DNA of 56,634 nucleotides from a bacterium (GTDB lineage Bacteria; Patescibacteriota; 4484-211; GCA-002791395), in the NCBI GenBank assembly GCA_027002475.1, contig JALWZS010000018.1:1-56634 (forward strand). Reading direction: 5' to 3'. The position numbers and the translations under genes are program-made. Each line of letters begins with the position of its first letter. The stretch's first letter is position 1. Positions 1 to 56,634 of the stretch are shown one piece after another. The notes under the pieces are model-generated. The model was not told the origin of the DNA. It ran no database searches and saw only the letters and a program-made list of their open reading frames with translations.

Positions 1-1596
1 GCGTCCCCTACTACGGTATATGTGGGTGGAACATTTAGTGTATACGTCAGGGTTAACTCAACAAGTGTTGCAACTAATGCTTACAAGGCAATACTAAGTT
101 ACCCCAAAAACTTAGTCACAGCGATTGGCAAAGACAGTGGTGGGAGTTTGTGCTCTTTTTGGCCACAAAACCCCACGTATAGTAATAGCACGGGAACGGC
201 AAGTTTTGAGTGTGGAATGCCGGCGCCCGGATTTAAGGGAAGTGGTGGACACTTGGCAAAATTCACCTTTAAAGCATTAGCTCTTGGTACAGCAAGGATT
301 GTAGTTGCAAGTGGCTCTGAAATTTACGGAAATGACGCTACTGGGAACAATATTATTGCGGGAAGAGGGGCAGTAAACGTCAATATCGTTGCCCCGCCGC
401 CACCTGCGATTGCTGGACCAAAGATAAGCTCTAGTACACACCCCGACCAAAAAGCATGGTATTCGTCTCGTCATGTGGTTTTGACTTGGGAGCCTAAAGC
501 TAACGCGACTTCTTACAGCTACTTGCTTGATAAATCACCAACAAGTGTGCCTGGTAATGTATCAGACACTAAAGACACGAAGTACGAAACTGACCTTAAA
601 TCAGATGGTATTTGGTATTTTCATGTAAAGTCGTACACCTCAGGTGGGTGGAGTCAAACGAGTCACTACAAATTGCAAATCGATAGCTCGCCACCAGATG
701 AGTTCGTTCCAGAAATAGAGCCTAGTGGTGTAGTAAAGACTTCAACTCCCAAAATTTATTTTAATACTACGGATAAAGGCGGAGGGATAGACCATTACGA
801 GGTCCGAATTGACGACGGTGAGTATGTTGAATCGGAAAGTCCCTACACTACCGATGTCTTAACCTCTGGGCGGCATACTGTAACTGTTGCTGCTTATGAT
901 AAGGCTGGAAACGTTTCCTATGGGAAAAACGAGTTCCATATTTACGAGGTTCCACCACCTTTTATATCTGAAAAAGATCGGCAAAAGTTTGTGCTTGGTG
1001 AGGAGATACCAATCAAGGGTACGGCTGTCCCTGATAGTACAGTAAACGTTTACTTAAACTCATTTGACAATCTACTTGGCACGGCTCAGACCGACTCGCT
1101 GGGCAACTGGAAATATACAATTAGTGGATTTAAGCTGATGCCTGGTAGCTATACGGTTTTTGCGACGACGGTTGATAAAGAGACGGCAATACTAAGCGCT
1201 ATGAGCAATATTTATCACTTTAGTGTTGACGCGAAGTCTATGCGTATTGGATTTTGGGTAATTCCTTGTTGGTGGGCTGCTGCGCTTTTAATTGGGTTAA
1301 TAATCTTGCTCGTACTACTAATTATTTGGCTAATTGCTTGGTATAAACGAAGGAAACGCAAACAAGTTGAAGAACTTAAAGAACTTGAGCAACTTGTGCA
1401 CAAGGAGTTTGATGATATTGAGGAAGAGGTTGAAGATGAGCTGGCTACTACTCTTCATGAACATGGTACTCATAAACGAGCAGAAATAGAGAAAGGATTT
1501 GAGGAAGAGGTCGACAAACTGCTTGCCAAAGAAGAGAAAAAGATTATTCGTGAAATAGATAAGATAATTGCAGAAGACGAAGAAGATAAGAAGTAG
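1..1596 (+). CDS. Membrane-anchored surface protein with cohesin-like and Ig-like domains (5' end outside window)
   Basis: The reading frame is open from base 1, so the N-terminus lies upstream; 531 residues are visible. Residues about 1-125 look like a cohesin-type beta sandwich (alternating hydrophobic strands ending in a VNVNIV-like strand). Next come a fibronectin/Ig-like stretch with WSQTSHYKLQID, an Ig-like repeat containing YDKAGN, and a Big-type domain with GTAVPDSTV and a DSLGNW turn. Residues about 417-448 form one strong transmembrane segment followed by RRKRK, and the last 80 residues are a highly charged, Glu/Lys-rich predicted coiled coil. The protein should therefore sit in the membrane with adhesive domains outside and a cytoplasmic coiled coil inside. 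Family assignment of the first domain is by pattern only. It is followed after 164 bases by two more surface genes in the same direction. Confidence 0.8.
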   Translation, partial: ASPTTVYVGGTFSVYVRVNSTSVATNAYKAILSYPKNLVTAIGKDSGGSLCSFWPQNPTYSNSTGTASFECGMPAPGFKGSGGHLAKFTFKALALGTARIVVASGSEIYGNDATGNNIIAGRGAVNVNIVAPPPPAIAGPKISSSTHPDQKAWYSSRHVVLTWEPKANATSYSYLLDKSPTSVPGNVSDTKDTKYETDLKSDGIWYFHVKSYTSGGWSQTSHYKLQIDSSPPDEFVPEIEPSGVVKTSTPKIYFNTTDKGGGIDHYEVRIDDGEYVESESPYTTDVLTSGRHTVTVAAYDKAGNVSYGKNEFHIYEVPPPFISEKDRQKFVLGEEIPIKGTAVPDSTVNVYLNSFDNLLGTAQTDSLGNWKYTISGFKLMPGSYTVFATTVDKETAILSAMSNIYHFSVDAKSMRIGFWVIPCWWAAALLIGLIILLVLLIIWLIAWYKRRKRKQVEELKELEQLVHKEFDDIEEEVEDELATTLHEHGTHKRAEIEKGFEEEVDKLLAKEEKKIIREIDKIIAEDEEDKK

Positions 1597-1760
1597 ACAG
1601 TTTTAGCCGTTACATCAAGCCAATCCCCTATTTTACTGGGACTTTAACTGTGTATTTTTTAAGGTGTGTTTTTGCCTGTTCTGTAGCCATCTTCGAGCAG
1701 CGCGTTTTTAGGGAAATCCTTTGTGTGGCGCGCTAAAAGTGCTATATTTGAATATAAGTA

Positions 1761-4616
1761 ATGTTATCTGCTCAAAAGTGCGTTAAAACTCTGAAAAGGC
1801 TTACACGACAAGGTTTTCGAATTATACTTGTTTGGCTATTTGCTGCAATTTTGTTTGTCCCATCTAATTCGACTGCTGCAATCAATTATATTTTTACTGT
1901 TCAAGGTAAGGTTGTAAATACAGATGGTACGAATGTAACCGATGGTCTTTATGATTTTGTGTTTACTTTTTATGACGGGGCAGGCTCAGGTGCGAATACT
2001 TTAGCAACAGAATCATGGACGTCAGGTGCACTTTTTAGTTCAACAATGACTACAGCGCCAGCAAGCGGTGGAGAGTCCCTTGTTTACTCATCAGATACAA
2101 ACGAGAGTACGCTGTCGGTTGGGCAAACGTTATGGAATATTACAAAAGCGGAGCCAGTGACAATTACATCTGTTGATACCGCCACAAACACTTTGGGAAT
2201 ATCCCCTACTCGGCAGGCTTGGGCTACTACCGATACGATTACAAACAGAATTTATGTAAAAGACGGAATTTTCCGTGTAAATGTTGGTACTTTGACCGAT
2301 TTGTCTAGCATAGATTTCAACTCTGGTGCGGTTTATGTTGGGACAAACTTTAATAGTGATGGTGAGATGAAACCACGCGTGCAACTAGGTGCCGCCCCAT
2401 ACGCCTTAAACGCTGGAAAGGTCAATGGGCTTAACGTGACAGAAACGACTGGGACACTGACAATTCCTAATGGTCAAACAATTACGTTTTCAGGGGCAAA
2501 TGACCTTACGTTAACTACAACTGCTGATACAAATGCGACTTTGCCTGCTGGGAATGTAACCTTAGTGGATACTGCTTCCTCTCAAACACTAACAAACAAA
2601 ACGGTTGGGAGTACGGGGCTGTCCTTTTCTGGCGCTTCAGTCGATATACAAGCAGCTAGTGGAGAAGGAATTGTAATTGTTGGAAACGCGGCTTCGTCGT
2701 TTGAAACTACCGCAGGTGGAATTAGTTTAAAGCCTGCTGGTAGTAGTACAACCGGTGTAGTGCAAATCGGTGATGGTGGGGCAGGTTCAACCACGCCTGA
2801 TATTTTAGCGCTTGATGTGAAAAGCGATGCGGGAGACCCAGCCGGTGCAAATGGATACATGTACTATAATGCCGCTTCAGGTACTTTTAGGTGTTATCAA
2901 GCAGGCGCTTGGGGTGATTGTGGAGTTGGCGGTGGTGGTGGGAGTGGATTATTTTCTGATGGTGGAACATTCATCTATCCAACTAATCAGACCAACGACT
3001 TTGTGTTAGGTGCAAGCACTGTAGCCGACGCGTCATTGTATTTTGATGAAAGTGCAGGTACGTTGTATCTTGGAACAAACGAGGTGCTTGATGGTGGGAT
3101 AACATTTTACTCCTCCGGCACCGGCATCACAGACCCAACAATCTCAACTAATAGCTCTGGAGACTTGAACATCGATGCTGTAAATGGGCTTGTTAGTTTG
3201 AGTGGTTCAAGCATAGAAGATGTAACGGTTTACGTTGATGCAGACACAAAGTTGTCGATAGAAGCGACTGCAATTCCAACAGAAAACTTTGTTGATATAA
3301 CTAATGCTGGATTTGGAGTAACGACCTCATCTGTTAATGGTTTGGCTGTTAACTATGCGCAATCAACTAATGCAGCGGCAATTAGTGGTGCAGGTATAGA
3401 TGTAACAGTTTCTCCCTCTGGTGATGCTACAGATACGATAAGCGGGCTTAATGTCAACGCGATTACTGGGACGTCGTCTACTGAGTACGGAATTAAAGTT
3501 GGGACAGGCTTTGACTATGGCTTGTATGTCCAAACTCTTTCTAACTACATTGCTGGACTTACCATGGGTGGGAACTTAGATTTAGACGGAAACTCAATTC
3601 TTTTGGATTCTGATGGAAACAGCTCAATTTCAGCAAGTAATAACGATCAAATCGATTTTGCCATAAATGGTGCTAGCGAATTAACACTTACAGCAACGGC
3701 ACTGTATCCATCGACTGACCTTGGGCTTGATCTTGGAACAACAAGCAACTACTGGAATGATTTATATCTAAATGGTGGCACAATTCACTTTAAGGATACT
3801 TCTCCTGCAACGTTTGGTTACGATTCAACAAACGATCAATTTGTCTTTGATGCTAATGGTGATTCTGTTACCGATGCAATTATTAGCTCTAACGGTTTAA
3901 CCTTAGGATCTAGTGTTAACACGACCACATTTGTAGATGTCTCTGCGGCAACGACTGCTAAGTCGCAACTACATTTGACGTCTTCGGCGGGCACTGATGT
4001 TTCTTCTCCCGCGAATGGCGATCTTTGGTGGAATGGTACTAATTTATACTTTTACGACGGTACAAACAATATCGACTTACTTGGGTTTGAGGTAAAAGGG
4101 AATAAAACCACGGTTCTTAGTCCGCAATATCCTGGTGCAGTAACCTCACCAGATGGTTCCAGTAACAATGTCGATATTCTTTATGGTATGGACGTAATAA
4201 GTAACTATTATGAAAACTATATGCATATCGAAGGGAACAGAAATAACCAAGATATGGATGTTTATATCAAGTGGAAGGTTCCAGATAACTTTACTGGTTT
4301 TCAATCAGGCACAAATGAGGCGTTAGTTATTGACTTACTAACGTCAACTACAGATACAGCTCAGTCTAAGGTCGATGTGTATTTATACAAAGATGGCACG
4401 ACAACGAGTTCAAGTATGCTAGATAACGTTGGTACAGCAGCTGATACTTGGTACACCTACAAACAAGGTAATGCATTAATTGGTTTTGATGAAACGGACA
4501 CTGTTTTATCAAGCTTATCTGCTGGGGATATCTTGGTTATTCGCTTGTATCACTTTGTTGATAACGGTGACTACACACGAACTGGCGATATCACAATTCA
4601 TTGGAAGAGTAATTAA
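1761..4616 (+). CDS. Secreted surface protein with phage tail-fibre-like repeats
   Basis: The protein has 951 residues. A basic N-terminus followed by a hydrophobic stretch (about residues 19-40, ending in TAA) looks like a signal peptide. The body is rich in Ser, Thr, Gly, Asn and Asp and carries signatures seen in phage tail-fibre and adhesin stalks: a SSQTLTNKT repeat, GLDLGTTSNYWNDLYLNGG (a typical fibre pattern), and repeated short beta motifs. A Gly-rich linker (GVGGGGGSG) lies near residue 390. No C-terminal anchor or chaperone domain is obvious. It stops four bases before the giant gene downstream, so the two are probably co-transcribed and may form one surface structure. The start ATG lies just after an AT-rich TATAAG-like stretch with no SD. 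Function as an adhesin or appendage is inference. Confidence 0.8.
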   Translation: MLSAQKCVKTLKRLTRQGFRIILVWLFAAILFVPSNSTAAINYIFTVQGKVVNTDGTNVTDGLYDFVFTFYDGAGSGANTLATESWTSGALFSSTMTTAPASGGESLVYSSDTNESTLSVGQTLWNITKAEPVTITSVDTATNTLGISPTRQAWATTDTITNRIYVKDGIFRVNVGTLTDLSSIDFNSGAVYVGTNFNSDGEMKPRVQLGAAPYALNAGKVNGLNVTETTGTLTIPNGQTITFSGANDLTLTTTADTNATLPAGNVTLVDTASSQTLTNKTVGSTGLSFSGASVDIQAASGEGIVIVGNAASSFETTAGGISLKPAGSSTTGVVQIGDGGAGSTTPDILALDVKSDAGDPAGANGYMYYNAASGTFRCYQAGAWGDCGVGGGGGSGLFSDGGTFIYPTNQTNDFVLGASTVADASLYFDESAGTLYLGTNEVLDGGITFYSSGTGITDPTISTNSSGDLNIDAVNGLVSLSGSSIEDVTVYVDADTKLSIEATAIPTENFVDITNAGFGVTTSSVNGLAVNYAQSTNAAAISGAGIDVTVSPSGDATDTISGLNVNAITGTSSTEYGIKVGTGFDYGLYVQTLSNYIAGLTMGGNLDLDGNSILLDSDGNSSISASNNDQIDFAINGASELTLTATALYPSTDLGLDLGTTSNYWNDLYLNGGTIHFKDTSPATFGYDSTNDQFVFDANGDSVTDAIISSNGLTLGSSVNTTTFVDVSAATTAKSQLHLTSSAGTDVSSPANGDLWWNGTNLYFYDGTNNIDLLGFEVKGNKTTVLSPQYPGAVTSPDGSSNNVDILYGMDVISNYYENYMHIEGNRNNQDMDVYIKWKVPDNFTGFQSGTNEALVIDLLTSTTDTAQSKVDVYLYKDGTTTSSSMLDNVGTAADTWYTYKQGNALIGFDETDTVLSSLSAGDILVIRLYHFVDNGDYTRTGDITIHWKSN

Positions 4617-4619
4617 TCT

Positions 4620-7600
4620 ATGAGAGTTTTTATAGAAGATATACTAGCGAAACGATTATTTTTAGCGGCTCTATTTTTATTACTTGCTGGTTTAACAATT
4701 ACCAGCTATGTTTTTGTACTTCCTTCGCCCACGAAAGAGGTTCCAGTATCCTTAAGACGTGAAACTCAGTTTCCTGTTCGATTGGTAAGGGTTGATTCTA
4801 GTGGTGAAAGTAGCGTTTTGGGTGCAAGTGAGGTTATTACAAGTTCTTTTGGCGATAAGGTGCTTGATAAGGTTGTTCCATTTATTATCTCCGTAAAAGA
4901 TAACTTTAAATCTGTTGAGATGCCAACGTTTAGGGCTGAGGCTTATATGAAAAATGAAGAGCTGGCTAAAATCACTACTGTAAAGGATTCATTTGGGGCA
5001 AAAAAGGACGCTAAGGTTAGTGTTGATAATGACGGGATATACAAAAAACTAACATTAAATTTTGACACATCGTTTAGACCTGGTCTTTATACCCTTGATT
5101 TAGATTTGGGGGATGGAAAGCATATACAGCAAGATTTTACTTGGGGAGTTTTGGCTATTAACACCGACAAATCCAGTTATTCTATTGGCAACGTAGCTAA
5201 TCTATCGTTTGCTGTTTTAGACGACAAGGGTGAAATGGTTTGTGATGCAGTCCTAACTCTTAATGTGAGTTTTCCTAACGGTGAGAGCATAGAACTAACA
5301 ACCGTTGACGGCTCAATAACGGTCAATCCGCAATGCAAAAGTTACAAAATGAGTTTAGAGCCTGACTATAGCGCGCGTCTTCCGCTAAAAGAATCTGGAG
5401 AGTACAAACTAAAACTAACTGCCACTACTGCAAATGGAGTGCGTTTTATTGAAGATGGCTTTTTGGTAAGCGACGCTCCCCTATTAGTCTCTTTAACCCG
5501 TGAAGCACCAACAAGAATTTACCCGTACAACAGATATCCTGTTAGATTAAAGCTTAAATCAAATAGTAAGTTCGTTGGAAAAATAATAGATTTTGTACCA
5601 AACGGTTTTAAGGTTTTCCCGAGTGTTGATAGTAGTAGTGAATTTAGCGTTTCTAGCCTAGACTCAGAGCGCAAAAGTATAACGTGGCAAGTTAATCTTG
5701 ATGCCAACAAAGAAGTAATTTTAAGCTACGAATTTGAAGCGCCTAAGATCTCGCCATACTTTTTCTTATTAGGAAAAGCTAGGGCTTTGAGCTTGAATAA
5801 CGGAGAAAGTAAGCTAATGACAGAAGAAGGACGCTTTTGGCAGATAGCGGTTGATGCGTTGGGTGATATTGGGGTGTATCGTGAATCAACTGGTGGGCAA
5901 GCTCTAACGACTAGCGTTAGCAATCAAACTTGGGATACAACGGTTGCTCAAGGAGCGGCTTTTACAATAGATCCAGGTGGATCTGGTCGGCATATTATCG
6001 ATCTAGCAGACGCAGGGCACTACTTTGTAACTTACAGTATCGGTTGGCAAACGAGTGGCGGAACTTATCGAAGTGAACAACAAGGTGTTATTAACTTAGC
6101 TGGTACAAGTTTAGCTTATGGTCGCTCTAGCTGTTACATTCGAAGAACGGCTGGAGCTGATGAGTGTTGGACCTCAGGAAGCGCAATAATTGATGCTGCA
6201 TCCGGAGATGATCTTATTATTCAAGCATATAGAACGGATAGTAATACTGCTGCTGGTGTTTCCAGAATGAGCGATGAGAGCGGATTGATGCTTGTTAAGC
6301 TAGAAGACTCTTGGGACTTTGCTCGGGTTCAAGAGGCAGGTGGCGGACAAGCGTTTAATTCAACAACTTTTGCGGCTGTAACCTTTGACACAAACGACGA
6401 AACCAGCACCGGAATTACTCATAGTACAACCCTAAACACCGACAGAATTATTCTTGCAAACACGGGACATTACTTAGTTACTGCTAATGTGATGTTTAGA
6501 AATGCATCTGGAAGTGCTCGGCGTAATGAGGAGATGCGCTTAACGCTTAACGGTACCGAGATACCTGGTACAAGGACATCAGCATATCTTCGTGGGAGTA
6601 ATAGCACTCAAGATCATACTGCATCATTTACTGGGATTATTGAAACAACATCTGCTAATGCCATTCTTCGAGTTGAGGCTGCCTGTGAGGGGGAAGCTTG
6701 TGGAGGGGTAACAAATGTTGGTGGCCAAACCGGTATCACTGTTGCTAAACTTCCTGATGTTGCTGAGTATTTGCGGTTACATGAAGCTACAGGAGGGCAA
6801 GACATCGATGCAATACAAGATCCAATTACATGGGATACCGATGATGAGGTAGATTCCGCTAGTTTTTCACATAGTTCTAACGCTTCTTCGTTTTCAATAA
6901 TTCGAGCGGGTAACTACATTTTCTTTGGTTCTTTTTACGCTGACAGAACATCAACAACAAATGGTACTCGAGCATATCCGCATTGGGATTGGCATAAAGG
7001 TGGATCAACAGTTATTCCATATGGTAGTTTTGGAAAATATAATCGTGGTGATCAGTCAACAACTGGAACATTTTCTTCTGGTGATTCGGGAGCGATTGTA
7101 TTAGATGGTTTAAGCTCTGGGGATACGATTGAGTTGTTAAATACCGATGAAACTTCCGGAACAACTAACACAACTGGGCAATTTATAGGTGGTCGTTACG
7201 CTGTCCAAGGGGTGCGCATTGCTTCCCTATTCCCTATTCCTGAGACAACGCAGTTGCACTACAGATGGCGTGATGATTCGACTGCACTTAATACAAACGG
7301 TGGTTGGGTTGCGAGCGAGGATAATGATGAAACCACTGCTATAGATAGAAACACTACAAGAAGAGTTAGGCTAGAGATAGCTAACACTGGAACAGCTGCG
7401 CAAACTGCGGCTAAGACATACGAGTTGCAGTGGGGGCGAATTCAAGGTAATGGCTCTTGCTCGACTATCGCTACTTGGACAGGCGTAGATGATGCTAGCG
7501 ACGATATTGATTTAGTTGATTCTACACAAATTACTGATGGAGCATCGACTTCTGCGTTATTATCTAACACCGAAGGTTACTCATTTGTGGCAGGTGAAGG

Positions 7601-10600
7601 TAAGGATACTTCCGATACAACATCGGCAATTGGTCCACTGGGTACTTCTTCATATACAGAGCTAGAGTACGCTATTCGTCCAACAAACAGTGCTGTCACT
7701 GGGGCAACTTATTGCTTTAGGGTGGTAGATACAACGTCGTCAACAACTCTTGATTTATATAGTGTTTACCCAACACTAACACTTTCAAGTCAAACTGTAG
7801 ATGTTCCTGCGCTTGAGTGGGGTTCACAAAGTAACGTGTCTGATACTGCATGGACAACCATCAATTTTACAAACAGATTTGTTAATCCTGTCTTTGTTTG
7901 CTCGGTAAATTATGCCAATAATATTGGCAATGAGCCTGACGGAGATGCAGATGCAACGGTTTGTCGTGTGCAAAATGTGACTGCAACAAGTGCACAGGTT
8001 AGGCTTCAAGAGCCTGGTACTACTTCTAATTCTTTAGCCAACGCAGAAACGGTCTATTGGATGGTTGCTGGAGAAGGGGCTTACAATACGCCTGATATTA
8101 AGTTCGAAGCGTTTACTTACACCTCTACTGTCACTGATAGGTCTTCGTCTTGGGTTGGGCAAGCTCAAACCTATTCTCAAAGTTATACAAATCCTGTTGT
8201 TTTTGGGCAGGTTATGAGTTACAACGACACGAATTGGTCTATTTTTTGGGCTCATGATGGTTCACGTAACCCGCCGTCTAGCACTTCTTTGTACACAGGT
8301 AAACATGTTGGGCAAGATACAAACACAACTAGGGCAGACGAAACTATTGGCGTAATCGTTATTGAGAAAAAACACGGTACTCTTGGCAGCTATACGTATG
8401 ATGCGGGTGTAAGTCCAACCCAGGTTGATAGGATTGATGACACACCACCTGATAATGCTTCACTTGTGAGTGCGTTCTCAACGGCTCCTACAATTGCGCT
8501 GGTTGCGGAGACCGGTGTTAACGGTGGCGATGGTCCATTTCCTGTTGTGTATGGGACTTCTCCATTTGCAACTAGTACTGTTGCTTTAGCGATTGATGAG
8601 GATGAAATTGCTGATGGCGAGATGAGTGGAGCTAGAGAAGAAGTCGCTTTACTGGCTTTTGATAGTGCAGGTAGCTATAGCAGTACGAGAGCGTTAGATC
8701 AGCTTTCTTACCGAATTTACCAAAACACTGATTCTCTGCAGCCATCGACAGCACTAGCATCTGAAAATACACCTGCTAGTAATATCTCTAGAGATGACGT
8801 TATTCGCTTACGAATGTCTGTCCAAGTCGGAGAAAGGGCGTTAAAAGCCAATGAGAGTTCGTTTAGACTTCAATATGGTCAAGGTTCTACTTGTTCGAGT
8901 ATAACTAGTTGGACGGATGTCGGTGGAGTATCAAGTGATTCTGTGTGGCGAGGATACGATAACTCAACACCTAACGATGGCGATACAATAACATCGTCAC
9001 TTCTTGATGGGGGTAGTAACGTTTTAGAAAGTTATGAAGAAGAGAACTCTTCTTCGTATAACCCAAACGCAATAAATGTTGGGCAACAGGGCGAATGGGA
9101 TTTTGTCGTGCAGCATAATGGAGCCGATGCAGGCAGAGATTATTGTTTTAGGATGGTTCAAGATAATGGTTCAACGTTTGCATACACTCGCTACCCACAA
9201 TTAACAACGACTTCTGGCATTACTATTTCTGGAACATGTACAGACTTTGATGAAGTAACTGCATGTCCTGATGGACAGACTGTTAGGTTTGCGATAAATG
9301 GTCACTTAGAGGCACAGACTGCAACTACTTCTTCTGGCACATGGACAATAAATTATGTAAATACACCAAGCAGTGGAGATGTGATAACTGTATTTTTAGA
9401 TGGTGTTGCAGATGCTAACGAGGCTAATGCAGTAACAAAATATGACGGTACTGGAGATATTACAGGAATTAAGTTAATTGAGGAGCATCTAACAATTGGT
9501 AGTGACGATAATCAAGTTTTGTCTAATGTGTATTTAGGCTCATTTGATAACTCTGTTTCTTCTGATGAAGACATATTCTTTGACGTAGATGCAAATAACG
9601 ATTTAGTAGTTGATTCGCTGTCCCAATCAACTCAAGAAGAACTTTATATATTAGCAAGTAATACGTATAGACCGGACTCTAGTAACTCAGGGAATATAAC
9701 GACTTTTTCTATTGAGAACAACGGAACACTAACTCTTGATGGAAATACTTTAACAATTGAAGGGAGCGGAACACCATTCACTCAAAATGGAACATTTAAT
9801 TCCGATACATCAACGGTTTCTTATACAAACTCGAGCTTAGCAAACATTACAGCTTTGACTTATTATAATCTTGATTTCTCCCCTACTTCGGGCACCCCTT
9901 CATATACATTGCTTAGTGGGGCTTTTACAGTGAATAATTTGAGTATTGCAGGGACAGGCAACGCGTCCGTTGATGCTTCGGTAAATAATCCTGCTATTGA
10001 TGTTAATGGGGACTTTAGTATTGGCGCAGGAGATACGTTTACTGCGTCGTCTAGCGCTAGCCTTACGATAGCTGGAAACTTTACTAACAATGGGACTTTT
10101 AGTGCTAATTCTGGGACTGTTACCTTCGATGATGCAAGCAAAACGAGCACGCTTCTTTATTCTGCTGCAACTAGCTTTTATAACTTTTCTATGACCACAG
10201 CAGGTAAAACATTGCAGTTTGATAACGTTGACGAGACGGTAATTTTAGCTGGTGGCAGCTTTGTAATTCAAGGCACTAGTTGTGGAAGCATAGATGCTGT
10301 TATTACGAGTGACGACGGAACAAATCAGTTTGAGCTAAATATTGACTCAACGGCGACAACAAACATAGATTTTGCCGATATTTCGTTTATGAACGCAACT
10401 GGTAGTGCCATTACAGCCGATCAGTCTAATGATTCTGGCAGTAACACCAACGTTACCTTTGCAAACTCTTGTTTACCTCAAAAGATTGTATTTACTAATG
10501 CTTCTAGAACGTTAACCGCTGGAGCATGCAATGGTAGCGCTAATGTCTTTGTAGCTCAGTTGCAAAATAACGAAGGAACTCCAAGAGCACCAAGCGCAAA

Positions 10601-12731
10601 TACCGTTATTCGAATGAGTTCAAACTCTCCTGATTACACGGTGTATTCTGATGATACTTGTTCGACTACTGCTACTAATGGCGATTTTACGTACACAAAC
10701 GCAGACAGTACTAAAAATGTGTACATTATTGATAATAGAAAAAGTGTTCCTACTTGGACTTTAACTGCAAGTAAACAAAGTGGTCCAGAAACAATAACAG
10801 ACGGGACGCAAGATTACACGGTAGATCCAGGCAATGTCGCCTATCTTGTTATCACCTTACCTGGAGAGACGTTTACAGATGGGGTTGGTAACTCAGGCAC
10901 TCCTGATCTTAACGGTGCGAATTCAGGCAATAACGCAATTGCTGGGCTTAGCTTCGACTTAGTTTCTATTTCAGCTATTGATGTAAATTACAATGTTGTT
11001 GATTCGTACTCTGGTACAAAAAACCTTAGTTGGCAGAGTGGGACTAATTACCCTGCTAACGCTCCGAATGGTGCTTCCCCTAGTTACCCACTAAGCGCAT
11101 CTTTTGCAAATGGGCAAGCGACTCTTAACCTTTCTGTTACTCTTTATGATGCTACTTTAGGCGACGCGGATCCTACAATTGCGTTAGCTGTTGACGACTC
11201 TGATGATGCGGGCGATTTTACTCTTGACTCAACGGAGTTTAGCGTTGAGCCAGATGTTATAAATAGTTACTCTGTTTCTGTTACTACGCCACAAACTGCA
11301 GGAACGTGCTTTACAGGGACAAATACAATAACTGCCCTTGATCAGTACGAGAATATTAGGACCTCTGATGCTTCAACGGTTAACATGACTACAAATGGTC
11401 AAAGTATTAATTTTTATACTGACAACACTTGTACAACTACCACCACGCAATACACTTTAACCTCTGGGAGTAGCAATTTGTATGCAATGACAACTAAAAA
11501 GCAGTCTGGTTTCACAATCACGGCAACAAGAGATGGTGGGACGGAGTCTGGGACGTCAGGTGCAATAACAGTTGACCCTGCAAGTGCTAATGCAATTCTT
11601 GTTGTTTTACCAGGGCAAACTTTTACCGATGGAACAGGCGTTAGTGGTGCAACAAACTTTAGTGGTCTTCGTTCTCCTGATGCAACTGCAGGAATCGCCT
11701 TTAGTGTGGATCTAAAAGCAGTTGATGCGTACAACAACCTTGTTGACTCAGGCACGAACAACTACACAGGTAGTAAAACTATTGATTTTTCTAACTCTAC
11801 TGCTGGCAATGCGCCTGATACTACTTCCCCATCTTTTCCATCAAGTCCCATCTCTTTTACAAATGGGGAGGCAAATGGGCTAAGCATCACTTACTATAAC
11901 GCGGCTACTTCAAGAGATGTTAAGGCGGATGATACTGCAACGCCTGTTAGCGGAAGTATCTCAACTAGTTTTGATGTATTGGCTAATAGTGTTTCTCAGT
12001 ACGGTGTCGTGCCGACCAGTTACACACAAACAGCAGGAGTTGCATTTAACATCGATGTTATTGCTTGGGATGATTGGGAGAATGAGCTTGGTTCACTTTA
12101 TACTGCGCCTTCTGGAACCTATGGGTGGACAACAACTGCCTCCGATGCTCCAGACACGACATCTCCTGTAATTGGAACACTAGTTCAGTCAGATTTTACT
12201 AATGGGACGGCGACTAAGTCGGTTACTCTTTATAAAGCAGAAACGGGTGTAACTTTTGCGGCAATGGATCCCTCAAGTAGTGTAACTGGTACTTCAAGTG
12301 CAATTACGGTTAATCCTGGTGATGTATCGGCAGATACTAATGATTCGTATTTTGTGATAGCAAATAGTGCACGAGCAACTCAAGTGGTACCGCTTACAAT
12401 CACTCTTAGGGATACATGGAGAAATCCTGTTTCTGGTGTGCCTTTTAGCGATATTACAATAAATGCGACGCCTACCGCTACGATAACTCAACCTTCGAGT
12501 AATACAGACTCAAACGGGCAAACAACAGGATCTATTTCATGGAGCGATGAAGGAGTTAAGACGGTAACCATTGGAATTGGAGGTGGTACGAGCTTAGTTC
12601 AAGATAATGGCGTTAGCGCTGATGCGGATGGGCTTTTGGATGATACGCATGACGTAGATGTGAAGTTTAAGGTTCAGGTGCATATTGAAGGAGGCGTAAA
12701 TCTTAATGATGGTGTTCAATTGGCGCCGTAA
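4620..12731 (+). CDS. Giant repetitive cell-surface protein (2703 aa)
   Basis: The N-terminus has one hydrophobic segment (about residues 14-34), which could be an uncleaved anchor or signal. Residues about 410-880 hold three related jelly-roll-like repeats, each with a GGQ..T.W.T core, followed by an IxxAGHYxVT strand. Then come two copies of a domain beginning YRxxxD..L and containing LQWG/LQYG and a Cys pair, and a carboxypeptidase-regulatory-like stretch. The last third has repeated Ig/Big-like domains with the recurring motif LPGETFTDG or LPGQTFTDG and paired cysteines near CSTT/CTTT. No C-terminal anchor is seen, so attachment is probably N-terminal. The start follows the previous stop by three bases, which suggests translational coupling. 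Role in cell contact or envelope structure is inferred from architecture only. Confidence 0.85.
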   Translation: MRVFIEDILAKRLFLAALFLLLAGLTITSYVFVLPSPTKEVPVSLRRETQFPVRLVRVDSSGESSVLGASEVITSSFGDKVLDKVVPFIISVKDNFKSVEMPTFRAEAYMKNEELAKITTVKDSFGAKKDAKVSVDNDGIYKKLTLNFDTSFRPGLYTLDLDLGDGKHIQQDFTWGVLAINTDKSSYSIGNVANLSFAVLDDKGEMVCDAVLTLNVSFPNGESIELTTVDGSITVNPQCKSYKMSLEPDYSARLPLKESGEYKLKLTATTANGVRFIEDGFLVSDAPLLVSLTREAPTRIYPYNRYPVRLKLKSNSKFVGKIIDFVPNGFKVFPSVDSSSEFSVSSLDSERKSITWQVNLDANKEVILSYEFEAPKISPYFFLLGKARALSLNNGESKLMTEEGRFWQIAVDALGDIGVYRESTGGQALTTSVSNQTWDTTVAQGAAFTIDPGGSGRHIIDLADAGHYFVTYSIGWQTSGGTYRSEQQGVINLAGTSLAYGRSSCYIRRTAGADECWTSGSAIIDAASGDDLIIQAYRTDSNTAAGVSRMSDESGLMLVKLEDSWDFARVQEAGGGQAFNSTTFAAVTFDTNDETSTGITHSTTLNTDRIILANTGHYLVTANVMFRNASGSARRNEEMRLTLNGTEIPGTRTSAYLRGSNSTQDHTASFTGIIETTSANAILRVEAACEGEACGGVTNVGGQTGITVAKLPDVAEYLRLHEATGGQDIDAIQDPITWDTDDEVDSASFSHSSNASSFSIIRAGNYIFFGSFYADRTSTTNGTRAYPHWDWHKGGSTVIPYGSFGKYNRGDQSTTGTFSSGDSGAIVLDGLSSGDTIELLNTDETSGTTNTTGQFIGGRYAVQGVRIASLFPIPETTQLHYRWRDDSTALNTNGGWVASEDNDETTAIDRNTTRRVRLEIANTGTAAQTAAKTYELQWGRIQGNGSCSTIATWTGVDDASDDIDLVDSTQITDGASTSALLSNTEGYSFVAGEGKDTSDTTSAIGPLGTSSYTELEYAIRPTNSAVTGATYCFRVVDTTSSTTLDLYSVYPTLTLSSQTVDVPALEWGSQSNVSDTAWTTINFTNRFVNPVFVCSVNYANNIGNEPDGDADATVCRVQNVTATSAQVRLQEPGTTSNSLANAETVYWMVAGEGAYNTPDIKFEAFTYTSTVTDRSSSWVGQAQTYSQSYTNPVVFGQVMSYNDTNWSIFWAHDGSRNPPSSTSLYTGKHVGQDTNTTRADETIGVIVIEKKHGTLGSYTYDAGVSPTQVDRIDDTPPDNASLVSAFSTAPTIALVAETGVNGGDGPFPVVYGTSPFATSTVALAIDEDEIADGEMSGAREEVALLAFDSAGSYSSTRALDQLSYRIYQNTDSLQPSTALASENTPASNISRDDVIRLRMSVQVGERALKANESSFRLQYGQGSTCSSITSWTDVGGVSSDSVWRGYDNSTPNDGDTITSSLLDGGSNVLESYEEENSSSYNPNAINVGQQGEWDFVVQHNGADAGRDYCFRMVQDNGSTFAYTRYPQLTTTSGITISGTCTDFDEVTACPDGQTVRFAINGHLEAQTATTSSGTWTINYVNTPSSGDVITVFLDGVADANEANAVTKYDGTGDITGIKLIEEHLTIGSDDNQVLSNVYLGSFDNSVSSDEDIFFDVDANNDLVVDSLSQSTQEELYILASNTYRPDSSNSGNITTFSIENNGTLTLDGNTLTIEGSGTPFTQNGTFNSDTSTVSYTNSSLANITALTYYNLDFSPTSGTPSYTLLSGAFTVNNLSIAGTGNASVDASVNNPAIDVNGDFSIGAGDTFTASSSASLTIAGNFTNNGTFSANSGTVTFDDASKTSTLLYSAATSFYNFSMTTAGKTLQFDNVDETVILAGGSFVIQGTSCGSIDAVITSDDGTNQFELNIDSTATTNIDFADISFMNATGSAITADQSNDSGSNTNVTFANSCLPQKIVFTNASRTLTAGACNGSANVFVAQLQNNEGTPRAPSANTVIRMSSNSPDYTVYSDDTCSTTATNGDFTYTNADSTKNVYIIDNRKSVPTWTLTASKQSGPETITDGTQDYTVDPGNVAYLVITLPGETFTDGVGNSGTPDLNGANSGNNAIAGLSFDLVSISAIDVNYNVVDSYSGTKNLSWQSGTNYPANAPNGASPSYPLSASFANGQATLNLSVTLYDATLGDADPTIALAVDDSDDAGDFTLDSTEFSVEPDVINSYSVSVTTPQTAGTCFTGTNTITALDQYENIRTSDASTVNMTTNGQSINFYTDNTCTTTTTQYTLTSGSSNLYAMTTKKQSGFTITATRDGGTESGTSGAITVDPASANAILVVLPGQTFTDGTGVSGATNFSGLRSPDATAGIAFSVDLKAVDAYNNLVDSGTNNYTGSKTIDFSNSTAGNAPDTTSPSFPSSPISFTNGEANGLSITYYNAATSRDVKADDTATPVSGSISTSFDVLANSVSQYGVVPTSYTQTAGVAFNIDVIAWDDWENELGSLYTAPSGTYGWTTTASDAPDTTSPVIGTLVQSDFTNGTATKSVTLYKAETGVTFAAMDPSSSVTGTSSAITVNPGDVSADTNDSYFVIANSARATQVVPLTITLRDTWRNPVSGVPFSDITINATPTATITQPSSNTDSNGQTTGSISWSDEGVKTVTIGIGGGTSLVQDNGVSADADGLLDDTHDVDVKFKVQVHIEGGVNLNDGVQLAP

Positions 12732-12744
12732 TTGTGCTGTCTAA

Positions 12745-12835
12745 GCGTCATTACGAGGAGGAAAGCAGAGCTTTGCGACGAAGTAATCTCAGACTGCCGC
12801 AGTCGCTTTGCTCCTTCGCAGTGACGAGGAGTTAG
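12745..12835. repeat. Dispersed palindromic repeat, family A
   Basis: This is an imperfect inverted repeat beginning GTCATTACGAGGAGG and ending CGCAGTGACGAGG, with the internal signature GAAGTAATCTC / AGACTGCCGC. Related copies lie at about 14364-14613, 21799-21989 (inside uvrB), 43436-43650 and 51180-51335. It fills most of the gap between the giant surface gene and the LytR_C gene. The termini resemble the TCATTGCGAG-type palindromic elements known from other bacteria. Confidence 0.8.
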
Positions 12836-12883
12836 TCACTGTATAAACTTGAAAACGGGCATTAGTAGTGATTTAGGCTTCTA

Positions 12884-13636
12884 CTAGTTCCCTACAATAA
12901 TCAATATATCTCCGCTCCCCTGTTCCCCTTGAGGGAGTTCACCGACCTTCCCACCTAAGAATGTGGCAAAATCACTAGCAATAGAGGTTCCGTTGTCTGT
13001 GAGTGGGATTACTAAGATACCTTGATAATCATTCTTTTTGGCTACCTGCCTATCTACAATAGTCACAAAATCATATTGTTCAGTTAATTTGTTCATAATA
13101 GGTGTTGTTGCACCTGGCGTTTTAGAACCGTTAAGCAAGTAAACATCGACCTTCGTGGGCTTTTTAGCTTCTTCTTTTGTAGGCGCTGGACTGGGACGCG
13201 GAGTCTCGCTACTTACTGTTGGCGTTGGGGTTAGTTGTTGCTGTGTTTGCGGTGTTGGCGAGACTGTTTTTACAGGGACTACATCAACAATTTTGTGCAG
13301 CGATGGACGATACAAAATCGCTTTTCCTGATTTTGGGAAGATTAACACCTTGTCCTCGTTTTCAGCTGTTTTAAAAAAACCTTGTTTGATTAATTGTTCT
13401 TTATCAATAACAGTTGCTAATGTTGGAGTTTCGTCTGGTAAAACCATTAGTTTGCTAACTTGTTTAGTAATTGATTCAACGTCGTCTTTGTTGTTCCCTA
13501 CGTTTACTCCGGATAGTTTTAGTGCGATGAGTACACCAAATACAACGAATACGCCAAGTAGTGCAATGATTGAAAAAACTCTTAGACTACGAACTAGATA
13601 ACTAGGTTCTTCTTTGACCTTCTTCTTGGTGGGCAT
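12884..13636 (-). CDS. LytR_C-domain membrane protein
   Basis: The protein has 250 residues. A short cytoplasmic basic start is followed by one transmembrane segment (about residues 17-43), a low-complexity Pro/Thr linker (about 125-155), and a C-terminal LytR_C-type domain (about 160-250) opening with VDVYLLNGS and ending DILIIVGN. LytR_C domains are found outside the membrane in envelope proteins of Gram-positives and CPR bacteria, often next to LytR-CpsA-Psr catalytic domains; here no catalytic domain is present. I chose ATG at 13636 because a perfect TATAAT ends six bases upstream; a GTG five codons earlier would lie upstream of the predicted transcription start. Likely a wall-associated structural or binding protein. 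Confidence 0.8.
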   Translation of the reverse strand: MPTKKKVKEEPSYLVRSLRVFSIIALLGVFVVFGVLIALKLSGVNVGNNKDDVESITKQVSKLMVLPDETPTLATVIDKEQLIKQGFFKTAENEDKVLIFPKSGKAILYRPSLHKIVDVVPVKTVSPTPQTQQQLTPTPTVSSETPRPSPAPTKEEAKKPTKVDVYLLNGSKTPGATTPIMNKLTEQYDFVTIVDRQVAKKNDYQGILVIPLTDNGTSIASDFATFLGGKVGELPQGEQGSGDILIIVGN

Positions 13637-13642
13637 ATTTTT

Positions 13643-13648
13643 ATTATA
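13643..13648 (-). promoter_or_regulatory. -10 box TATAAT, six bases from ATG
   Basis: A perfect TATAAT lies on the minus strand with exactly six bases between it and the ATG at 13636, so the expected transcription start falls on or beside the start codon. There is no SD. One of a recurring series in this window. Confidence 0.65.
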
Positions 13649-13652
13649 CACA

Positions 13653-14315
13653 CTAGCGGAAAATGTTGATATGGTAATTAGCTTTGGCGGTATTAAGCCA
13701 ACTGGTGAAAGGCTGACCAGTAATTTGTTGCACCCTTTCTTTTTCTAGGTCGAAAATAATTGTTCTTAGATGTTCATCTTTAGTTGCTCCATACATCTCA
13801 CTTACTTTTGATAAATACTCTTCCTCGCTCATCCCTTTTCTCACTCTGTTGTAATAGGCTTCAAGTTCGCTAGGAGTAATTGGTTGATCTTGTTTGACTA
13901 GAAAAACTTCTGTTAATGCTTGATTAACTAAATCGTTGATTATGTTATTTCTTAGAGCCTTTTCATCAGGCAAACTCATGTTTGAATACTTATAAAATGA
14001 CTTTTTTTGCGAGAGTCTTTGGTTAAAGATCTCATGTTTTACGCCGTAGCAGTCGATACTGATGATGTACTCATTAGGGTTATCTTCGCAAATATTACTT
14101 GGTTTAAGGCGATTAATAATGCCTAGATTTTCCGTGCCTATTTGTTTTGAAAGTACTTCTTGCTGGGCGCTTTGTATTTGTTGTTTAGGGGTACTTTCTT
14201 TCGGATTTGGTGTAAAGAACTGTTTATAAAAAAATGCACTTGCAAGTATGATTAAGACTAAGCTTGTTGGCACCAGGGCATATTGCACTAAGCGGTTGAA
14301 CTTATTAAGACTCAT
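13653..14315 (-). CDS. SurA_N-like membrane-anchored protein
   Basis: The protein has 220 residues with one N-terminal transmembrane segment (about residues 10-32, LVPTSLVLIILASAFFY region) and an extracytoplasmic helical domain. The pattern of short helices with EAYYNRVRKGMSEEEYL resembles the N-terminal chaperone domain of SurA/PpiC-type foldases. No parvulin catalytic domain follows, so it may be only a chaperone or binding domain. The start at 14315 is set by TATAAT six bases upstream; a longer frame of 15 more codons has no support. It lies 16 bases upstream of the LytR_C gene on the same strand. The fold assignment is tentative. Confidence 0.65.
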   Translation of the reverse strand: MSLNKFNRLVQYALVPTSLVLIILASAFFYKQFFTPNPKESTPKQQIQSAQQEVLSKQIGTENLGIINRLKPSNICEDNPNEYIISIDCYGVKHEIFNQRLSQKKSFYKYSNMSLPDEKALRNNIINDLVNQALTEVFLVKQDQPITPSELEAYYNRVRKGMSEEEYLSKVSEMYGATKDEHLRTIIFDLEKERVQQITGQPFTSWLNTAKANYHINIFR

Positions 14316-14321
14316 GTGTGT

Positions 14322-14327
14322 ATTATA
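14322..14327 (-). promoter_or_regulatory. -10 box TATAAT, six bases from ATG
   Basis: A perfect minus-strand TATAAT is spaced six bases from the ATG at 14315. No SD is present. This supports a leaderless transcript for the SurA_N-like gene. Confidence 0.65.
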
Positions 14328-14363
14328 TAGGAGAATTATAATGGGAGAGAGATATTTCACGAT

Positions 14364-14613
14364 ATGTCATTGCGAGCGGTAGCGCGGCAATCTGTTACTA
14401 ATAGACTGCCACGTCACTACGTTCCTCGCAGTGACGAGATTGCTCTGTTGCAAATCCTCAATTCCTATTCGTAATGACGCTTTTGGGGTGTCTTTGCGAA
14501 GGAGTGAAGCGACTGAAGCGTCTAAGCAGAGTAGATCGCCACGCCACTTTGTGGCTCGCGATGACGCTAAGCGGCAGACTGCCAGGGGCATTCAAACTTC
14601 CTCACAGTGACGA
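14364..14613. repeat. Cluster of family A palindromic repeats
   Basis: Two or three tandem, partly diverged family A units occur here: TCATTGCGAGCGG, GCGCGGCAATCT, CTCGCAGTGACGAG, then GGAGTGAAGCGAC, GATCGCCACGCC, GCGATGACG and a final CAGTGACGAG. They fill the gap between the divergent SurA_N-like and holin-like genes. An apparent reading frame on the minus strand here is only repeat sequence. Confidence 0.8.
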
Positions 14614-14640
14614 GTGCCAATATAGTGTTAATATTAAAGT

Positions 14641-15045
14641 ATGTTAAAAAAGCTAATCGTTAAGCTAATTATTATTAGTGTTGCTGTATGGACAATCTTT
14701 TATTTAATTCCAGGTATGATTTTTTTAGGTGGCGTTTTAGCGTTTGCCGAGATCGTTGGCATCTTTTTTGTTCTCGATTTATTTGTTAAACCACTAGCTA
14801 AGTTGATTCCGCTACCTTTTAAACTTCTTGATTTGGGCATTGTTAATATTGTTATAGATGCATTTACTTTTTGGGCGTTATCTAATTGGCTTAATGTATT
14901 AAAAATAACACCATTTTGGTTTAGTGGGTTAGGGACTAGTAAATTTGTGATAGCACCGATTGAAATCCCCTATCTTGGAACGCTAATCATTGCAGCGGTT
15001 CTTATGGGTATGGTTAATACAACTCTTACCTGGCTTACAAAATAA
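14641..15045 (+). CDS. Phage_holin_4-like four-TM membrane protein
   Basis: This 134-residue protein is almost entirely hydrophobic, with four predicted transmembrane helices (about residues 5-25, 28-50, 65-85 and 110-130). The pattern, including FVKPLAKLIPLPF between helices 2 and 3, matches the phage holin family 4 superfamily (PF04020-like). These are mostly chromosomal bacterial membrane proteins of unknown role rather than lysis genes. There is no phage context here, and it stands alone. A degenerate TAATAT lies six bases before the ATG, in line with other core genes. Confidence 0.75.
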   Translation: MLKKLIVKLIIISVAVWTIFYLIPGMIFLGGVLAFAEIVGIFFVLDLFVKPLAKLIPLPFKLLDLGIVNIVIDAFTFWALSNWLNVLKITPFWFSGLGTSKFVIAPIEIPYLGTLIIAAVLMGMVNTTLTWLTK

Positions 15046-15093
15046 GGCTTTGTGGCACTATTAATGAGGTCGGTGCTCTCATCTGGTCTGCTA

Positions 15094-16614
15094 TTAAAGG
15101 AAATCAAAAAGTCTTGTTAGAAAGCGCCATAGTTTCTTCCACCAAGGAAGATGTCTATCATAATATCCATCAAGCCATAAATTAAGCTGGGTGTATTTGA
15201 TTTTAGAGCTATCTGCCAACGTTATGTGTATGTCCTTGGAATTAAAATCTGAGCCTTTATAAACACCTGCAGGGTCGGGTCCTTGTGAGCTAATTCCTTT
15301 TATTGCAAAGATTATGTGGTCATTATCAAATGAGTTAAAGTAGTCACGCCCAGTTGTGGCTCCCCAAGTCGGATCTATGTTTACCCAGCCTTTTTCTTGG
15401 TCATAGTACTGAACCCATGCATGCAGTACATCAGAGACAGTAGGTTTTTGTTTGCTGTTTTCATCGGTTACGTATGCGTACCCATCGACTTCTCGCGCTG
15501 GGATACGAATCGCACGAAGAAGTGTAACGGTTAGATCAGTAAACTCCATGCAGACTGCCTCATCTGGGTGCTCAAGTGCGCCTGCTCCGCCATAGCGTTT
15601 TACATTACCATTGGAAAAACGTTGGTCTGAGTACTTAAGGGTTGAAGTAACGTAGTTATAAACTTCTTCGGCTGATGAAAATGAAGCTGCAAGCTCTTGG
15701 ATTTTAGGGTCGTTAACATCCCAAAATTTATCTGGGATTAGATATGGTGTGTCTTCTTTTAAGCTAGCTTGCTTTCCTTCTTTTGAGTTTAAATCAATTT
15801 TTATTTGCCCCGTTAACTTAATGTCGAGGCTTTGCCCCCCGCCTAGCTCGTAGTAACCAATTAAGTTACCATCTTCGTCGAATGCCATCTCTTTTGGTTC
15901 TGGTTCTATTGCATTGATATAGACTGTTTGTAGAGAGTAAAAATTAGGAGGAAACGCTACTTCAAACGTACCCTTTTTGGTGTCAGGATTAACAAGGTGG
16001 TAGTTTAATTCGACATTATAAAGTTGATACTCGCCGATTGTTACCTTTAAGTCTGCCGCTTTTTCGTTTTTGAGTTCATAAATTCGCGATATGGTACTAG
16101 CTGATTGTTCTTCATTGATTGCTGTAATCGATTCGGCTTGGACATGCCCCCACTCTGACGGGTAGTTTATGACAATTGTTTGTTTTTCCATTTGCATCTT
16201 TTCGGATTTGCCTATTAGTGGAATTGTTATTTCTCTCAGTAGCCCTTTTTTATTAAAGATGCCATCTAGTTTGTATCTTAGTGTAAAGGTGCGAGTTCTT
16301 GTAAACGTTTTGGGTTTAGGTAGGCTTATATTGATTGTTGTGTCTGTTACGGTTGTGTTTAAGTCTTTACCGTTTTCATCTTGTGCTTGCGCGTCAATTA
16401 TTGCCTTTGCTCCAGTTTGAAGTTGGTAAGAGGTCAACACATATTCATCTTGTGTCGATTTGACCTTTATTTTATGGCTTGCCTGTGCAAACGTGTATGG
16501 TCCAAATATGTAACTGCTTGTAATATCACTCACAAAGAGCGGTTCCTTTGCGTTTGCCTGAGTTGAGATAGCAAGGAGTAACAAAATCGCAATTAGAAAA
16601 AACTTTTTAAGCAT
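15094..16614 (-). CDS. Secreted transglutaminase-like protein
   Basis: The 506-residue product starts with a clear signal peptide (FFLIAILLLLAIS then TQANA). The N-terminal half is a beta-rich extracytoplasmic region. The transglutaminase-like core is at about residues 320-440, with the catalytic Cys in EAVCMEFTD, the His in DVLHAWVQYY and the Asp in NIDPTWG. The C-terminus ends in an aromatic, basic amphipathic segment (WWKKLWRFLTRLF) that may bind the membrane surface. Members of this superfamily are cysteine proteases, peptide cross-linkers or amidases; the substrate cannot be read from sequence. I chose ATG at 16614 because TATAAT lies six bases upstream and the signal peptide starts there. 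Confidence 0.85.
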   Translation of the reverse strand: MLKKFFLIAILLLLAISTQANAKEPLFVSDITSSYIFGPYTFAQASHKIKVKSTQDEYVLTSYQLQTGAKAIIDAQAQDENGKDLNTTVTDTTINISLPKPKTFTRTRTFTLRYKLDGIFNKKGLLREITIPLIGKSEKMQMEKQTIVINYPSEWGHVQAESITAINEEQSASTISRIYELKNEKAADLKVTIGEYQLYNVELNYHLVNPDTKKGTFEVAFPPNFYSLQTVYINAIEPEPKEMAFDEDGNLIGYYELGGGQSLDIKLTGQIKIDLNSKEGKQASLKEDTPYLIPDKFWDVNDPKIQELAASFSSAEEVYNYVTSTLKYSDQRFSNGNVKRYGGAGALEHPDEAVCMEFTDLTVTLLRAIRIPAREVDGYAYVTDENSKQKPTVSDVLHAWVQYYDQEKGWVNIDPTWGATTGRDYFNSFDNDHIIFAIKGISSQGPDPAGVYKGSDFNSKDIHITLADSSKIKYTQLNLWLDGYYDRHLPWWKKLWRFLTRLFDFL

Positions 16615-16620
16615 GAAAGT

Positions 16621-16626
16621 ATTATA
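16621..16626 (-). promoter_or_regulatory. -10 box TATAAT, six bases from ATG
   Basis: A perfect TATAAT on the minus strand precedes the ATG of the transglutaminase gene by six bases, with no SD between. Confidence 0.65.
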
Positions 16627-16627
16627 C

Positions 16628-16680
16628 GGCAGGCTATACAACAAATTACAAATCACAAATTCTAAACTATACAAACATGA
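16628..16680. repeat. Short family C repeat (ACAAATTACAAATC type)
   Basis: The run of ACAAATTACAAATCACAAA-like units here is a short copy of the family C repeats found at full length near ruvC, ruvB and trmD and inside uvrB. A few further units of opposite polarity follow at 16748-16768, before uvrA. Confidence 0.6.
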
Positions 16681-16766
16681 TTATTAAAATGTATCCGTAT
16701 ATTGGTTTAGGTGATGTGCGTCTTGCTGTTCGTTTGTGCCGTTTCGTGCTTGTGATTTGGGGTTTG

Positions 16767-19634
16767 TTATATGCTCAGGTATTTCTTCAAATACTTCCCT
16801 GTATATGAGTTTTTATCTTTTAGTAAGCCTTTTACATTGCCGGTGTATATGACTCTTCCTCCAGCATCTCCGCCTTCAGGTCCTAAATCAACTATCCAGT
16901 CTGCAGTTTTTATTACATCAAGGTTATGTTCGATTACAATAACTGTGTTCCCTTGATCAACTAGTGTGTGTAAGACTTTGAGTAAGTTTTCTATATCAGC
17001 TGAGTGAAGACCGGTTGTTGGTTCGTCAAGTATATAAACAGTTTTACCGGTTGCTCTTTTTGATAGCTCTGTAGCGAGCTTTATCCTTTGTGCTTCTCCC
17101 CCACTTAAGGTTGGTGCGGGTTGACCTAGTTTCATGTAGCCAAGCCCAACATCCATTAGCGTCTTAAGTTTAGCTTTAATTGTTGGGATTGCGGCAAAAA
17201 AGTCGAGTGCGCTTTCTACGGTCATATCAAGAACCTGCGCAATGTCTTTACCTTTATATTTAATATCTAGCGTTTCTTTGTTGTATCTTGTCCCACCACA
17301 TACCTCGCACGTTACATACACATCTGATAAAAATTGCATTTCTATTCTATTTTGTCCTTCACCTTGACAGCTTTCGCATCTACCACCTTTTACATTAAAA
17401 CTAAAGCGACCAGGTTTATACCCACGTGCTTTAGATTCGGGTAGGCTGGCAAACAATTCTCTAATTGGTGTAAATACTCCTGTGTATGTAGCAGGATTTG
17501 ACCTTGGAGTTCTGCCTATTGGATTTTGGTTAATCTCGATTACCTTATCTACAAACTCTAGCCCTTTAATGCCTTTGTGTTTGCCTGGTTGCTGTTTGCT
17601 CCTATTTTTTTCTAATGCAAGTCGTTTATAAAGTGTTTCAAGAACCAAAGTTGACTTCCCAGAGCCAGATACTCCAGTTACACAGGTAAATGCACCAATA
17701 GGAAAAGAAACATCTATGTTTTTTAAGTTGTGTTCGCTTGCTCCAAGGATTGTGATACTCTTTTTTTCATCAATATCACGTTTGTGTTCAAACGGGTGAA
17801 CTTTTTTCTTGCCACTAAGATACGCTCCAGTTAAGGAGTTTTTGTCTTTCATTATTTGTTCGGGACTTCCTTGTGCAACTATTTGCCCGCCATGCAAGCC
17901 TGCCCCAGGACCGAAATCGATTATCCAATCACTTTTCTTCATTGTGTCTAAATCGTGTTCAACGATTATTACAGTGTTCCCTAAATCCCTAAGATTAGTT
18001 AGCGTAGCTAAAAGCTTATTGTGATCGCGTGGGTGTAACCCAATTGATGGTTCGTCGAGGACATACAAGACGCCGCTAAGACCTGATCCGATTTGGCTTG
18101 CTAGACGTATCCTTTGTGATTCTCCGCCCGATAATGTGCCTGATGTGCGATTTAATGTTAAGTAACTTAATCCGACATCGAGCAAGAACTTAACTCTGCT
18201 TTTTAGTTCCTTTACGATTGGTTTCGCAATCTGTTTTTCTCTCTCTGTTAGCTCGCTATGAGAATACTGCGCATTTACTCTGTCACTCTTTAACTCTTCA
18301 ACCCTCAAACTTGTTAGCCACTCCATTAACTCATCAATACTTAGTGCCGTAACTTCTGCAATATTCATTCCTAAAACGGTTACAGAAAGCGCTTCGTCTT
18401 TAAGCCGTGTTCCTTTGCAAGCACTACACTCTTTTTCAATAAGAAATCGCTTGTAATAATTGCGTGTAGAGTCGCTGTTTGTCTCTTTAAAACGCCTGAG
18501 TATTGTGGGGACTAGCCGTTCGTAGATAATTTCATCCATTGCAGGCTTTGGGATATCTTTTATTTTTGTGCTAAGTGAAAAGCCGTATTTTTCACCTAGA
18601 TCAATTAAGTACCTGCGAATACTAGTGTCATAGCTAATTGCCTGTGCCCATGGGAAAATCCCACCTTCCTCAAGCGTTAATTCTTCGTTCATTGTGCTTT
18701 CGATATCAACCTCTAGTTGTGTTCCAAGTCCGCCGCATACCGCACAAGCGCCATGTGGTGAGTTAAATGAAAAAGAGCGTGGTTCTAGTTCAGGAAGACT
18801 TATATTACACGTAGGACACGCAAATCTTTCACTAAACAAATGATCCTCAAACTCTTTTGGCTTTGCAGGAAAATTAAGTGATTTATCAAGAACTTTACTT
18901 GCAATAACTGTGCCATTACTTAGTTTTAGAGCCTTTTCTACTGAGTTTGTAAGTCTTACCCTGTCGATGTCTTTAGTTAGCACTAATCTGTCAACTATTG
19001 CCTCGATTGTGTGGCGGTTCGTTTTGATGAGGGTAATTGACTCATCGTCTAAATCATAAACTCGCTTGTCAATTCTGACCTTTGAGTATCCTCGACGCGC
19101 TAAATCATCAAGAAGTGCAGAGTACTCCCCTTTCCTATCTTTAACTAGTGGCGCTAGAATTAAGAGTCGAGTTCCTTCCTTTGTGCCACCAAATCGCTTA
19201 ATTATGGAGTCAACAATTTGGGCAGGGGTTTGTGCACTAATCTCTTCGCCGCAGTTTGGACAATGTGGGTGACCGATTCGCGCAAAAAGTAAGCGCAAGT
19301 AGTCGTAAATTTCGGTTGTTGTTCCGACTGTTGAACGTGGATTATGAGAAACAGTCTTTTGATCAATTGAAATCGCTGGGTTTAAACCGTCTATTTGGTC
19401 GACATCGGGCTTTTCCATCATGCCAAGGAACTGGCGAGCGTATGAGCTTAAAGATTCAACGTACCTACGTTGTCCTTCAGCATAAATTGTGTCAAACGCT
19501 AAAGAGCTTTTTCCGCTTCCAGAAACGCCTGTAAAGACGACAATTTTTTCTTTAGGTATTTTTAGGCTAATGTTTTTTAGGTTGTGAACTCTAGCCCCTT
19601 GGATTTCAATGTAACGTTGATTGCTTTTAGTCAT
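16767..19634 (-). CDS. uvrA: UvrABC excinuclease subunit A
   Basis: The protein has 955 residues, the normal length for UvrA. It is the damage-sensing ABC-type ATPase of nucleotide excision repair and loads UvrB onto DNA. Both nucleotide-binding domains are intact: Walker A GVSGSGKSS near residue 35 and GVSGSGKST near residue 650, each with an LSGGE(S/A)QR signature and VYVLDEP / VYILDEP Walker B. Zinc modules with CxxC pairs are present (CPNCGEE, CPTC...CAVC, CESCQGEG...CEVCGG). A TATATAAT lies 16 bases upstream of the ATG. uvrB lies about 600 bases away on the same strand, separated by an oppositely oriented kinase gene. Confidence 0.97.
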   Translation of the reverse strand: MTKSNQRYIEIQGARVHNLKNISLKIPKEKIVVFTGVSGSGKSSLAFDTIYAEGQRRYVESLSSYARQFLGMMEKPDVDQIDGLNPAISIDQKTVSHNPRSTVGTTTEIYDYLRLLFARIGHPHCPNCGEEISAQTPAQIVDSIIKRFGGTKEGTRLLILAPLVKDRKGEYSALLDDLARRGYSKVRIDKRVYDLDDESITLIKTNRHTIEAIVDRLVLTKDIDRVRLTNSVEKALKLSNGTVIASKVLDKSLNFPAKPKEFEDHLFSERFACPTCNISLPELEPRSFSFNSPHGACAVCGGLGTQLEVDIESTMNEELTLEEGGIFPWAQAISYDTSIRRYLIDLGEKYGFSLSTKIKDIPKPAMDEIIYERLVPTILRRFKETNSDSTRNYYKRFLIEKECSACKGTRLKDEALSVTVLGMNIAEVTALSIDELMEWLTSLRVEELKSDRVNAQYSHSELTEREKQIAKPIVKELKSRVKFLLDVGLSYLTLNRTSGTLSGGESQRIRLASQIGSGLSGVLYVLDEPSIGLHPRDHNKLLATLTNLRDLGNTVIIVEHDLDTMKKSDWIIDFGPGAGLHGGQIVAQGSPEQIMKDKNSLTGAYLSGKKKVHPFEHKRDIDEKKSITILGASEHNLKNIDVSFPIGAFTCVTGVSGSGKSTLVLETLYKRLALEKNRSKQQPGKHKGIKGLEFVDKVIEINQNPIGRTPRSNPATYTGVFTPIRELFASLPESKARGYKPGRFSFNVKGGRCESCQGEGQNRIEMQFLSDVYVTCEVCGGTRYNKETLDIKYKGKDIAQVLDMTVESALDFFAAIPTIKAKLKTLMDVGLGYMKLGQPAPTLSGGEAQRIKLATELSKRATGKTVYILDEPTTGLHSADIENLLKVLHTLVDQGNTVIVIEHNLDVIKTADWIVDLGPEGGDAGGRVIYTGNVKGLLKDKNSYTGKYLKKYLSI

Positions 19635-19688
19635 ATTTTGTAAACAGTTAATTATATAACGGATAGCGAGCTTGGCTCAATATTACGG

Positions 19689-19694
19689 TATAAT
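19689..19694 (+). promoter_or_regulatory. -10 box TATAAT, seven bases from ATG
   Basis: A perfect TATAAT on the plus strand precedes the ATG at 19702 by seven bases. It selects that ATG over an upstream in-frame codon at 19672, which would lie upstream of the predicted transcription start. Confidence 0.6.
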
Positions 19695-19701
19695 TGCGCG
19701 T

Positions 19702-20229
19702 ATGAGGTATCAACGTGCATTGATTAGTGGAAGACGTGCAACTGGAAAATCAACATTGCTTTGGGAGTTACAAAAGCGTTTAAATTGGCCAATTTTCTCT
19801 ATAAGTATGTTTCTTCGTGATTATATCAGGCAATATAACTTAACTCCTCAACAGGTGGACGAGCGGCGTGTTGAAATTGCAAAAGATATCGATGGGCGGA
19901 TTTTAAACTTATTGTCTAGCTCTAACAATGTACTAATAGAAGCAAAAGTATATGGTGGGATTAAAAAAAATCTCCCTGGTACTGCAAAAATACTGTTAAC
20001 TGCTTCTGACAATACGAGATACCAACGAAATGCGTTTAGGGAGGGAATATCGTTCGACAAGGCTAAGAAAAGGGTCATTAAGAAAGAGACTGAATGGGAA
20101 CAAAAAATGGCAAAAATACTAGGGTTTAACGATTTCTTTGATCCTAAATATTATGATTTAGTTGTCGATACAACAAATCTTACTCGCGAGCAAGTTGCTG
20201 ACAAGGTAGAGACATGGTTAAAAAGTTAA
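19702..20229 (+). CDS. P-loop nucleoside/nucleotide kinase-like protein
   Basis: The protein has 175 residues. A Walker A motif GRRATGKST is at about residues 9-17, followed by helices and a lid-like basic region (RYQRNAFREGISFDKAKKRVIKKE), which matches the cytidylate kinase-like/AAA_33 small kinase group. A DxxxDTT strand (YDLVVDTTNLT) near residue 155 fits the last strand of this fold. The substrate is unknown; CMP/dCMP or dephospho-CoA-type kinases are possible. It lies between uvrA and uvrB on the opposite strand and converges on uvrB, with only two bases between the stops. Confidence 0.75.
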   Translation: MRYQRALISGRRATGKSTLLWELQKRLNWPIFSISMFLRDYIRQYNLTPQQVDERRVEIAKDIDGRILNLLSSSNNVLIEAKVYGGIKKNLPGTAKILLTASDNTRYQRNAFREGISFDKAKKRVIKKETEWEQKMAKILGFNDFFDPKYYDLVVDTTNLTREQVADKVETWLKS

Positions 20230-20231
20230 TA

Positions 20232-22691
20232 CTATCGTTTAGCTTCATCGTTATCTGCGGAATGCGCACTCTTAAGCTCTCGTATCCTATCTCTTATTTT
20301 GGCAGCGCGCTCAAAATCTAGCTCTTTCGCAGCCTTTTTCATTTGTTTGGTTAGTTCAGATATAAGTTTATCTGTTGTTGTGTCATATTCCGTTTGTTTG
20401 ATGTGTTTGCGACTTGTGACTTGTGATTTGTTTGGAGTTTGTGATTTGTAATTTGTAGTTTTTTGTAAAAGCCCTTCGATATCTAATTGTTCGCTCCCGT
20501 AGTCCTTTACCTTTTTCGACCGTTCAATCAGTTGGCTTCTAATTGGCTTGTTTATACTTTTGGGTGTGATTTTGTGTTTCTTGTTGTATTCAAGTTGGAT
20601 TTTGCGTCGTCTGTTTACTTCGTCGATTGCTCGTTGCATGCTGGCAGTAACTTTGTCTGCATACATGATTACCCTACCCTCTACATGCCTAGCGGCTCTT
20701 CCCATTGTTTGGATTAAAGACGTCTCTGAACGTAAGAATCCTTCCTTATCGGCATCTAAAATTGCAACTAAACTTACTTCTGGTAAGTCTAAGCCCTCTC
20801 TTAACAAATTTATCCCGACAACGACGTCATACTCCCCTTTTCGAAGAGCATTTAAGATGTCTACCCTATCTAGAGTATCTACATCTGAGTGTAAGTACTG
20901 AACAGATATGTCTTGTTCTCGAAGGTAGTCTGTTAAATCTTCTGCCATCCTTTTTGTAAGCGTTGTTACCAGTACTCGTTGCTTTTTCTTGACGGTTTTT
21001 ATTATCTCATCTATTAAATTTTCTATTTGGCTTTTGGTTCCCCTCACAACGATTTCTGGGTCGACAAGCCCGGTCGGGCGAATGAGTTGCTCCACAATGC
21101 CGGTTTGGGGGTAGTCGTTAAGTTGCAGCGTTTGAGAGTTGGAGGGTTGGAGAGTTGAGGACATAATCCTCTTATACTCCTTAATACTCCTTTCTATCTC
21201 CCAACTTGATGGGGTTGCGCTTGTGTAGACTATTTGATTAGCCTTTTGCAAAAACTCATCAAGGGTTAATGGGCGATTATCTAGTGCGCTTGGTAGTCTA
21301 AACCCAAAGTCAATTAGTGTTTCTTTCCTTGCCCTGTCGCCGTTATACATTCCCTTGATTTGAGGTACTGTGATGTGGGATTCGTCAATAATAATTAAGT
21401 GATCTTCCGGAAAATAGTCTAGAAGTGAAAATGGTGGTTCTCCTGGCTTTCTGCCGTCAAAATATCTTGAGTAGTTTTCAATCCCCTTGCAGTAACCAAT
21501 TTGTTCAAGCATCTCTAAGTCGTATTCTGTTTTTTGCTTAAGTCTGTAGGCTTCAACGCTTTTGTTTTGGCTTTCAAGCTCTTTTACTCGTTTTTCTAAA
21601 TCTTTCTTGATTTGCTCTATCCCCTTTTTGATTCTTTGAGTATCGGCAACATAATGCTTGGCTGGATATAGGGTAAACTCGCCAAATTTTTCTAGTTTAG
21701 AAAGAAGCGATTGTACTAATGCATCGGTACTATTTGAGATTGCTTCGTGCACCTCTGCTGGATTGTCGGTTACCTCGGTGGTACGAGAGTTATTTGCTTG
21801 GAGAAGCGCAGCTTCTCCCGTAAGCACGCCTTGCGTGCGTCCATCGCGAGGAGCAACGCGACGCGGCGATCCGTTGTCGCTCGAGATTACTTCGTCGGAA
21901 ATCTTTGATTTTCTCCTCGTAATGACATTTGTATATTCCAGCTTGTCATTGCGAGCCTGATGAATATCAGGCGTGGCAATCTCATCATTTGCTTTTAATG
22001 CTTTTCCTGTAACTGGGTGGATTAGTTTTATCGATTCTAATTTGTCGCCAAAAATGACTAGTCTTATAGCACTATCCAAATAGGCTGGGAATATATCAAT
22101 GGTTTCGCCTGTTACTCTAAACGTCCCCCTTTTAAATTCATAGTCCGAGCGCGTGTAATAAAGTTGTACTAATCTTACAAATAGGTCTTGTTGTCTAAGC
22201 GGCATACCTTCCTTTAAAGTGAGAGTAGTTTTTTTGTACTCAATTGCGCTACCCAAATTATAGATTGCACTGACACTTGCGACTACAATTACATCGCTCC
22301 TTGTCATTAGCGCAGTTGTAGCGGAAAGACGAAGTTTGTCGATATCTTCATTTATAGAAGCATCTTTTTCGATATATGTATCTGTTTGAGGAATATAGGC
22401 TTCTGGTTGGTAATAGTCGTAATAGCTTACAAAGTATTCAACCGCGTTGTCTGGGAAAAATTCTTTATATTCTTGATATAACTGAGCTGCTAGAGTTTTG
22501 TTATGAGATATAACTAGTGTGGGTTTATTAACGTTTTGGATGAGATTGGCAACGGTAAAAGTTTTACCGCTTCCAGTAACACCCAAAAGTGTTTGATGCT
22601 TCATGCCTGCGTTAACACCGTTTGTTAAATGCTTTATTGCCTGCGGTTGATCCCCTGTTGGTTTGTATGGAGAGTGTAATTTAAAACTCAT
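20232..22691 (-). CDS. uvrB: UvrABC excinuclease subunit B carrying three in-frame repeat insertions
   Basis: UvrB is the helicase-like subunit that opens DNA at lesions and recruits UvrC. Walker A GVTGSGKT (about residue 38), the beta-hairpin region [16 protein letters not shown], the IRPTGL motif and a C-terminal UVR motif ([17 protein letters not shown]) are all present. At 819 residues it is about 140 longer than usual UvrB. The excess is at three places that coincide with the dispersed repeats: about residues 235-315 (family A), 505-525 (family [15 protein letters not shown]) and 743-765 (family [14 protein letters not shown]). All three keep the frame and leave the known motifs intact. 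The start has a good SD (GGAGG, five bases from ATG), unusual among the core genes here. Confidence 0.95.
20395..20465. repeat. Family C repeat inside uvrB
   Basis: A run of TTTGTGATTTGTAATTTG-type units lies within the uvrB coding region, between the helicase domain and the UVR motif. The same unit dominates the intergenic gaps near ruvC, ruvB and trmD. It is translated on the minus strand as a Lys/Ser/Thr/Asn-rich linker. Confidence 0.8.
21118..21168. repeat. Family B repeat inside uvrB
   Basis: The stretch with GTTTGAGAGTTGGAGGGTTG and GAGAGTTGAGGAC matches the family B tandem units at 44985-45275 and 51130-51570. It adds about 20 residues just before the conserved IRPTGL motif of UvrB, where normal UvrB has no such segment. 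Confidence 0.75.
21799..21989. repeat. Family A repeat inside uvrB
   Basis: This contains GCTTCTCCCGTAAGCACG, CGTGCGTCCATCGCGAGGAG, GCGACGCGGCGATC and GTCATTGCGAGCC ... GGCAATCTCAT. The first half closely parallels the copy at 51225-51285 (GCTTCTCCCGTAAGTACG ... GTGGCGATCT), and the second half matches the TCATTGCGAG ends of other copies. It contributes most of an extra segment of about 80-100 residues in UvrB. Confidence 0.85.
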
Positions 22692-22808
22692 CAGACCTCC
22701 ATTTTACCCTGCTTGGGCTATTTTTGATTTGCGAAATGGATTTTGAAGGTGTAATATATGGCTTATAGCACATCCACTCTGAAAAATCCCCAAACAAGGA
22801 GGTGGGAA

Positions 22809-23033
22809 ATGAGTGAGAACATCACTATCCGTTTCCAACAACTCTATGACGGTGCTGTGGTCATCGCCGGGGAACATTGGACATCACTGCGATTGGGCAA
22901 AGTTCTGGAGGTTAGGGATAATGGGGCGGTCATTGCGCCTTTAGGGAAGAACGGCGAGTTATTACGAGGACGTAGTTTTTTTGTTAGAGCTGGTGGTTTG
23001 TTTTTGAATGCGGAGCCTAAGGGGGATGCGTAA
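22809..23033 (+). CDS. Small hypothetical protein (74 aa)
   Basis: The start at 22809 is set by a strong SD, AAGGAGGTG, five bases upstream. The sequence (ITIRFQQLYDGAVVIAGEHW..., APLGKNGELLRGRSFFVRAGG) suggests a small beta-barrel-like domain, but I do not recognise the family. A clear intrinsic terminator follows, so it is a monocistronic unit. The strong SD, G+C-richer codons and tight terminator resemble the island at 28-43 kb rather than the surrounding core genes, so it may be a detached part of the same kind of element. Confidence 0.75.
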   Translation: MSENITIRFQQLYDGAVVIAGEHWTSLRLGKVLEVRDNGAVIAPLGKNGELLRGRSFFVRAGGLFLNAEPKGDA

Positions 23034-23055
23034 GATGAGAAGATGTGATTTGGGA

Positions 23056-23097
23056 GGGCGGCTGTAATAAAGCTTTCATACAGTCGCCCATTTTTTA
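23056..23097 (+). terminator. Intrinsic terminator
   Basis: GGGCGGCTGT (23056-23065) pairs with ACAGTCGCCC (23080-23089), with one G-T pair, and is followed by a T-run at 23091-23096. It sits 22 bases after the stop of the 74-residue gene. Confidence 0.85.
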
Positions 23098-23136
23098 TGG
23101 GCAGCTCTCGAGTGTTGTGCATATACTTTAAATTAT

Positions 23137-23307
23137 TTAATATCTTGAATGTCTTTGGGATACACGAGGTGGAACACGGCGAGCGTTCTTTAGTGAGTGT
23201 TGACAACTGATACATATCTCCACAGATGTACAAGGGTTAATAGCGCCGCAGTATGGACATACGCGCTCCCAGTTCGTATCAATATTTTCTCAAAAGAGGT
23301 TGTGCAT
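23137..23307 (-). pseudogene. Broken zinc-ribbon small protein gene (in-frame TGA at codon 6)
   Basis: On the minus strand, ATG at 23307 starts two bases beyond the stop of the glycosyltransferase gene (TGA-ATA-ATG). The frame reads M-H-N-L-F, then TGA (23290-23292), then continues to a TAA at 23137-23139. The continuation contains a clean zinc ribbon, ERVCPYCGAINP ... EICISCQHSL, with two CxxC pairs. No ATG, GTG or TTG lies between the TGA and the first Cys. Because TGA is a stop elsewhere in this window, I call it a broken gene or one using a rare start; a sequencing error is also possible. Confidence 0.5.
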
Positions 23308-23310
23308 TAT

Positions 23311-24225
23311 TCAGGTCTCTTTTGTAACAAGCTGCAAGTTGTATTGGATAAATTCTTCAGATTTTAAGTATTCAGGTCTGTTGACAAAATAACTCTTGGG
23401 CACTTTTCTAAGTCTCCAGAATTCACGTAGTGAGCCGATCAGTCTAAAAAAACGATACGCATATAAAACGAGGAAAAATGTAACACCGTGAGATAGTCTG
23501 TAATGTTCACCTTTTTTAAAGTACTGGGTAAGTATTTTTACTTTACTTGTCTTATTGATGTACATATCAGAAAATGCTAGGTATGACCGAAGTCTTCCGT
23601 ACCTCATCCAAGTCTTATAAAGCTTTGGTACGTTGTCAGGTTGATGATACATAACTACATCGCTAGCACGTCTAACAGTTATGTTCGTGTTTTGGCGGAG
23701 TATTCGCTCGGACCACTCTGAGTCTTCACAACCGCTGAGTTCGGGGTCGTATAGTCCATAACGATAATAGATCGTTTTGCGTACTATTAAGTTCGGAGAA
23801 TAAAGTCTTTTAGGAAATTCATACCATAAACTGCGAAGCACATTGTACTGTTGAGTTAATTTACTGTCATTGTTCTCAAATATTACTTTTCCCATTACGA
23901 CGTCAGCATCATTTGTGTATTGCTTCGCTCGGTTTATGTAATCTTTAGGTATATGACAGTCTGAGTCTAACATCACGACATAATCAAATTTCGCGTGAAG
24001 TATGGCAACATTTCTTGCTAAAGATATGTTCTTTTCGTTGATGCAGAGGAATCGAATGTTTTTATGGTTCAAGTATGCCGCTGTTAATTTTTCCTGATAA
24101 TCTTTTGGGCTTTGGTTTAGAACTACTATGCATTCACACTCATGTGACATTTCTGCTGCAATGAAAGAATCTAGTGCCGTGTATATTCGTGTGTCGTTGT
24201 ATGTTGGGACGACAAAGCTATACAT
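23311..24225 (-). CDS. Family 2 glycosyltransferase
   Basis: The protein has 304 residues with a GT-A fold start (YSFVVPTYNDT) and a DXD-type motif in VVMLDSDCHIP at about residue 92, so it should transfer a sugar from a nucleotide-sugar donor. The GCEDSEWSERIL motif near residue 160 matches the acceptor-side ED motif of this family. A C-terminal hydrophobic stretch (VTFFLVLYAYRFFRLI) may associate with the membrane. Its ATG overlaps the end of the upstream methyltransferase gene by eight bases. Likely works in surface glycan or glycoprotein assembly; donor and acceptor are unknown. Confidence 0.88.
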   Translation of the reverse strand: MYSFVVPTYNDTRIYTALDSFIAAEMSHECECIVVLNQSPKDYQEKLTAAYLNHKNIRFLCINEKNISLARNVAILHAKFDYVVMLDSDCHIPKDYINRAKQYTNDADVVMGKVIFENNDSKLTQQYNVLRSLWYEFPKRLYSPNLIVRKTIYYRYGLYDPELSGCEDSEWSERILRQNTNITVRRASDVVMYHQPDNVPKLYKTWMRYGRLRSYLAFSDMYINKTSKVKILTQYFKKGEHYRLSHGVTFFLVLYAYRFFRLIGSLREFWRLRKVPKSYFVNRPEYLKSEEFIQYNLQLVTKET

Positions 24226-25024
24226 GATTACGTTTCTTGCTGGCTATTATAAGTAAACCGTGGGGTTCTTTGTGCCCCCAAGATGTAACAAATTCAATCT
24301 TAAAAAATGGCAATAAAAGCGGCCAGAGAAGGCTGTGTAGGAATCTGCTCTTTCGTCGTACCACTTCTAGTATCTCATATAACAACTCTGAGAGTTTATA
24401 GTAGTGTTTTATGGAATTGGTAACGGTAAAGCCAGCATTCTCTAGGTAAGATTGCAGTGCATCTTCAGTAAACCCACTGTGTTCATGGTGGTCTTCTCCA
24501 TATGAGAAATGCTCCTCTAATTTTATGTATTTTTTATCTTCCCCATACGGTACGCGTATGCAAATTCGTCCATCTTCTTTTAGGTGGTTATAAGCAACTT
24601 TAAGTACTTCTGAGATATTCGGTATGTGTTCTAACACGTCAAATATAATACAAGCATTAAAGCTCTTGTTACTCTTGTACCTTGTAGCATCGGCATTAAA
24701 GTACCTTATAGGAAGTTTAAGTGTTTTGGAGACTTGTATAGCTTGGTCTAGTCTATGCTGCATAAGATCTAACCCTACCCCAGTGATTCCATAATCTATC
24801 GCTAGTTGGTTCAGTAGTGCCCCTTCGCCACATCCTAAGTCCAGTACACTACAATTTGTAGTGATGTTGCAGTATCGTCTAACGAGATAATAAGAGATAT
24901 GATATGGCACGAATGGCATCCCAAATAATGCGTAGTGAATTTTCCAATATATATTTTTTTGTATTAGGGAGTACGCACTGGCAATCCTACCCTTGAATAG
25001 TTTTTTATATATTTTGTTCGTCAT
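24218..25024 (-). CDS. Class I SAM-dependent methyltransferase
   Basis: The protein has 268 residues. Motif I VLDLGCGEGALL (about residues 60-71), an acidic strand end (VGLDLMQHR) and ACIIFDVLEHIP are the usual SAM-binding features of UbiE/COQ5-like methyltransferases. It starts inside the stop of the upstream glycosyltransferase (ATGA overlap) and overlaps the next gene by eight bases, so the three form one translationally coupled unit. In this context it probably methylates a sugar or lipid-linked glycan; the substrate is inferred from neighbours only. Confidence 0.88.
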   Translation of the reverse strand: MTNKIYKKLFKGRIASAYSLIQKNIYWKIHYALFGMPFVPYHISYYLVRRYCNITTNCSVLDLGCGEGALLNQLAIDYGITGVGLDLMQHRLDQAIQVSKTLKLPIRYFNADATRYKSNKSFNACIIFDVLEHIPNISEVLKVAYNHLKEDGRICIRVPYGEDKKYIKLEEHFSYGEDHHEHSGFTEDALQSYLENAGFTVTNSIKHYYKLSELLYEILEVVRRKSRFLHSLLWPLLLPFFKIEFVTSWGHKEPHGLLIIASKKRNHV

Positions 25025-26106
25025 AACGTTGATGACTCTCGTGTGAAAACTGCATCTTTAGGCAAGAAAAAACGATTCTTTATTCCCAACCAATAGAGTC
25101 GATACATAATGATTAGAAGGTAAAGTAATTTGGCAATAGTAGAATACTCTTTATTGCTAAGAAAATCAATAAATATCTTAGGATAACTTTTAGAACTGTT
25201 GTCATTTATGAGCATATTAATAAACCTGCTTTTTACTCTGGGCTTTTTATTCAGATAGCGCTTACACAGCTTCGGGTGCTTCCTTTTTAATTGTTTATAT
25301 GCAGCGTCAAAACGGTCTATTTGCTTTAGGTAGTCATGCCAGGTCTCAGGTTTTTTGTAGCTGTATGATGTGTCCTCTACAATTATAAACCCTTTGCTTT
25401 TATCCTTTGAGTATAATTCTAACCAAAAGTCTTCTGCCATTGTTTCTTCTGGAAATCCTTCAGGTAGGAGTTTTTTTCTAAAGCTAAATGCTCTTCCTAT
25501 GAGAGAGTGTTCATCGTTTTTGTAAAAATAGTCGTGATGTACTCTTTGTACTTGCATAAGGAGGGAATTATTGGAGAGGTTTGCCGGAAAACCCACAGCT
25601 ACTGCGGCTAGGTAATCTGGGTTATGTTGGAGTGCATAATATAGACTTGCTATAAGGTTAGGTTTTAGGCGGATATCGTCAACAATTTGTACAATTATAT
25701 CGGATTTACAATGTTGTAAGCCGATGTTTAATGCACGCGGTTTGCCTGGTTTGCTCTCCTTGATTACGTCAATTTGACGATTTGGTGCCTGGAATTTTTC
25801 TTTAACTTCTTGAGCATACTTAATGCTAGAGCTATGGCACGCGCTGCATACTATTACTACTTGTAAGTTCGTGTTTGTAGGCAATTCTTGGTTAGAGATA
25901 TCCGACACTGTTAGTTCTAAGGTGGATGAGTTATGAAACGGTATTAATACAGAAATCAATTCTTGCTGGTCGTTTAGTTTTTGTAAACTAGGAAGATCCC
26001 TTATGGGAGTAGCGGGTATCGTAAAGCTTCCAGTAGATTTATGGTTAAGAGTACCATTGTATATAGAATAGTAGTTGTACTGCTCCTTTTCTTTAGTGGC
26101 CTCCAT
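25021..26106 (-). CDS. Family 2 glycosyltransferase with C-terminal hydrophobic region
   Basis: The 361-residue product contains ISVLIPFHN at the start of the GT-A domain (about residue 50), KPGKPRALNIGL, and the nucleotide-binding acidic motif IVDDIRLKP. The C-terminus has a hydrophobic stretch (IAKLLYLLIIMYRLYWLGI). I chose ATG at 26106 because AAAGGA lies six bases upstream; an upstream extension to 26202 would overlap the divergent APH-like gene. It is the first gene of the minus-strand glycan unit. Confidence 0.85.
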   Translation of the reverse strand: MEATKEKEQYNYYSIYNGTLNHKSTGSFTIPATPIRDLPSLQKLNDQQELISVLIPFHNSSTLELTVSDISNQELPTNTNLQVVIVCSACHSSSIKYAQEVKEKFQAPNRQIDVIKESKPGKPRALNIGLQHCKSDIIVQIVDDIRLKPNLIASLYYALQHNPDYLAAVAVGFPANLSNNSLLMQVQRVHHDYFYKNDEHSLIGRAFSFRKKLLPEGFPEETMAEDFWLELYSKDKSKGFIIVEDTSYSYKKPETWHDYLKQIDRFDAAYKQLKRKHPKLCKRYLNKKPRVKSRFINMLINDNSSKSYPKIFIDFLSNKEYSTIAKLLYLLIIMYRLYWLGIKNRFFLPKDAVFTRESSTL

Positions 26107-26178
26107 ATATTCCTTTGTAGTTCGTATTGTTAGCACTAGGATGATATCATATTGAGGAATTCTATAAACATATTTTCG

Positions 26179-27225
26179 ATGAAAGGTAACATTATCAAAC
26201 AAGGGATTGAAAGCATCATAGGCGAGTTGTTAGGAGATGTATATATTGAATCTGTTGGGGAAGAAGGCGAAAAGATGAACCAAATATATCTGGTTCATTC
26301 AGATGTAAAAAGTGTCGTGCTTAAACTGATAGGTACAGCAAATCCACTTCAGGGAGAGGAGAGTCTATTTGACATAATATACGATGCAAAAGTACACGAG
26401 TACGTTTGTAGGATCGCAGGTGCATTCTGTCCCCCTAGGCGAGTAATAGCTTACGACAATGGAAGTAGTAATCCGTTTAATAGTCCATATGTCGTGCAGG
26501 AATATATCAATGGAGAATTTGTTGTTGATGAGGACTTAAGTGACATGCGCAGTGTAAATAAGATGATTTCGTCTATACTTAAAATGTATGCCTCGATGTC
26601 TTCTAAAACTGAGTTTTCTAAAGTAACGGTTGAGGATTTGAGGACAGCAGGAATTGACGTAGAACCTGATTATATTGAATACGTCGATAATAGAGTCAAA
26701 TCACAGAGTTTGCAGTCAGACAAAAATTTTGTGCGTAGATACATTAAGAATGACATATTAGCTTTTGCACCTGAAGATTATAAGGGGCGTTTATTGGATT
26801 TCATTGACTCGAAATGTGATTACTTGAATATTAACGAATACCACTTAGTCCATGGGGACTTTAAGTTGGGAAATATAATAAAACAAAACAACAATTATAT
26901 ATTAATTGATTGGAGTAGGGCCTATTTTGGGGATATTGCACATGACTTAGCATATTTGCTAGTGGCAGTGTTTTCTGCTAGTGATGTGGCGCATACAGTA
27001 AATGTATACGACCAGTTGAAAAAACTTCGGTTCTTGAGTATGGAAAATGTTAGACGTAATTTGGATGACAGGATAATATTTTATATGTTCGTGCTATTTT
27101 TCTCGATGGGTAGAGTATTTTATCCAAATGATATCGCACAAATCTGTGAGGGGATCCTTAGTCCTGCGGCAACCGTATACGATTTTTTGGAAAATAACAA
27201 GTGGGTTATGGGACGGAAGTATTAA
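26179..27225 (+). CDS. APH-fold aminoglycoside/choline kinase-like phosphotransferase
   Basis: The protein has about 348 residues. The catalytic loop HGDFKLGNI and the metal-binding Asp in LIDWSRAYFGD (near residue 250) are diagnostic of the APH/choline kinase fold. The family includes antibiotic, choline, homoserine and sugar kinases. Here, beside glycosyltransferases, modification of a glycan building block is more likely than drug resistance. The ATG at 26179 is preferred; a TTG nine codons upstream is possible. Two bases separate its stop from the next gene. Confidence 0.8.
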   Translation: MKGNIIKQGIESIIGELLGDVYIESVGEEGEKMNQIYLVHSDVKSVVLKLIGTANPLQGEESLFDIIYDAKVHEYVCRIAGAFCPPRRVIAYDNGSSNPFNSPYVVQEYINGEFVVDEDLSDMRSVNKMISSILKMYASMSSKTEFSKVTVEDLRTAGIDVEPDYIEYVDNRVKSQSLQSDKNFVRRYIKNDILAFAPEDYKGRLLDFIDSKCDYLNINEYHLVHGDFKLGNIIKQNNNYILIDWSRAYFGDIAHDLAYLLVAVFSASDVAHTVNVYDQLKKLRFLSMENVRRNLDDRIIFYMFVLFFSMGRVFYPNDIAQICEGILSPAATVYDFLENNKWVMGRKY

Positions 27226-27227
27226 AT

Positions 27228-28139
27228 ATGACACAACGGTTGAAATTATCAATGACAATTCCTGTCGGAGAACATCATGCAGAATACCTAAAGGATAACA
27301 TTGAATACCATAGCTTTTTGGGTGTGTCTAACTTTTTGGTGATGTTACATAACTTTCCTGATGGGTTGAAACGCAATGTCAAACGAGAACTTTCTGACTA
27401 CCCTGTTACATTCATAGGTAATACAAACCCAATATTTGAAGATGGTGAAGTAAGAACCAGATTGGCAAAAAAAGCGTATGAACTTTTTTCTAGTGATTGG
27501 ATTATTAACAACGACGTAGATGAGTACTGGGTTCCTAAGAGTGGCGAGAGTTTAAATGAGATATTTTATAAGTATACAGATGCTAACGTTGTTACTGTAC
27601 AAAGATACAATATGTTAGCTTACACTACTTCTATAGATACTTATGTATCGCCGCCGCGAAGTTATATTTATAGAATTATCCGCCCGTTAACGTTGTCTAA
27701 CTCCAGATTTGATGAGGTGTCTCCATTAGAGTTTATGCTCAAAAAGAAATCAGGAAAATCGGCTAGTCGAGGCAAGGGCATAATATCAGTTGGTCCAGGC
27801 AGTCATCTAATTCAGATAAAAGACAAGGTCAATATCCTTTCGGAGGATATTGTGATTTACCACTATCCTTATTCAACAAAAGAGCATTTTATAAAAGAGC
27901 TAAGGAATAAGATTGGTTCTATGCTAGCAGATAAAAGTCTAACTCAAAGGCAAAATTGGCATATACGTTATCTTGAGTATTACTATAATTCTGGCAGAAT
28001 AGAGGATGTTTTATCGGTACTGTTCCCTGATGCTGATTTGGTTGAGGAGTTAGAAGAAAAAGGAGTTGTAGAAAAAAGTACATTTGTTCATGATTTTTTC
28101 ATGAGTAGTCAAGAGATAGGTTCTATAAATAATATATAG
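27228..28139 (+). CDS. Glycosyltransferase of the GT92/Glyco_tranf_2_4 type
   Basis: The product has 303 residues. The N-terminus (LSMTIPVGEHHAEYLKDNIEYH) and the acidic motif NNDVDEYWVP around residue 105 match GT-A enzymes of the GT92-like group, which use a D-x-D/E-F/Y metal site. A FxPxYHxHH-like late motif is replaced here by a HYPYSTKEHF segment near residue 210. ATG at 27228 is chosen; a GTG at 27201 would overlap the APH-like gene. It ends just before a bidirectional terminator that separates the glycan cluster from the island. Confidence 0.82.
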   Translation: MTQRLKLSMTIPVGEHHAEYLKDNIEYHSFLGVSNFLVMLHNFPDGLKRNVKRELSDYPVTFIGNTNPIFEDGEVRTRLAKKAYELFSSDWIINNDVDEYWVPKSGESLNEIFYKYTDANVVTVQRYNMLAYTTSIDTYVSPPRSYIYRIIRPLTLSNSRFDEVSPLEFMLKKKSGKSASRGKGIISVGPGSHLIQIKDKVNILSEDIVIYHYPYSTKEHFIKELRNKIGSMLADKSLTQRQNWHIRYLEYYYNSGRIEDVLSVLFPDADLVEELEEKGVVEKSTFVHDFFMSSQEIGSINNI

Positions 28140-28141
28140 CA

Positions 28142-28190
28142 AGAAAAAAGCCCGGAACCACACTATGTGTGGCCCCAGGCTTCGTTTTTT
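28142..28190. terminator. Bidirectional intrinsic terminator between glycan cluster and island
   Basis: GCCCGGAACCACAC (from 28150) pairs with GTGTGGCCCCAGGC (to 28180). A T-run follows at 28185-28190 and an A-run precedes at 28144-28149, so it can stop transcription from both sides. It marks the left edge of the minus-strand island. Confidence 0.85.
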
Positions 28191-28455
28191 AGTCCGCCCC
28201 CCGCGCCTGCCGACGCATGCGCCAATCGCGCAGGTCGGCGATTTCTTCCTCGGTGACGTCGGACTCTGTCACCGAGAAGCGGAACAGTCCATTTTCCAGA
28301 TCTCTAATTGAGATGTTATGCTCTCTTCCGAGCTTTTCCATTGCCCGGGAAGCATCCGTGGTCTCAATCGAAGACCCAATCGGCCACCAGAAAAGGTGGT
28401 GGTTGAGAACTCGAACGCTCCGCAGGAGGACGACAGACTGACGCAGATTCGTCAT
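28189..28455 (-). CDS. Small hypothetical island protein (88 aa)
   Basis: The protein has 88 residues with no recognised family. It has a hydrophobic aromatic patch (VLNHHLFWWPIGSS) and a charged C-terminal helix (EEEIADLRDWRMRRQ). The start overlaps the previous stop as ATGA, so it is translated as the last gene of a four-gene unit. Real on grounds of codon use, coupling and the terminator directly after it. Confidence 0.65.
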   Translation of the reverse strand: MTNLRQSVVLLRSVRVLNHHLFWWPIGSSIETTDASRAMEKLGREHNISIRDLENGLFRFSVTESDVTEEEIADLRDWRMRRQARGAD

Positions 28456-28844
28456 GATTCCTCCAGAAGTGGTAGTGAGAGTTGGTGGACAAAGGTTCTC
28501 TGCTGCTGGGGTTGATTGGGCCTGGGTTCAGCGTAGGCCTCTTCAGGCGAGGCTGGAATATTTTTGGGCCTCGGGCCCGAGAGTTTCCAACCTTGGCGAC
28601 CGGCTTTGCGCCCGTACTTCATCCGTGCGACAAACCCTGCAGACACCCCGCAGCAGGGGTTATTGTGCAGGATTCGTAGCGCGGTTCGAACGGACGCCTC
28701 ACTGACGTGAACGCCAGCATCCAGCAGAATCTGCTGGTGCTCGCCAGCCGTCAACCAGTGAGATCGGTCACCAAACTTGAGGAGAGCCCGAAGGGCTTTC
28801 CAAGACTGCGGTCCCAACCCCGGAGGGACTTGCTGCTTACCCAT
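28452..28844 (-). CDS. Hypothetical island protein with possible winged-helix region
   Basis: The protein has 130 residues. ATG at 28844 is preferred because GGGAGG lies six to eleven bases upstream and the codon overlaps the previous stop in the string ATGGGTAA. The central part (KALRALLKFGDRSHWLTAGE, then VHVSEASVRTALRIL) reads as helix-turn-helix or winged helix with a basic tail, so DNA binding is possible. I cannot name a family. Confidence 0.65.
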   Translation of the reverse strand: MGKQQVPPGLGPQSWKALRALLKFGDRSHWLTAGEHQQILLDAGVHVSEASVRTALRILHNNPCCGVSAGFVARMKYGRKAGRQGWKLSGPRPKNIPASPEEAYAEPRPNQPQQQRTFVHQLSLPLLEES

Positions 28845-29190
28845 TTCCGCCTCCCCGCTTTCGGTCAGGTCCGATATGGGCAAGCGTATCATTCAGCTGG
28901 CTAATGGGCACTCGGAAGAACTGCGCCCGTTTTCCTTTTATCTCCGCGAACGGTGGAATATCCGCGTCAAAGGAAAAATGGGGCAGTTGTAAGTGCGTTA
29001 ACGCGCGTTCACCATAGTGATCTAAGCTTCTGGAGGTTTGTCGTACCAGAAATATAATGGCCGAATCCATGGCTTCTGGTGCAACAATTTGGGAATGGTG
29101 AATTCCGCCAACTTGAACTGATACCTTCACCTTATTAGGGTTTTTCCTTGCGAAAGCGATAGAAAGATTAGCTGTTAATTGGGGTTGCAT
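28837..29190 (-). CDS. Hypothetical island protein (117 aa)
   Basis: A strong SD (AAGGAG, six bases from ATG at 29190) supports the start. The sequence has alternating beta-type segments (LTANLSIAFARKN, VKVSVQVGG) followed by helices and a basic Gly-rich tail. No family is recognised. It overlaps the next gene by eight bases and is separated from the zinc-finger gene by a perfect 12-bp hairpin. Confidence 0.65.
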   Translation of the reverse strand: MQPQLTANLSIAFARKNPNKVKVSVQVGGIHHSQIVAPEAMDSAIIFLVRQTSRSLDHYGERALTHLQLPHFSFDADIPPFAEIKGKRAQFFRVPISQLNDTLAHIGPDRKRGGGNG

Positions 29191-29215
29191 ATTCACTCCT
29201 TGTGTTGGTTCGAGT

Positions 29216-29251
29216 ACGGAGAAAGGGGCGTATAACCGTCCCTTTCTCCGT
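29216..29251 (-). terminator. Hairpin after the zinc-finger gene, no T-run
   Basis: ACGGAGAAAGGG (29216-29227) and CCCTTTCTCCGT (29240-29251) are perfectly complementary. It starts nine bases after the stop and is followed on the minus strand by the next gene's SD rather than by T residues, so it may protect or process the mRNA instead of ending it. Confidence 0.6.
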
Positions 29252-29260
29252 GGTGGTAAC

Positions 29261-29887
29261 CTAGCCGAAGGTAGACTCAGTGATCTTGCGCCGTAGAAGT
29301 ATTAACTTGGGGTGAATATCCATCCCTTCATCGAAGTGTCTCTCGTCTCCAATGAAGGTGATCAATCCAAGCACCACTGAACTGCGAAACGCGAGTCCTA
29401 GTACTTCTCGCTCTACTTCTTGCAGTCGTCGGAACACTGTCGGTGCAGTTTCTTTATATGTCCCGTTTTCATAGTGACCGACAACGCAAACTACATCACG
29501 GTAGACGTGGGGTTGGTACCCCAATGACCTCGCGAAATGTAGTTTTCCTACTGCAGCGTCCTCTCCGATATGACTGATGCTAGTCACTATTTGCATATCT
29601 TTTTTGCAGTGTCTGCAAAATCTTTCAGAGGGGTTCTGCAGGAAGGTATCAGTTGGTAATGGGACTTCACAGATGGCGCACGCAGGCGGTCCGCCTCGTT
29701 GTTGGGCACGCTTAAGGGCGTCCCGTTCGATTCGGCGACGCCTAAGCTGTGCTACAAGGCGTGACTTTGTGTTGATTGCTTCAGCAACCTCCGCCATGTC
29801 TCCAGTTTTGGCTAAGGCAGAGATTTCTTTGAGTAATTGCTGGATATCTGAGTCTACTTCGTTAAGTTTTTGCTGAATAGCGTCCAT
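29261..29887 (-). CDS. Coiled-coil and zinc-finger island protein
   Basis: The protein has 208 residues. Residues 1-65 are a charged coiled coil (QQKLNEVDSDIQQLLKEIS). A zinc finger follows with CAIC at about residues 71-74 and CRHC about 18 residues later; a DksA/TraR-type spacing is possible but the acidic DksA tip is not obvious. The C-terminal part (from about 100) is mixed alpha/beta and unrecognised. A regulator or nucleic-acid-binding adaptor is the likeliest role. There is no convincing SD, and a strong terminator-like hairpin lies just upstream. Confidence 0.7.
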   Translation of the reverse strand: MDAIQQKLNEVDSDIQQLLKEISALAKTGDMAEVAEAINTKSRLVAQLRRRRIERDALKRAQQRGGPPACAICEVPLPTDTFLQNPSERFCRHCKKDMQIVTSISHIGEDAAVGKLHFARSLGYQPHVYRDVVCVVGHYENGTYKETAPTVFRRLQEVEREVLGLAFRSSVVLGLITFIGDERHFDEGMDIHPKLILLRRKITESTFG

Positions 29888-29920
29888 TGTTCTGTAGGGG
29901 GAGTGTGGCAGGGTGGGTGG

Positions 29921-29962
29921 AAAAAATCAGTAGAACGCGTGCCTGCCCACGCGAACTACTGA
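29921..29962 (-). terminator. Intrinsic terminator upstream of the zinc-finger gene
   Basis: TCAGTAGAACGCGTG (29927-29941) pairs with CACGCGAACTACTGA (29948-29962) apart from a 2-nt internal loop. On the minus strand it is followed by six T residues (29921-29926). It lies only 34 bases before the zinc-finger start, so read-through or attenuation would control that gene. Confidence 0.75.
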
Positions 29963-29974
29963 AAGGGTTAAAGG

Positions 29975-29995
29975 TTAGTTCATAAGCACCTCCTT
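29975..29995 (-). promoter_or_regulatory. Strong SD followed by a two-codon ORF (ATG-AAC-TAA)
   Basis: The minus strand carries AAAGGAGG, a five-base spacer, then ATG AAC TAA (29983-29975). It is followed 13 bases later by the intrinsic terminator at 29962-29921. The island leader box CACTC precedes the SD. A minimal leader ORF before a terminator suggests attenuation; the alternative is a remnant of a deleted gene. Confidence 0.5.
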
Positions 29996-30030
29996 TTTTG
30001 AGTGAATGAGTGAATTAAAATGCCCTTTTA

Positions 30031-30096
30031 TTGATTGGGGTCGCTGCCATTAAACGGTTTATTGAAAATATGTTTAATAGTAACGGCCCCAATCAA
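30031..30096. other. 66-base two-part inverted repeat in an AT-rich gap
   Basis: TTGATTGGGG (30031-30040) and CCCCAATCAA (30087-30096) are perfect complements. Inside lie ATTAAAC (30049-30055) and GTTTAAT (30072-30078), also perfect. The flanking sequence to 30240 is AT-rich and holds no gene. It could be a transfer or replication origin, an operator or a structured RNA; nothing decides between them. Confidence 0.55.
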
Positions 30097-30243
30097 TAGC
30101 AACCCAATGGATATTGATATTAGCCTATTTGTTAAAGTCCTAGTGTGTATACATATTTATAACACATCAATCAAGATTTTTAGCTTATCCTATCTTGCAT
30201 CCAGATTTATATGAATACAAAGTAGAGTAATCTAAATAAACTA

Positions 30244-30360
30244 TCCCCCCGAGCCTTGCGACCCGGGAGGATATAACTGCTATCGATGTCGCCTACCCTC
30301 CTTAAACCCTCTGCGGGTTTTTTTAAGTCCCCGCGTTAGGCGAGCGGTCTTTTTGGGGGG
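30244..30360. other. Nested inverted repeats overlapping the basic-peptide gene
   Basis: Three nested pairs occur: CCCCCC near 30245 with GGGGGG near 30358; TCGCCTA at 30289-30295 with TAGGCGA at 30336-30342; and AAACCC with GGGTTT in the centre (about 30304-30321). The order is consistent with one long branched hairpin of about 115 bases. It may be an RNA structure covering most of the peptide mRNA. Confidence 0.5.
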
Positions 30361-30414
30361 ATGGCGGCGTTTTTTGCCCTGAGTAGGGTAGAACAGCTTT
30401 CTGACTGGATTCAT
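30280..30414 (-). CDS. 44-residue highly basic peptide
   Basis: ATG at 30414 follows AAAAGGAGG with a four-base spacer, one of the best SD sites in the window. The product begins MNPVRKLFYPTQGKKRRHPP and continues with many Lys/Arg residues (ARLTRGLKKTRRG), so it is likely a nucleic-acid-binding peptide. The coding DNA also holds nested inverted repeats: TCGCCTA/TAGGCGA around AAACCC/GGGTTT, and a C6/G6 outer pair reaching 30244-30249. No family recognised. Confidence 0.6.
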   Translation of the reverse strand: MNPVRKLFYPTQGKKRRHPPKKTARLTRGLKKTRRGFKEGRRHR

Positions 30415-30456
30415 CGTACCTCCTTTTGGGAGTTGTAAGAAGATTGAGAAAGCGAA

Positions 30457-31740
30457 TTATGCCTCTTCGAATTCGTCGATAAGTTCTCCCTCGACGAATT
30501 CGGGAGCGGGTTCAGCTTCTTCGTAGAGGGCTGTGGGCCATTTGCCCGGGTCCTCTACGCTTTGCAGGTCGATGATCTCCCCGGTCTCCGTCAGATCTTG
30601 TATGATCTTAAGGAGTTGACGGACCTGATGGTCGTTTTCAGCCATCAGGATGCCAGCTCGGGCGTCACCTGCACTGGCTACAATTTCGGCATAGGCTTTT
30701 GCCGCCTGTGCTTCCAGTGCGGCAATGGTTTTTTGCTGTGGGGATTGAGCTGCTCGTCGCGCTAGCTCGATGAGAGAACGCGCGATGTTGTGAGCGTTTT
30801 GAAGCCCAAACGCTCGATCTCGAGCCGTAGGTCCGTACCTAGAGGGAAGGTTAATGTCCCCTATCCCCCAGATCTTATTAAGCAGGCCGTCGATGATGCG
30901 ACCACTAAGAGTCGCATTCTCAAGTCCCACCTTCTCGCCGGGTGAAACCACTTGGATCTCCTTAAATTCGGTTAACGGGCCAAAGCTCATATACCGAGTC
31001 CAAGGGATTCGCACGCGTGATTTCCACGCACGGTAGGTGGTGACTACTAGGCGGTCGTGTTTACGATTCCATTCGGTAAAGGCTGTGATGACAAGAATCA
31101 TAAACACTAGAAAAGGGATAACGAAAATGGTGTATTCTGCAAGGTTCGGTAAGGGGAGCCCAAACAGTACCACCACACGCCAAATGAAAAACACAAGTGC
31201 GCTAACGCTTAAACCCGCGATAAGCGTTACCTGTGCTACTCTTGGGTAAGTGGTGACCCACGGACTTGCTGTCAATACCATTTCCACTTCTTCTCCATGA
31301 AGGAGCTTGACTCCCTGCTTGACATGAAAGATGGAATCAACGAGCTCCTCCATTTTTTCTACGAGTCCTAACTTGGGTTTATATCTGCCCGACACTCGTA
31401 GGATTGTGGCTACGATGAGGTTAATGACCTCATACGAGAGCCAAGTCGTAACGAGAACCTGAGCGAATGAGAACACTACTTCGCTTGCAATCAGGTATTG
31501 GAGCTGTGAAAAAGCCTCGCTCGCTCCGGCTGTTCCCGCTGGTAGGACGATGGCCCAGAAGACCGTCTTTATCTTGCCTTCTGGCAAACTCTTCATCACT
31601 AGGATGACTACCAGTACGGCCATCATCTGGGTAAAGATTTGCCAATCCTGAGTGGTTGTACCATTGACCACACTAATTACCCACAGTGCGGTCAAGATGG
31701 TAGATACCAGACTCAGGATGAGTAGGACTGCTTTCCGCAT
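30457..31740 (-). CDS. Polytopic membrane protein with PH-like domain
   Basis: The protein has 427 residues. Four to six transmembrane segments lie in the first 225 residues (about 5-25, 37-50, 60-80, 88-112, 170-192, 200-222). The segment about 230-305 (HDRLVVTTYRAWKSRV..., ending GIGDINLP) resembles the bacterial PH (bPH2/YdbS-like) pattern. The C-terminal third is helical, with Ala/Glu-rich stretches and a very acidic end. The start has AAGGAG seven bases upstream plus the CACTC leader box. A membrane-bound assembly factor for the secretion system is plausible but unproven. Confidence 0.7.
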   Translation of the reverse strand: MRKAVLLILSLVSTILTALWVISVVNGTTTQDWQIFTQMMAVLVVILVMKSLPEGKIKTVFWAIVLPAGTAGASEAFSQLQYLIASEVVFSFAQVLVTTWLSYEVINLIVATILRVSGRYKPKLGLVEKMEELVDSIFHVKQGVKLLHGEEVEMVLTASPWVTTYPRVAQVTLIAGLSVSALVFFIWRVVVLFGLPLPNLAEYTIFVIPFLVFMILVITAFTEWNRKHDRLVVTTYRAWKSRVRIPWTRYMSFGPLTEFKEIQVVSPGEKVGLENATLSGRIIDGLLNKIWGIGDINLPSRYGPTARDRAFGLQNAHNIARSLIELARRAAQSPQQKTIAALEAQAAKAYAEIVASAGDARAGILMAENDHQVRQLLKIIQDLTETGEIIDLQSVEDPGKWPTALYEEAEPAPEFVEGELIDEFEEA

Positions 31741-31803
31741 ATTCTCTCCTTGAGAGTGGTTTTGGTATTAGTAGATAAAGATAATCTTTGGAATAATGGC
31801 TGT

Positions 31804-31849
31804 AACCCTTCCATATGGCGCTGCTTGTAGCTTTGCCATAGGAAGGGTT
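31804..31849 (-). terminator. Hairpin after the beta-propeller gene
   Basis: AACCCTTCCATATGGC (31804-31819) pairs with GCCATAGGAAGGGTT (from 31835), with one bulge. It begins nine bases after the stop, and no T-run follows on the minus strand. Another example of the post-stop hairpins of this island. Confidence 0.6.
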
Positions 31850-31856
31850 TGTCTTT

Positions 31857-33209
31857 TTATCGTACCCGCAGTTTGACCCAGAAGGGTCTACCTACAGGTT
31901 TGCCACATTCATCATACAGCTGGAATGTGGCTTTTTGTGATCGCCCTTTCTTTTGGGGAACGATCACGGCAGTGACCTTAAAGGTCTTGCCAGGTTGAGC
32001 AGGCTCGACCGTAAAACTCACAAGTTTGAAGTTACCTTTTTCCAGTTTGAGCTGGAAGTCAGCGGTAACTTCATTATCGCCTGTAACCTTAAAGAGCCAA
32101 ACTTTTTCAACTTTCTGGCCCTTCTTAACCTTACTCCCATCAGGGAGCGTGACGTCCTTCTGGAACTTCAAGGACGTGCCACACACCTTTGCAGGAGTGG
32201 GGGTAGTGGTTGGGGTCGGCGTGATGATTGGGGTTGAGGTCGCTTCGGGCGTGGGTGTTGCTGTGGGGGGGGGTGTGGGTATCTCCAACGCTGGCTGGTC
32301 GACCAGCCAGGTCGGCATTTGTCCCCCACCAAGCTTCGTTAACTTTTGAGAACTTGGTGAGATGTGCCACACTTGGCACCCTCCATAGCAGAAGAAACCG
32401 TAGTCCTCCACGGCTTCCTCCCCTGCCCGTGTAAATACAATGCCATTGGGTCCCCATTCAGGGTCAATAGCATCGCCCACCTCAGTCAGCCACTCGCTTT
32501 GGCGCGTCACCAAGTTGAGGGTTTTCAAGTCCCACCCTTTGTCGCTTCTGGCGGCGAAGACAAGCTTCGTGCCATCAGGGGAGAAGCTGGGGAAAATACC
32601 CTCTACCTGTAGGTCTTCGCGAGTGATTTTTCCGTCAAGATTCGCGGTTGCGAGCCAAAGGTCCCACTCACCTTCGCGCTTGCCCTTTTGCGACCAGGCG
32701 ATTTGCCCCGCGGGGCCTAGGGCAGGGGTGATGGCTTGAGTGGCAAGGTTAAGCCGAATGTCATCGGGATAGATGACAATCGTGCTTTTCGGATTCTCAA
32801 AATTAGAATAATCCGTTTGCACGAATACGGCTTTCCCACCGACTGAGGGGCCTAGAAATTCGCCACCCTCTGGTAGAGTGGCGAGGGGACTTTTTCCCCG
32901 AATATCCACCAAAAGCGTTCCTTGGGGATCTTCGGAGAAGGCAAAGTAAGAAGATGGCCAAGCGAGCCCCATGTCGCTCCATTTGGACTCGAACGACTCT
33001 TTCTCGCCAGTATGAAGATCTTTTTGGACCAATTGACCGGAGTCGTTGACCCAAAGAACTTTACCGACCGGTTTTTCCTCTGCCACCTTGACCGGTGTCG
33101 GAGGTGGCGTCGGGGTTAATGCTGGAGGGGGAGGCTGGCTGGCTTTCCAGCCTAGCCATATGGCGAATATGGCTAGCAGGACCAGCCCACCTACTTTTGT
33201 GAATCTCAT
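31857..33209 (-). CDS. Membrane-anchored beta-propeller protein with C-terminal Ig-like domain
   Basis: The protein has 450 residues. Residues about 7-22 form a signal anchor, followed by a Pro/Thr linker. Residues about 50-310 contain repeated TolB/PD40-like blades (FPSFSPDGTKLVFAARSD, then DPEWGPNGIVF). A second TP-repeat linker (about 312-342) leads to a domain of about 105 residues with the pattern DVTLPDGSKVKKGQKVEKVW, close to the NBR1-type Ig-like domain. The linkers suggest it reaches across the cell wall. SD AAGGAG is eight bases from the ATG. It may be an extracellular adhesion or scaffold component of the secretion apparatus. Confidence 0.75.
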   Translation of the reverse strand: MRFTKVGGLVLLAIFAIWLGWKASQPPPPALTPTPPPTPVKVAEEKPVGKVLWVNDSGQLVQKDLHTGEKESFESKWSDMGLAWPSSYFAFSEDPQGTLLVDIRGKSPLATLPEGGEFLGPSVGGKAVFVQTDYSNFENPKSTIVIYPDDIRLNLATQAITPALGPAGQIAWSQKGKREGEWDLWLATANLDGKITREDLQVEGIFPSFSPDGTKLVFAARSDKGWDLKTLNLVTRQSEWLTEVGDAIDPEWGPNGIVFTRAGEEAVEDYGFFCYGGCQVWHISPSSQKLTKLGGGQMPTWLVDQPALEIPTPPPTATPTPEATSTPIITPTPTTTPTPAKVCGTSLKFQKDVTLPDGSKVKKGQKVEKVWLFKVTGDNEVTADFQLKLEKGNFKLVSFTVEPAQPGKTFKVTAVIVPQKKGRSQKATFQLYDECGKPVGRPFWVKLRVR

Positions 33210-33338
33210 AATTTTTCTCCTTGTGAGAGATGGTGGTTGATTGTTGGGTTGATGAGAATTTGAGTTGTGTTTTTACACATAAACTCATGACAAATGAAAA
33301 CGATTTAGTCTTCATCTAGCATGAATTAAGGTGTCCGC

Positions 33339-33364
33339 GAGGACAGGGGGTTACCCCTGCCCTC
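33339..33364 (-). terminator. Hairpin whose loop holds the stop codon of the Rho-like gene
   Basis: GAGGACAGGGG (33339-33349) pairs with CCCCTGCCCTC (33354-33364), with one A-C mismatch. The four-base loop contains the TAA stop (33351-33353). A ribosome finishing the gene would melt this hairpin; there is no T-run. Confidence 0.55.
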
Positions 33365-35102
33365 GCTCGATGGTTAGCTCGTTAACTACATCGGCAACGC
33401 GTTTGCCGTTTACCGATGCTTGACTCAGTGCCTTACCAAGTTCGCTTAACTGGACTTGGGCCTCGAATAAACGAGTGACAAGGCCACTGTTTAGTTTCCG
33501 GATCGATGGATCATACTGCTGTAAAACCCGAAGGTATTGCTGCTTCGAGATTTCGCGATGTGATCCATTTGTCCTTTCCGCGGAAGGCTTGGACTCCGCT
33601 GGGCGGCGTGTACCGTCACCCCGTCGTCTTTCGGCAAGTTCAGCCTCATCGATTAGAAGCTGTGCGACCCGCCGCATTGCTTTGGGCGTCTCTAATGCTT
33701 TCAGTACAGCGTTAAAGGCATACCCAACGACAAGATCTGTCCCTCGCAGAAGATGCATGAGCCGTCCAGCTTCCTCGGCCCATTGTTCCTCCTGCTCGCG
33801 CTCATGGGTTTTATCTTCTTGAGCCCAGAGCGCTTGCCAGGCCGCAACGGCTTCGTCCCAAGGAACACAAACATGCCCTTGTTCGCGGTTACACTCAGCA
33901 AGTTGATGAAGGTATTTTAAAGCCGCCTGGGGGTTTTTCTGCCGCGCGCAGCGCTCGCGGACCTGCTGATGTACCCATAATCGTTCAGGGTCGTTTTGGA
34001 ACATCAAATCCGGGCGCCGCGTAGTGGTGTCATTACCCGTCATCGAAAGTGAAGGGTAGCTAACACCTGCGGTTTTGGGGCGATGCATCCACACGGTGGT
34101 GGAGTTGGGGCCCCCAACGGCGTCGAATATGTTACTGTTGCTCTTCGACCCCATTAAGGCCGCAAAAATGCCAGTGATGCTGGCGTCGTGGCCCTCGGGT
34201 CCCATGCCGACGGTTTGTACCATCGGTAACATCGCTTCGTTTAATGCCCGCGCAGGGATGCCGCCACTTGTAGCGGCAGACCCCTCGTAATGTGGGGCAT
34301 AAACGAACTTTGCCAGCCCTGCAAGCGAATCCACGATAAAGATAACGTGATACCCACTCTCGTACAACCGAATAGCGAGCAACTTCGCTGCGTCAGCAAC
34401 GATTCTTGCCGCTAAGTTACGGTTGTTTTGAGTTGGGTTAGCAAGTGATGGAGACTTCGAGTTGCTTAGTCCAACTAAAGCCTGGAAGTGGTACAAAGGT
34501 ACCCTCCCGGCGTATTGGGCAAGCAGCTTTTCGGTCTCTGTAACATCATGCGTTCGTTCTCCTGCTTGGAGGTGAACGAATGCCATCTTTTTCCAGTTTT
34601 GCCCTGCGAGCTCGAGGAGACTTTGTTCAACCTTGAGGATGGTCGTAGTCTTCCCTGAGCCAAAGTCTCCCGCGGACATTACTTGAGACCCAGGGCCAAT
34701 TGGGGCAATTGCTCGCAGTGCGCGGGTTGTTGGATCTCGAGTAATATCGATGGGCCATTCCTCACGAGGATAGCCCAAGCGATTCCCCGATGTCTCGACA
34801 TGGTCGGCAAACCATGGTCTGTTTTTGACCATTTCGTAGTCTACCAAGCCATTGACGGAGATGATTCCGGCAACCACTTTGCCATGTCGAGTAAAACTAA
34901 TTTCATCCATTTCCCGCAGCCCCCACTGTTCTACAAGCTGGGGGGGGATCAATGGGCGTTTCCTCGCTGTTATCGCGAGGTTGGGATGCTCTTGTAGTGC
35001 CTTCTGAGGCACTACAAAGAAGTCGTACCCTTTCCCTTTAGTGGAAAGGATGGGGATTACAAATCCCCTTACGACTTTTTGGTCCTCAGTAGTTGTTGGC
35101 AC
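33351..35102 (-). CDS. Rho-family hexameric ATPase (island-encoded)
   Basis: The protein has 583 residues. The first 130 match the Rho pre-core layout (LIPPQLVEQWGLREMDEI corresponds to the conserved Rho stretch before the ATPase; no clear RNP motif for the cold-shock RNA-binding domain). The core has P-loop GDFGSGKT (145-152), a catalytic-Glu region GERTHDVTE (181-189, like Rho DERPEEVTE), Walker B VIFIVDSL (D258), an R-loop-like GSK (318-320) and an Arg-finger region TTTRRPDL (359-366, like Rho SGTRREEL). Residues 400-583 are an extra helical tail. GTG start with AAGGAGG eight bases upstream and the CACTCAA box. It could be a transcription terminator or a translocation motor of the secretion system; which one is unknown. 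Confidence 0.82.
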   Translation of the reverse strand: MPTTTEDQKVVRGFVIPILSTKGKGYDFFVVPQKALQEHPNLAITARKRPLIPPQLVEQWGLREMDEISFTRHGKVVAGIISVNGLVDYEMVKNRPWFADHVETSGNRLGYPREEWPIDITRDPTTRALRAIAPIGPGSQVMSAGDFGSGKTTTILKVEQSLLELAGQNWKKMAFVHLQAGERTHDVTETEKLLAQYAGRVPLYHFQALVGLSNSKSPSLANPTQNNRNLAARIVADAAKLLAIRLYESGYHVIFIVDSLAGLAKFVYAPHYEGSAATSGGIPARALNEAMLPMVQTVGMGPEGHDASITGIFAALMGSKSNSNIFDAVGGPNSTTVWMHRPKTAGVSYPSLSMTGNDTTTRRPDLMFQNDPERLWVHQQVRERCARQKNPQAALKYLHQLAECNREQGHVCVPWDEAVAAWQALWAQEDKTHEREQEEQWAEEAGRLMHLLRGTDLVVGYAFNAVLKALETPKAMRRVAQLLIDEAELAERRRGDGTRRPAESKPSAERTNGSHREISKQQYLRVLQQYDPSIRKLNSGLVTRLFEAQVQLSELGKALSQASVNGKRVADVVNELTIERGQG

Positions 35103-35159
35103 TACAAATCCTCCTTGAGTGATTTTAACAATTAATAAATTTTTGGCCTTCTTATGGGC

Positions 35160-35197
35160 CGATTAATAAATTCATTGGTGCATGAATTTATTAATCG
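35160..35197. promoter_or_regulatory. Perfect 16-bp palindrome upstream of the Rho-like gene
   Basis: CGATTAATAAATTCAT (35160-35175) and ATGAATTTATTAATCG (35182-35197) are perfect complements with a six-base spacer. A further ATTAATAAATT half lies at 35131-35141, closer to the start codon. The size and position fit an operator for a dimeric regulator of the Rho-like gene. An mRNA hairpin is also possible. Confidence 0.6.
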
Positions 35198-35200
35198 ACC

Positions 35201-35238
35201 GGGAATGCCCATCCTCTATGAGAAGGACGGGCATTCCC
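35201..35238 (-). terminator. Perfect 10-bp hairpin at the stop of the wall-enzyme gene
   Basis: GGGAATGCCC (35201-35210) pairs perfectly with GGGCATTCCC (35229-35238); the stop codon of the wall-enzyme gene begins at 35240 and overlaps the arm. Inner CCT/AGG bases extend it. No T-run follows on the minus strand. Confidence 0.6.
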
Positions 35239-37289
35239 TATTTAAAGTGGACTGAAACGGTTAAATACTGCCCGTTCCGAGACCACGTTATTACTGCGGT
35301 CTTGTTTGTCCTGTTTTGCAGGATTATTGGGCTTCCTGGACACACTATCGCTGTATGGAGGTATTTCCTCCACGGCGTTGCATGGTGTCTGGGGGCTCGT
35401 AGCACTGCAATGCCAGGAGTCTTTCTGGCTAAGCTTACGAGCATGGAGGCGTTGTAACAAGTGCCTCCCCCAATATATCCCGCAGCGACTCGGTAGCCAC
35501 GCCAACCATTCTTGACATCGCTCATTGTACAGAAGTTCCACTTCTGCCCCGGAGCAATTTGAATGGTTTGGTTGCGCCGCGCCCACAAAAAAACGTTAAA
35601 CTTCTCACCGTCATTTTGTGGCGCGACCCTCCAGCTTCCAAAGTTGTAAGTCACGGAGTAGGTTCCGTTAACATTACTCGTTGGAAGAGAAGGGGTGGTT
35701 GTGGACTGAGACGTTTTTGAGGGGATATTTGCAGGGTACACAATCCTCCCTTTCATAGGACCCTTGTAAGCGCCGGGAGGTACTGTGCAGAACTTGCAGT
35801 ATCTCATAGCGCTTCTTGGGAAGACTCTGCTTGGCGGAATCCTACCCCCATGGAAGATTTCCATATGGGTGTGGGGCCAGCTAGTAATGCCTGTCCTCCC
35901 AAGGTGCCCTACTGGCGTACTGGCTGTTACGCGTTGACCAGCACGCACGAGAACCCGTCCGTCTTTTCTAGGGACGTTCATTCGACGGACGATTGTTCTA
36001 TTGTTTTCATTCGCCAGATGACAAAGGTAGGCTTTATACCCGCCATCCAAACGAATGATTACCCAGCACCCGTACCCACCAGCGTTGTTGCATCCTGCAT
36101 ACTGCACAACGCCATTGCCTGGAGAGTACACAACTGCTCCTATTGGAGCAGAGATGTCCCAGGCTAGTACACTACCTCTCCTTGGGTTTGTATGATCTTT
36201 CTCGTCTGATGAAAGAACATTCGAGTAAAGAGGCAGATACAGGTACTGACCTATAAACAGGTTGTAGGAACGAACCCTACCTGTCGTCGGACCAGCAGGT
36301 GGTTGGCTGGGATTGGTGTTGTAGATTTCTTCGGCTTGCCGGTAGAACTCGGCATCATCAATTTCTGGAGCAAGTCCGAGGATCTTTAGGAATCCGTAGG
36401 CTAGGTTTTTCCACCAGCTATTATTGATCTGTTCAGACCATGTAACAGCTCCCAAACTACTGATCCCATCGGCATCACCAAGGTATTGTCGGTACTCGTT
36501 CGCCGACTCTACCATTCGGGTGATCCAAGGCTTATGGTGATTCCATCTCCATAAAGCCTTGATTTGTTGGTCGGGGCGCGCTGTCTTATCCCATCCGATT
36601 CTGGCCAGCTCAGCAGCCATAAGGTGCATGGCTGTATCTGGATTCCAGAGATCGAAAGGTGGTTCAACCACGTCCCTGTTCATCCATGCCGTGTACGGCA
36701 TGAATTGCGAACAGCCGAGGGCTCCCGCCCCCCGAGATCCTTTTACCGAATTAAGTGAATAATCCGGTCCGATGTATTTGGATGAAAATGAATTAGGATC
36801 ACTCCTAATGTCATACTTCTTCCACATCGGCAGGAAGAAATCTCGGAGTTTAGCAAGGTCGTTATTGAAACCTCGCTTCCGGAGCTCCTCAGCGGCAGAA
36901 GCCGTTCCTGCATTCGAGCAGTTCCCGGACTCACTTCGAGTAAGCCGGATGTAAATCGCTCGGTCGCAGGATTTTAGCTTTTTAGGGTCATCACGGAATT
37001 GCTCTTTACACCAGACCTCCGTGGCGGTTGCCCGCTGTAGGAGATCAGGGGGGATATTGAGCTTTTCCACAATTTGTTCTTCCCTACTGCTTAAGTCGTA
37101 GCTCGCTGTAATAGCGAGCGGAGAGGTCTGGAGATCAAGGAAATCAATGACTCCCTCGTTCCAGACGCTCTCCGATACCATGTCCCGCATGTTGTAGAGT
37201 ACAGCGGCACTGGCACCAAGAGAAACTACCACTATAGCTACGATTAAGGCTAGGAGGATTAATGTGTATTTAGTGACCTGTCCTAACAC
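35238..37289 (-). CDS. Three-domain cell-wall remodelling protein: lytic transglycosylase, M23-like, VanW-like
   Basis: The protein has 683 residues and an N-terminal transmembrane segment (about 7-32). Residues about 85-265 form a lytic-transglycosylase-like domain with candidate catalytic E120 (TRSESGNC) and GALGCSQFMPYTAW. Residues about 365-485 are LytM/M23-like, with WDISAPIGA (D378), YLCHLA and the HTH pair at 473-475. The usual first zinc His four residues before the Asp seems replaced by Val, so peptidase activity is doubtful. Residues about 575-683 match VanW-like domains (APGQKWNF, then GGGTC). The likely role is opening the wall locally for secretion, like VirB1. GTG start with GGAGG seven bases upstream; 11 bases after the VirB4-like stop. 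Confidence 0.82.
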   Translation of the reverse strand: MLGQVTKYTLILLALIVAIVVVSLGASAAVLYNMRDMVSESVWNEGVIDFLDLQTSPLAITASYDLSSREEQIVEKLNIPPDLLQRATATEVWCKEQFRDDPKKLKSCDRAIYIRLTRSESGNCSNAGTASAAEELRKRGFNNDLAKLRDFFLPMWKKYDIRSDPNSFSSKYIGPDYSLNSVKGSRGAGALGCSQFMPYTAWMNRDVVEPPFDLWNPDTAMHLMAAELARIGWDKTARPDQQIKALWRWNHHKPWITRMVESANEYRQYLGDADGISSLGAVTWSEQINNSWWKNLAYGFLKILGLAPEIDDAEFYRQAEEIYNTNPSQPPAGPTTGRVRSYNLFIGQYLYLPLYSNVLSSDEKDHTNPRRGSVLAWDISAPIGAVVYSPGNGVVQYAGCNNAGGYGCWVIIRLDGGYKAYLCHLANENNRTIVRRMNVPRKDGRVLVRAGQRVTASTPVGHLGRTGITSWPHTHMEIFHGGRIPPSRVFPRSAMRYCKFCTVPPGAYKGPMKGRIVYPANIPSKTSQSTTTPSLPTSNVNGTYSVTYNFGSWRVAPQNDGEKFNVFLWARRNQTIQIAPGQKWNFCTMSDVKNGWRGYRVAAGYIGGGTCYNASMLVSLARKTPGIAVLRAPRHHATPWRKYLHTAIVCPGSPIILQNRTNKTAVITWSRNGQYLTVSVHFK

Positions 37290-37300
37290 ATTATCCTCCT

Positions 37301-39268
37301 TTATCGTTTGATAAGAGAGCTACTCGTGCCGAAGAGTTCGACAATTTTTTCTGGGATATCCGGGGAAAACTCAAACTCCCCTCGAGTAGCGAACGGGACT
37401 CCAGGGCGTGCAGTGGGGATAAACCCAATCGCTTTTTTGAACCCCGACCCGAGTTCCAGGCGGATACCAAAAGCGATGGAATCCCATGAACCACTGGGCC
37501 AAGAGTTGAAACTTTCGGCCGAGTGCTCGATGACAATCGTCATCAGCCCCAGTTTGCGACCTGAGACGATCTGAACCTTGATCTGATTTCTCAGATCGGT
37601 ACCGACCCGCTCGGACAATTGTCCGTACTGAGTTGTGGGTACGGCAGGTGCAGCTGAGACATCATCGTGGATGATGCTCAGTGGCTGTCCTTTGAACAGT
37701 TCATCCCATGCCGCGAGTAGCTGCTTGAGCCACTCGTTGGCATACGCGGCGAACCGCGTCGGACAACTGCCTTGCGACGCTTGTAACACCGCAGGCAGTC
37801 CAATTGGACGACCATATTTACGCCACTCTTTCTTGAGATTGGCCCAATAGATAGCAATTTCCCGTTTGTCTTGAGCGATTAGGCGCTCAAGTTCGTGGGC
37901 GTTCGAGGCGCCAGGGAGATCGAATCTTATGGGTTGCCCCGTCGATGTGGCTTTTACGTAGTCGTGAATTCTCTCAGGGTTCTGAGAGTAAATCACCGTT
38001 ACTACGTGTTCGGCTGCGTGCTGAGCTGCAAGCGTTTGGGCCATTGTAGACTTGCCGGTGCCCGACTCACCAACGAGTACGACTGATGTCATCTCGTCTT
38101 GGCGAACAAGGACAGGCCAGCCTGACTTGTGGCCCAAGCACATGTTTCCACTTAGATCTGAAGGATCACGCGGAAGGGCGGTGAATAGGTCTAGGACTTC
38201 TATTCCCTCGATAGGGGCCGTATTCCACGGAAGTGGAGCAGGTCCACCAGGGACAAATGTCTGGAGGGCTTCACGGAGTCCAAACCCGTCCTCTTCCCAG
38301 ACGCGAATTTGCTTGGTCTTAGCGACCTTTGCGAGTTCTGCGCCTATATTGTCCAGTGCTTTGGGATCAGTGCTCCCAAAGCGGACTAGTATGGTTGCCC
38401 ATGAGCGGGATGATGTATCTCTCTCAACATGGACCAAGAGATCCACCGGGAGTGCGTCGATGGCATTTGCAAACGCCTCTACACTACGAGGCAACACTCG
38501 CCAGATGGCAAAGTGTTTTTCTCCCAACGTATAGAAATTATGGGAGAAGCTAATTGCCTCAGGAGCTCCTGCGAACAAGACGAAATCTGGATTTGGCTGT
38601 GTACCGTTGAGGTTTCGACCAAGCATGGTATCCCAAACAAGGGAGGGAAGCCTGGCGAAATCAACTGTGCGAGTGTCCCCAACAGCATCCTGACCGCTTT
38701 CAGGGATACCGAACCCAGCTGGAGCCCATATTACGAGCTCCTTGCTGGTGAATGGGCGGATGCCTTCCCGCAGAGCGGGTGGAACGGTCCATTCACTAAG
38801 GGCTTGTAGGACCTGAGCTGTGAGTTGTTCATTGGTTCGCGCTGGGCTCAGTTGCTCTAGAATCGGTCCCAGGGGGACCGGAACCGAGCGGATAAACATC
38901 GTAAACCATGGCACTCCAGCCAAAAAGAAACTCTCGACGGAGTGTGGCTTACGATACACGGCAGCAGCTCGCCAGCCGCCGCTAAATCGCCCTGTGGGCT
39001 TGATGAGGGCTGTGTTACCGCCCTCGACCCGTGCTGTTTCAATCCCTAGGGTACTTTGGATAGCATGTACCCTTGCTCGAAACGCACGCTCTTTATCATA
39101 CAAAGCTAATGCTGAGGGACTAAAATGCTCCTCAACAGCGGGCAGCTTATCGCCCGCTTTGCTCTGTACGATGGCATAGCCCTTGGCTACCTTTTCGGTT
39201 TTGGGCAGGCAGCTTAAAACCGCCTCTACCGCCTTTCGAATAGGCGGTCCCAAGCCTGGTGATGTCAA
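37301..39268 (-). CDS. VirB4/HerA-type ATPase of the secretion system
   Basis: The protein has 655 residues. The C-terminal RecA-like domain has Walker A GESGTGKS (400-407) and a Walker B-like LSIIHDDVSAA (D535, D536), with Arg-containing motifs further on. The N-terminal 350 residues form the mixed alpha/beta domain typical of VirB4-like proteins, rather than the membrane helices of VirD4. It should power pilus assembly or substrate movement. The start is TTG with GGAGG six bases upstream, preceded by CACTCAAAC, the island leader box. VirB4 versus another HerA/FtsK clade member is not settled by eye. Confidence 0.78.
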   Translation of the reverse strand: MTSPGLGPPIRKAVEAVLSCLPKTEKVAKGYAIVQSKAGDKLPAVEEHFSPSALALYDKERAFRARVHAIQSTLGIETARVEGGNTALIKPTGRFSGGWRAAAVYRKPHSVESFFLAGVPWFTMFIRSVPVPLGPILEQLSPARTNEQLTAQVLQALSEWTVPPALREGIRPFTSKELVIWAPAGFGIPESGQDAVGDTRTVDFARLPSLVWDTMLGRNLNGTQPNPDFVLFAGAPEAISFSHNFYTLGEKHFAIWRVLPRSVEAFANAIDALPVDLLVHVERDTSSRSWATILVRFGSTDPKALDNIGAELAKVAKTKQIRVWEEDGFGLREALQTFVPGGPAPLPWNTAPIEGIEVLDLFTALPRDPSDLSGNMCLGHKSGWPVLVRQDEMTSVVLVGESGTGKSTMAQTLAAQHAAEHVVTVIYSQNPERIHDYVKATSTGQPIRFDLPGASNAHELERLIAQDKREIAIYWANLKKEWRKYGRPIGLPAVLQASQGSCPTRFAAYANEWLKQLLAAWDELFKGQPLSIIHDDVSAAPAVPTTQYGQLSERVGTDLRNQIKVQIVSGRKLGLMTIVIEHSAESFNSWPSGSWDSIAFGIRLELGSGFKKAIGFIPTARPGVPFATRGEFEFSPDIPEKIVELFGTSSSLIKR

Positions 39269-39367
39269 AGGAATCCTCCGTTTGAGTGGTTGTTGATTGA
39301 TTGTGTGTTATTGAGATGTTAATCTCATATCTACTTATAACTTAATTTAGTTCTAAATAGATATGAA

Positions 39368-39394
39368 ACAGGGACGACGGATCGCCGTCCCTGT
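39368..39394 (-). terminator. Hairpin after the VirB3/PrgI-like gene
   Basis: ACAGGGACG (39368-39376) pairs with CGTCCCTGT (39386-39394), and the stem can continue inward with CG pairs. It starts two bases after the stop and has no T-run on the minus strand. Confidence 0.6.
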
Positions 39395-39396
39395 TG

Positions 39397-39837
39397 TTAT
39401 TCGGTTGTAGAATCTTCCGCATCACTTCGAGTGATGCTCGTGGAAGAATCTTTTTTTGTTTTTGGTAGCCTAGCCCAGAACCATGACAGGGTGGGTTGCA
39501 GTCTAGCCCAGAGCCACGACAGAGCCTTGCGCCAGTTAGGCGCTTCTGCTCTGTCGAAATGCACTCCAGTCCAGCCTCTTTTGTAGGCAAATCTCGCCCA
39601 GAGGTTCATGACCTCACCATACGCCAAGTACACGGCGTAGAAGGTCAGAAAGAACCCTACGGCGTACATTACCGCCGTGAAGAGCCGGGTGCTGAGCATA
39701 AACGTGCTCAGAGCAACTACAAACCCCACCATAGCAACATACAGCCACTTGACGTGGATGTATGTGTCCTCGCTACCAATTTGAACGACTTTTGTGGGGT
39801 CGTGCCAAAAGCGCACTAACTGTTTCCAGGGGTTCAT
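39397..39837 (-). CDS. Two-TM VirB3/PrgI-like membrane protein
   Basis: The protein has 146 residues with two adjacent transmembrane helices (about 29-49 and 52-75), a basic cytoplasmic middle and a short acidic tail. Size, topology and position between the VirB6-like and VirB4-like genes match VirB3/PrgI proteins, which tie VirB4 to the membrane complex. The ATG overlaps the VirB6-like stop as ATGA, so translation is coupled. Assignment rests on topology and context, not on a sequence motif. Confidence 0.7.
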   Translation of the reverse strand: MNPWKQLVRFWHDPTKVVQIGSEDTYIHVKWLYVAMVGFVVALSTFMLSTRLFTAVMYAVGFFLTFYAVYLAYGEVMNLWARFAYKRGWTGVHFDRAEAPNWRKALSWLWARLQPTLSWFWARLPKTKKDSSTSITRSDAEDSTTE

Positions 39838-41237
39838 GCGTCACCCCCTTTAATGTCCGGCGCATTGGTGGGAGGAGGGAAGACTATTTGCCCTTCGTGG
39901 GCAATGGTTCCCCCATTGTCGTCCACGATCTTCTTTGACGCCCTCTTAATCTCGGGGTCGTCAGGGGATACGTAGACGATAGTTCCGTCGTCGCGTCGCT
40001 CCCGTACAAGCTGTACCGCGTCGTCGACCGCCGCTTTCACCACTGGTGCGGCTTCAGGCGCGCCAGCAGCAGTAGTTGCCACAGCGGCAACGTTGCCTGC
40101 TTGTTTAAGAGCGCCTTCTCCAACCGCCTTAACCTTTGATGGTTTATCTTTACCTGTGTTGGGCGCTTGGGGTGGTGGAGTAGCTTGAGCGACGTCTCCG
40201 TTTGGGTCAGTGGGACCAGGTAGCCGCTTTTTAGTTGGCGCTGGGGTAACCACCACTGGTCCTCCTCCTGGCGGAGGCGGTGGGACTGGGCGCCATGTTG
40301 CGTCCACCCAGCCGTCGTCGCTCTCTCCGCCGCCGTTGCCCGAGCTTTGTGGCGCTCCAGTGGTTTGAGAGCTCTCAGTGCTAGTGTCTGGCTCACTCCG
40401 GAACTTATTAATTAGCCATGCAGCGGTGAGCTCGTCACCGATGCCCGCATCTCCGAAGAAACCGGAGATTTTCCCCTTGATATCTACGTTTTGGCCGATC
40501 ATACCTAAGCCAAAGTAGATGATCAAAGGGCTTAGCATCGTGACTCCCGCTAAGAACCCAATCACCATGAGGTAAATCGAGTTCATGTTGGCGAGCGTTG
40601 AGCCCACCACGCCTTCTGGTTTAAACCCTGCCATCATGTCGACCGCTACTTTGTACAGGCGACCGAACATGGCAAAGGTAAAATACCCGCCCATCCAGGC
40701 AACAAACGGGCGAGCGGAACCAGAGAAGACAACCCACCACATGACAATTGGGAAAGATAGGATGATTACAATTTCCCACCCGTAGTGCCATGCGATGAGT
40801 GTTTTGGTGGCGGCTACAAAGGCAAAAGCCGTTGCTGGATTTGCGTCGGCTGTGAAATTGCCAATAACAAACCCTAACGATTTTCGCACATAGTTGAAAG
40901 TCAGGTCATCAGGCCAGAGTTGCAGACCCATTTTATGAAATTCAACTATAATCATGGAGCCGAACGCGACAGCTGAGTCTAGCCAGACCCACTTTATAAC
41001 CTCAGCCCATTTTCCGTTCGGTAGGGCTTTGGCTATAAAGATCAGGCTGAAAACGATTACGGGAATGGCTAGAACTGTTAAGTGCTCGATAAGCGATCCC
41101 TTAAGCGGGACGAATGCCGCGCTTTTAAACGGAACTGCTTTTTCAAGCAATTTGCCGACCTGGTCGTCGGCGCTGCAGCTTGACAAGATCACTGGCAGCA
41201 GTCCGACGACCAGAAGTCGCAGGCGTTGTACTCTCAT
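39834..41237 (-). CDS. VirB6/TrbL-like polytopic membrane protein with lipobox
   Basis: The protein has 467 residues. The N-terminus ends in VILSSC (Cys near 21), a possible lipoprotein site. About six transmembrane helices follow (about 50-70, 78-100, 130-180 as two, 185-210, 220-255). The last 190 residues are a Pro/Gly/Ala-rich linker and a charged tail, probably soluble. Such proteins form the inner-membrane channel core. It starts inside the stop of the pilin-like gene (ATGA) and overlaps the VirB3-like gene. If the lipobox is used, the orientation of the first helix is unusual for VirB6. Confidence 0.72.
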   Translation of the reverse strand: MRVQRLRLLVVGLLPVILSSCSADDQVGKLLEKAVPFKSAAFVPLKGSLIEHLTVLAIPVIVFSLIFIAKALPNGKWAEVIKWVWLDSAVAFGSMIIVEFHKMGLQLWPDDLTFNYVRKSLGFVIGNFTADANPATAFAFVAATKTLIAWHYGWEIVIILSFPIVMWWVVFSGSARPFVAWMGGYFTFAMFGRLYKVAVDMMAGFKPEGVVGSTLANMNSIYLMVIGFLAGVTMLSPLIIYFGLGMIGQNVDIKGKISGFFGDAGIGDELTAAWLINKFRSEPDTSTESSQTTGAPQSSGNGGGESDDGWVDATWRPVPPPPPGGGPVVVTPAPTKKRLPGPTDPNGDVAQATPPPQAPNTGKDKPSKVKAVGEGALKQAGNVAAVATTAAGAPEAAPVVKAAVDDAVQLVRERRDDGTIVYVSPDDPEIKRASKKIVDDNGGTIAHEGQIVFPPPTNAPDIKGGDA

Positions 41238-41476
41238 AGGGCTTTAATTACCTGATTAGCCTTCTGAAAGAGACTCTGCCAAATCTTGCCCATGTAGGGT
41301 GCAAGCCAGCCAGATTTGGGATGGCCCAGCAGTTCGGGAACTGCGATGACCAGGAGCGAAACGAAGAAGAGCCCGATGATCAAATTTTGCCAATCCATCT
41401 TGAGTCCTCTTTTGATGAGGACAATAAGTAAGATGATGGCAATGATCAGTAGTGCAACGTTAGTCAAAACGCTCAT
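41234..41476 (-). CDS. Two-TM pilin-like (VirB2/TrbC-type) protein
   Basis: The product has 80 residues with two transmembrane helices (about 5-21 and 31-49) joined by a short basic loop and a C-terminal amphipathic helix. Size, topology and place at the head of the VirB6-VirB3 gene string match VirB2-like pilins. ATG at 41476 is chosen because AAGGAG lies six bases upstream; an in-frame ATG 36 codons earlier adds a basic stretch without SD. No cleavable signal is obvious, which is atypical for VirB2. Confidence 0.72.
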   Translation of the reverse strand: MSVLTNVALLIIAIILLIVLIKRGLKMDWQNLIIGLFFVSLLVIAVPELLGHPKSGWLAPYMGKIWQSLFQKANQVIKAL

Positions 41477-41798
41477 TGTTTTTCTCCTTTTTAAGAGAGA
41501 GTGAGGGTGAAAAGAAAAGAGTTTTGGCCCGATTGATTGTCGGGTTGTCTTACCCGGTGACTGTTTCGTCATCAGGTAAGGCAACCCTCCCAGAACGTGT
41601 CTGAGAAAGGCTGCTTGGGCTTTTTAGGTAAAAGCCTACACCCTAACAATCAACCACTCAAGGATTTTGGTTATCTTGATTGATTGTTAACGTGCTCATT
41701 GCTAAGCTCGATAACAATGAAAACCTCCGCTATGGGCGGTTTTGTTTTGTCATCGAGAGCTGTTGTGAGGACGGCGGTTGCCCGTCGCCCTCACTAGC
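41477..41798. other. Hairpin-rich 320-base gap without a gene
   Basis: Several inverted repeats occur: AGGGTTG-type arms at about 41553-41588; TAACAATCAA with TTGATTGATTGTTA at about 41644-41692; a long nested pair AGCTCGAT ... ATCGAGAGCT at 41704-41762, with AAAACC/GGTTTT inside; and a hairpin at 41765-41794 right after the next stop. A stray copy of the leader box (CAATCAACCACTCAAGGA, plus strand, 41647-41664) has no gene behind it. No ORF of note is present. Confidence 0.6.
41765..41794 (-). terminator. Hairpin after the HhH protein gene
   Basis: GTGAGGACGGCGG (41765-41777) pairs with CCGTCGCCCTCAC (to 41794) with two mismatches, four bases after the stop. No T-run follows on the minus strand. 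Confidence 0.55.
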
Positions 41799-42515
41799 TT
41801 ACTTCTTATTCTTTTTTTTGCCTTTTTTGCCCTTGCCTTTACGGGCTCGGGCGAAGGCGTGGGCGAAGGCTGTGCCGTTGCGCTCGTTGGGGACGATTTG
41901 CCGAATCGCTCGGAGGCGACCGGGTCCAATCCCCTTGATTCTCAGGAGCTGGTAGTCGGTGGCGTTGAGAATCCACCCGACAGTTTTTCCTGCGGAATCG
42001 AGGACTTTGCCAATCTCACCTTCGATAAGGGTGCTGGCGGGGAGTTCGGCGGCCTTTTTGGATTCTTCCCAAGCCTGGGCAACCGCCCTGTTGAGTAATT
42101 GAGCTTGGGTGAGGTCGGGTGTGGTGAGGGGCAGAATCTCTGCCAAAAGACCTTCGGCCTTTGAGAAGGCTTTGGCGAAGGCAGGGACGGCAGCAATGAC
42201 TGCGGCATGGTGCGGCCTGTCCTGCAAGTCGAGGAGATTCTTAAAGGCCTTATTGACCAGGTTGTCAATGTAGGCCTTTTCTGCTTGTGCAAGCGTAGAC
42301 TTGAGGACTGCGTTCTTGGCTTGCAGCGCCTCTGCAATCTTCATTGCGTTGGCGCTGTCGGCCTTGCGCAGGTTGCCGGCTGTTGCTCGGGCATCGTGCA
42401 AGGCCCTCTTCAGTTGTGGGTTCTCCTGCACCTTGCGCGGGAGATTGGCGACCTTTTTTTGGAGAGCCTTGAAGGCTCTCAAGGTCGCGATGGGTGAAAG
42501 GTTAGAAGACGTCAT
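41799..42515 (-). CDS. Island protein with C-terminal helix-hairpin-helix and basic tail
   Basis: The protein has 238 residues. It is almost all alpha-helical (Ala/Lys/Leu-rich to about residue 170). A single helix-hairpin-helix-like motif, LLRIKGIGPGRLRAIRQI, is at about 192-209, followed by a Lys/Gly tail (KGKGKKGKKKNKK). HhH motifs bind DNA non-specifically, so a DNA-binding or relaxosome accessory role is possible. ATG at 42515 is fixed by AAGGAG eight bases upstream and the CACTC box; a longer frame to 42614 lacks support. Confidence 0.7.
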   Translation of the reverse strand: MTSSNLSPIATLRAFKALQKKVANLPRKVQENPQLKRALHDARATAGNLRKADSANAMKIAEALQAKNAVLKSTLAQAEKAYIDNLVNKAFKNLLDLQDRPHHAAVIAAVPAFAKAFSKAEGLLAEILPLTTPDLTQAQLLNRAVAQAWEESKKAAELPASTLIEGEIGKVLDSAGKTVGWILNATDYQLLRIKGIGPGRLRAIRQIVPNERNGTAFAHAFARARKGKGKKGKKKNKK

Positions 42516-42573
42516 GGTCTTACTCCTTGAGTGTTTTGAAAAGATGGATGGTTGATATGCCCTTTCATTTTTT

Positions 42574-42713
42574 AAGGGGTAGAGGAGAAACAAGACTACA
42601 TGGCTGCCCTGCACTTTAGTAAAGTCATGCCCCTTCTCTACCCCTTACTATTGTGAGGTGCTACACATCTTATAGCAGATGTGTTGTTGTGCGTTACATA
42701 TAGCATGTGTAAC
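42574..42713. promoter_or_regulatory. Cluster of three palindromes upstream of the HhH gene
   Basis: P1: AAGGGGTAGAG (42574-42584) with CTCTACCCCTT (42636-42646), enclosing ACTTT-agt-AAAGT. P2: ACACATCT (42663-42670) with AGATGTGT (42677-42684). P3: GTTACA (42693-42698) with TGTAAC (42708-42713). P2 and P3 share TATAGCA followed by TGTGT, like paired iterons or operators. They lie in the upstream region of the main operon, so control of the operon or a replication/transfer origin are both possible. Confidence 0.55.
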
Positions 42714-42838
42714 ACGATTTGTCAATTGTTAGACTAATTAAAAGTGGGTATTTTGTGAGTTGTGAAAATGTGTTACCTACTTATTCGTTATATATAATCG
42801 CAAAAACAGCATAAGGCAGTAGGGTTATATTCTATGGG

Positions 42839-42960
42839 GTACTTCCTGGCAAAAAAGACCGGGAACTGCTGTGTTCTCGTTCCGTTACTCCCCCTGAAAC
42901 GGATGTAGAACTATGCAGCTCCCGGTTTCCCCAATACTGCTCCCCTAAGCAAGGAGGTAC
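42839..42960. ncRNA. Predicted structured RNA or long hairpin (about 120 nt)
   Basis: An outer pair GTACTTCCT (42839-42847) with AGGAGGTAC (42952-42960) encloses an extended stem: ACCGGGA (42858-42864) with TCCCGGT (42920-42926), CTGC with GCAG, GTTCT (42873-42877) with AGAAC (42907-42911), and TCCGTT (42881-42886) with AACGGA (42898-42903). Either strand could fold; TATATAAT at 42791-42798 is a possible plus-strand -10. It matches none of SRP, 6S, tmRNA or RNase P RNA as I know them. The outer arm covers an SD-like AGGAGG. Confidence 0.55.
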
Positions 42961-43040
42961 GAACGAATTATAACATGGAATTAGTTGATGCTAATAAAAA
43001 TACATCACCGTAATGAATAAATCTTAATAATGTTAAGTAA

Positions 43041-43077
43041 ATAAAAAAGGCGAAAGGAAGTGGGACTCCCTTTCGCC
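43041..43077 (-). terminator. Intrinsic terminator of the 77-residue gene
   Basis: GGCGAAAGG (43049-43057) pairs with CCTTTCGCC (43069-43077). On the minus strand it is followed by six T residues (43043-43048). It ends the first small gene at the right border of the island. Confidence 0.85.
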
Positions 43078-43083
43078 AGATGG

Positions 43084-43317
43084 TCATTGGGCAAATAGAA
43101 AGATGACACTAACTACTGCCCAGGAGAATACAGCTACAGCTATCAATCCGAGAAAGATTAATATTCCTCGGACTAGCCCTCTGGCTGAGGGGCAACGAAG
43201 CTTCCACTCGGGGTGATTTGTTTTCCATTCTTGCCAGCTGTCCTTGACCAGCCAGCCCAGTCCAACAAGAATGAAAAAGAACAGTACAAAATTTATCAGA
43301 TTATCAGGATTAATCAT
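43084..43317 (-). CDS. Small two-TM membrane protein (77 aa)
   Basis: The protein has 77 residues with transmembrane helices at about 7-23 and 52-76 and a short Trp/Pro-rich loop between (WQEWKTNHPEWKLRCPS). No family is recognised. The start has AAGGAG six bases upstream and the leader box CACTCAAT. It is the first gene of the island on the minus strand and has its own terminator, so it is regulated separately from the main operon. Confidence 0.75.
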   Translation of the reverse strand: MINPDNLINFVLFFFILVGLGWLVKDSWQEWKTNHPEWKLRCPSARGLVRGILIFLGLIAVAVFSWAVVSVIFLFAQ

Positions 43318-43399
43318 AATGTCTCCTTATTGAGTGGTATTTGAAAAGAACTGTTGCCTTTGTTGGCGTTGGTGGAATTGTAGCATTATTACGCAACGG

Positions 43400-43650
43400 G
43401 TGTGTAGGAGGGGGTGGAGAGTTGAAGAGTTGAAGAGCGTCGTTGCGAGCGATAGCGCGGCAATCTCGAATGGGTAGATTGCCACGGAATTTACATAATA
43501 AATTCCTCGCAGTGACAAGAAAACGGCAATGGTTCCGTCATTGCGAGAAGCGGAAGCGACGAAGCAATCTTCTGTCATGTTCGAGACTGCCGCGTTGGTT
43601 AGCACCAACTCGCAGTGACGAAAATGTTGCTTCGCCCCGATATCTATCGA
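43400..43650. repeat. Compound repeat: short family B run joined to family A
   Basis: GGAGAGTTGAAGAGTTGAAG (family B) at about 43417-43437 runs straight into family A copies (CGTTGCGAGCGATAGCGCGG, CTCGCAGTGACAAG, TCATTGCGAGAAGC, TCGCAGTGACGA). They fill the gap between the island and HtrA and mark the return of core-type sequence. Confidence 0.8.
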
Positions 43651-43757
43651 GATTGCAATGATGCATGTTTCATGTGCTTAAGAAAACGATAGACTCTTGC
43701 GTGATGATGAGTTAGTAGTAAAATATTTAATGCAAGTGAAGTGGCATTTAATTAATC

Positions 43758-44984
43758 ATGCAAGAAGCAGAAGGGCAACAAAATCACAATCAAGCCAGTG
43801 CAAAAACAAAATACCCTAGTCCCCTATTTATATTTTTAATGGCTTTAATCTTTGGATTTGTGGGTGGAATTGGTGGGACTTATACCGCTTTTAAATACCT
43901 TGGCACGCCTGTAAAGCAAATGGTTAAAGAGGAGGTTAAAACCCAAGTTGTTGATGAAAGCTCGGCAATTATTGACACTGTTGAAAAAACTAAGGATGCG
44001 GTTGTTAGTATCGTTATCAGTAAAGATGTTCCTGTTTTTGAAAATTATCGCTTTGATCCGTTTGGCGATGGGTTCTTCTTCCCGTTTTATCAAAGAAAAC
44101 AGGTAGGTACAGAAAAGCAGCAAGTTGGGGCTGGAACTGGTTTTTTTGTGTCGGATGATGGAACAATTGTTACGAACAAGCATGTGGTTAGTGATCCAGA
44201 TGCGGAGTATACAGTGATACTAAATAACGGGGAAAAGTACGATGCAAAGGTCTTAGACCGCGATCCTTACATCGACATTGCAGTAATTAAAGTTGCCTAC
44301 AAACCAAAAACCTATATTTCTCTTGGCGATTCATCGAAGATAAAGGTTGGTCAACGAGTTATTGCAATCGGGAATTCGCTTGGGCAATTTTCTAATACCG
44401 TTAGCGAAGGAATTATCTCCGGACTTTCCCGCTCAATTGTTGCTGGCTCTGGAACTGGTAATTATGAGCAGTTAAATGATGTTATTCAAACCGATGCTGC
44501 AATTAACCCTGGTAACTCTGGTGGTCCGCTTTTGGATCTTAACGGAAATGCGATTGGTGTAAATGTTGCTGTAGCCCAAAACGCGGAAAATATTGGTTTT
44601 GCTATTCCAATTAATACTGTAAAGTCGATACTGCAGTCAATTAAGGAGCATGGAAAGATTGTTCATCCATATCTTGGGGTCCGTTATGTCCAGATAAATA
44701 AGGATATACAAAAGAAAAATAACTTGAGCGTTGACTATGGCGCTTTGATTGTGCGAGGCGAAACCCGAACTGATTTAGCAGTTATTCCAGGAAGCCCAGC
44801 TGATAAAGCAGGACTTAGGGAGAATGACATAATTCTTGAGGTTAATGGTGTAAAACTTGATGAAAAGACGAGTCTGCAACGCGAGATTCTAAAATATAAC
44901 GTTGGTGATGAGATTACTCTAAAGGTTCTTAGCAAGGGTAAAGAAAAAGAAGTAAAGGTAACCCTTGAGGCAAGGGAGGGGTGA
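43758..44984 (+). CDS. HtrA/DegP-type serine protease
   Basis: The protein has 408 residues with an N-terminal transmembrane anchor (about 25-48) and a trypsin-like domain. The catalytic triad is visible: His in TIVTNKHVVSD, Asp in DPYIDIAVIKV and Ser in NPGNSGGPL. A C-terminal PDZ domain (about 310-405, starting HPYLGVRYVQI) follows. It should degrade or refold damaged proteins outside the membrane. The gene ends with TGA, which shows that TGA is a stop codon in this organism. It is a single gene flanked by repeats. Confidence 0.93.
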   Translation: MQEAEGQQNHNQASAKTKYPSPLFIFLMALIFGFVGGIGGTYTAFKYLGTPVKQMVKEEVKTQVVDESSAIIDTVEKTKDAVVSIVISKDVPVFENYRFDPFGDGFFFPFYQRKQVGTEKQQVGAGTGFFVSDDGTIVTNKHVVSDPDAEYTVILNNGEKYDAKVLDRDPYIDIAVIKVAYKPKTYISLGDSSKIKVGQRVIAIGNSLGQFSNTVSEGIISGLSRSIVAGSGTGNYEQLNDVIQTDAAINPGNSGGPLLDLNGNAIGVNVAVAQNAENIGFAIPINTVKSILQSIKEHGKIVHPYLGVRYVQINKDIQKKNNLSVDYGALIVRGETRTDLAVIPGSPADKAGLRENDIILEVNGVKLDEKTSLQREILKYNVGDEITLKVLSKGKEKEVKVTLEAREG

Positions 44985-45275
44985 GTTTGAGAGTTAAAGG
45001 GTTGCAGAGTTGGAGGGTGGGAGTGTTTAAGCTTTGGAGTATTTCAGTACATTTTGAACGTTGGGCGCATACTTTTGTACTCTAGTGGATGAGAGTGTTT
45101 ATCGGGGATTCTGAGATGATTAGAGAATTACAGGGTTTGAGAGTTGTAGGGTTTAAGAATTTCAGTGTTAAAGGTTAATAGCTTTGAGTCTTAAGCATTT
45201 ACTCCAGTACTCCAGTGTACGGGAGTGCTTATGAGCGTGGGAGAGTTGTAGAGTTGAAGGGTTGTAGAGTTAGAG
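44985..45275. repeat. Family B tandem repeat array with conserved core
   Basis: Units of the form GAGAGTTNNAGGGTTGTAGA are repeated many times. Embedded is a core, TTTTGAACGTTGG followed by CATACTTTTGTACTCTAGTGG and GAGAGTGTTTATC (45051-45104), with a second partial core at 45190-45230. The core recurs in reverse orientation at about 51447-51500. No gene is seen in the gap. Confidence 0.75.
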
Positions 45276-45277
45276 AG

Positions 45278-45784
45278 TTATCGCGCTATTTCGCGGTATT
45301 TTTTTATTAAGCCGGTGACTCGTTTTCTACTTTCTAAAGTTAAATCAAGCAGTTTGTCAAAATCCTCTTGTTTATCAGCAAACATTGATAGATCTCGTGC
45401 GGTTAGTAATATGTCTTGATATACAAACGTTGCATCACGACTTGCTTCGTAAAACTCTAACTTCTTTTTGGGGTCTTTGCGGTTGTAACCTTGCACTAAT
45501 GTCTTGCTAACTTCATGAGCTGCGTCAACTAACCTATCACGCATATCTCCAGTATTTGGGTCGAAAATGCTGGTTAATCGATGTGTAGTTACAACTAACT
45601 CATGAGCTGATTGCCATACACCAAAGTCCTCAAACCGCTTAGAAGATGAACGACGTTGCTCTTTTTGCCTTTGGTTATTGCCATCGTCAGATACTTGTTG
45701 TTGCGGTTGTGCCTGCTCTTCAGAAGTCTCGTCTTTAATGGTTACTTCTTGAGATTCTTCTTGTGGTTGAACGTCGTCTTGCAT
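45278..45784 (-). CDS. Four-helix-bundle (S23 rRNA intervening-sequence type) protein
   Basis: The protein has 168 residues. The first 50 are an acidic, Gln-rich low-complexity tail. The rest is a four-helix bundle with the family start FEDFGVWQSAHELV and the late helix VYQDILLTARDLSMF. S23-type proteins were first found encoded in intervening sequences within 23S rRNA genes, but here it stands alone. The function is not established; RNA or protein binding is usually suggested. TATAAT lies six bases before the ATG. Confidence 0.85.
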   Translation of the reverse strand: MQDDVQPQEESQEVTIKDETSEEQAQPQQQVSDDGNNQRQKEQRRSSSKRFEDFGVWQSAHELVVTTHRLTSIFDPNTGDMRDRLVDAAHEVSKTLVQGYNRKDPKKKLEFYEASRDATFVYQDILLTARDLSMFADKQEDFDKLLDLTLESRKRVTGLIKKYREIAR

Positions 45785-45790
45785 AGTGTA

Positions 45791-45796
45791 ATTATA
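45791..45796 (-). promoter_or_regulatory. -10 box TATAAT with -35 TTGAGT
   Basis: A perfect minus-strand TATAAT lies six bases from the ATG at 45784. TTGAGT occurs 16 bases further upstream as a plausible -35 box. Confidence 0.65.
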
Positions 45797-45820
45797 CGGA
45801 TGATAGCAAAAAACTCAAGA

Positions 45821-47074
45821 TTAGATTTCAAATCTTTCTGCTAGCTTGAGGAATCGGTTGTATTTAGAAACCCGCTCACCTCTTGCCAAGTTCCCAGCAT
45901 TTAAAAACCTTGATTGGGTTGCAATTGCTAGGTCTACAATAAAGGTGTCTTCAGTTTCAGCCGCTCTGTCTGCAACAAAGAGTTCAATCATGGCGTCTTT
46001 GGCTACCTTCATAAACCTAAGCGTTTCTGTAACTGTTCCGATTTGGTTTGGTTTCACTACAACACTGTCAATTGCATTATGGCTAATTGCTGTATAAAGG
46101 CGCTCAATGTTGGTGGAGGTAATATCATCACCAGCAACAAAAATTCGTGGGTAAGCCTTATTTAATGTTGCAAAGTCTTCCCAATCTTCTTCGTCAAATG
46201 CGTCTGTTATTAAAAGAATGGGGTATTTCCTAAGTACGTTGTCTAAAAAGTCATCAGGCAGGGCGTTTTCGATGTGGGAGCCGGCGACGTCAAAGCCATA
46301 TAAAATCTTATTGTGTACTTGATAATTAGTTTTTCCTACTGCCTCTATCATTGCCTCAAGTGGCTGATATGGATTATCGAATGTTGTTACATACCCTCCT
46401 CTTTCCCCTGTGTTAACGATTAGACCTTTTGATTTAAGGACCTTACGCAATTCAAAGCTAATTTCTGCTGCTGCCCTTATTTGGTCTTTAGAAGTTGTTA
46501 ATCCAACAGGAAAAATAAAGAAGTCTTCAATTCCAATCGACGTATCCCCTACCATTCCCCCATTTATTACTGAAAACGCAGGTATTGGTAATTTAGGCTT
46601 CATTCTATCGTCTGCAATGTTGACTGGTTCTTCGTGAAAGTTAAACGCCTCGATGCGTAAAAACAGATGATTTAGGTGCTCGTATAGTTCTTTTCTTTGA
46701 ATCTTGGCTGCGGCTCGGGCGGCTGCTATTGAAACAGGAAGGGTTGCATTGCTGCCCAAATGAGACATGTTAGGAGTTCCGTCTAGTTCTATAAGAATTT
46801 GGTCGATTTTAAATTGCTCCATTGGATCAAGTTTTTTCATGCGGGGTGCAATTATCTTGTTAACGTTTTCTAATGCATGCTCGATCCCTTTACCAAAATA
46901 AACACTAAAATCTTTATCAAAAAGTTCTACGGCTTCGTGGGATGATTTGGATAAACCGCTTGGTGCAGATGCAGTAACCGTTGATTTATCGGTTAAATGG
47001 AGTGTCACCTCGACTGCAGGTGCTCCAGATGAGTTGATTATTTGTCGTCCTTCTAGTGATTCTATTAATACCAT
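45821..47074 (-). CDS. eno: Enolase
   Basis: The protein has 417 residues, normal for enolase, which converts 2-phosphoglycerate to phosphoenolpyruvate in glycolysis. Diagnostic parts are present: SGAPAVEVTL at the start, HLGSNATLPVS, the metal-binding Asp/Glu in YGFDVAGS, DAFDEEDWEDF and VAGDDIT, the catalytic Lys in VVVKPNQIGTVTET, and the late ATQSRFLNAGNLARGERV. Together with the downstream PEP synthase gene it points to PEP/pyruvate metabolism. TATAAT six bases upstream fixes the start. Confidence 0.95.
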   Translation of the reverse strand: MVLIESLEGRQIINSSGAPAVEVTLHLTDKSTVTASAPSGLSKSSHEAVELFDKDFSVYFGKGIEHALENVNKIIAPRMKKLDPMEQFKIDQILIELDGTPNMSHLGSNATLPVSIAAARAAAKIQRKELYEHLNHLFLRIEAFNFHEEPVNIADDRMKPKLPIPAFSVINGGMVGDTSIGIEDFFIFPVGLTTSKDQIRAAAEISFELRKVLKSKGLIVNTGERGGYVTTFDNPYQPLEAMIEAVGKTNYQVHNKILYGFDVAGSHIENALPDDFLDNVLRKYPILLITDAFDEEDWEDFATLNKAYPRIFVAGDDITSTNIERLYTAISHNAIDSVVVKPNQIGTVTETLRFMKVAKDAMIELFVADRAAETEDTFIVDLAIATQSRFLNAGNLARGERVSKYNRFLKLAERFEI

Positions 47075-47080
47075 CTTTTG

Positions 47081-47086
47081 ATTATA
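47081..47086 (-). promoter_or_regulatory. -10 box TATAAT, six bases from ATG
   Basis: A perfect TATAAT on the minus strand is six bases from the enolase ATG at 47074, without an SD. Confidence 0.65.
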
Positions 47087-47174
47087 AATCGTTTTGGGAA
47101 GGCTTTTAAATAGAATTTCACGCTCTCCCCTAAAACTGCTATTATGTTATATAAAAGCGACTTAAATAGCAACT

Positions 47175-48296
47175 ATGTTTGGATTAAGCAAGAACAAAAC
47201 TAAAGGCTCAAAGCAAGATAACGCACAAATAGACAAGCAAAAGCTGGAGAAGCTAACGTACGCATTATCTCAACTGCGAGAAATTGTAAACTCTTTAGCT
47301 AACCCGATCTTTGCGTTCGAATTTGACGGATCAATCTATTACTTTAGCCAAGGTGCTTCAAAAATACTTAAAAAACCATTACCTGCCGTGTTGGGAAGAA
47401 AGTGGTTTGTTGTTTTGCCCCTAGAGCCAAAGGACAAAATGCGCGAGATGTATTCTAACTTTGTTGATAAAAAGCAAAAAATCAGCGGTGAGTTTACAGG
47501 ACCAGATAATAGACCAATTGAGTTAGTTATAAGTCCAATTCATTTTGGGCAAGGCGGTGTTGTTAGTGGTGGAGTTGTTGAGATAATTGACCTGACGCAA
47601 AAAAAACAGTTCCAGCAACGTCAAATTGATTTTATATCTTTCATTAGTCATGAGCTTCGGACCCCAATATCAAGTGCTAAAGGGTATTTGGACGTAGTAC
47701 TGCATGAGGCTGATTATCTAAAACCTGAGCATAAAAAGTTCTTAGAACGTGCAATGGCTAGTACGCAAAGACAAGCCGATACAGTCGAAAAGTTAATAGA
47801 TTTAAGTAACCTTGAACGTGGTCAAATGATAGTAACACTGGAGGAGATAGACATTATTGCCGAGATTCAGGATGTGATTGCTTATTGGCGAGATGTTGCC
47901 TCGAAAAAATCGCTAAGCCTCAACTTTTTGTATCCGAAATTTAATATTCCTCACGTTAAGGCTGATGTGACGTTGCTTAGAACTATTCTAAATAACTTGT
48001 TAGACAATGCAACCAAATACACGAAAGAAGGCTCCATAGAAGTAAGCTTGTACCAAAAAGAGTCATTCGTTTACGTTGCCATAAAAGATACTGGTCCTGG
48101 TATTGCTGAGGATATACAAAAAGAGATTTTTGAAAAATTTGTCCGAGGCGAACATAGTATGACGGAAACTACTCAAGGCAGTGGTTTGGGACTATACCTT
48201 GCTAAACGGTTTACAGAGCAAATGGGTGGGAAGCTAACACTTGAAACTAAACTAGGAGAAGGATCTACGTTTACTTTCTCGTTGCCTGTTTTCTAA
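47175..48296 (+). CDS. Cytoplasmic PAS-histidine kinase
   Basis: The protein has 373 residues and no transmembrane segment. A PAS-like sensor is at about 25-140. The HisKA domain has the phospho-acceptor His in FISHELRTPISS (near 161), and a HATPase domain follows with LLDNATKYT (N box), IKDTGPGI (G1) and GSGLGLYLAK (G2). It should autophosphorylate and pass phosphate to a regulator. The signal is unknown, but a soluble PAS kinase suggests an internal redox or metabolite cue. Its stop overlaps the stop of the convergent response regulator by four bases. Confidence 0.92.
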   Translation: MFGLSKNKTKGSKQDNAQIDKQKLEKLTYALSQLREIVNSLANPIFAFEFDGSIYYFSQGASKILKKPLPAVLGRKWFVVLPLEPKDKMREMYSNFVDKKQKISGEFTGPDNRPIELVISPIHFGQGGVVSGGVVEIIDLTQKKQFQQRQIDFISFISHELRTPISSAKGYLDVVLHEADYLKPEHKKFLERAMASTQRQADTVEKLIDLSNLERGQMIVTLEEIDIIAEIQDVIAYWRDVASKKSLSLNFLYPKFNIPHVKADVTLLRTILNNLLDNATKYTKEGSIEVSLYQKESFVYVAIKDTGPGIAEDIQKEIFEKFVRGEHSMTETTQGSGLGLYLAKRFTEQMGGKLTLETKLGEGSTFTFSLPVF

Positions 48297-48673
48297 CCTT
48301 CTCGTTGAGCTAAGAAATTTTTAACTTCTTGTATTATTTGTGATGGTGTGTAGGCAGACTTAATAAGATAACTTTCTGCTCCATTCTCAAATCCTTCTTT
48401 AATGACGCTTTCTTGCCCTAAGTTAGTAAGTAAAATCACAGGAATATCTTTCGCTTCTTCTTGTCCTTTTAGTGTTTTAAGTAAACCAAGCACGTTTAGC
48501 TTGGGAAGCATGATATCAAGTAGTATCAAATCAGGCTTTTCTTGAGTTGCTTTTAAGAGACCATCTGGTCCGTCTTCTGCAGTTACAATTGTGTAACCTT
48601 CTTTTACAAATTGTCTTTGGTATAACTCGCGAATGAAAAAGTCGTCTTCAACTATTAAAATCTTTTCTGCCAT
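48293..48673 (-). CDS. Single-domain response regulator
   Basis: The protein has 126 residues and consists only of a receiver domain. The acidic pair is at VEDDFFIRE, the phospho-acceptor Asp in LILLDIMLPK (near residue 53), Thr in ILLTNLG and Lys in YLIKSAY. There is no DNA-binding output domain, so it works through protein contacts. Convergent with, and four bases overlapping, the histidine kinase gene, which is the likely partner. A weak CAGAAT lies six bases before the ATG. Confidence 0.92.
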   Translation of the reverse strand: MAEKILIVEDDFFIRELYQRQFVKEGYTIVTAEDGPDGLLKATQEKPDLILLDIMLPKLNVLGLLKTLKGQEEAKDIPVILLTNLGQESVIKEGFENGAESYLIKSAYTPSQIIQEVKNFLAQREG

Positions 48674-48727
48674 GATTCTATTCTGCTTTCTTTTTTGAAT
48701 TATGTCAAATATTTTTTAGACTAAAGT

Positions 48728-51082
48728 CTATCCAGGGAGTAATCTACTAAGCTTTTCGTATTCAGCTTGCTTGACAAGTAAGCGCGTGTCGTCAATAACA
48801 TCGGGTGAGACACTAATTGAGGTCGCTCCCCAGTCTACCAATTTGTGGATTAGTTCGGGATATTCACTTGGTGCTTGCCCACAAATTCCGCTCATAATTC
48901 CATGCTCTTGGCAGGTTTTAATTGTGTGTTCAATTGCCCAAAGCACTGCAGGGTTTCGTTCGTCAAAGATATGGGCAATTTTTCCATTGTCCCGGTCAAC
49001 ACCCAAAATTAATTGAGTTAAGTCGTTACTGCCAATTGAAACTCCATCGATTCCAACTCCAATAAACTCTTCAAGCATAATCACTGTCGATGGAACCTCA
49101 ACCATGATAAGAAGCTTAAATGTCCCTGATTGGTAAAGACCAACCGATGCTAAAATCTTTTTAACCGCCTTTAGTTCATCAGGAGTCCTTACAAATGGAA
49201 GCAATAGCCAAAGGTTCTGGTGGTATCGCCGAACTCTTTTTATGGCTTCTAGCTCCATTAGGAATACTTCTGGATCTGCGATGTATCTTGACACTCCCCT
49301 AAATCCAATCATTGGGTTTTCCTCATCTTTTTCGTATTTTTCTCCACCCTTTAGCCCTTTGTACTCATTTGTTCTAAAGTCTGTTGCTCGGTAAATGACT
49401 GGTCGTGGATCAAACGCCTTAGCAAACTTCATAATTCCCTCGTATAGCTCGTTAACGAAGTGCTCACGCTTACCTGTTTCAAGCATATATCGTGGATGCT
49501 CACCAATATTTGCAATCATAAATTCAGCGCGAAGTAAGCCAACTCCATCTACATCTCTTTTTGCCATCTCTTCTGCCAACTGCGGTTCACCTAAGTTGCA
49601 GTAAACTTTGGTTGCTGTCTTTTCTGGTAGTTTTATGTTCGATGTTGCTGTTAAATTCTGTGGCATTGCTGCTATTTTGTGCTCCTCTGGAATATCTACT
49701 TCACCCTTGTAAACTTTTCCGTGTTTACCATCGACTGTGACGATCTCGCCTGTTTTTAGTGTTTTCGTAGCTATTTCTGTTCCAACAACTGCAGGAATGC
49801 CAAGTTCACGGCTAACTATTGCCGCATGCGATGTGCGTCCGCCAAGATTTGTAACAACCGCCACGGCTCGCCTCATTGCAGGAACATAATCAGGTGTTGT
49901 CATGTCTGTAACAAGTACGTCACCATCTTTGACCTTGTTGATCTCTTTAGGGCTCTTAATGATTTTTACAGGTCCAGTTGCATGACCAGGACTTGCGCCT
50001 AGACCTTCAATTAATGCATCTGGAAGTGGTTTAGCGGGTGCTTCTTCAACTATTTGATTAGCATCGGTAGGACTTTCGGGCGAGTCAATAGTTGTGATTG
50101 GGCGAGCTTGAACTATGTAAACGTTGCCTCTTTCAATTGCCCATTCAATATCTTGCGGATGTTTGTAATGCAGTTCTAGATTTTTACCAATTTCTGCAAG
50201 TTGAACTATTTGTTCATCTGTAACCTTTTGTTCTTTTTGGTATGCTTCTGGGACCTTTACCCAAAATAGCTCGCTTCCTTCTCTAAAAGGCTCCGCATTC
50301 TTTGGAGCTTTATCAGACCTTGCTAACATTCTTAGCTGCTTAACAATGTGCTTGCTTATGATTGTTAGACTTCTTTTGTCGACTTGGTATTGGTCTGGTG
50401 TGATTGAGCCGCTAACAACGGCGTCGCCGAACCCAAATGCTCCTTCTATTGAGATTGTGTTGTAATCATTGCTAATTGGATCAACTGTAAACATCACTCC
50501 TGACGCCTCACTGTGAACCATTAGTTGAACTGGGATTGCTATACCAACCTTGAAGTGGTCAAATCCTTGCTGAACTCGGTAAAAAATTGCTCTGTCTTCA
50601 AAGAGTGATGCCCATGCCGCTTGTATTGTTTTAATGACATTCTTTTTCCCTTTAATGTTCATGTAGCTTTCCTGTTGGCCGGCAAAGCTAGCATTAGGCA
50701 GGTCTTCTGCAGTTGCGGATGAACGAATTGCGACAAGTGCGTCCTTGCCACCAGAGAGTTTTTGATATGCAGAGACGATTTCGTTTTCCATCTCTTTGGA
50801 AAGTTTTGAGCTCATTATTAGTTTGCGCGCGAGTTCACCGCGTTTTTGGAGCTCTTTGGAATCGTTAACGTCAAGTCCTGCAAGAAGTTTTTCGAGTTTC
50901 TTTTTAATGCCTGTGGTTTCTACAAATTCAAAATAAGTTTGGGCGGTAACTACAAAACCATTAGGAACTGGAAAACCTGCTTGAACCATTTCGCCCAAGT
51001 TGGCACCTTTGCCGCCAGCGATTGCGACATCATCCTTGCCAATCTCTTCAAACCATTTTATGTACTTTGCTTTCTTTGGCAT
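48728..51082 (-). CDS. ppsA: Phosphoenolpyruvate synthase
   Basis: The protein has 784 residues. The N-terminal ATP/pyruvate-binding domain starts with the GGKGANLGEM motif, the swivelling His domain has GGRTSHAAIVSRELG (phospho-His) at about residue 415, and the C-terminal PEP-binding barrel has GSNDLTQL and a catalytic Cys in SGICGQAPSEYP. It converts pyruvate and ATP to PEP and AMP; in organisms with reduced pathways it may run toward pyruvate. A pyruvate-phosphate dikinase function is less likely given the length. It starts from an ATG with no SD. Confidence 0.95.
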   Translation of the reverse strand: MPKKAKYIKWFEEIGKDDVAIAGGKGANLGEMVQAGFPVPNGFVVTAQTYFEFVETTGIKKKLEKLLAGLDVNDSKELQKRGELARKLIMSSKLSKEMENEIVSAYQKLSGGKDALVAIRSSATAEDLPNASFAGQQESYMNIKGKKNVIKTIQAAWASLFEDRAIFYRVQQGFDHFKVGIAIPVQLMVHSEASGVMFTVDPISNDYNTISIEGAFGFGDAVVSGSITPDQYQVDKRSLTIISKHIVKQLRMLARSDKAPKNAEPFREGSELFWVKVPEAYQKEQKVTDEQIVQLAEIGKNLELHYKHPQDIEWAIERGNVYIVQARPITTIDSPESPTDANQIVEEAPAKPLPDALIEGLGASPGHATGPVKIIKSPKEINKVKDGDVLVTDMTTPDYVPAMRRAVAVVTNLGGRTSHAAIVSRELGIPAVVGTEIATKTLKTGEIVTVDGKHGKVYKGEVDIPEEHKIAAMPQNLTATSNIKLPEKTATKVYCNLGEPQLAEEMAKRDVDGVGLLRAEFMIANIGEHPRYMLETGKREHFVNELYEGIMKFAKAFDPRPVIYRATDFRTNEYKGLKGGEKYEKDEENPMIGFRGVSRYIADPEVFLMELEAIKRVRRYHQNLWLLLPFVRTPDELKAVKKILASVGLYQSGTFKLLIMVEVPSTVIMLEEFIGVGIDGVSIGSNDLTQLILGVDRDNGKIAHIFDERNPAVLWAIEHTIKTCQEHGIMSGICGQAPSEYPELIHKLVDWGATSISVSPDVIDDTRLLVKQAEYEKLSRLLPG

Positions 51083-51129
51083 TGGGCAGATTAACTAACA
51101 TAAAAAGATTAGCACGTTTACCAGGAAGT

Positions 51130-51570
51130 TGTAAAGGGTTAGAGAGTTGAAGAGTTGTAGGGTTGTAGAGTTAGGGAGTTACGAGTTGGACGCCCCGCCA
51201 TCGGCACGGCTTACAGAAGAAGCTTTGCTTCTCCCGTAAGTACGCATGGCGTACGTCCAACTCGAGCGTAGCGTGGCGATCTACTGTTAGCAGATAGCTT
51301 CAGTCGTTTCACTCCTTCTCAATGACATTAAAGGTCACATTGCTGTAGTTGCTTTGCTCTTGAACCCTCAAACGCGCCAACTCTTTAACTCTACAACACT
51401 TTAACCCGTTGACTCTCTAACTAATCCCAGAACTCCTGATAAACACTTTCGTCCACTAGAGTACGAAAGTATCAACCAACGTTCAAAACGCGCTGAAACT
51501 CTCTAACCCTATAACTCTTCAACTCGTAACTCTCTAACTCTACAACCCTGTAATTCTATAACTCCTCCTC
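51130..51570. repeat. Compound inverted repeat: B array, A element, reversed B array
   Basis: From 51133, GAGAGTTGAAGAGTTGTAGG units run into a family A element (51180-51335: GCTTCTCCCGTAAGTACG ... GTGGCGATCT ... CTCAATGACATT). From about 51365 follows a reversed B array (CTCTTTAACTCTACAAC, CTCTAACTCTACAACC). The reversed part holds the B core, GATAAACACTTTCGTCC, then ACTAGAGTACGAAAGTATC, at about 51450-51500. It fills the 489-base gap between ppsA and ruvA and holds no gene. Confidence 0.8.
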
Positions 51571-51571
51571 C

Positions 51572-52144
51572 CTATATCGCTTTTAGTATCTCTTTAATCT
51601 TTTGCTCGGTGGTTAGTTCGGGGTTGATATTACTTAGTTTTGGTTCAATTTCTTTTCTTTTATACCCAAGTTTCATAAGTGCACTGATTACATCATCGGC
51701 ATCTTTGTGTTTTGCTTGTAGTTTGGCTGGGTTAATACTTTTGTCGCTTGTAAATTTAGTTTTTAACTCGATAATAATTCTGCTTGCATTTTTTCTGCCA
51801 ATCCCAGATACAGATGTGAATAGCTCGACAGAGTCGTTTATAACTGCCTGTTTTATTTGCTCAGGTGTTGCAATATCAAGAACCCCTAATGCACTTTTGG
51901 GGCCAATGCCAGAAACCGAATTTAAGAGTTTAAAGATGGTGCGCTCGTCGATTGATTTAAATCCAAATAGTCTTAAATCGCGCTCTCCTACTACCATTTC
52001 TAACCAAAGACTAATTGTGTCATTTAGTTTAATTGAGGATAGAAGTCCTTGAGTTGCATAAATCTCGTAGCCGATATTATTGGTTGCGACAATAAGAGTG
52101 CTTTCGGAGACATTAATCACTTGCCCCTTAATAAAAGAAATCAT
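51572..52144 (-). CDS. ruvA: Holliday junction helicase subunit RuvA
   Basis: The protein has 190 residues with the N-terminal OB fold (MISFIKGQVINVSESTLIVATN), two helix-hairpin-helix motifs (LLNSVSGIGPKSALGVL and LFTSVSGIGRKNASRII) and the small C-terminal domain III that contacts RuvB. RuvA holds the four-way junction open for RuvB-driven branch migration. The start is fixed by TATAAT six bases upstream. ruvC lies upstream and ruvB 2 kb further, all on the minus strand but not in one tight operon. Confidence 0.95.
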   Translation of the reverse strand: MISFIKGQVINVSESTLIVATNNIGYEIYATQGLLSSIKLNDTISLWLEMVVGERDLRLFGFKSIDERTIFKLLNSVSGIGPKSALGVLDIATPEQIKQAVINDSVELFTSVSGIGRKNASRIIIELKTKFTSDKSINPAKLQAKHKDADDVISALMKLGYKRKEIEPKLSNINPELTTEQKIKEILKAI

Positions 52145-52150
52145 GGAACT

Positions 52151-52179
52151 ATTATATTGAGGTTACTAGTAAATTACAA
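52151..52179 (-). promoter_or_regulatory. ruvA promoter: TTGTAA, 17 bases, TATAAT, 6 bases, ATG
   Basis: On the minus strand, -35 TTGTAA (52174-52179) is 17 bases from -10 TATAAT (52151-52156), which is six bases from the ATG. It is the best complete promoter of the leaderless series. Its -35 box lies at the edge of the family C repeat. Confidence 0.7.
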
Positions 52180-52184
52180 AGGCA

Positions 52185-52457
52185 CGTAGACAAGCGCAAA
52201 TACCGAAATCCAACATTGTAAACAGACTCTAAACTACAAACACCACAAATCCTAAACACGACAAACAAATCACAAATTTCAAACATAACAAACGTTTAAG
52301 TTTTTGGTTTGTAGTTGGGCCTTCCCTTATTACTTAATACCTGAAGTCTGTTTGGGACATTTGTTATTTGTAACTTGGAATTTGTTTGATCTGTTTGGAA
52401 CTTGGGGTTTGTGATTTGTTTGTAGTTTGCTATTTGTAACGTTTGGGATTTGATACT
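52185..52457. repeat. Family C long imperfect inverted repeat
   Basis: The left half is made of ACAAACACCACAAATC-like units, the right half of TTTGTTATTTGTAACTTGG-like units, with a core near 52298-52350 (GTTTAAGTTTTTGG ... CCTTCCCTTATTACTTAATACC). Similar copies lie upstream of ruvB and trmD. No gene is present. Confidence 0.75.
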
Positions 52458-52961
52458 TTATCCTTTCAGCTTGCTATTCGTTACCGCTTTTGTTATGGCG
52501 ATTGCCAAAGCGTCTGCTGCGTCGTCTGGTTTAGGGATAGATTTTAGTTTGAGCATATTAGTTACCATTATTTGAATTTGCTTTTTTGTGGCGTTGCCGT
52601 ATCCGGTTAGTGCAACTTTTATCTCTGCAGGCTTAAATTCTGCGGGCGTTAAGCCTTTTTGTGCTAGTAGTAACATTGCCACTCCTCTAGCTTGCCCTAC
52701 AGTCATTGCTGTTTTTGCATTTTTACCAAAAAAGAGCTCTTCAATTGCTACTTCACTTGGTTTATATTCATCAATTATGCCCTCGAGCTCTTTATAAATT
52801 TGCATAAGGCGGGTTGGAATTTTTTCTTTGGCAGAAGTTCTCACCGAACCATAGTCCAGCATTGTGATTTTTGATTTTTCTACTTGGATTATCCCCCACC
52901 CCATATCAGCAATACCGGGATCGATTCCAAGAATTATGCGCGTTTGAGTGGTTTTTATCAT
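52458..52961 (-). CDS. ruvC: Holliday junction endonuclease RuvC
   Basis: The protein has 167 residues, a normal length. The acidic catalytic residues are present: Asp in ILGIDPGIADMGWG, Glu in VAIEELFFGKN and the late Asp pair in PKPDDAADALAIA. RuvC cleaves Holliday junctions after RuvAB migration. A TATAAT on the minus strand lies 17 bases before the ATG. Divergent from the HD hydrolase gene, with a 26-base gap containing both -10 boxes. Confidence 0.95.
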   Translation of the reverse strand: MIKTTQTRIILGIDPGIADMGWGIIQVEKSKITMLDYGSVRTSAKEKIPTRLMQIYKELEGIIDEYKPSEVAIEELFFGKNAKTAMTVGQARGVAMLLLAQKGLTPAEFKPAEIKVALTGYGNATKKQIQIMVTNMLKLKSIPKPDDAADALAIAITKAVTNSKLKG

Positions 52962-52987
52962 GCTTTTTAACTGATATGATTATAGCA

Positions 52988-53719
52988 GTGGTTAAGAAAA
53001 CATCTATAGAGTACAGTGGCAAAACTGTTGAAGTTAAGGCTCCTTCCGACTACTTAAAAGACTATTTTCAAAAAGCCGCTCAAGTTAAGCGCTACGAAGA
53101 TCCGCGCTATCCTGCAGGTTTTATTGAAGATGATTTGTTAAGTCATATACAAAGGGTTATTAACATGGTAGATCAACTCGATTTAGATGGCACGCAAAAC
53201 GAAGAAATCAAGAGAATGGCATGGGTTCACGATTTGCCAGAGGTTGTGCTTGGTGATTTACCAAACGTTGCCCGAGATGAGGGACTTCTTGAAGAGCACG
53301 ATGAAGCTACTGTTGCAAGAGAAATGCTAAATGACTCAGATTTAGATTTATATGAACAGGTCGAGACTGCGTCGGATTATCTTAAAGGTAAATCTAACGA
53401 GATCCCAACTGGGAATGCATTAATACTTAAAGTTCTTGATTCAATTGATGGGAACTTATTTTTTCATCGGCATGTATATGACTGGATTAAGGCGGGAAGG
53501 ACTTTTGACGAGGATATGAATTCAGCACTTACTTATACATTTAAGCAATTCCAGAATTATAAGGATAGGCTTTCTGCAATAGATGCTAATGAAGTTCCTG
53601 AAGTGTTGTTGGCGATTGATTTATTGGATTTTGAAATCGAGTACATAAGAGGCTTGTGGGACAGCGATGAAGACTTAATCCCTGAGTCTATCGCTTTTTA
53701 TTTAAGCTCTGATTTATAA
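52988..53719 (+). CDS. HD-domain hydrolase
   Basis: The protein has about 243 residues with an HD-type metal site: His in DLLSHIQRVINM, the HD pair in MAWVHDLPEVVLGD and a late Asp in KVLDSIDGNL. It resembles the YfbR/HDDC2-like group of nucleotidases, but the substrate is uncertain. I place the start at GTG 52988 because TATGAT ends seven bases upstream; an ATG at 52976 lies inside that box and would not be on the transcript. It is divergent from ruvC. Confidence 0.8.
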   Translation: MVKKTSIEYSGKTVEVKAPSDYLKDYFQKAAQVKRYEDPRYPAGFIEDDLLSHIQRVINMVDQLDLDGTQNEEIKRMAWVHDLPEVVLGDLPNVARDEGLLEEHDEATVAREMLNDSDLDLYEQVETASDYLKGKSNEIPTGNALILKVLDSIDGNLFFHRHVYDWIKAGRTFDEDMNSALTYTFKQFQNYKDRLSAIDANEVPEVLLAIDLLDFEIEYIRGLWDSDEDLIPESIAFYLSSDL

Positions 53720-53822
53720 ACCTGAAAGATGCTGTGTAATCTATCTTGATACCTAATATCTTAGGCTTGACATATGATGTTATTTTATTGTAACAAGTAC
53801 CAATGAGGGGTGGTGATTTTTA

Positions 53823-54017
53823 ATGGTAAAAAAATATTTACTAGATTCACTAGATGATGTCTTGGATGATGGCGGCAGTGATGTTGCAGAAGAGTTGGAT
53901 GAACTGGAAGAAGAACTAGATGATTTAATTGGTGACGATGATTGGGATGATGATGAAGACGATGAGTTAGAACTAGTCTTTGATCCCGATTTAATTGGTG
54001 ATGATTTTGAAGAGTAA
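53823..54017 (+). CDS. Very acidic small protein (64 aa)
   Basis: After MVKKYLLDSLDDVL the sequence is nearly all Asp, Glu and Leu (EELDELEEELDDLIGDDDW, then DPDLIGDDFEE). GAGGGGTGG lies about nine bases before the ATG as a possible SD. A role as a nucleic-acid mimic or polymerase-associated acidic protein (compare the acidic tail of RNA polymerase delta) is conceivable but not supported by a motif. Ser-rich and His-rich frames on the opposite strand are shadows of this gene. Confidence 0.6.
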   Translation: MVKKYLLDSLDDVLDDGGSDVAEELDELEEELDDLIGDDDWDDDEDDELELVFDPDLIGDDFEE

Positions 54018-54064
54018 TACCTATTGGGCGGCTTGGTGCTTGTCGCGCTTTCGGCGAGCACCGG

Positions 54065-54330
54065 TCGCGATGCAAGCTTCAAACCTTTCAAGTTACAAAC
54101 TCCGAACATGACAAACGTTGTAAACAAATTACAAATCACAAATTTCAAACACTACAAACAAAGTACAAGCAACAAGCTCTAAACAAAACAAACTTTTTTG
54201 AATCTTTACCTTACGATTAAACATCTCTTTACCGATAAAACCTGTTTGTAATGTTTGATTATTTGTAATTTGAAGTTAGTTTGTGTTGTTTGGTGATTGT
54301 TGCGTTTGTGAATTAGTACTTGTAATTTAT
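54065..54330. repeat. Family C long imperfect inverted repeat
   Basis: The left arm has AACAAATTACAAATCACAAA-like units, the right arm TTTGTAATGTTTGATTATTTG-like units. The core at about 54190-54242 reads ACTTTTTTGAATCTTTACC then TTACGATTAAACATC. It fills the gap between the acidic gene and ruvB; no gene is seen. Confidence 0.75.
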
Positions 54331-54362
54331 AAACGTTTGATAGGTTTATTATTTGAGGTCTA

Positions 54363-55358
54363 TCAGTTTGATTTTGTGACCTTATTTACTCCTTCTTCTG
54401 TTGCTACGCGACCTCTTGGGGTCTTCTTAATAAGACCTTTTTGTAGTAGGAATGGCTCAATTACGTCTTCAATGCTTCCTTTATCTTCTGAAATTGTTGC
54501 AGCAATAGTTTCAATTCCAACAGGTCCACCTCCGAATTTGTTTACGAGTACATGAAGGTATTGGTAATCTAGTTTTGACAGACCGTCTACGTCAATTCCT
54601 AGAAGATTACATGTTTTTGCAATAATTTCTGGCGTTATCTCTCCGTTGTTGTGTACATCGGCGTAATCTCGTACTCGTTTTAGTATGCGGTTGGCGATTC
54701 TTGGGGTTCCTCTGGAGCGTGACGCAATGATTATTGCAGACTCAGGGTCTAGATCTGTGTTTAGTAACTTAGCAGATTGCATAACAATTCGGCTAAGCTC
54801 TTCATCTGAGTAGTATTCAAGTCTAAGAATTGTGCCAAATCTATCCCTAATAGGTGCACTCATCAGCCCTATTCGAGTGGTTGCTCCAATTACTGTGAAC
54901 TTGGGTAACTCAAGCCGCAAAGTCCTTGCAGATGGACCTTGCCCTACTACGATGTCTAAAACATGATCTTCCATTGCGGGATATAAGGTTTCTTCAACTA
55001 CTTTGTGAAGTCTGTGAATTTCGTCAATAAACAAAATATCGCCATCATTTAGGTTAGTCAGAATTGATGCTAAGTCCCCTGCCCGCTCGATTGCCGGTCC
55101 TGATGTGATTCTAACGTCAACTTCCATCTCGTTGCCAATAATTCGGGCAAGTGTGGTTTTGCCAAGTCCCGGCGGACCGTATAAAAGTATGTGGTCGATA
55201 ACGTCGCTTCTTTTTTGTGATGCGCGAATTAAAATGTCGATATTTTTTTTGACATCTTCTTGCCCATGATAGTGGGCTAACCTTTGCGGGCGGAGGGAAC
55301 TATCTAGTAGTGGATCTTCTGTAGGGTCGGATTCAGGTTTTATTATGTCATCATCCAT
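54363..55358 (-). CDS. ruvB: Holliday junction branch migration ATPase RuvB
   Basis: The protein has 331 residues. The AAA+ core has Walker A GPPGLGKTTLA, Walker B ILFIDEIHRL, sensor 1 VIGATTR and sensor 2 in RSRGTPRIANR, followed by a winged-helix DNA-binding domain (QYLHVLVNKFGGGPVGIETIA). RuvB drives branch migration with RuvA. ATG at 55358 is chosen from the TATAAT six bases upstream; an alternative start six codons earlier lies across that box. Confidence 0.96.
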   Translation of the reverse strand: MDDDIIKPESDPTEDPLLDSSLRPQRLAHYHGQEDVKKNIDILIRASQKRSDVIDHILLYGPPGLGKTTLARIIGNEMEVDVRITSGPAIERAGDLASILTNLNDGDILFIDEIHRLHKVVEETLYPAMEDHVLDIVVGQGPSARTLRLELPKFTVIGATTRIGLMSAPIRDRFGTILRLEYYSDEELSRIVMQSAKLLNTDLDPESAIIIASRSRGTPRIANRILKRVRDYADVHNNGEITPEIIAKTCNLLGIDVDGLSKLDYQYLHVLVNKFGGGPVGIETIAATISEDKGSIEDVIEPFLLQKGLIKKTPRGRVATEEGVNKVTKSN

Positions 55359-55364
55359 AGAACG

Positions 55365-55370
55365 ATTATA
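55365..55370 (-). promoter_or_regulatory. -10 box TATAAT, six bases from ATG
   Basis: A perfect TATAAT on the minus strand, six bases from the ruvB ATG at 55358; no SD is present. Confidence 0.65.
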
Positions 55371-55384
55371 GTACAAGAAAGTTT

Positions 55385-55625
55385 TATAAACGACTGAAAG
55401 CCGTTTTCAAGCTACAAATCACAAGCACGAAACAATCTAAACAAGTTACAAACAAAACAAGCAACAAATTACAAACAAAGTAAACTCTTGGATTTCTTTG
55501 GCTTACCGTTGAACGTTTATTTGTGGCTTGATATTTGGGGGTTGTTTGTAATGTTTGACTATTGTGGTTTGAGATTTGTTTGTACCGTTTGGAGTTTGTA
55601 ACGTTTGTACTGTTTGTGCTTTGAG
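55385..55625. repeat. Family C long imperfect inverted repeat
   Basis: The left arm has ACAAGTTACAAACAAAACAAG-like units, the right arm TTGTTTGTAATGTTTGAC-like units, and the core at about 55485-55530 reads AACTCTTGGATTTCTTTGG then CTTACCGTTGAACG. It separates the divergent ruvB and trmD genes. Confidence 0.75.
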
Positions 55626-55647
55626 TCCTACGGCTTCATTTTTGTGT

Positions 55648-55653
55648 TATAAT
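55648..55653 (+). promoter_or_regulatory. trmD -10 box TATAAT, nine bases from ATG
   Basis: A perfect TATAAT ends nine bases before the ATG at 55663, giving at most a few bases of leader. It argues against a longer frame that starts at 55576 within the repeat. Confidence 0.6.
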
Positions 55654-55662
55654 CCACTGTGT

Positions 55663-56439
55663 ATGGCAGATAAAGCAAAGACGAAAGAGACCGCCAAGCC
55701 TGCTGCGGAAGTGAAAAAAACGTTTAGTATTCTTACTCTTTTCCCGAAAATGTTTAAAGGACCTTTTAGTGAGTCCATACTAAAAAAAGCACAAAACGAC
55801 GGGATTATTGAGATTAACATTTACAATATCCGAGATTGGGCTAAAGACAAAAATGCAGTAACGGACGACGAGCCCTATGGCGGCGGTGTCGGAATGGTCC
55901 TAAAGCCTGAACCAATTTTCGCAGCGGTAAAGGATATTAAGGAAGAGTACGCAAAGACGCATACGGATAAAGATATAACTCACACAATTCTCCTTACGCC
56001 AAAGGGGCGCAAATATAATTACAGGATTACTAAAAAACTTTCAGAGTTAAGCCACATAATCTTAATTTGTGGGCACTATGAAGGTGTTGATCACCGAGTA
56101 TTTGAGCACTTGGTTGATGAGCGTCTTTCTATTGGTGATTACATACTAACTGGTGGAGAGATTGCTGCTATGGTTGTTGTAGATAGTGTCAGTAGGTATG
56201 TTGATGGAGTTTTAGGTAATGCAAAATCAAAAGAGGAAGAGTCGTTCATGGTTGGACAAAAGGGAATTCTAAAGGCTCCTGTTTATACTCGTCCCGAAGA
56301 GTTTGAAGGACTAAGAGTTCCTGAAGTTTTGCTTTCTGGTAACCACCGTGAAATCGAACGCTGGAGAGAGCAAGCGGCAGAAGAATTAACCAAAGAATAC
56401 CGCCCAGATCTACTTGAAAAGAAGAGTGGGTATATTTAG
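55663..56439 (+). CDS. trmD: tRNA (guanine-N1-)-methyltransferase TrmD
   Basis: The protein has 258 residues. TrmD makes m1G37 in tRNAs and prevents frameshifting. The trefoil-knot (SPOUT) signatures are present: DDEPYGGGVGMVLKPEP, LICGHYEGVDHRV and SIGDYILTGGEIAAM, then the C-terminal helical domain ending ERWREQAAEEL. An extra 18-residue Lys/Ala/Thr-rich N-terminal tail precedes the usual start (FSILTLFPKMF). ATG at 55663 is supported by TATAAT nine bases upstream. Confidence 0.95.
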   Translation: MADKAKTKETAKPAAEVKKTFSILTLFPKMFKGPFSESILKKAQNDGIIEINIYNIRDWAKDKNAVTDDEPYGGGVGMVLKPEPIFAAVKDIKEEYAKTHTDKDITHTILLTPKGRKYNYRITKKLSELSHIILICGHYEGVDHRVFEHLVDERLSIGDYILTGGEIAAMVVVDSVSRYVDGVLGNAKSKEEESFMVGQKGILKAPVYTRPEEFEGLRVPEVLLSGNHREIERWREQAAEELTKEYRPDLLEKKSGYI

Positions 56440-56499
56440 GGTTACCTAGTTACATAGTTGCTAGTTGGCTGGTTACTAGTTGTTAGTTAGGTAAAAGGA

Positions 56500-56634
56500 G
56501 TACGCATCCGATGATATCTAAATCAAATAACAAATTACAAAGTTTAAATCACAAACAAACTACAAAATACAAACATAAAAAATCAAGCGATTTTGATTTG
56601 GTAAAGAGAACACTTTATTTTGCACGTTTTATAA
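56500..56634. repeat. Family C repeat at the window end (partial)
   Basis: Units such as AAATAACAAATTACAAAG and AATCACAAACAAACTAC start a further family C copy; AAAAAATCAAGCGATTTTGATTTGG at its end contains a short palindrome. The copy is cut off by the window edge. Confidence 0.65.

Follow-up and report, generated by a model that had tools for sequence, protein, structure and literature searches.

A divergent Rho-family ATPase encoded within a T4SS-like gene cassette of Patescibacteria

Results and Discussion

Gene organization of the locus

The window (the whole stretch of 56,634 nucleotides that was analysed) carries a cassette of T4SS-like genes on its minus strand, and among them is an ORF with a GTG start that encodes a 583-aa Rho-family ATPase (Table 1). 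The rho gene falls within a predicted transcription unit running from ~42.97 kb to 30.2 kb, where it is located downstream of the genes for the putative machine. Between ~42.97 and 30.27 kb no good terminator was found on this strand outside coding sequence, and the number of promoter-like sites in the region was not above the shuffled expectation.

Among the conserved cassette proteins only the M23 domain of the hydrolase passes a curated Pfam cut-off (9e-13; SLT_2 and VanW are below it). A homologue of this hydrolase is encoded in every cassette that we describe below, and M23 was found in all the homologues scanned except that of G014, with SLT being weak. The VirB6-like protein and the proteins at the VirB3 and VirB2 positions gave no family match in our scans, and are named from topology and position, which fit. 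All five VirB6-like proteins that were read have a lipobox (LTGC/LSSC), and three of these five also have a GAPEAAP-like motif near the C-terminus. For the polytopic EWxR protein we found no relative in the PDB, and the secreted propeller protein next to Rho is absent from the other cassettes read.

Table 1. Features of the cassette and of the 583-aa Rho, in the order of transcription
Feature	Position	Strand	Basis
Terminator-like hairpin, just upstream of the cassette	43049..43077	-	hairpin scan
Best promoter-like site of the region, TTAGCA-16-TATAAT, TG before second hexamer	42967..42994	-	promoter scan
Hypothetical 271-aa protein, first ORF of the predicted transcription unit	41799..42614	-	ORF
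Small 2-TM protein, possible VirB2/pilin position	41234..41584	-	position and TM prediction
VirB6-like polytopic protein, N-terminal lipobox	39834..41237	-	topology, position; no Pfam match
Small 2-TM protein, VirB3 position, directly upstream of ATPase	39397..39837	-	position and TM prediction
VirB4-like P-loop ATPase	37301..39268	-	low-confidence Foldseek and weak profile match
VirB1-like cell-wall hydrolase: TM, SLT-like, M23 peptidase, VanW-like C-terminal domain	35238..37289	-	Pfam
Cassette Rho, divergent Rho-family ATPase, hexameric by family	33351..35102	-	HMM, fold search, tree
Rho: degenerate RNP1 GYDFFVV, residues 25-31, in OB-fold-like N-terminal domain	35010..35030	-	alignment and predicted strand order
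Rho: Walker A, residues 145-152 (G145-T152, including K151)	34647..34670	-	alignment
Rho: catalytic Glu E182 (E. coli E211 position)	34557..34559	-	alignment
Rho: Walker B D258 (E. coli D265)	34329..34331	-	alignment
Rho: R-loop Lys K320 of GSK (E. coli K326)	34143..34145	-	alignment
Rho: arginine finger R362 of TTR (E. coli R366)	34017..34019	-	alignment
Rho: additional C-terminal tail (residues 395-583), helical in a low-confidence model	33354..33920	-	model and alignment
Beta-propeller and Ig-like (N_BRCA1_IG) secreted protein, between Rho and polytopic EWxR protein	31857..33209	-	Pfam
Polytopic protein, conserved EWxR-type motif, cytosolic C-terminus	30457..31740	-	homologue in 9/9 cassettes
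Terminator-like hairpin after EWxR protein; possible unit end	30242..30273	-	hairpin scan
Second terminator-like hairpin, further downstream	28147..28183	-	hairpin scan

The 583-aa protein is a divergent member of the Rho family

The 583-aa protein is a divergent Rho-family ATPase that is nearer to Rho than to other RecA-fold families. Searched alone, it matched the NCBIfam Rho models at 3e-10 and 6e-10 and solved Rho chains at ~1e-6, and Pfam gave ATP-synt_ab alone, sub-threshold. A profile of nine cassette Rhos matched Rho chains in the PDB at 4e-46, followed by FliI/SctN of the T3SS (1e-17) and F1 (~1e-10), and for each of the seven cassette Rhos scanned the lowest E-value came from the Rho models. 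There was no match to the VirB11/T2SSE family in Pfam or NCBIfam, nor to T4SS-DNA_transf (VirD4/TcpA) in Pfam. The AlphaFold model has a mean pLDDT of 58, with much of the core at 70-85, and when this model was searched against the PDB the best 50 matches were exclusively Rho chains. The scores are nevertheless far under the equivalog cut-offs of 315-628 bits (~40 bits for the 583-aa Rho and at most ~90 bits for the best cassette Rho), which shows that the cassette Rho is a diverged paralogue and not an equivalog.

The same picture came from a tree that combined the nine cassette Rhos with 31 rows of canonical Patescibacteria Rho and 13 F1 subunits. The cassette Rhos formed one clade (98/90), sister to canonical Rho (96/95), and Rho was split from F1 at 100/100; the rows of the 583-aa Rho, G014 and G034 carry a long-branch warning. 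Identity in the core is 32% among cassette Rhos and 70% among canonical Rhos, and ~24% between the cassette and the canonical, host-type protein. Identity as FliI/SctN or as an F1 subunit was ruled out by the family scans, the PDB profile and the tree. The assignment to Rho made in the preliminary description was thus borne out, as Rho was the best family in the HMM searches, no other RecA-fold family was seen as best match, and the phylogeny placed the cassette Rhos in a clade of their own beside the canonical Patescibacteria Rhos.

A sequence query of the genome contig collection returned no close relatives of the 583-aa Rho, two profile scans of viral contigs gave no matches, and a profile scan of plasmid records gave weak matches alone, the annotated ones being mostly ordinary rho. 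Hits in three genomes (G285, G234 and G052) were set aside as they proved to be canonical rho.

Active site, N-terminal domain and C-terminal tail

The cassette Rhos share with Rho the RecA core, Walker A and B, the GER/DER region, the GG Q-loop, the R-loop Lys and the GTR Arg finger. In the 583-aa Rho the P-loop, catalytic Glu, Walker B, GSK and Arg finger that had been read from the sequence by the preliminary description were all located by alignment with E. coli Rho, so that the full catalytic set is present, and the GG of the Q-loop is kept as well. The E. coli residue positions were checked within this alignment. Across the cassette family, the GKT of Walker A is invariant and the TR of the Arg finger is found in all members covering that region. 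One cassette Rho (G375) lacks the R-loop Lys, and Asp replaces the catalytic Glu in several cassette Rhos of the WWE3 class.

The N-terminus is variable among cassette Rhos. In the model of the 583-aa Rho its strands are arranged, at moderate confidence, as in the OB domain of Rho (E11-19, E26-32, helix, E67-73, E76-83), and the second half of this domain was detected by profile and model, also at moderate confidence. RNP1 is the primary RNA-loading site of Rho. At this position GYDFFVV of the 583-aa Rho aligns with GFGFLRS of E. coli, and the motif is degenerate across the cassette clade, whereas an RNP1 of YGxLR type is still recognisable in most canonical Patescibacteria Rhos. The earlier remark that a clear cold-shock RNP motif is lacking therefore held in substance, but the motif is degenerate rather than absent. 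The extra tail, put at 180 residues before, is real and amounts to ~190 residues: the 583-aa Rho has 221 residues after the R366 column as compared to ~54 in canonical Rho. Such a long tail (~190-240 residues) is common to this protein and its G014 homologue only, the other full-length members having 51-84.

A canonical rho is present elsewhere in the genomes

The cassette Rho is an extra copy, and an ordinary rho is also present in all nine cassette genomes. In the seven of these that were searched with the Rho family a canonical rho was found above cut-off in each, and in G034 and G391 there is a second, ordinary Rho-type match elsewhere in the genome. The canonical rho of the host is on a different contig (G000:C30:41861-42964, 577 bits), and we therefore reject the 583-aa Rho as the only rho of the host. 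A sole host rho that lacks any link to T4SS genes, which would have spoken against the preliminary description, is not what we found, given this separate copy and the tight linkage to the cassette.

Of 71 locus records of canonical Patescibacteria rho (e.g. L073 and L069-L071; flanks of ~1.5 kb, some genomes being repeated), 58 have an M23/LysM peptidase gene adjoining rho, a conserved arrangement that is also seen at the canonical rho of the host. An origin of the cassette Rho by capture of such a canonical rho-M23 pair is unsupported, as the two genes stand in the opposite order in the cassette and its hydrolase has another N-terminal part.

Distribution and inheritance of the cassette

The cassette was found in nine genomes from four Patescibacteria classes, and the shared content is a VirB6-like lipoprotein, a small 2-TM protein, the VirB4-like ATPase, the SLT/M23 hydrolase, the EWxR protein and Rho. 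The closest homologue found is in another class (G014), where the neighbourhood is the same (EWxR protein, Rho, VanW-like/hydrolase protein, P-loop ATPase and VirB6-like lipoprotein) at ~24-32% identity per protein. VirB6-like, small 2-TM, ATPase, SLT/M23, EWxR and Rho genes follow one another in this order in the WWE3-class carriers G094, G145, G333, G375 and G292; the carriers of this class include RAAC2_WWE3_1 (CP006914.1), some WWE3 cassettes are cut by contig ends, and the one in G333 is split across two contigs. The full set is present in G034, which belongs to the fourth class, and G391, which was unused in any model, has all five cassette genes.

In a scan of 380 genomes, sampled evenly over the phylum, the cassette ATPase profile gave confident matches in exactly eight, with three more at ~20 bits, and all eight had a cassette Rho within a few genes. 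Several of these genomes went into the profiles; G034 (from the 380-genome scan) and G391 did not. The co-occurrence of Rho with loci of this kind, raised in the preliminary description, was thus seen in every confident case. Over 374 genomes of the class of G034 the ATPase profile found G034 alone, and among the eight genomes available for the class of the source contig the cassette is in the source genome only. In the WWE3 class (45 genomes) the Rho profile gave six cassette Rhos at 309 bits or more and canonical Rhos at 140 bits or less.

In two congeners of G034 (G012 and G136) the cassette is absent and the gene order is collinear on both flanks. The block in G034 runs from Rho (410591) to 421710, taking in the genes up to the VirB6-like one and the small genes upstream of that, and it sits between secA and a 155-aa gene that adjoins secA in both congeners. 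Rho is therefore inside a unit that was gained or lost as a whole. No integrase or relaxase was recognised among the G034 flanking ORFs scanned. In the tree the G034 Rho nests within the WWE3 cassette Rhos (with the long-branch caution), which is consistent with transfer between classes.

Relation of the cassette to T4SSs

We call the cassette ATPase VirB4-like at low confidence. Foldseek placed eight R388 entries containing TrwK/VirB4 first, followed by TcpA, using a model with a mean pLDDT of 45 and at TM-scores near 0.16, and comparison of the ATPase profile with standard Patescibacteria VirB4 gave a weak match of 49 columns around the P-loop. No VirB4 match was obtained by Pfam, NCBIfam or PDB sequence profile, and the label given in the preliminary description is therefore kept on the fold and the weak profile match, with the VirB4 HMMs silent. 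That VirB11 and VirD4 are not visible proved correct: neither these nor a relaxase or coupling protein was above cut-off among the cassette proteins scanned, and VirB9 and VirB10 were not found in the cassette. The sole VirD4-type match in the cassettes is the G014 ATPase itself (E=0.003, below cut-off). A different contig of the host gave a VirD4-like hit.

The T4SSs surveyed in Patescibacteria, which are MPF-FATA-related, consist of VirB4, TrsD, VirB3, VirB6, VirB1 and mostly distant VirD4-like genes, most of them lack VirB11 and a nearby coupling protein, and Rho has no occurrence in the survey (PMC12102498). The cassette is similar to these systems in its M23 hydrolase and in that neither VirB11 nor a relaxase was found, and probably also in its putative VirB4-type ATPase and in the small and polytopic proteins that would correspond to VirB3 and VirB6, but differs in that its ATPase is missed by the VirB4 Pfam models and that a Rho is added. 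A standard VirB4-type protein was above cut-off elsewhere in 13 of 15 genomes tested, that of the host included, which makes the cassette a second T4SS-like system apart from the standard one, in a phylum where the means of contact with partner cells are a main question. Replacement of VirD4 or VirB11 by Rho, as the preliminary description proposed, is a reasonable inference and should be read as such, because the same gaps are usual in standard Patescibacteria T4SSs (PMC12102498) and the host has the VirD4-like hit.

The cassette might instead be another envelope machine, e.g. for DNA uptake or envelope remodelling, with Rho as its motor. The VirB4 and VirB6 labels are structural or positional and only M23 is over a curated cut-off, and this, together with the failure to find a relaxase, VirD4, VirB9 or VirB10 in the cassette, speaks for such a machine. 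We nevertheless regard this as very improbable, as the order small 2-TM, polytopic, 2-TM, ATPase and SLT/M23 resembles that of reduced monoderm T4SSs and the best Foldseek matches of the ATPase are TrwK/VirB4 and then TcpA.

Possible role of Rho in the cassette

Rho is a transcription terminator, and to our knowledge its sole known activity is translocation on RNA or ssDNA and termination. In the genomes described here, which come from very different tiny bacteria, an extra, highly diverged Rho is always found in the same T4SS-like cassette, separate from the canonical rho, a pattern suggestive of the recruitment of a Rho hexamer into a secretion machine as one of its working parts. We consider it moderately probable that the cassette Rho is a Rho-derived hexameric motor, forming an obligate part of a T4SS-like cassette that is distinct and has spread horizontally among Patescibacteria, and feeding substrate to its translocon. 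The strict co-inheritance, kept ATPase residues, decayed RNP1 and fast divergence fit a motor that serves the machine and not global termination; from the sequences, the two latter features would fit a release from that task.

We infer the hexamer, its membrane docking and its handling of a substrate as follows. The cassette Rho would most likely lie against the VirB4/VirB6-like translocon on its cytoplasmic side. The neighbouring EWxR protein, which is polytopic and always beside or near Rho, may hold it there and is our best candidate for a membrane partner or dock. In this place the cassette Rho would hydrolyse ATP, engage substrate and feed the channel, a job that would correspond to that of VirD4/VirB11 in T4SSs or of the F1-like FliI/SctN in the T3SS. 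VirB11 acts as an assembly ATPase, and F1-type hexamers (FliI/SctN) have been recruited into the T3SS. The cassette Rho possibly takes a place or role like that of VirB11 and VirD4, as a further cytoplasmic RecA-type hexamer beside VirB4, although it has no sequence match to either and Rho belongs to the F1/Rho branch. With FliI/SctN it would have in common that a hexamer of the Rho/F1 branch is recruited to a secretion machine, but the cassette Rho is nearer to Rho, with Rho-type Q- and R-loops and T4SS-like neighbours.

The parallels with VirB11 and with FliI/SctN, the latter being the second-best profile match, could also point to an assembly or remodelling ATPase, in which the Rho hexamer disassembles or unfolds pilus subunits, hydrolase or effectors and no substrate is translocated. 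The cassette linkage fits such an enzyme too. Sequence similarity to VirB11 is absent, however, and the Q-loop and R-loop Lys are largely kept, which is beyond the needs of a protein unfoldase, and we find this role unlikely. The cassette could also secrete without Rho acting as its motor. The carriers are presumed epibionts, and Rho is an RNA translocase by descent. Export of RNA or RNA-protein, with the Rho ring in the role of coupling protein and delivering RNA or ssDNA to the T4SS-like channel toward a partner cell, appears quite improbable.

Kept Q-loop GG and R-loop Lys residues (the latter in most members) would also suit an island-specific factor, mentioned in the preliminary description, with the cassette Rho acting on transcription of its own operon by termination or antitermination, or taking the place of the host Rho (anti-silencing, mixed hexamers). 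This would be the established function of Rho, and the cassette, which at least one lineage has gained or lost as a block, is the kind of DNA that is silenced by Rho. On the other hand, RNP1 is degenerate in the cassette clade and recognisable in most canonical Patescibacteria Rhos, and the gene is downstream of structural genes and not among regulators. Mixed hexamers are in addition made less likely by strict retention with the machine over four classes, in spite of an identity to host-type Rho of 24%. We therefore hold an island-specific factor to be doubtful, and a terminator less likely than a motor.

In a literature search, in which subscription papers and preprints were thinly covered, no secretion or envelope machine with a Rho-family motor among its conserved parts came to light. 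If the cassette Rho is such a motor, this would parallel the recruitment of F1-type hexamers (FliI/SctN) into the T3SS, with another branch of the superfamily being used for secretion, and it raises the question whether RNA, DNA or protein is moved by the ring.

Genes near the cassette

This contig contains an ORF of 2703 residues on the plus strand (4620-12731), with no Pfam match. In the WWE3 genome G145 a giant gene encoding a 2774-residue LamG/beta-propeller protein (L066:10999-19323, minus strand) converges on the end of the cassette rho gene, and a giant ORF is similarly placed in G333. The uvrA gene is near the cassette both in this contig (16767-19634) and in G014 (L021:1-1411), though the two genomes are of different classes.
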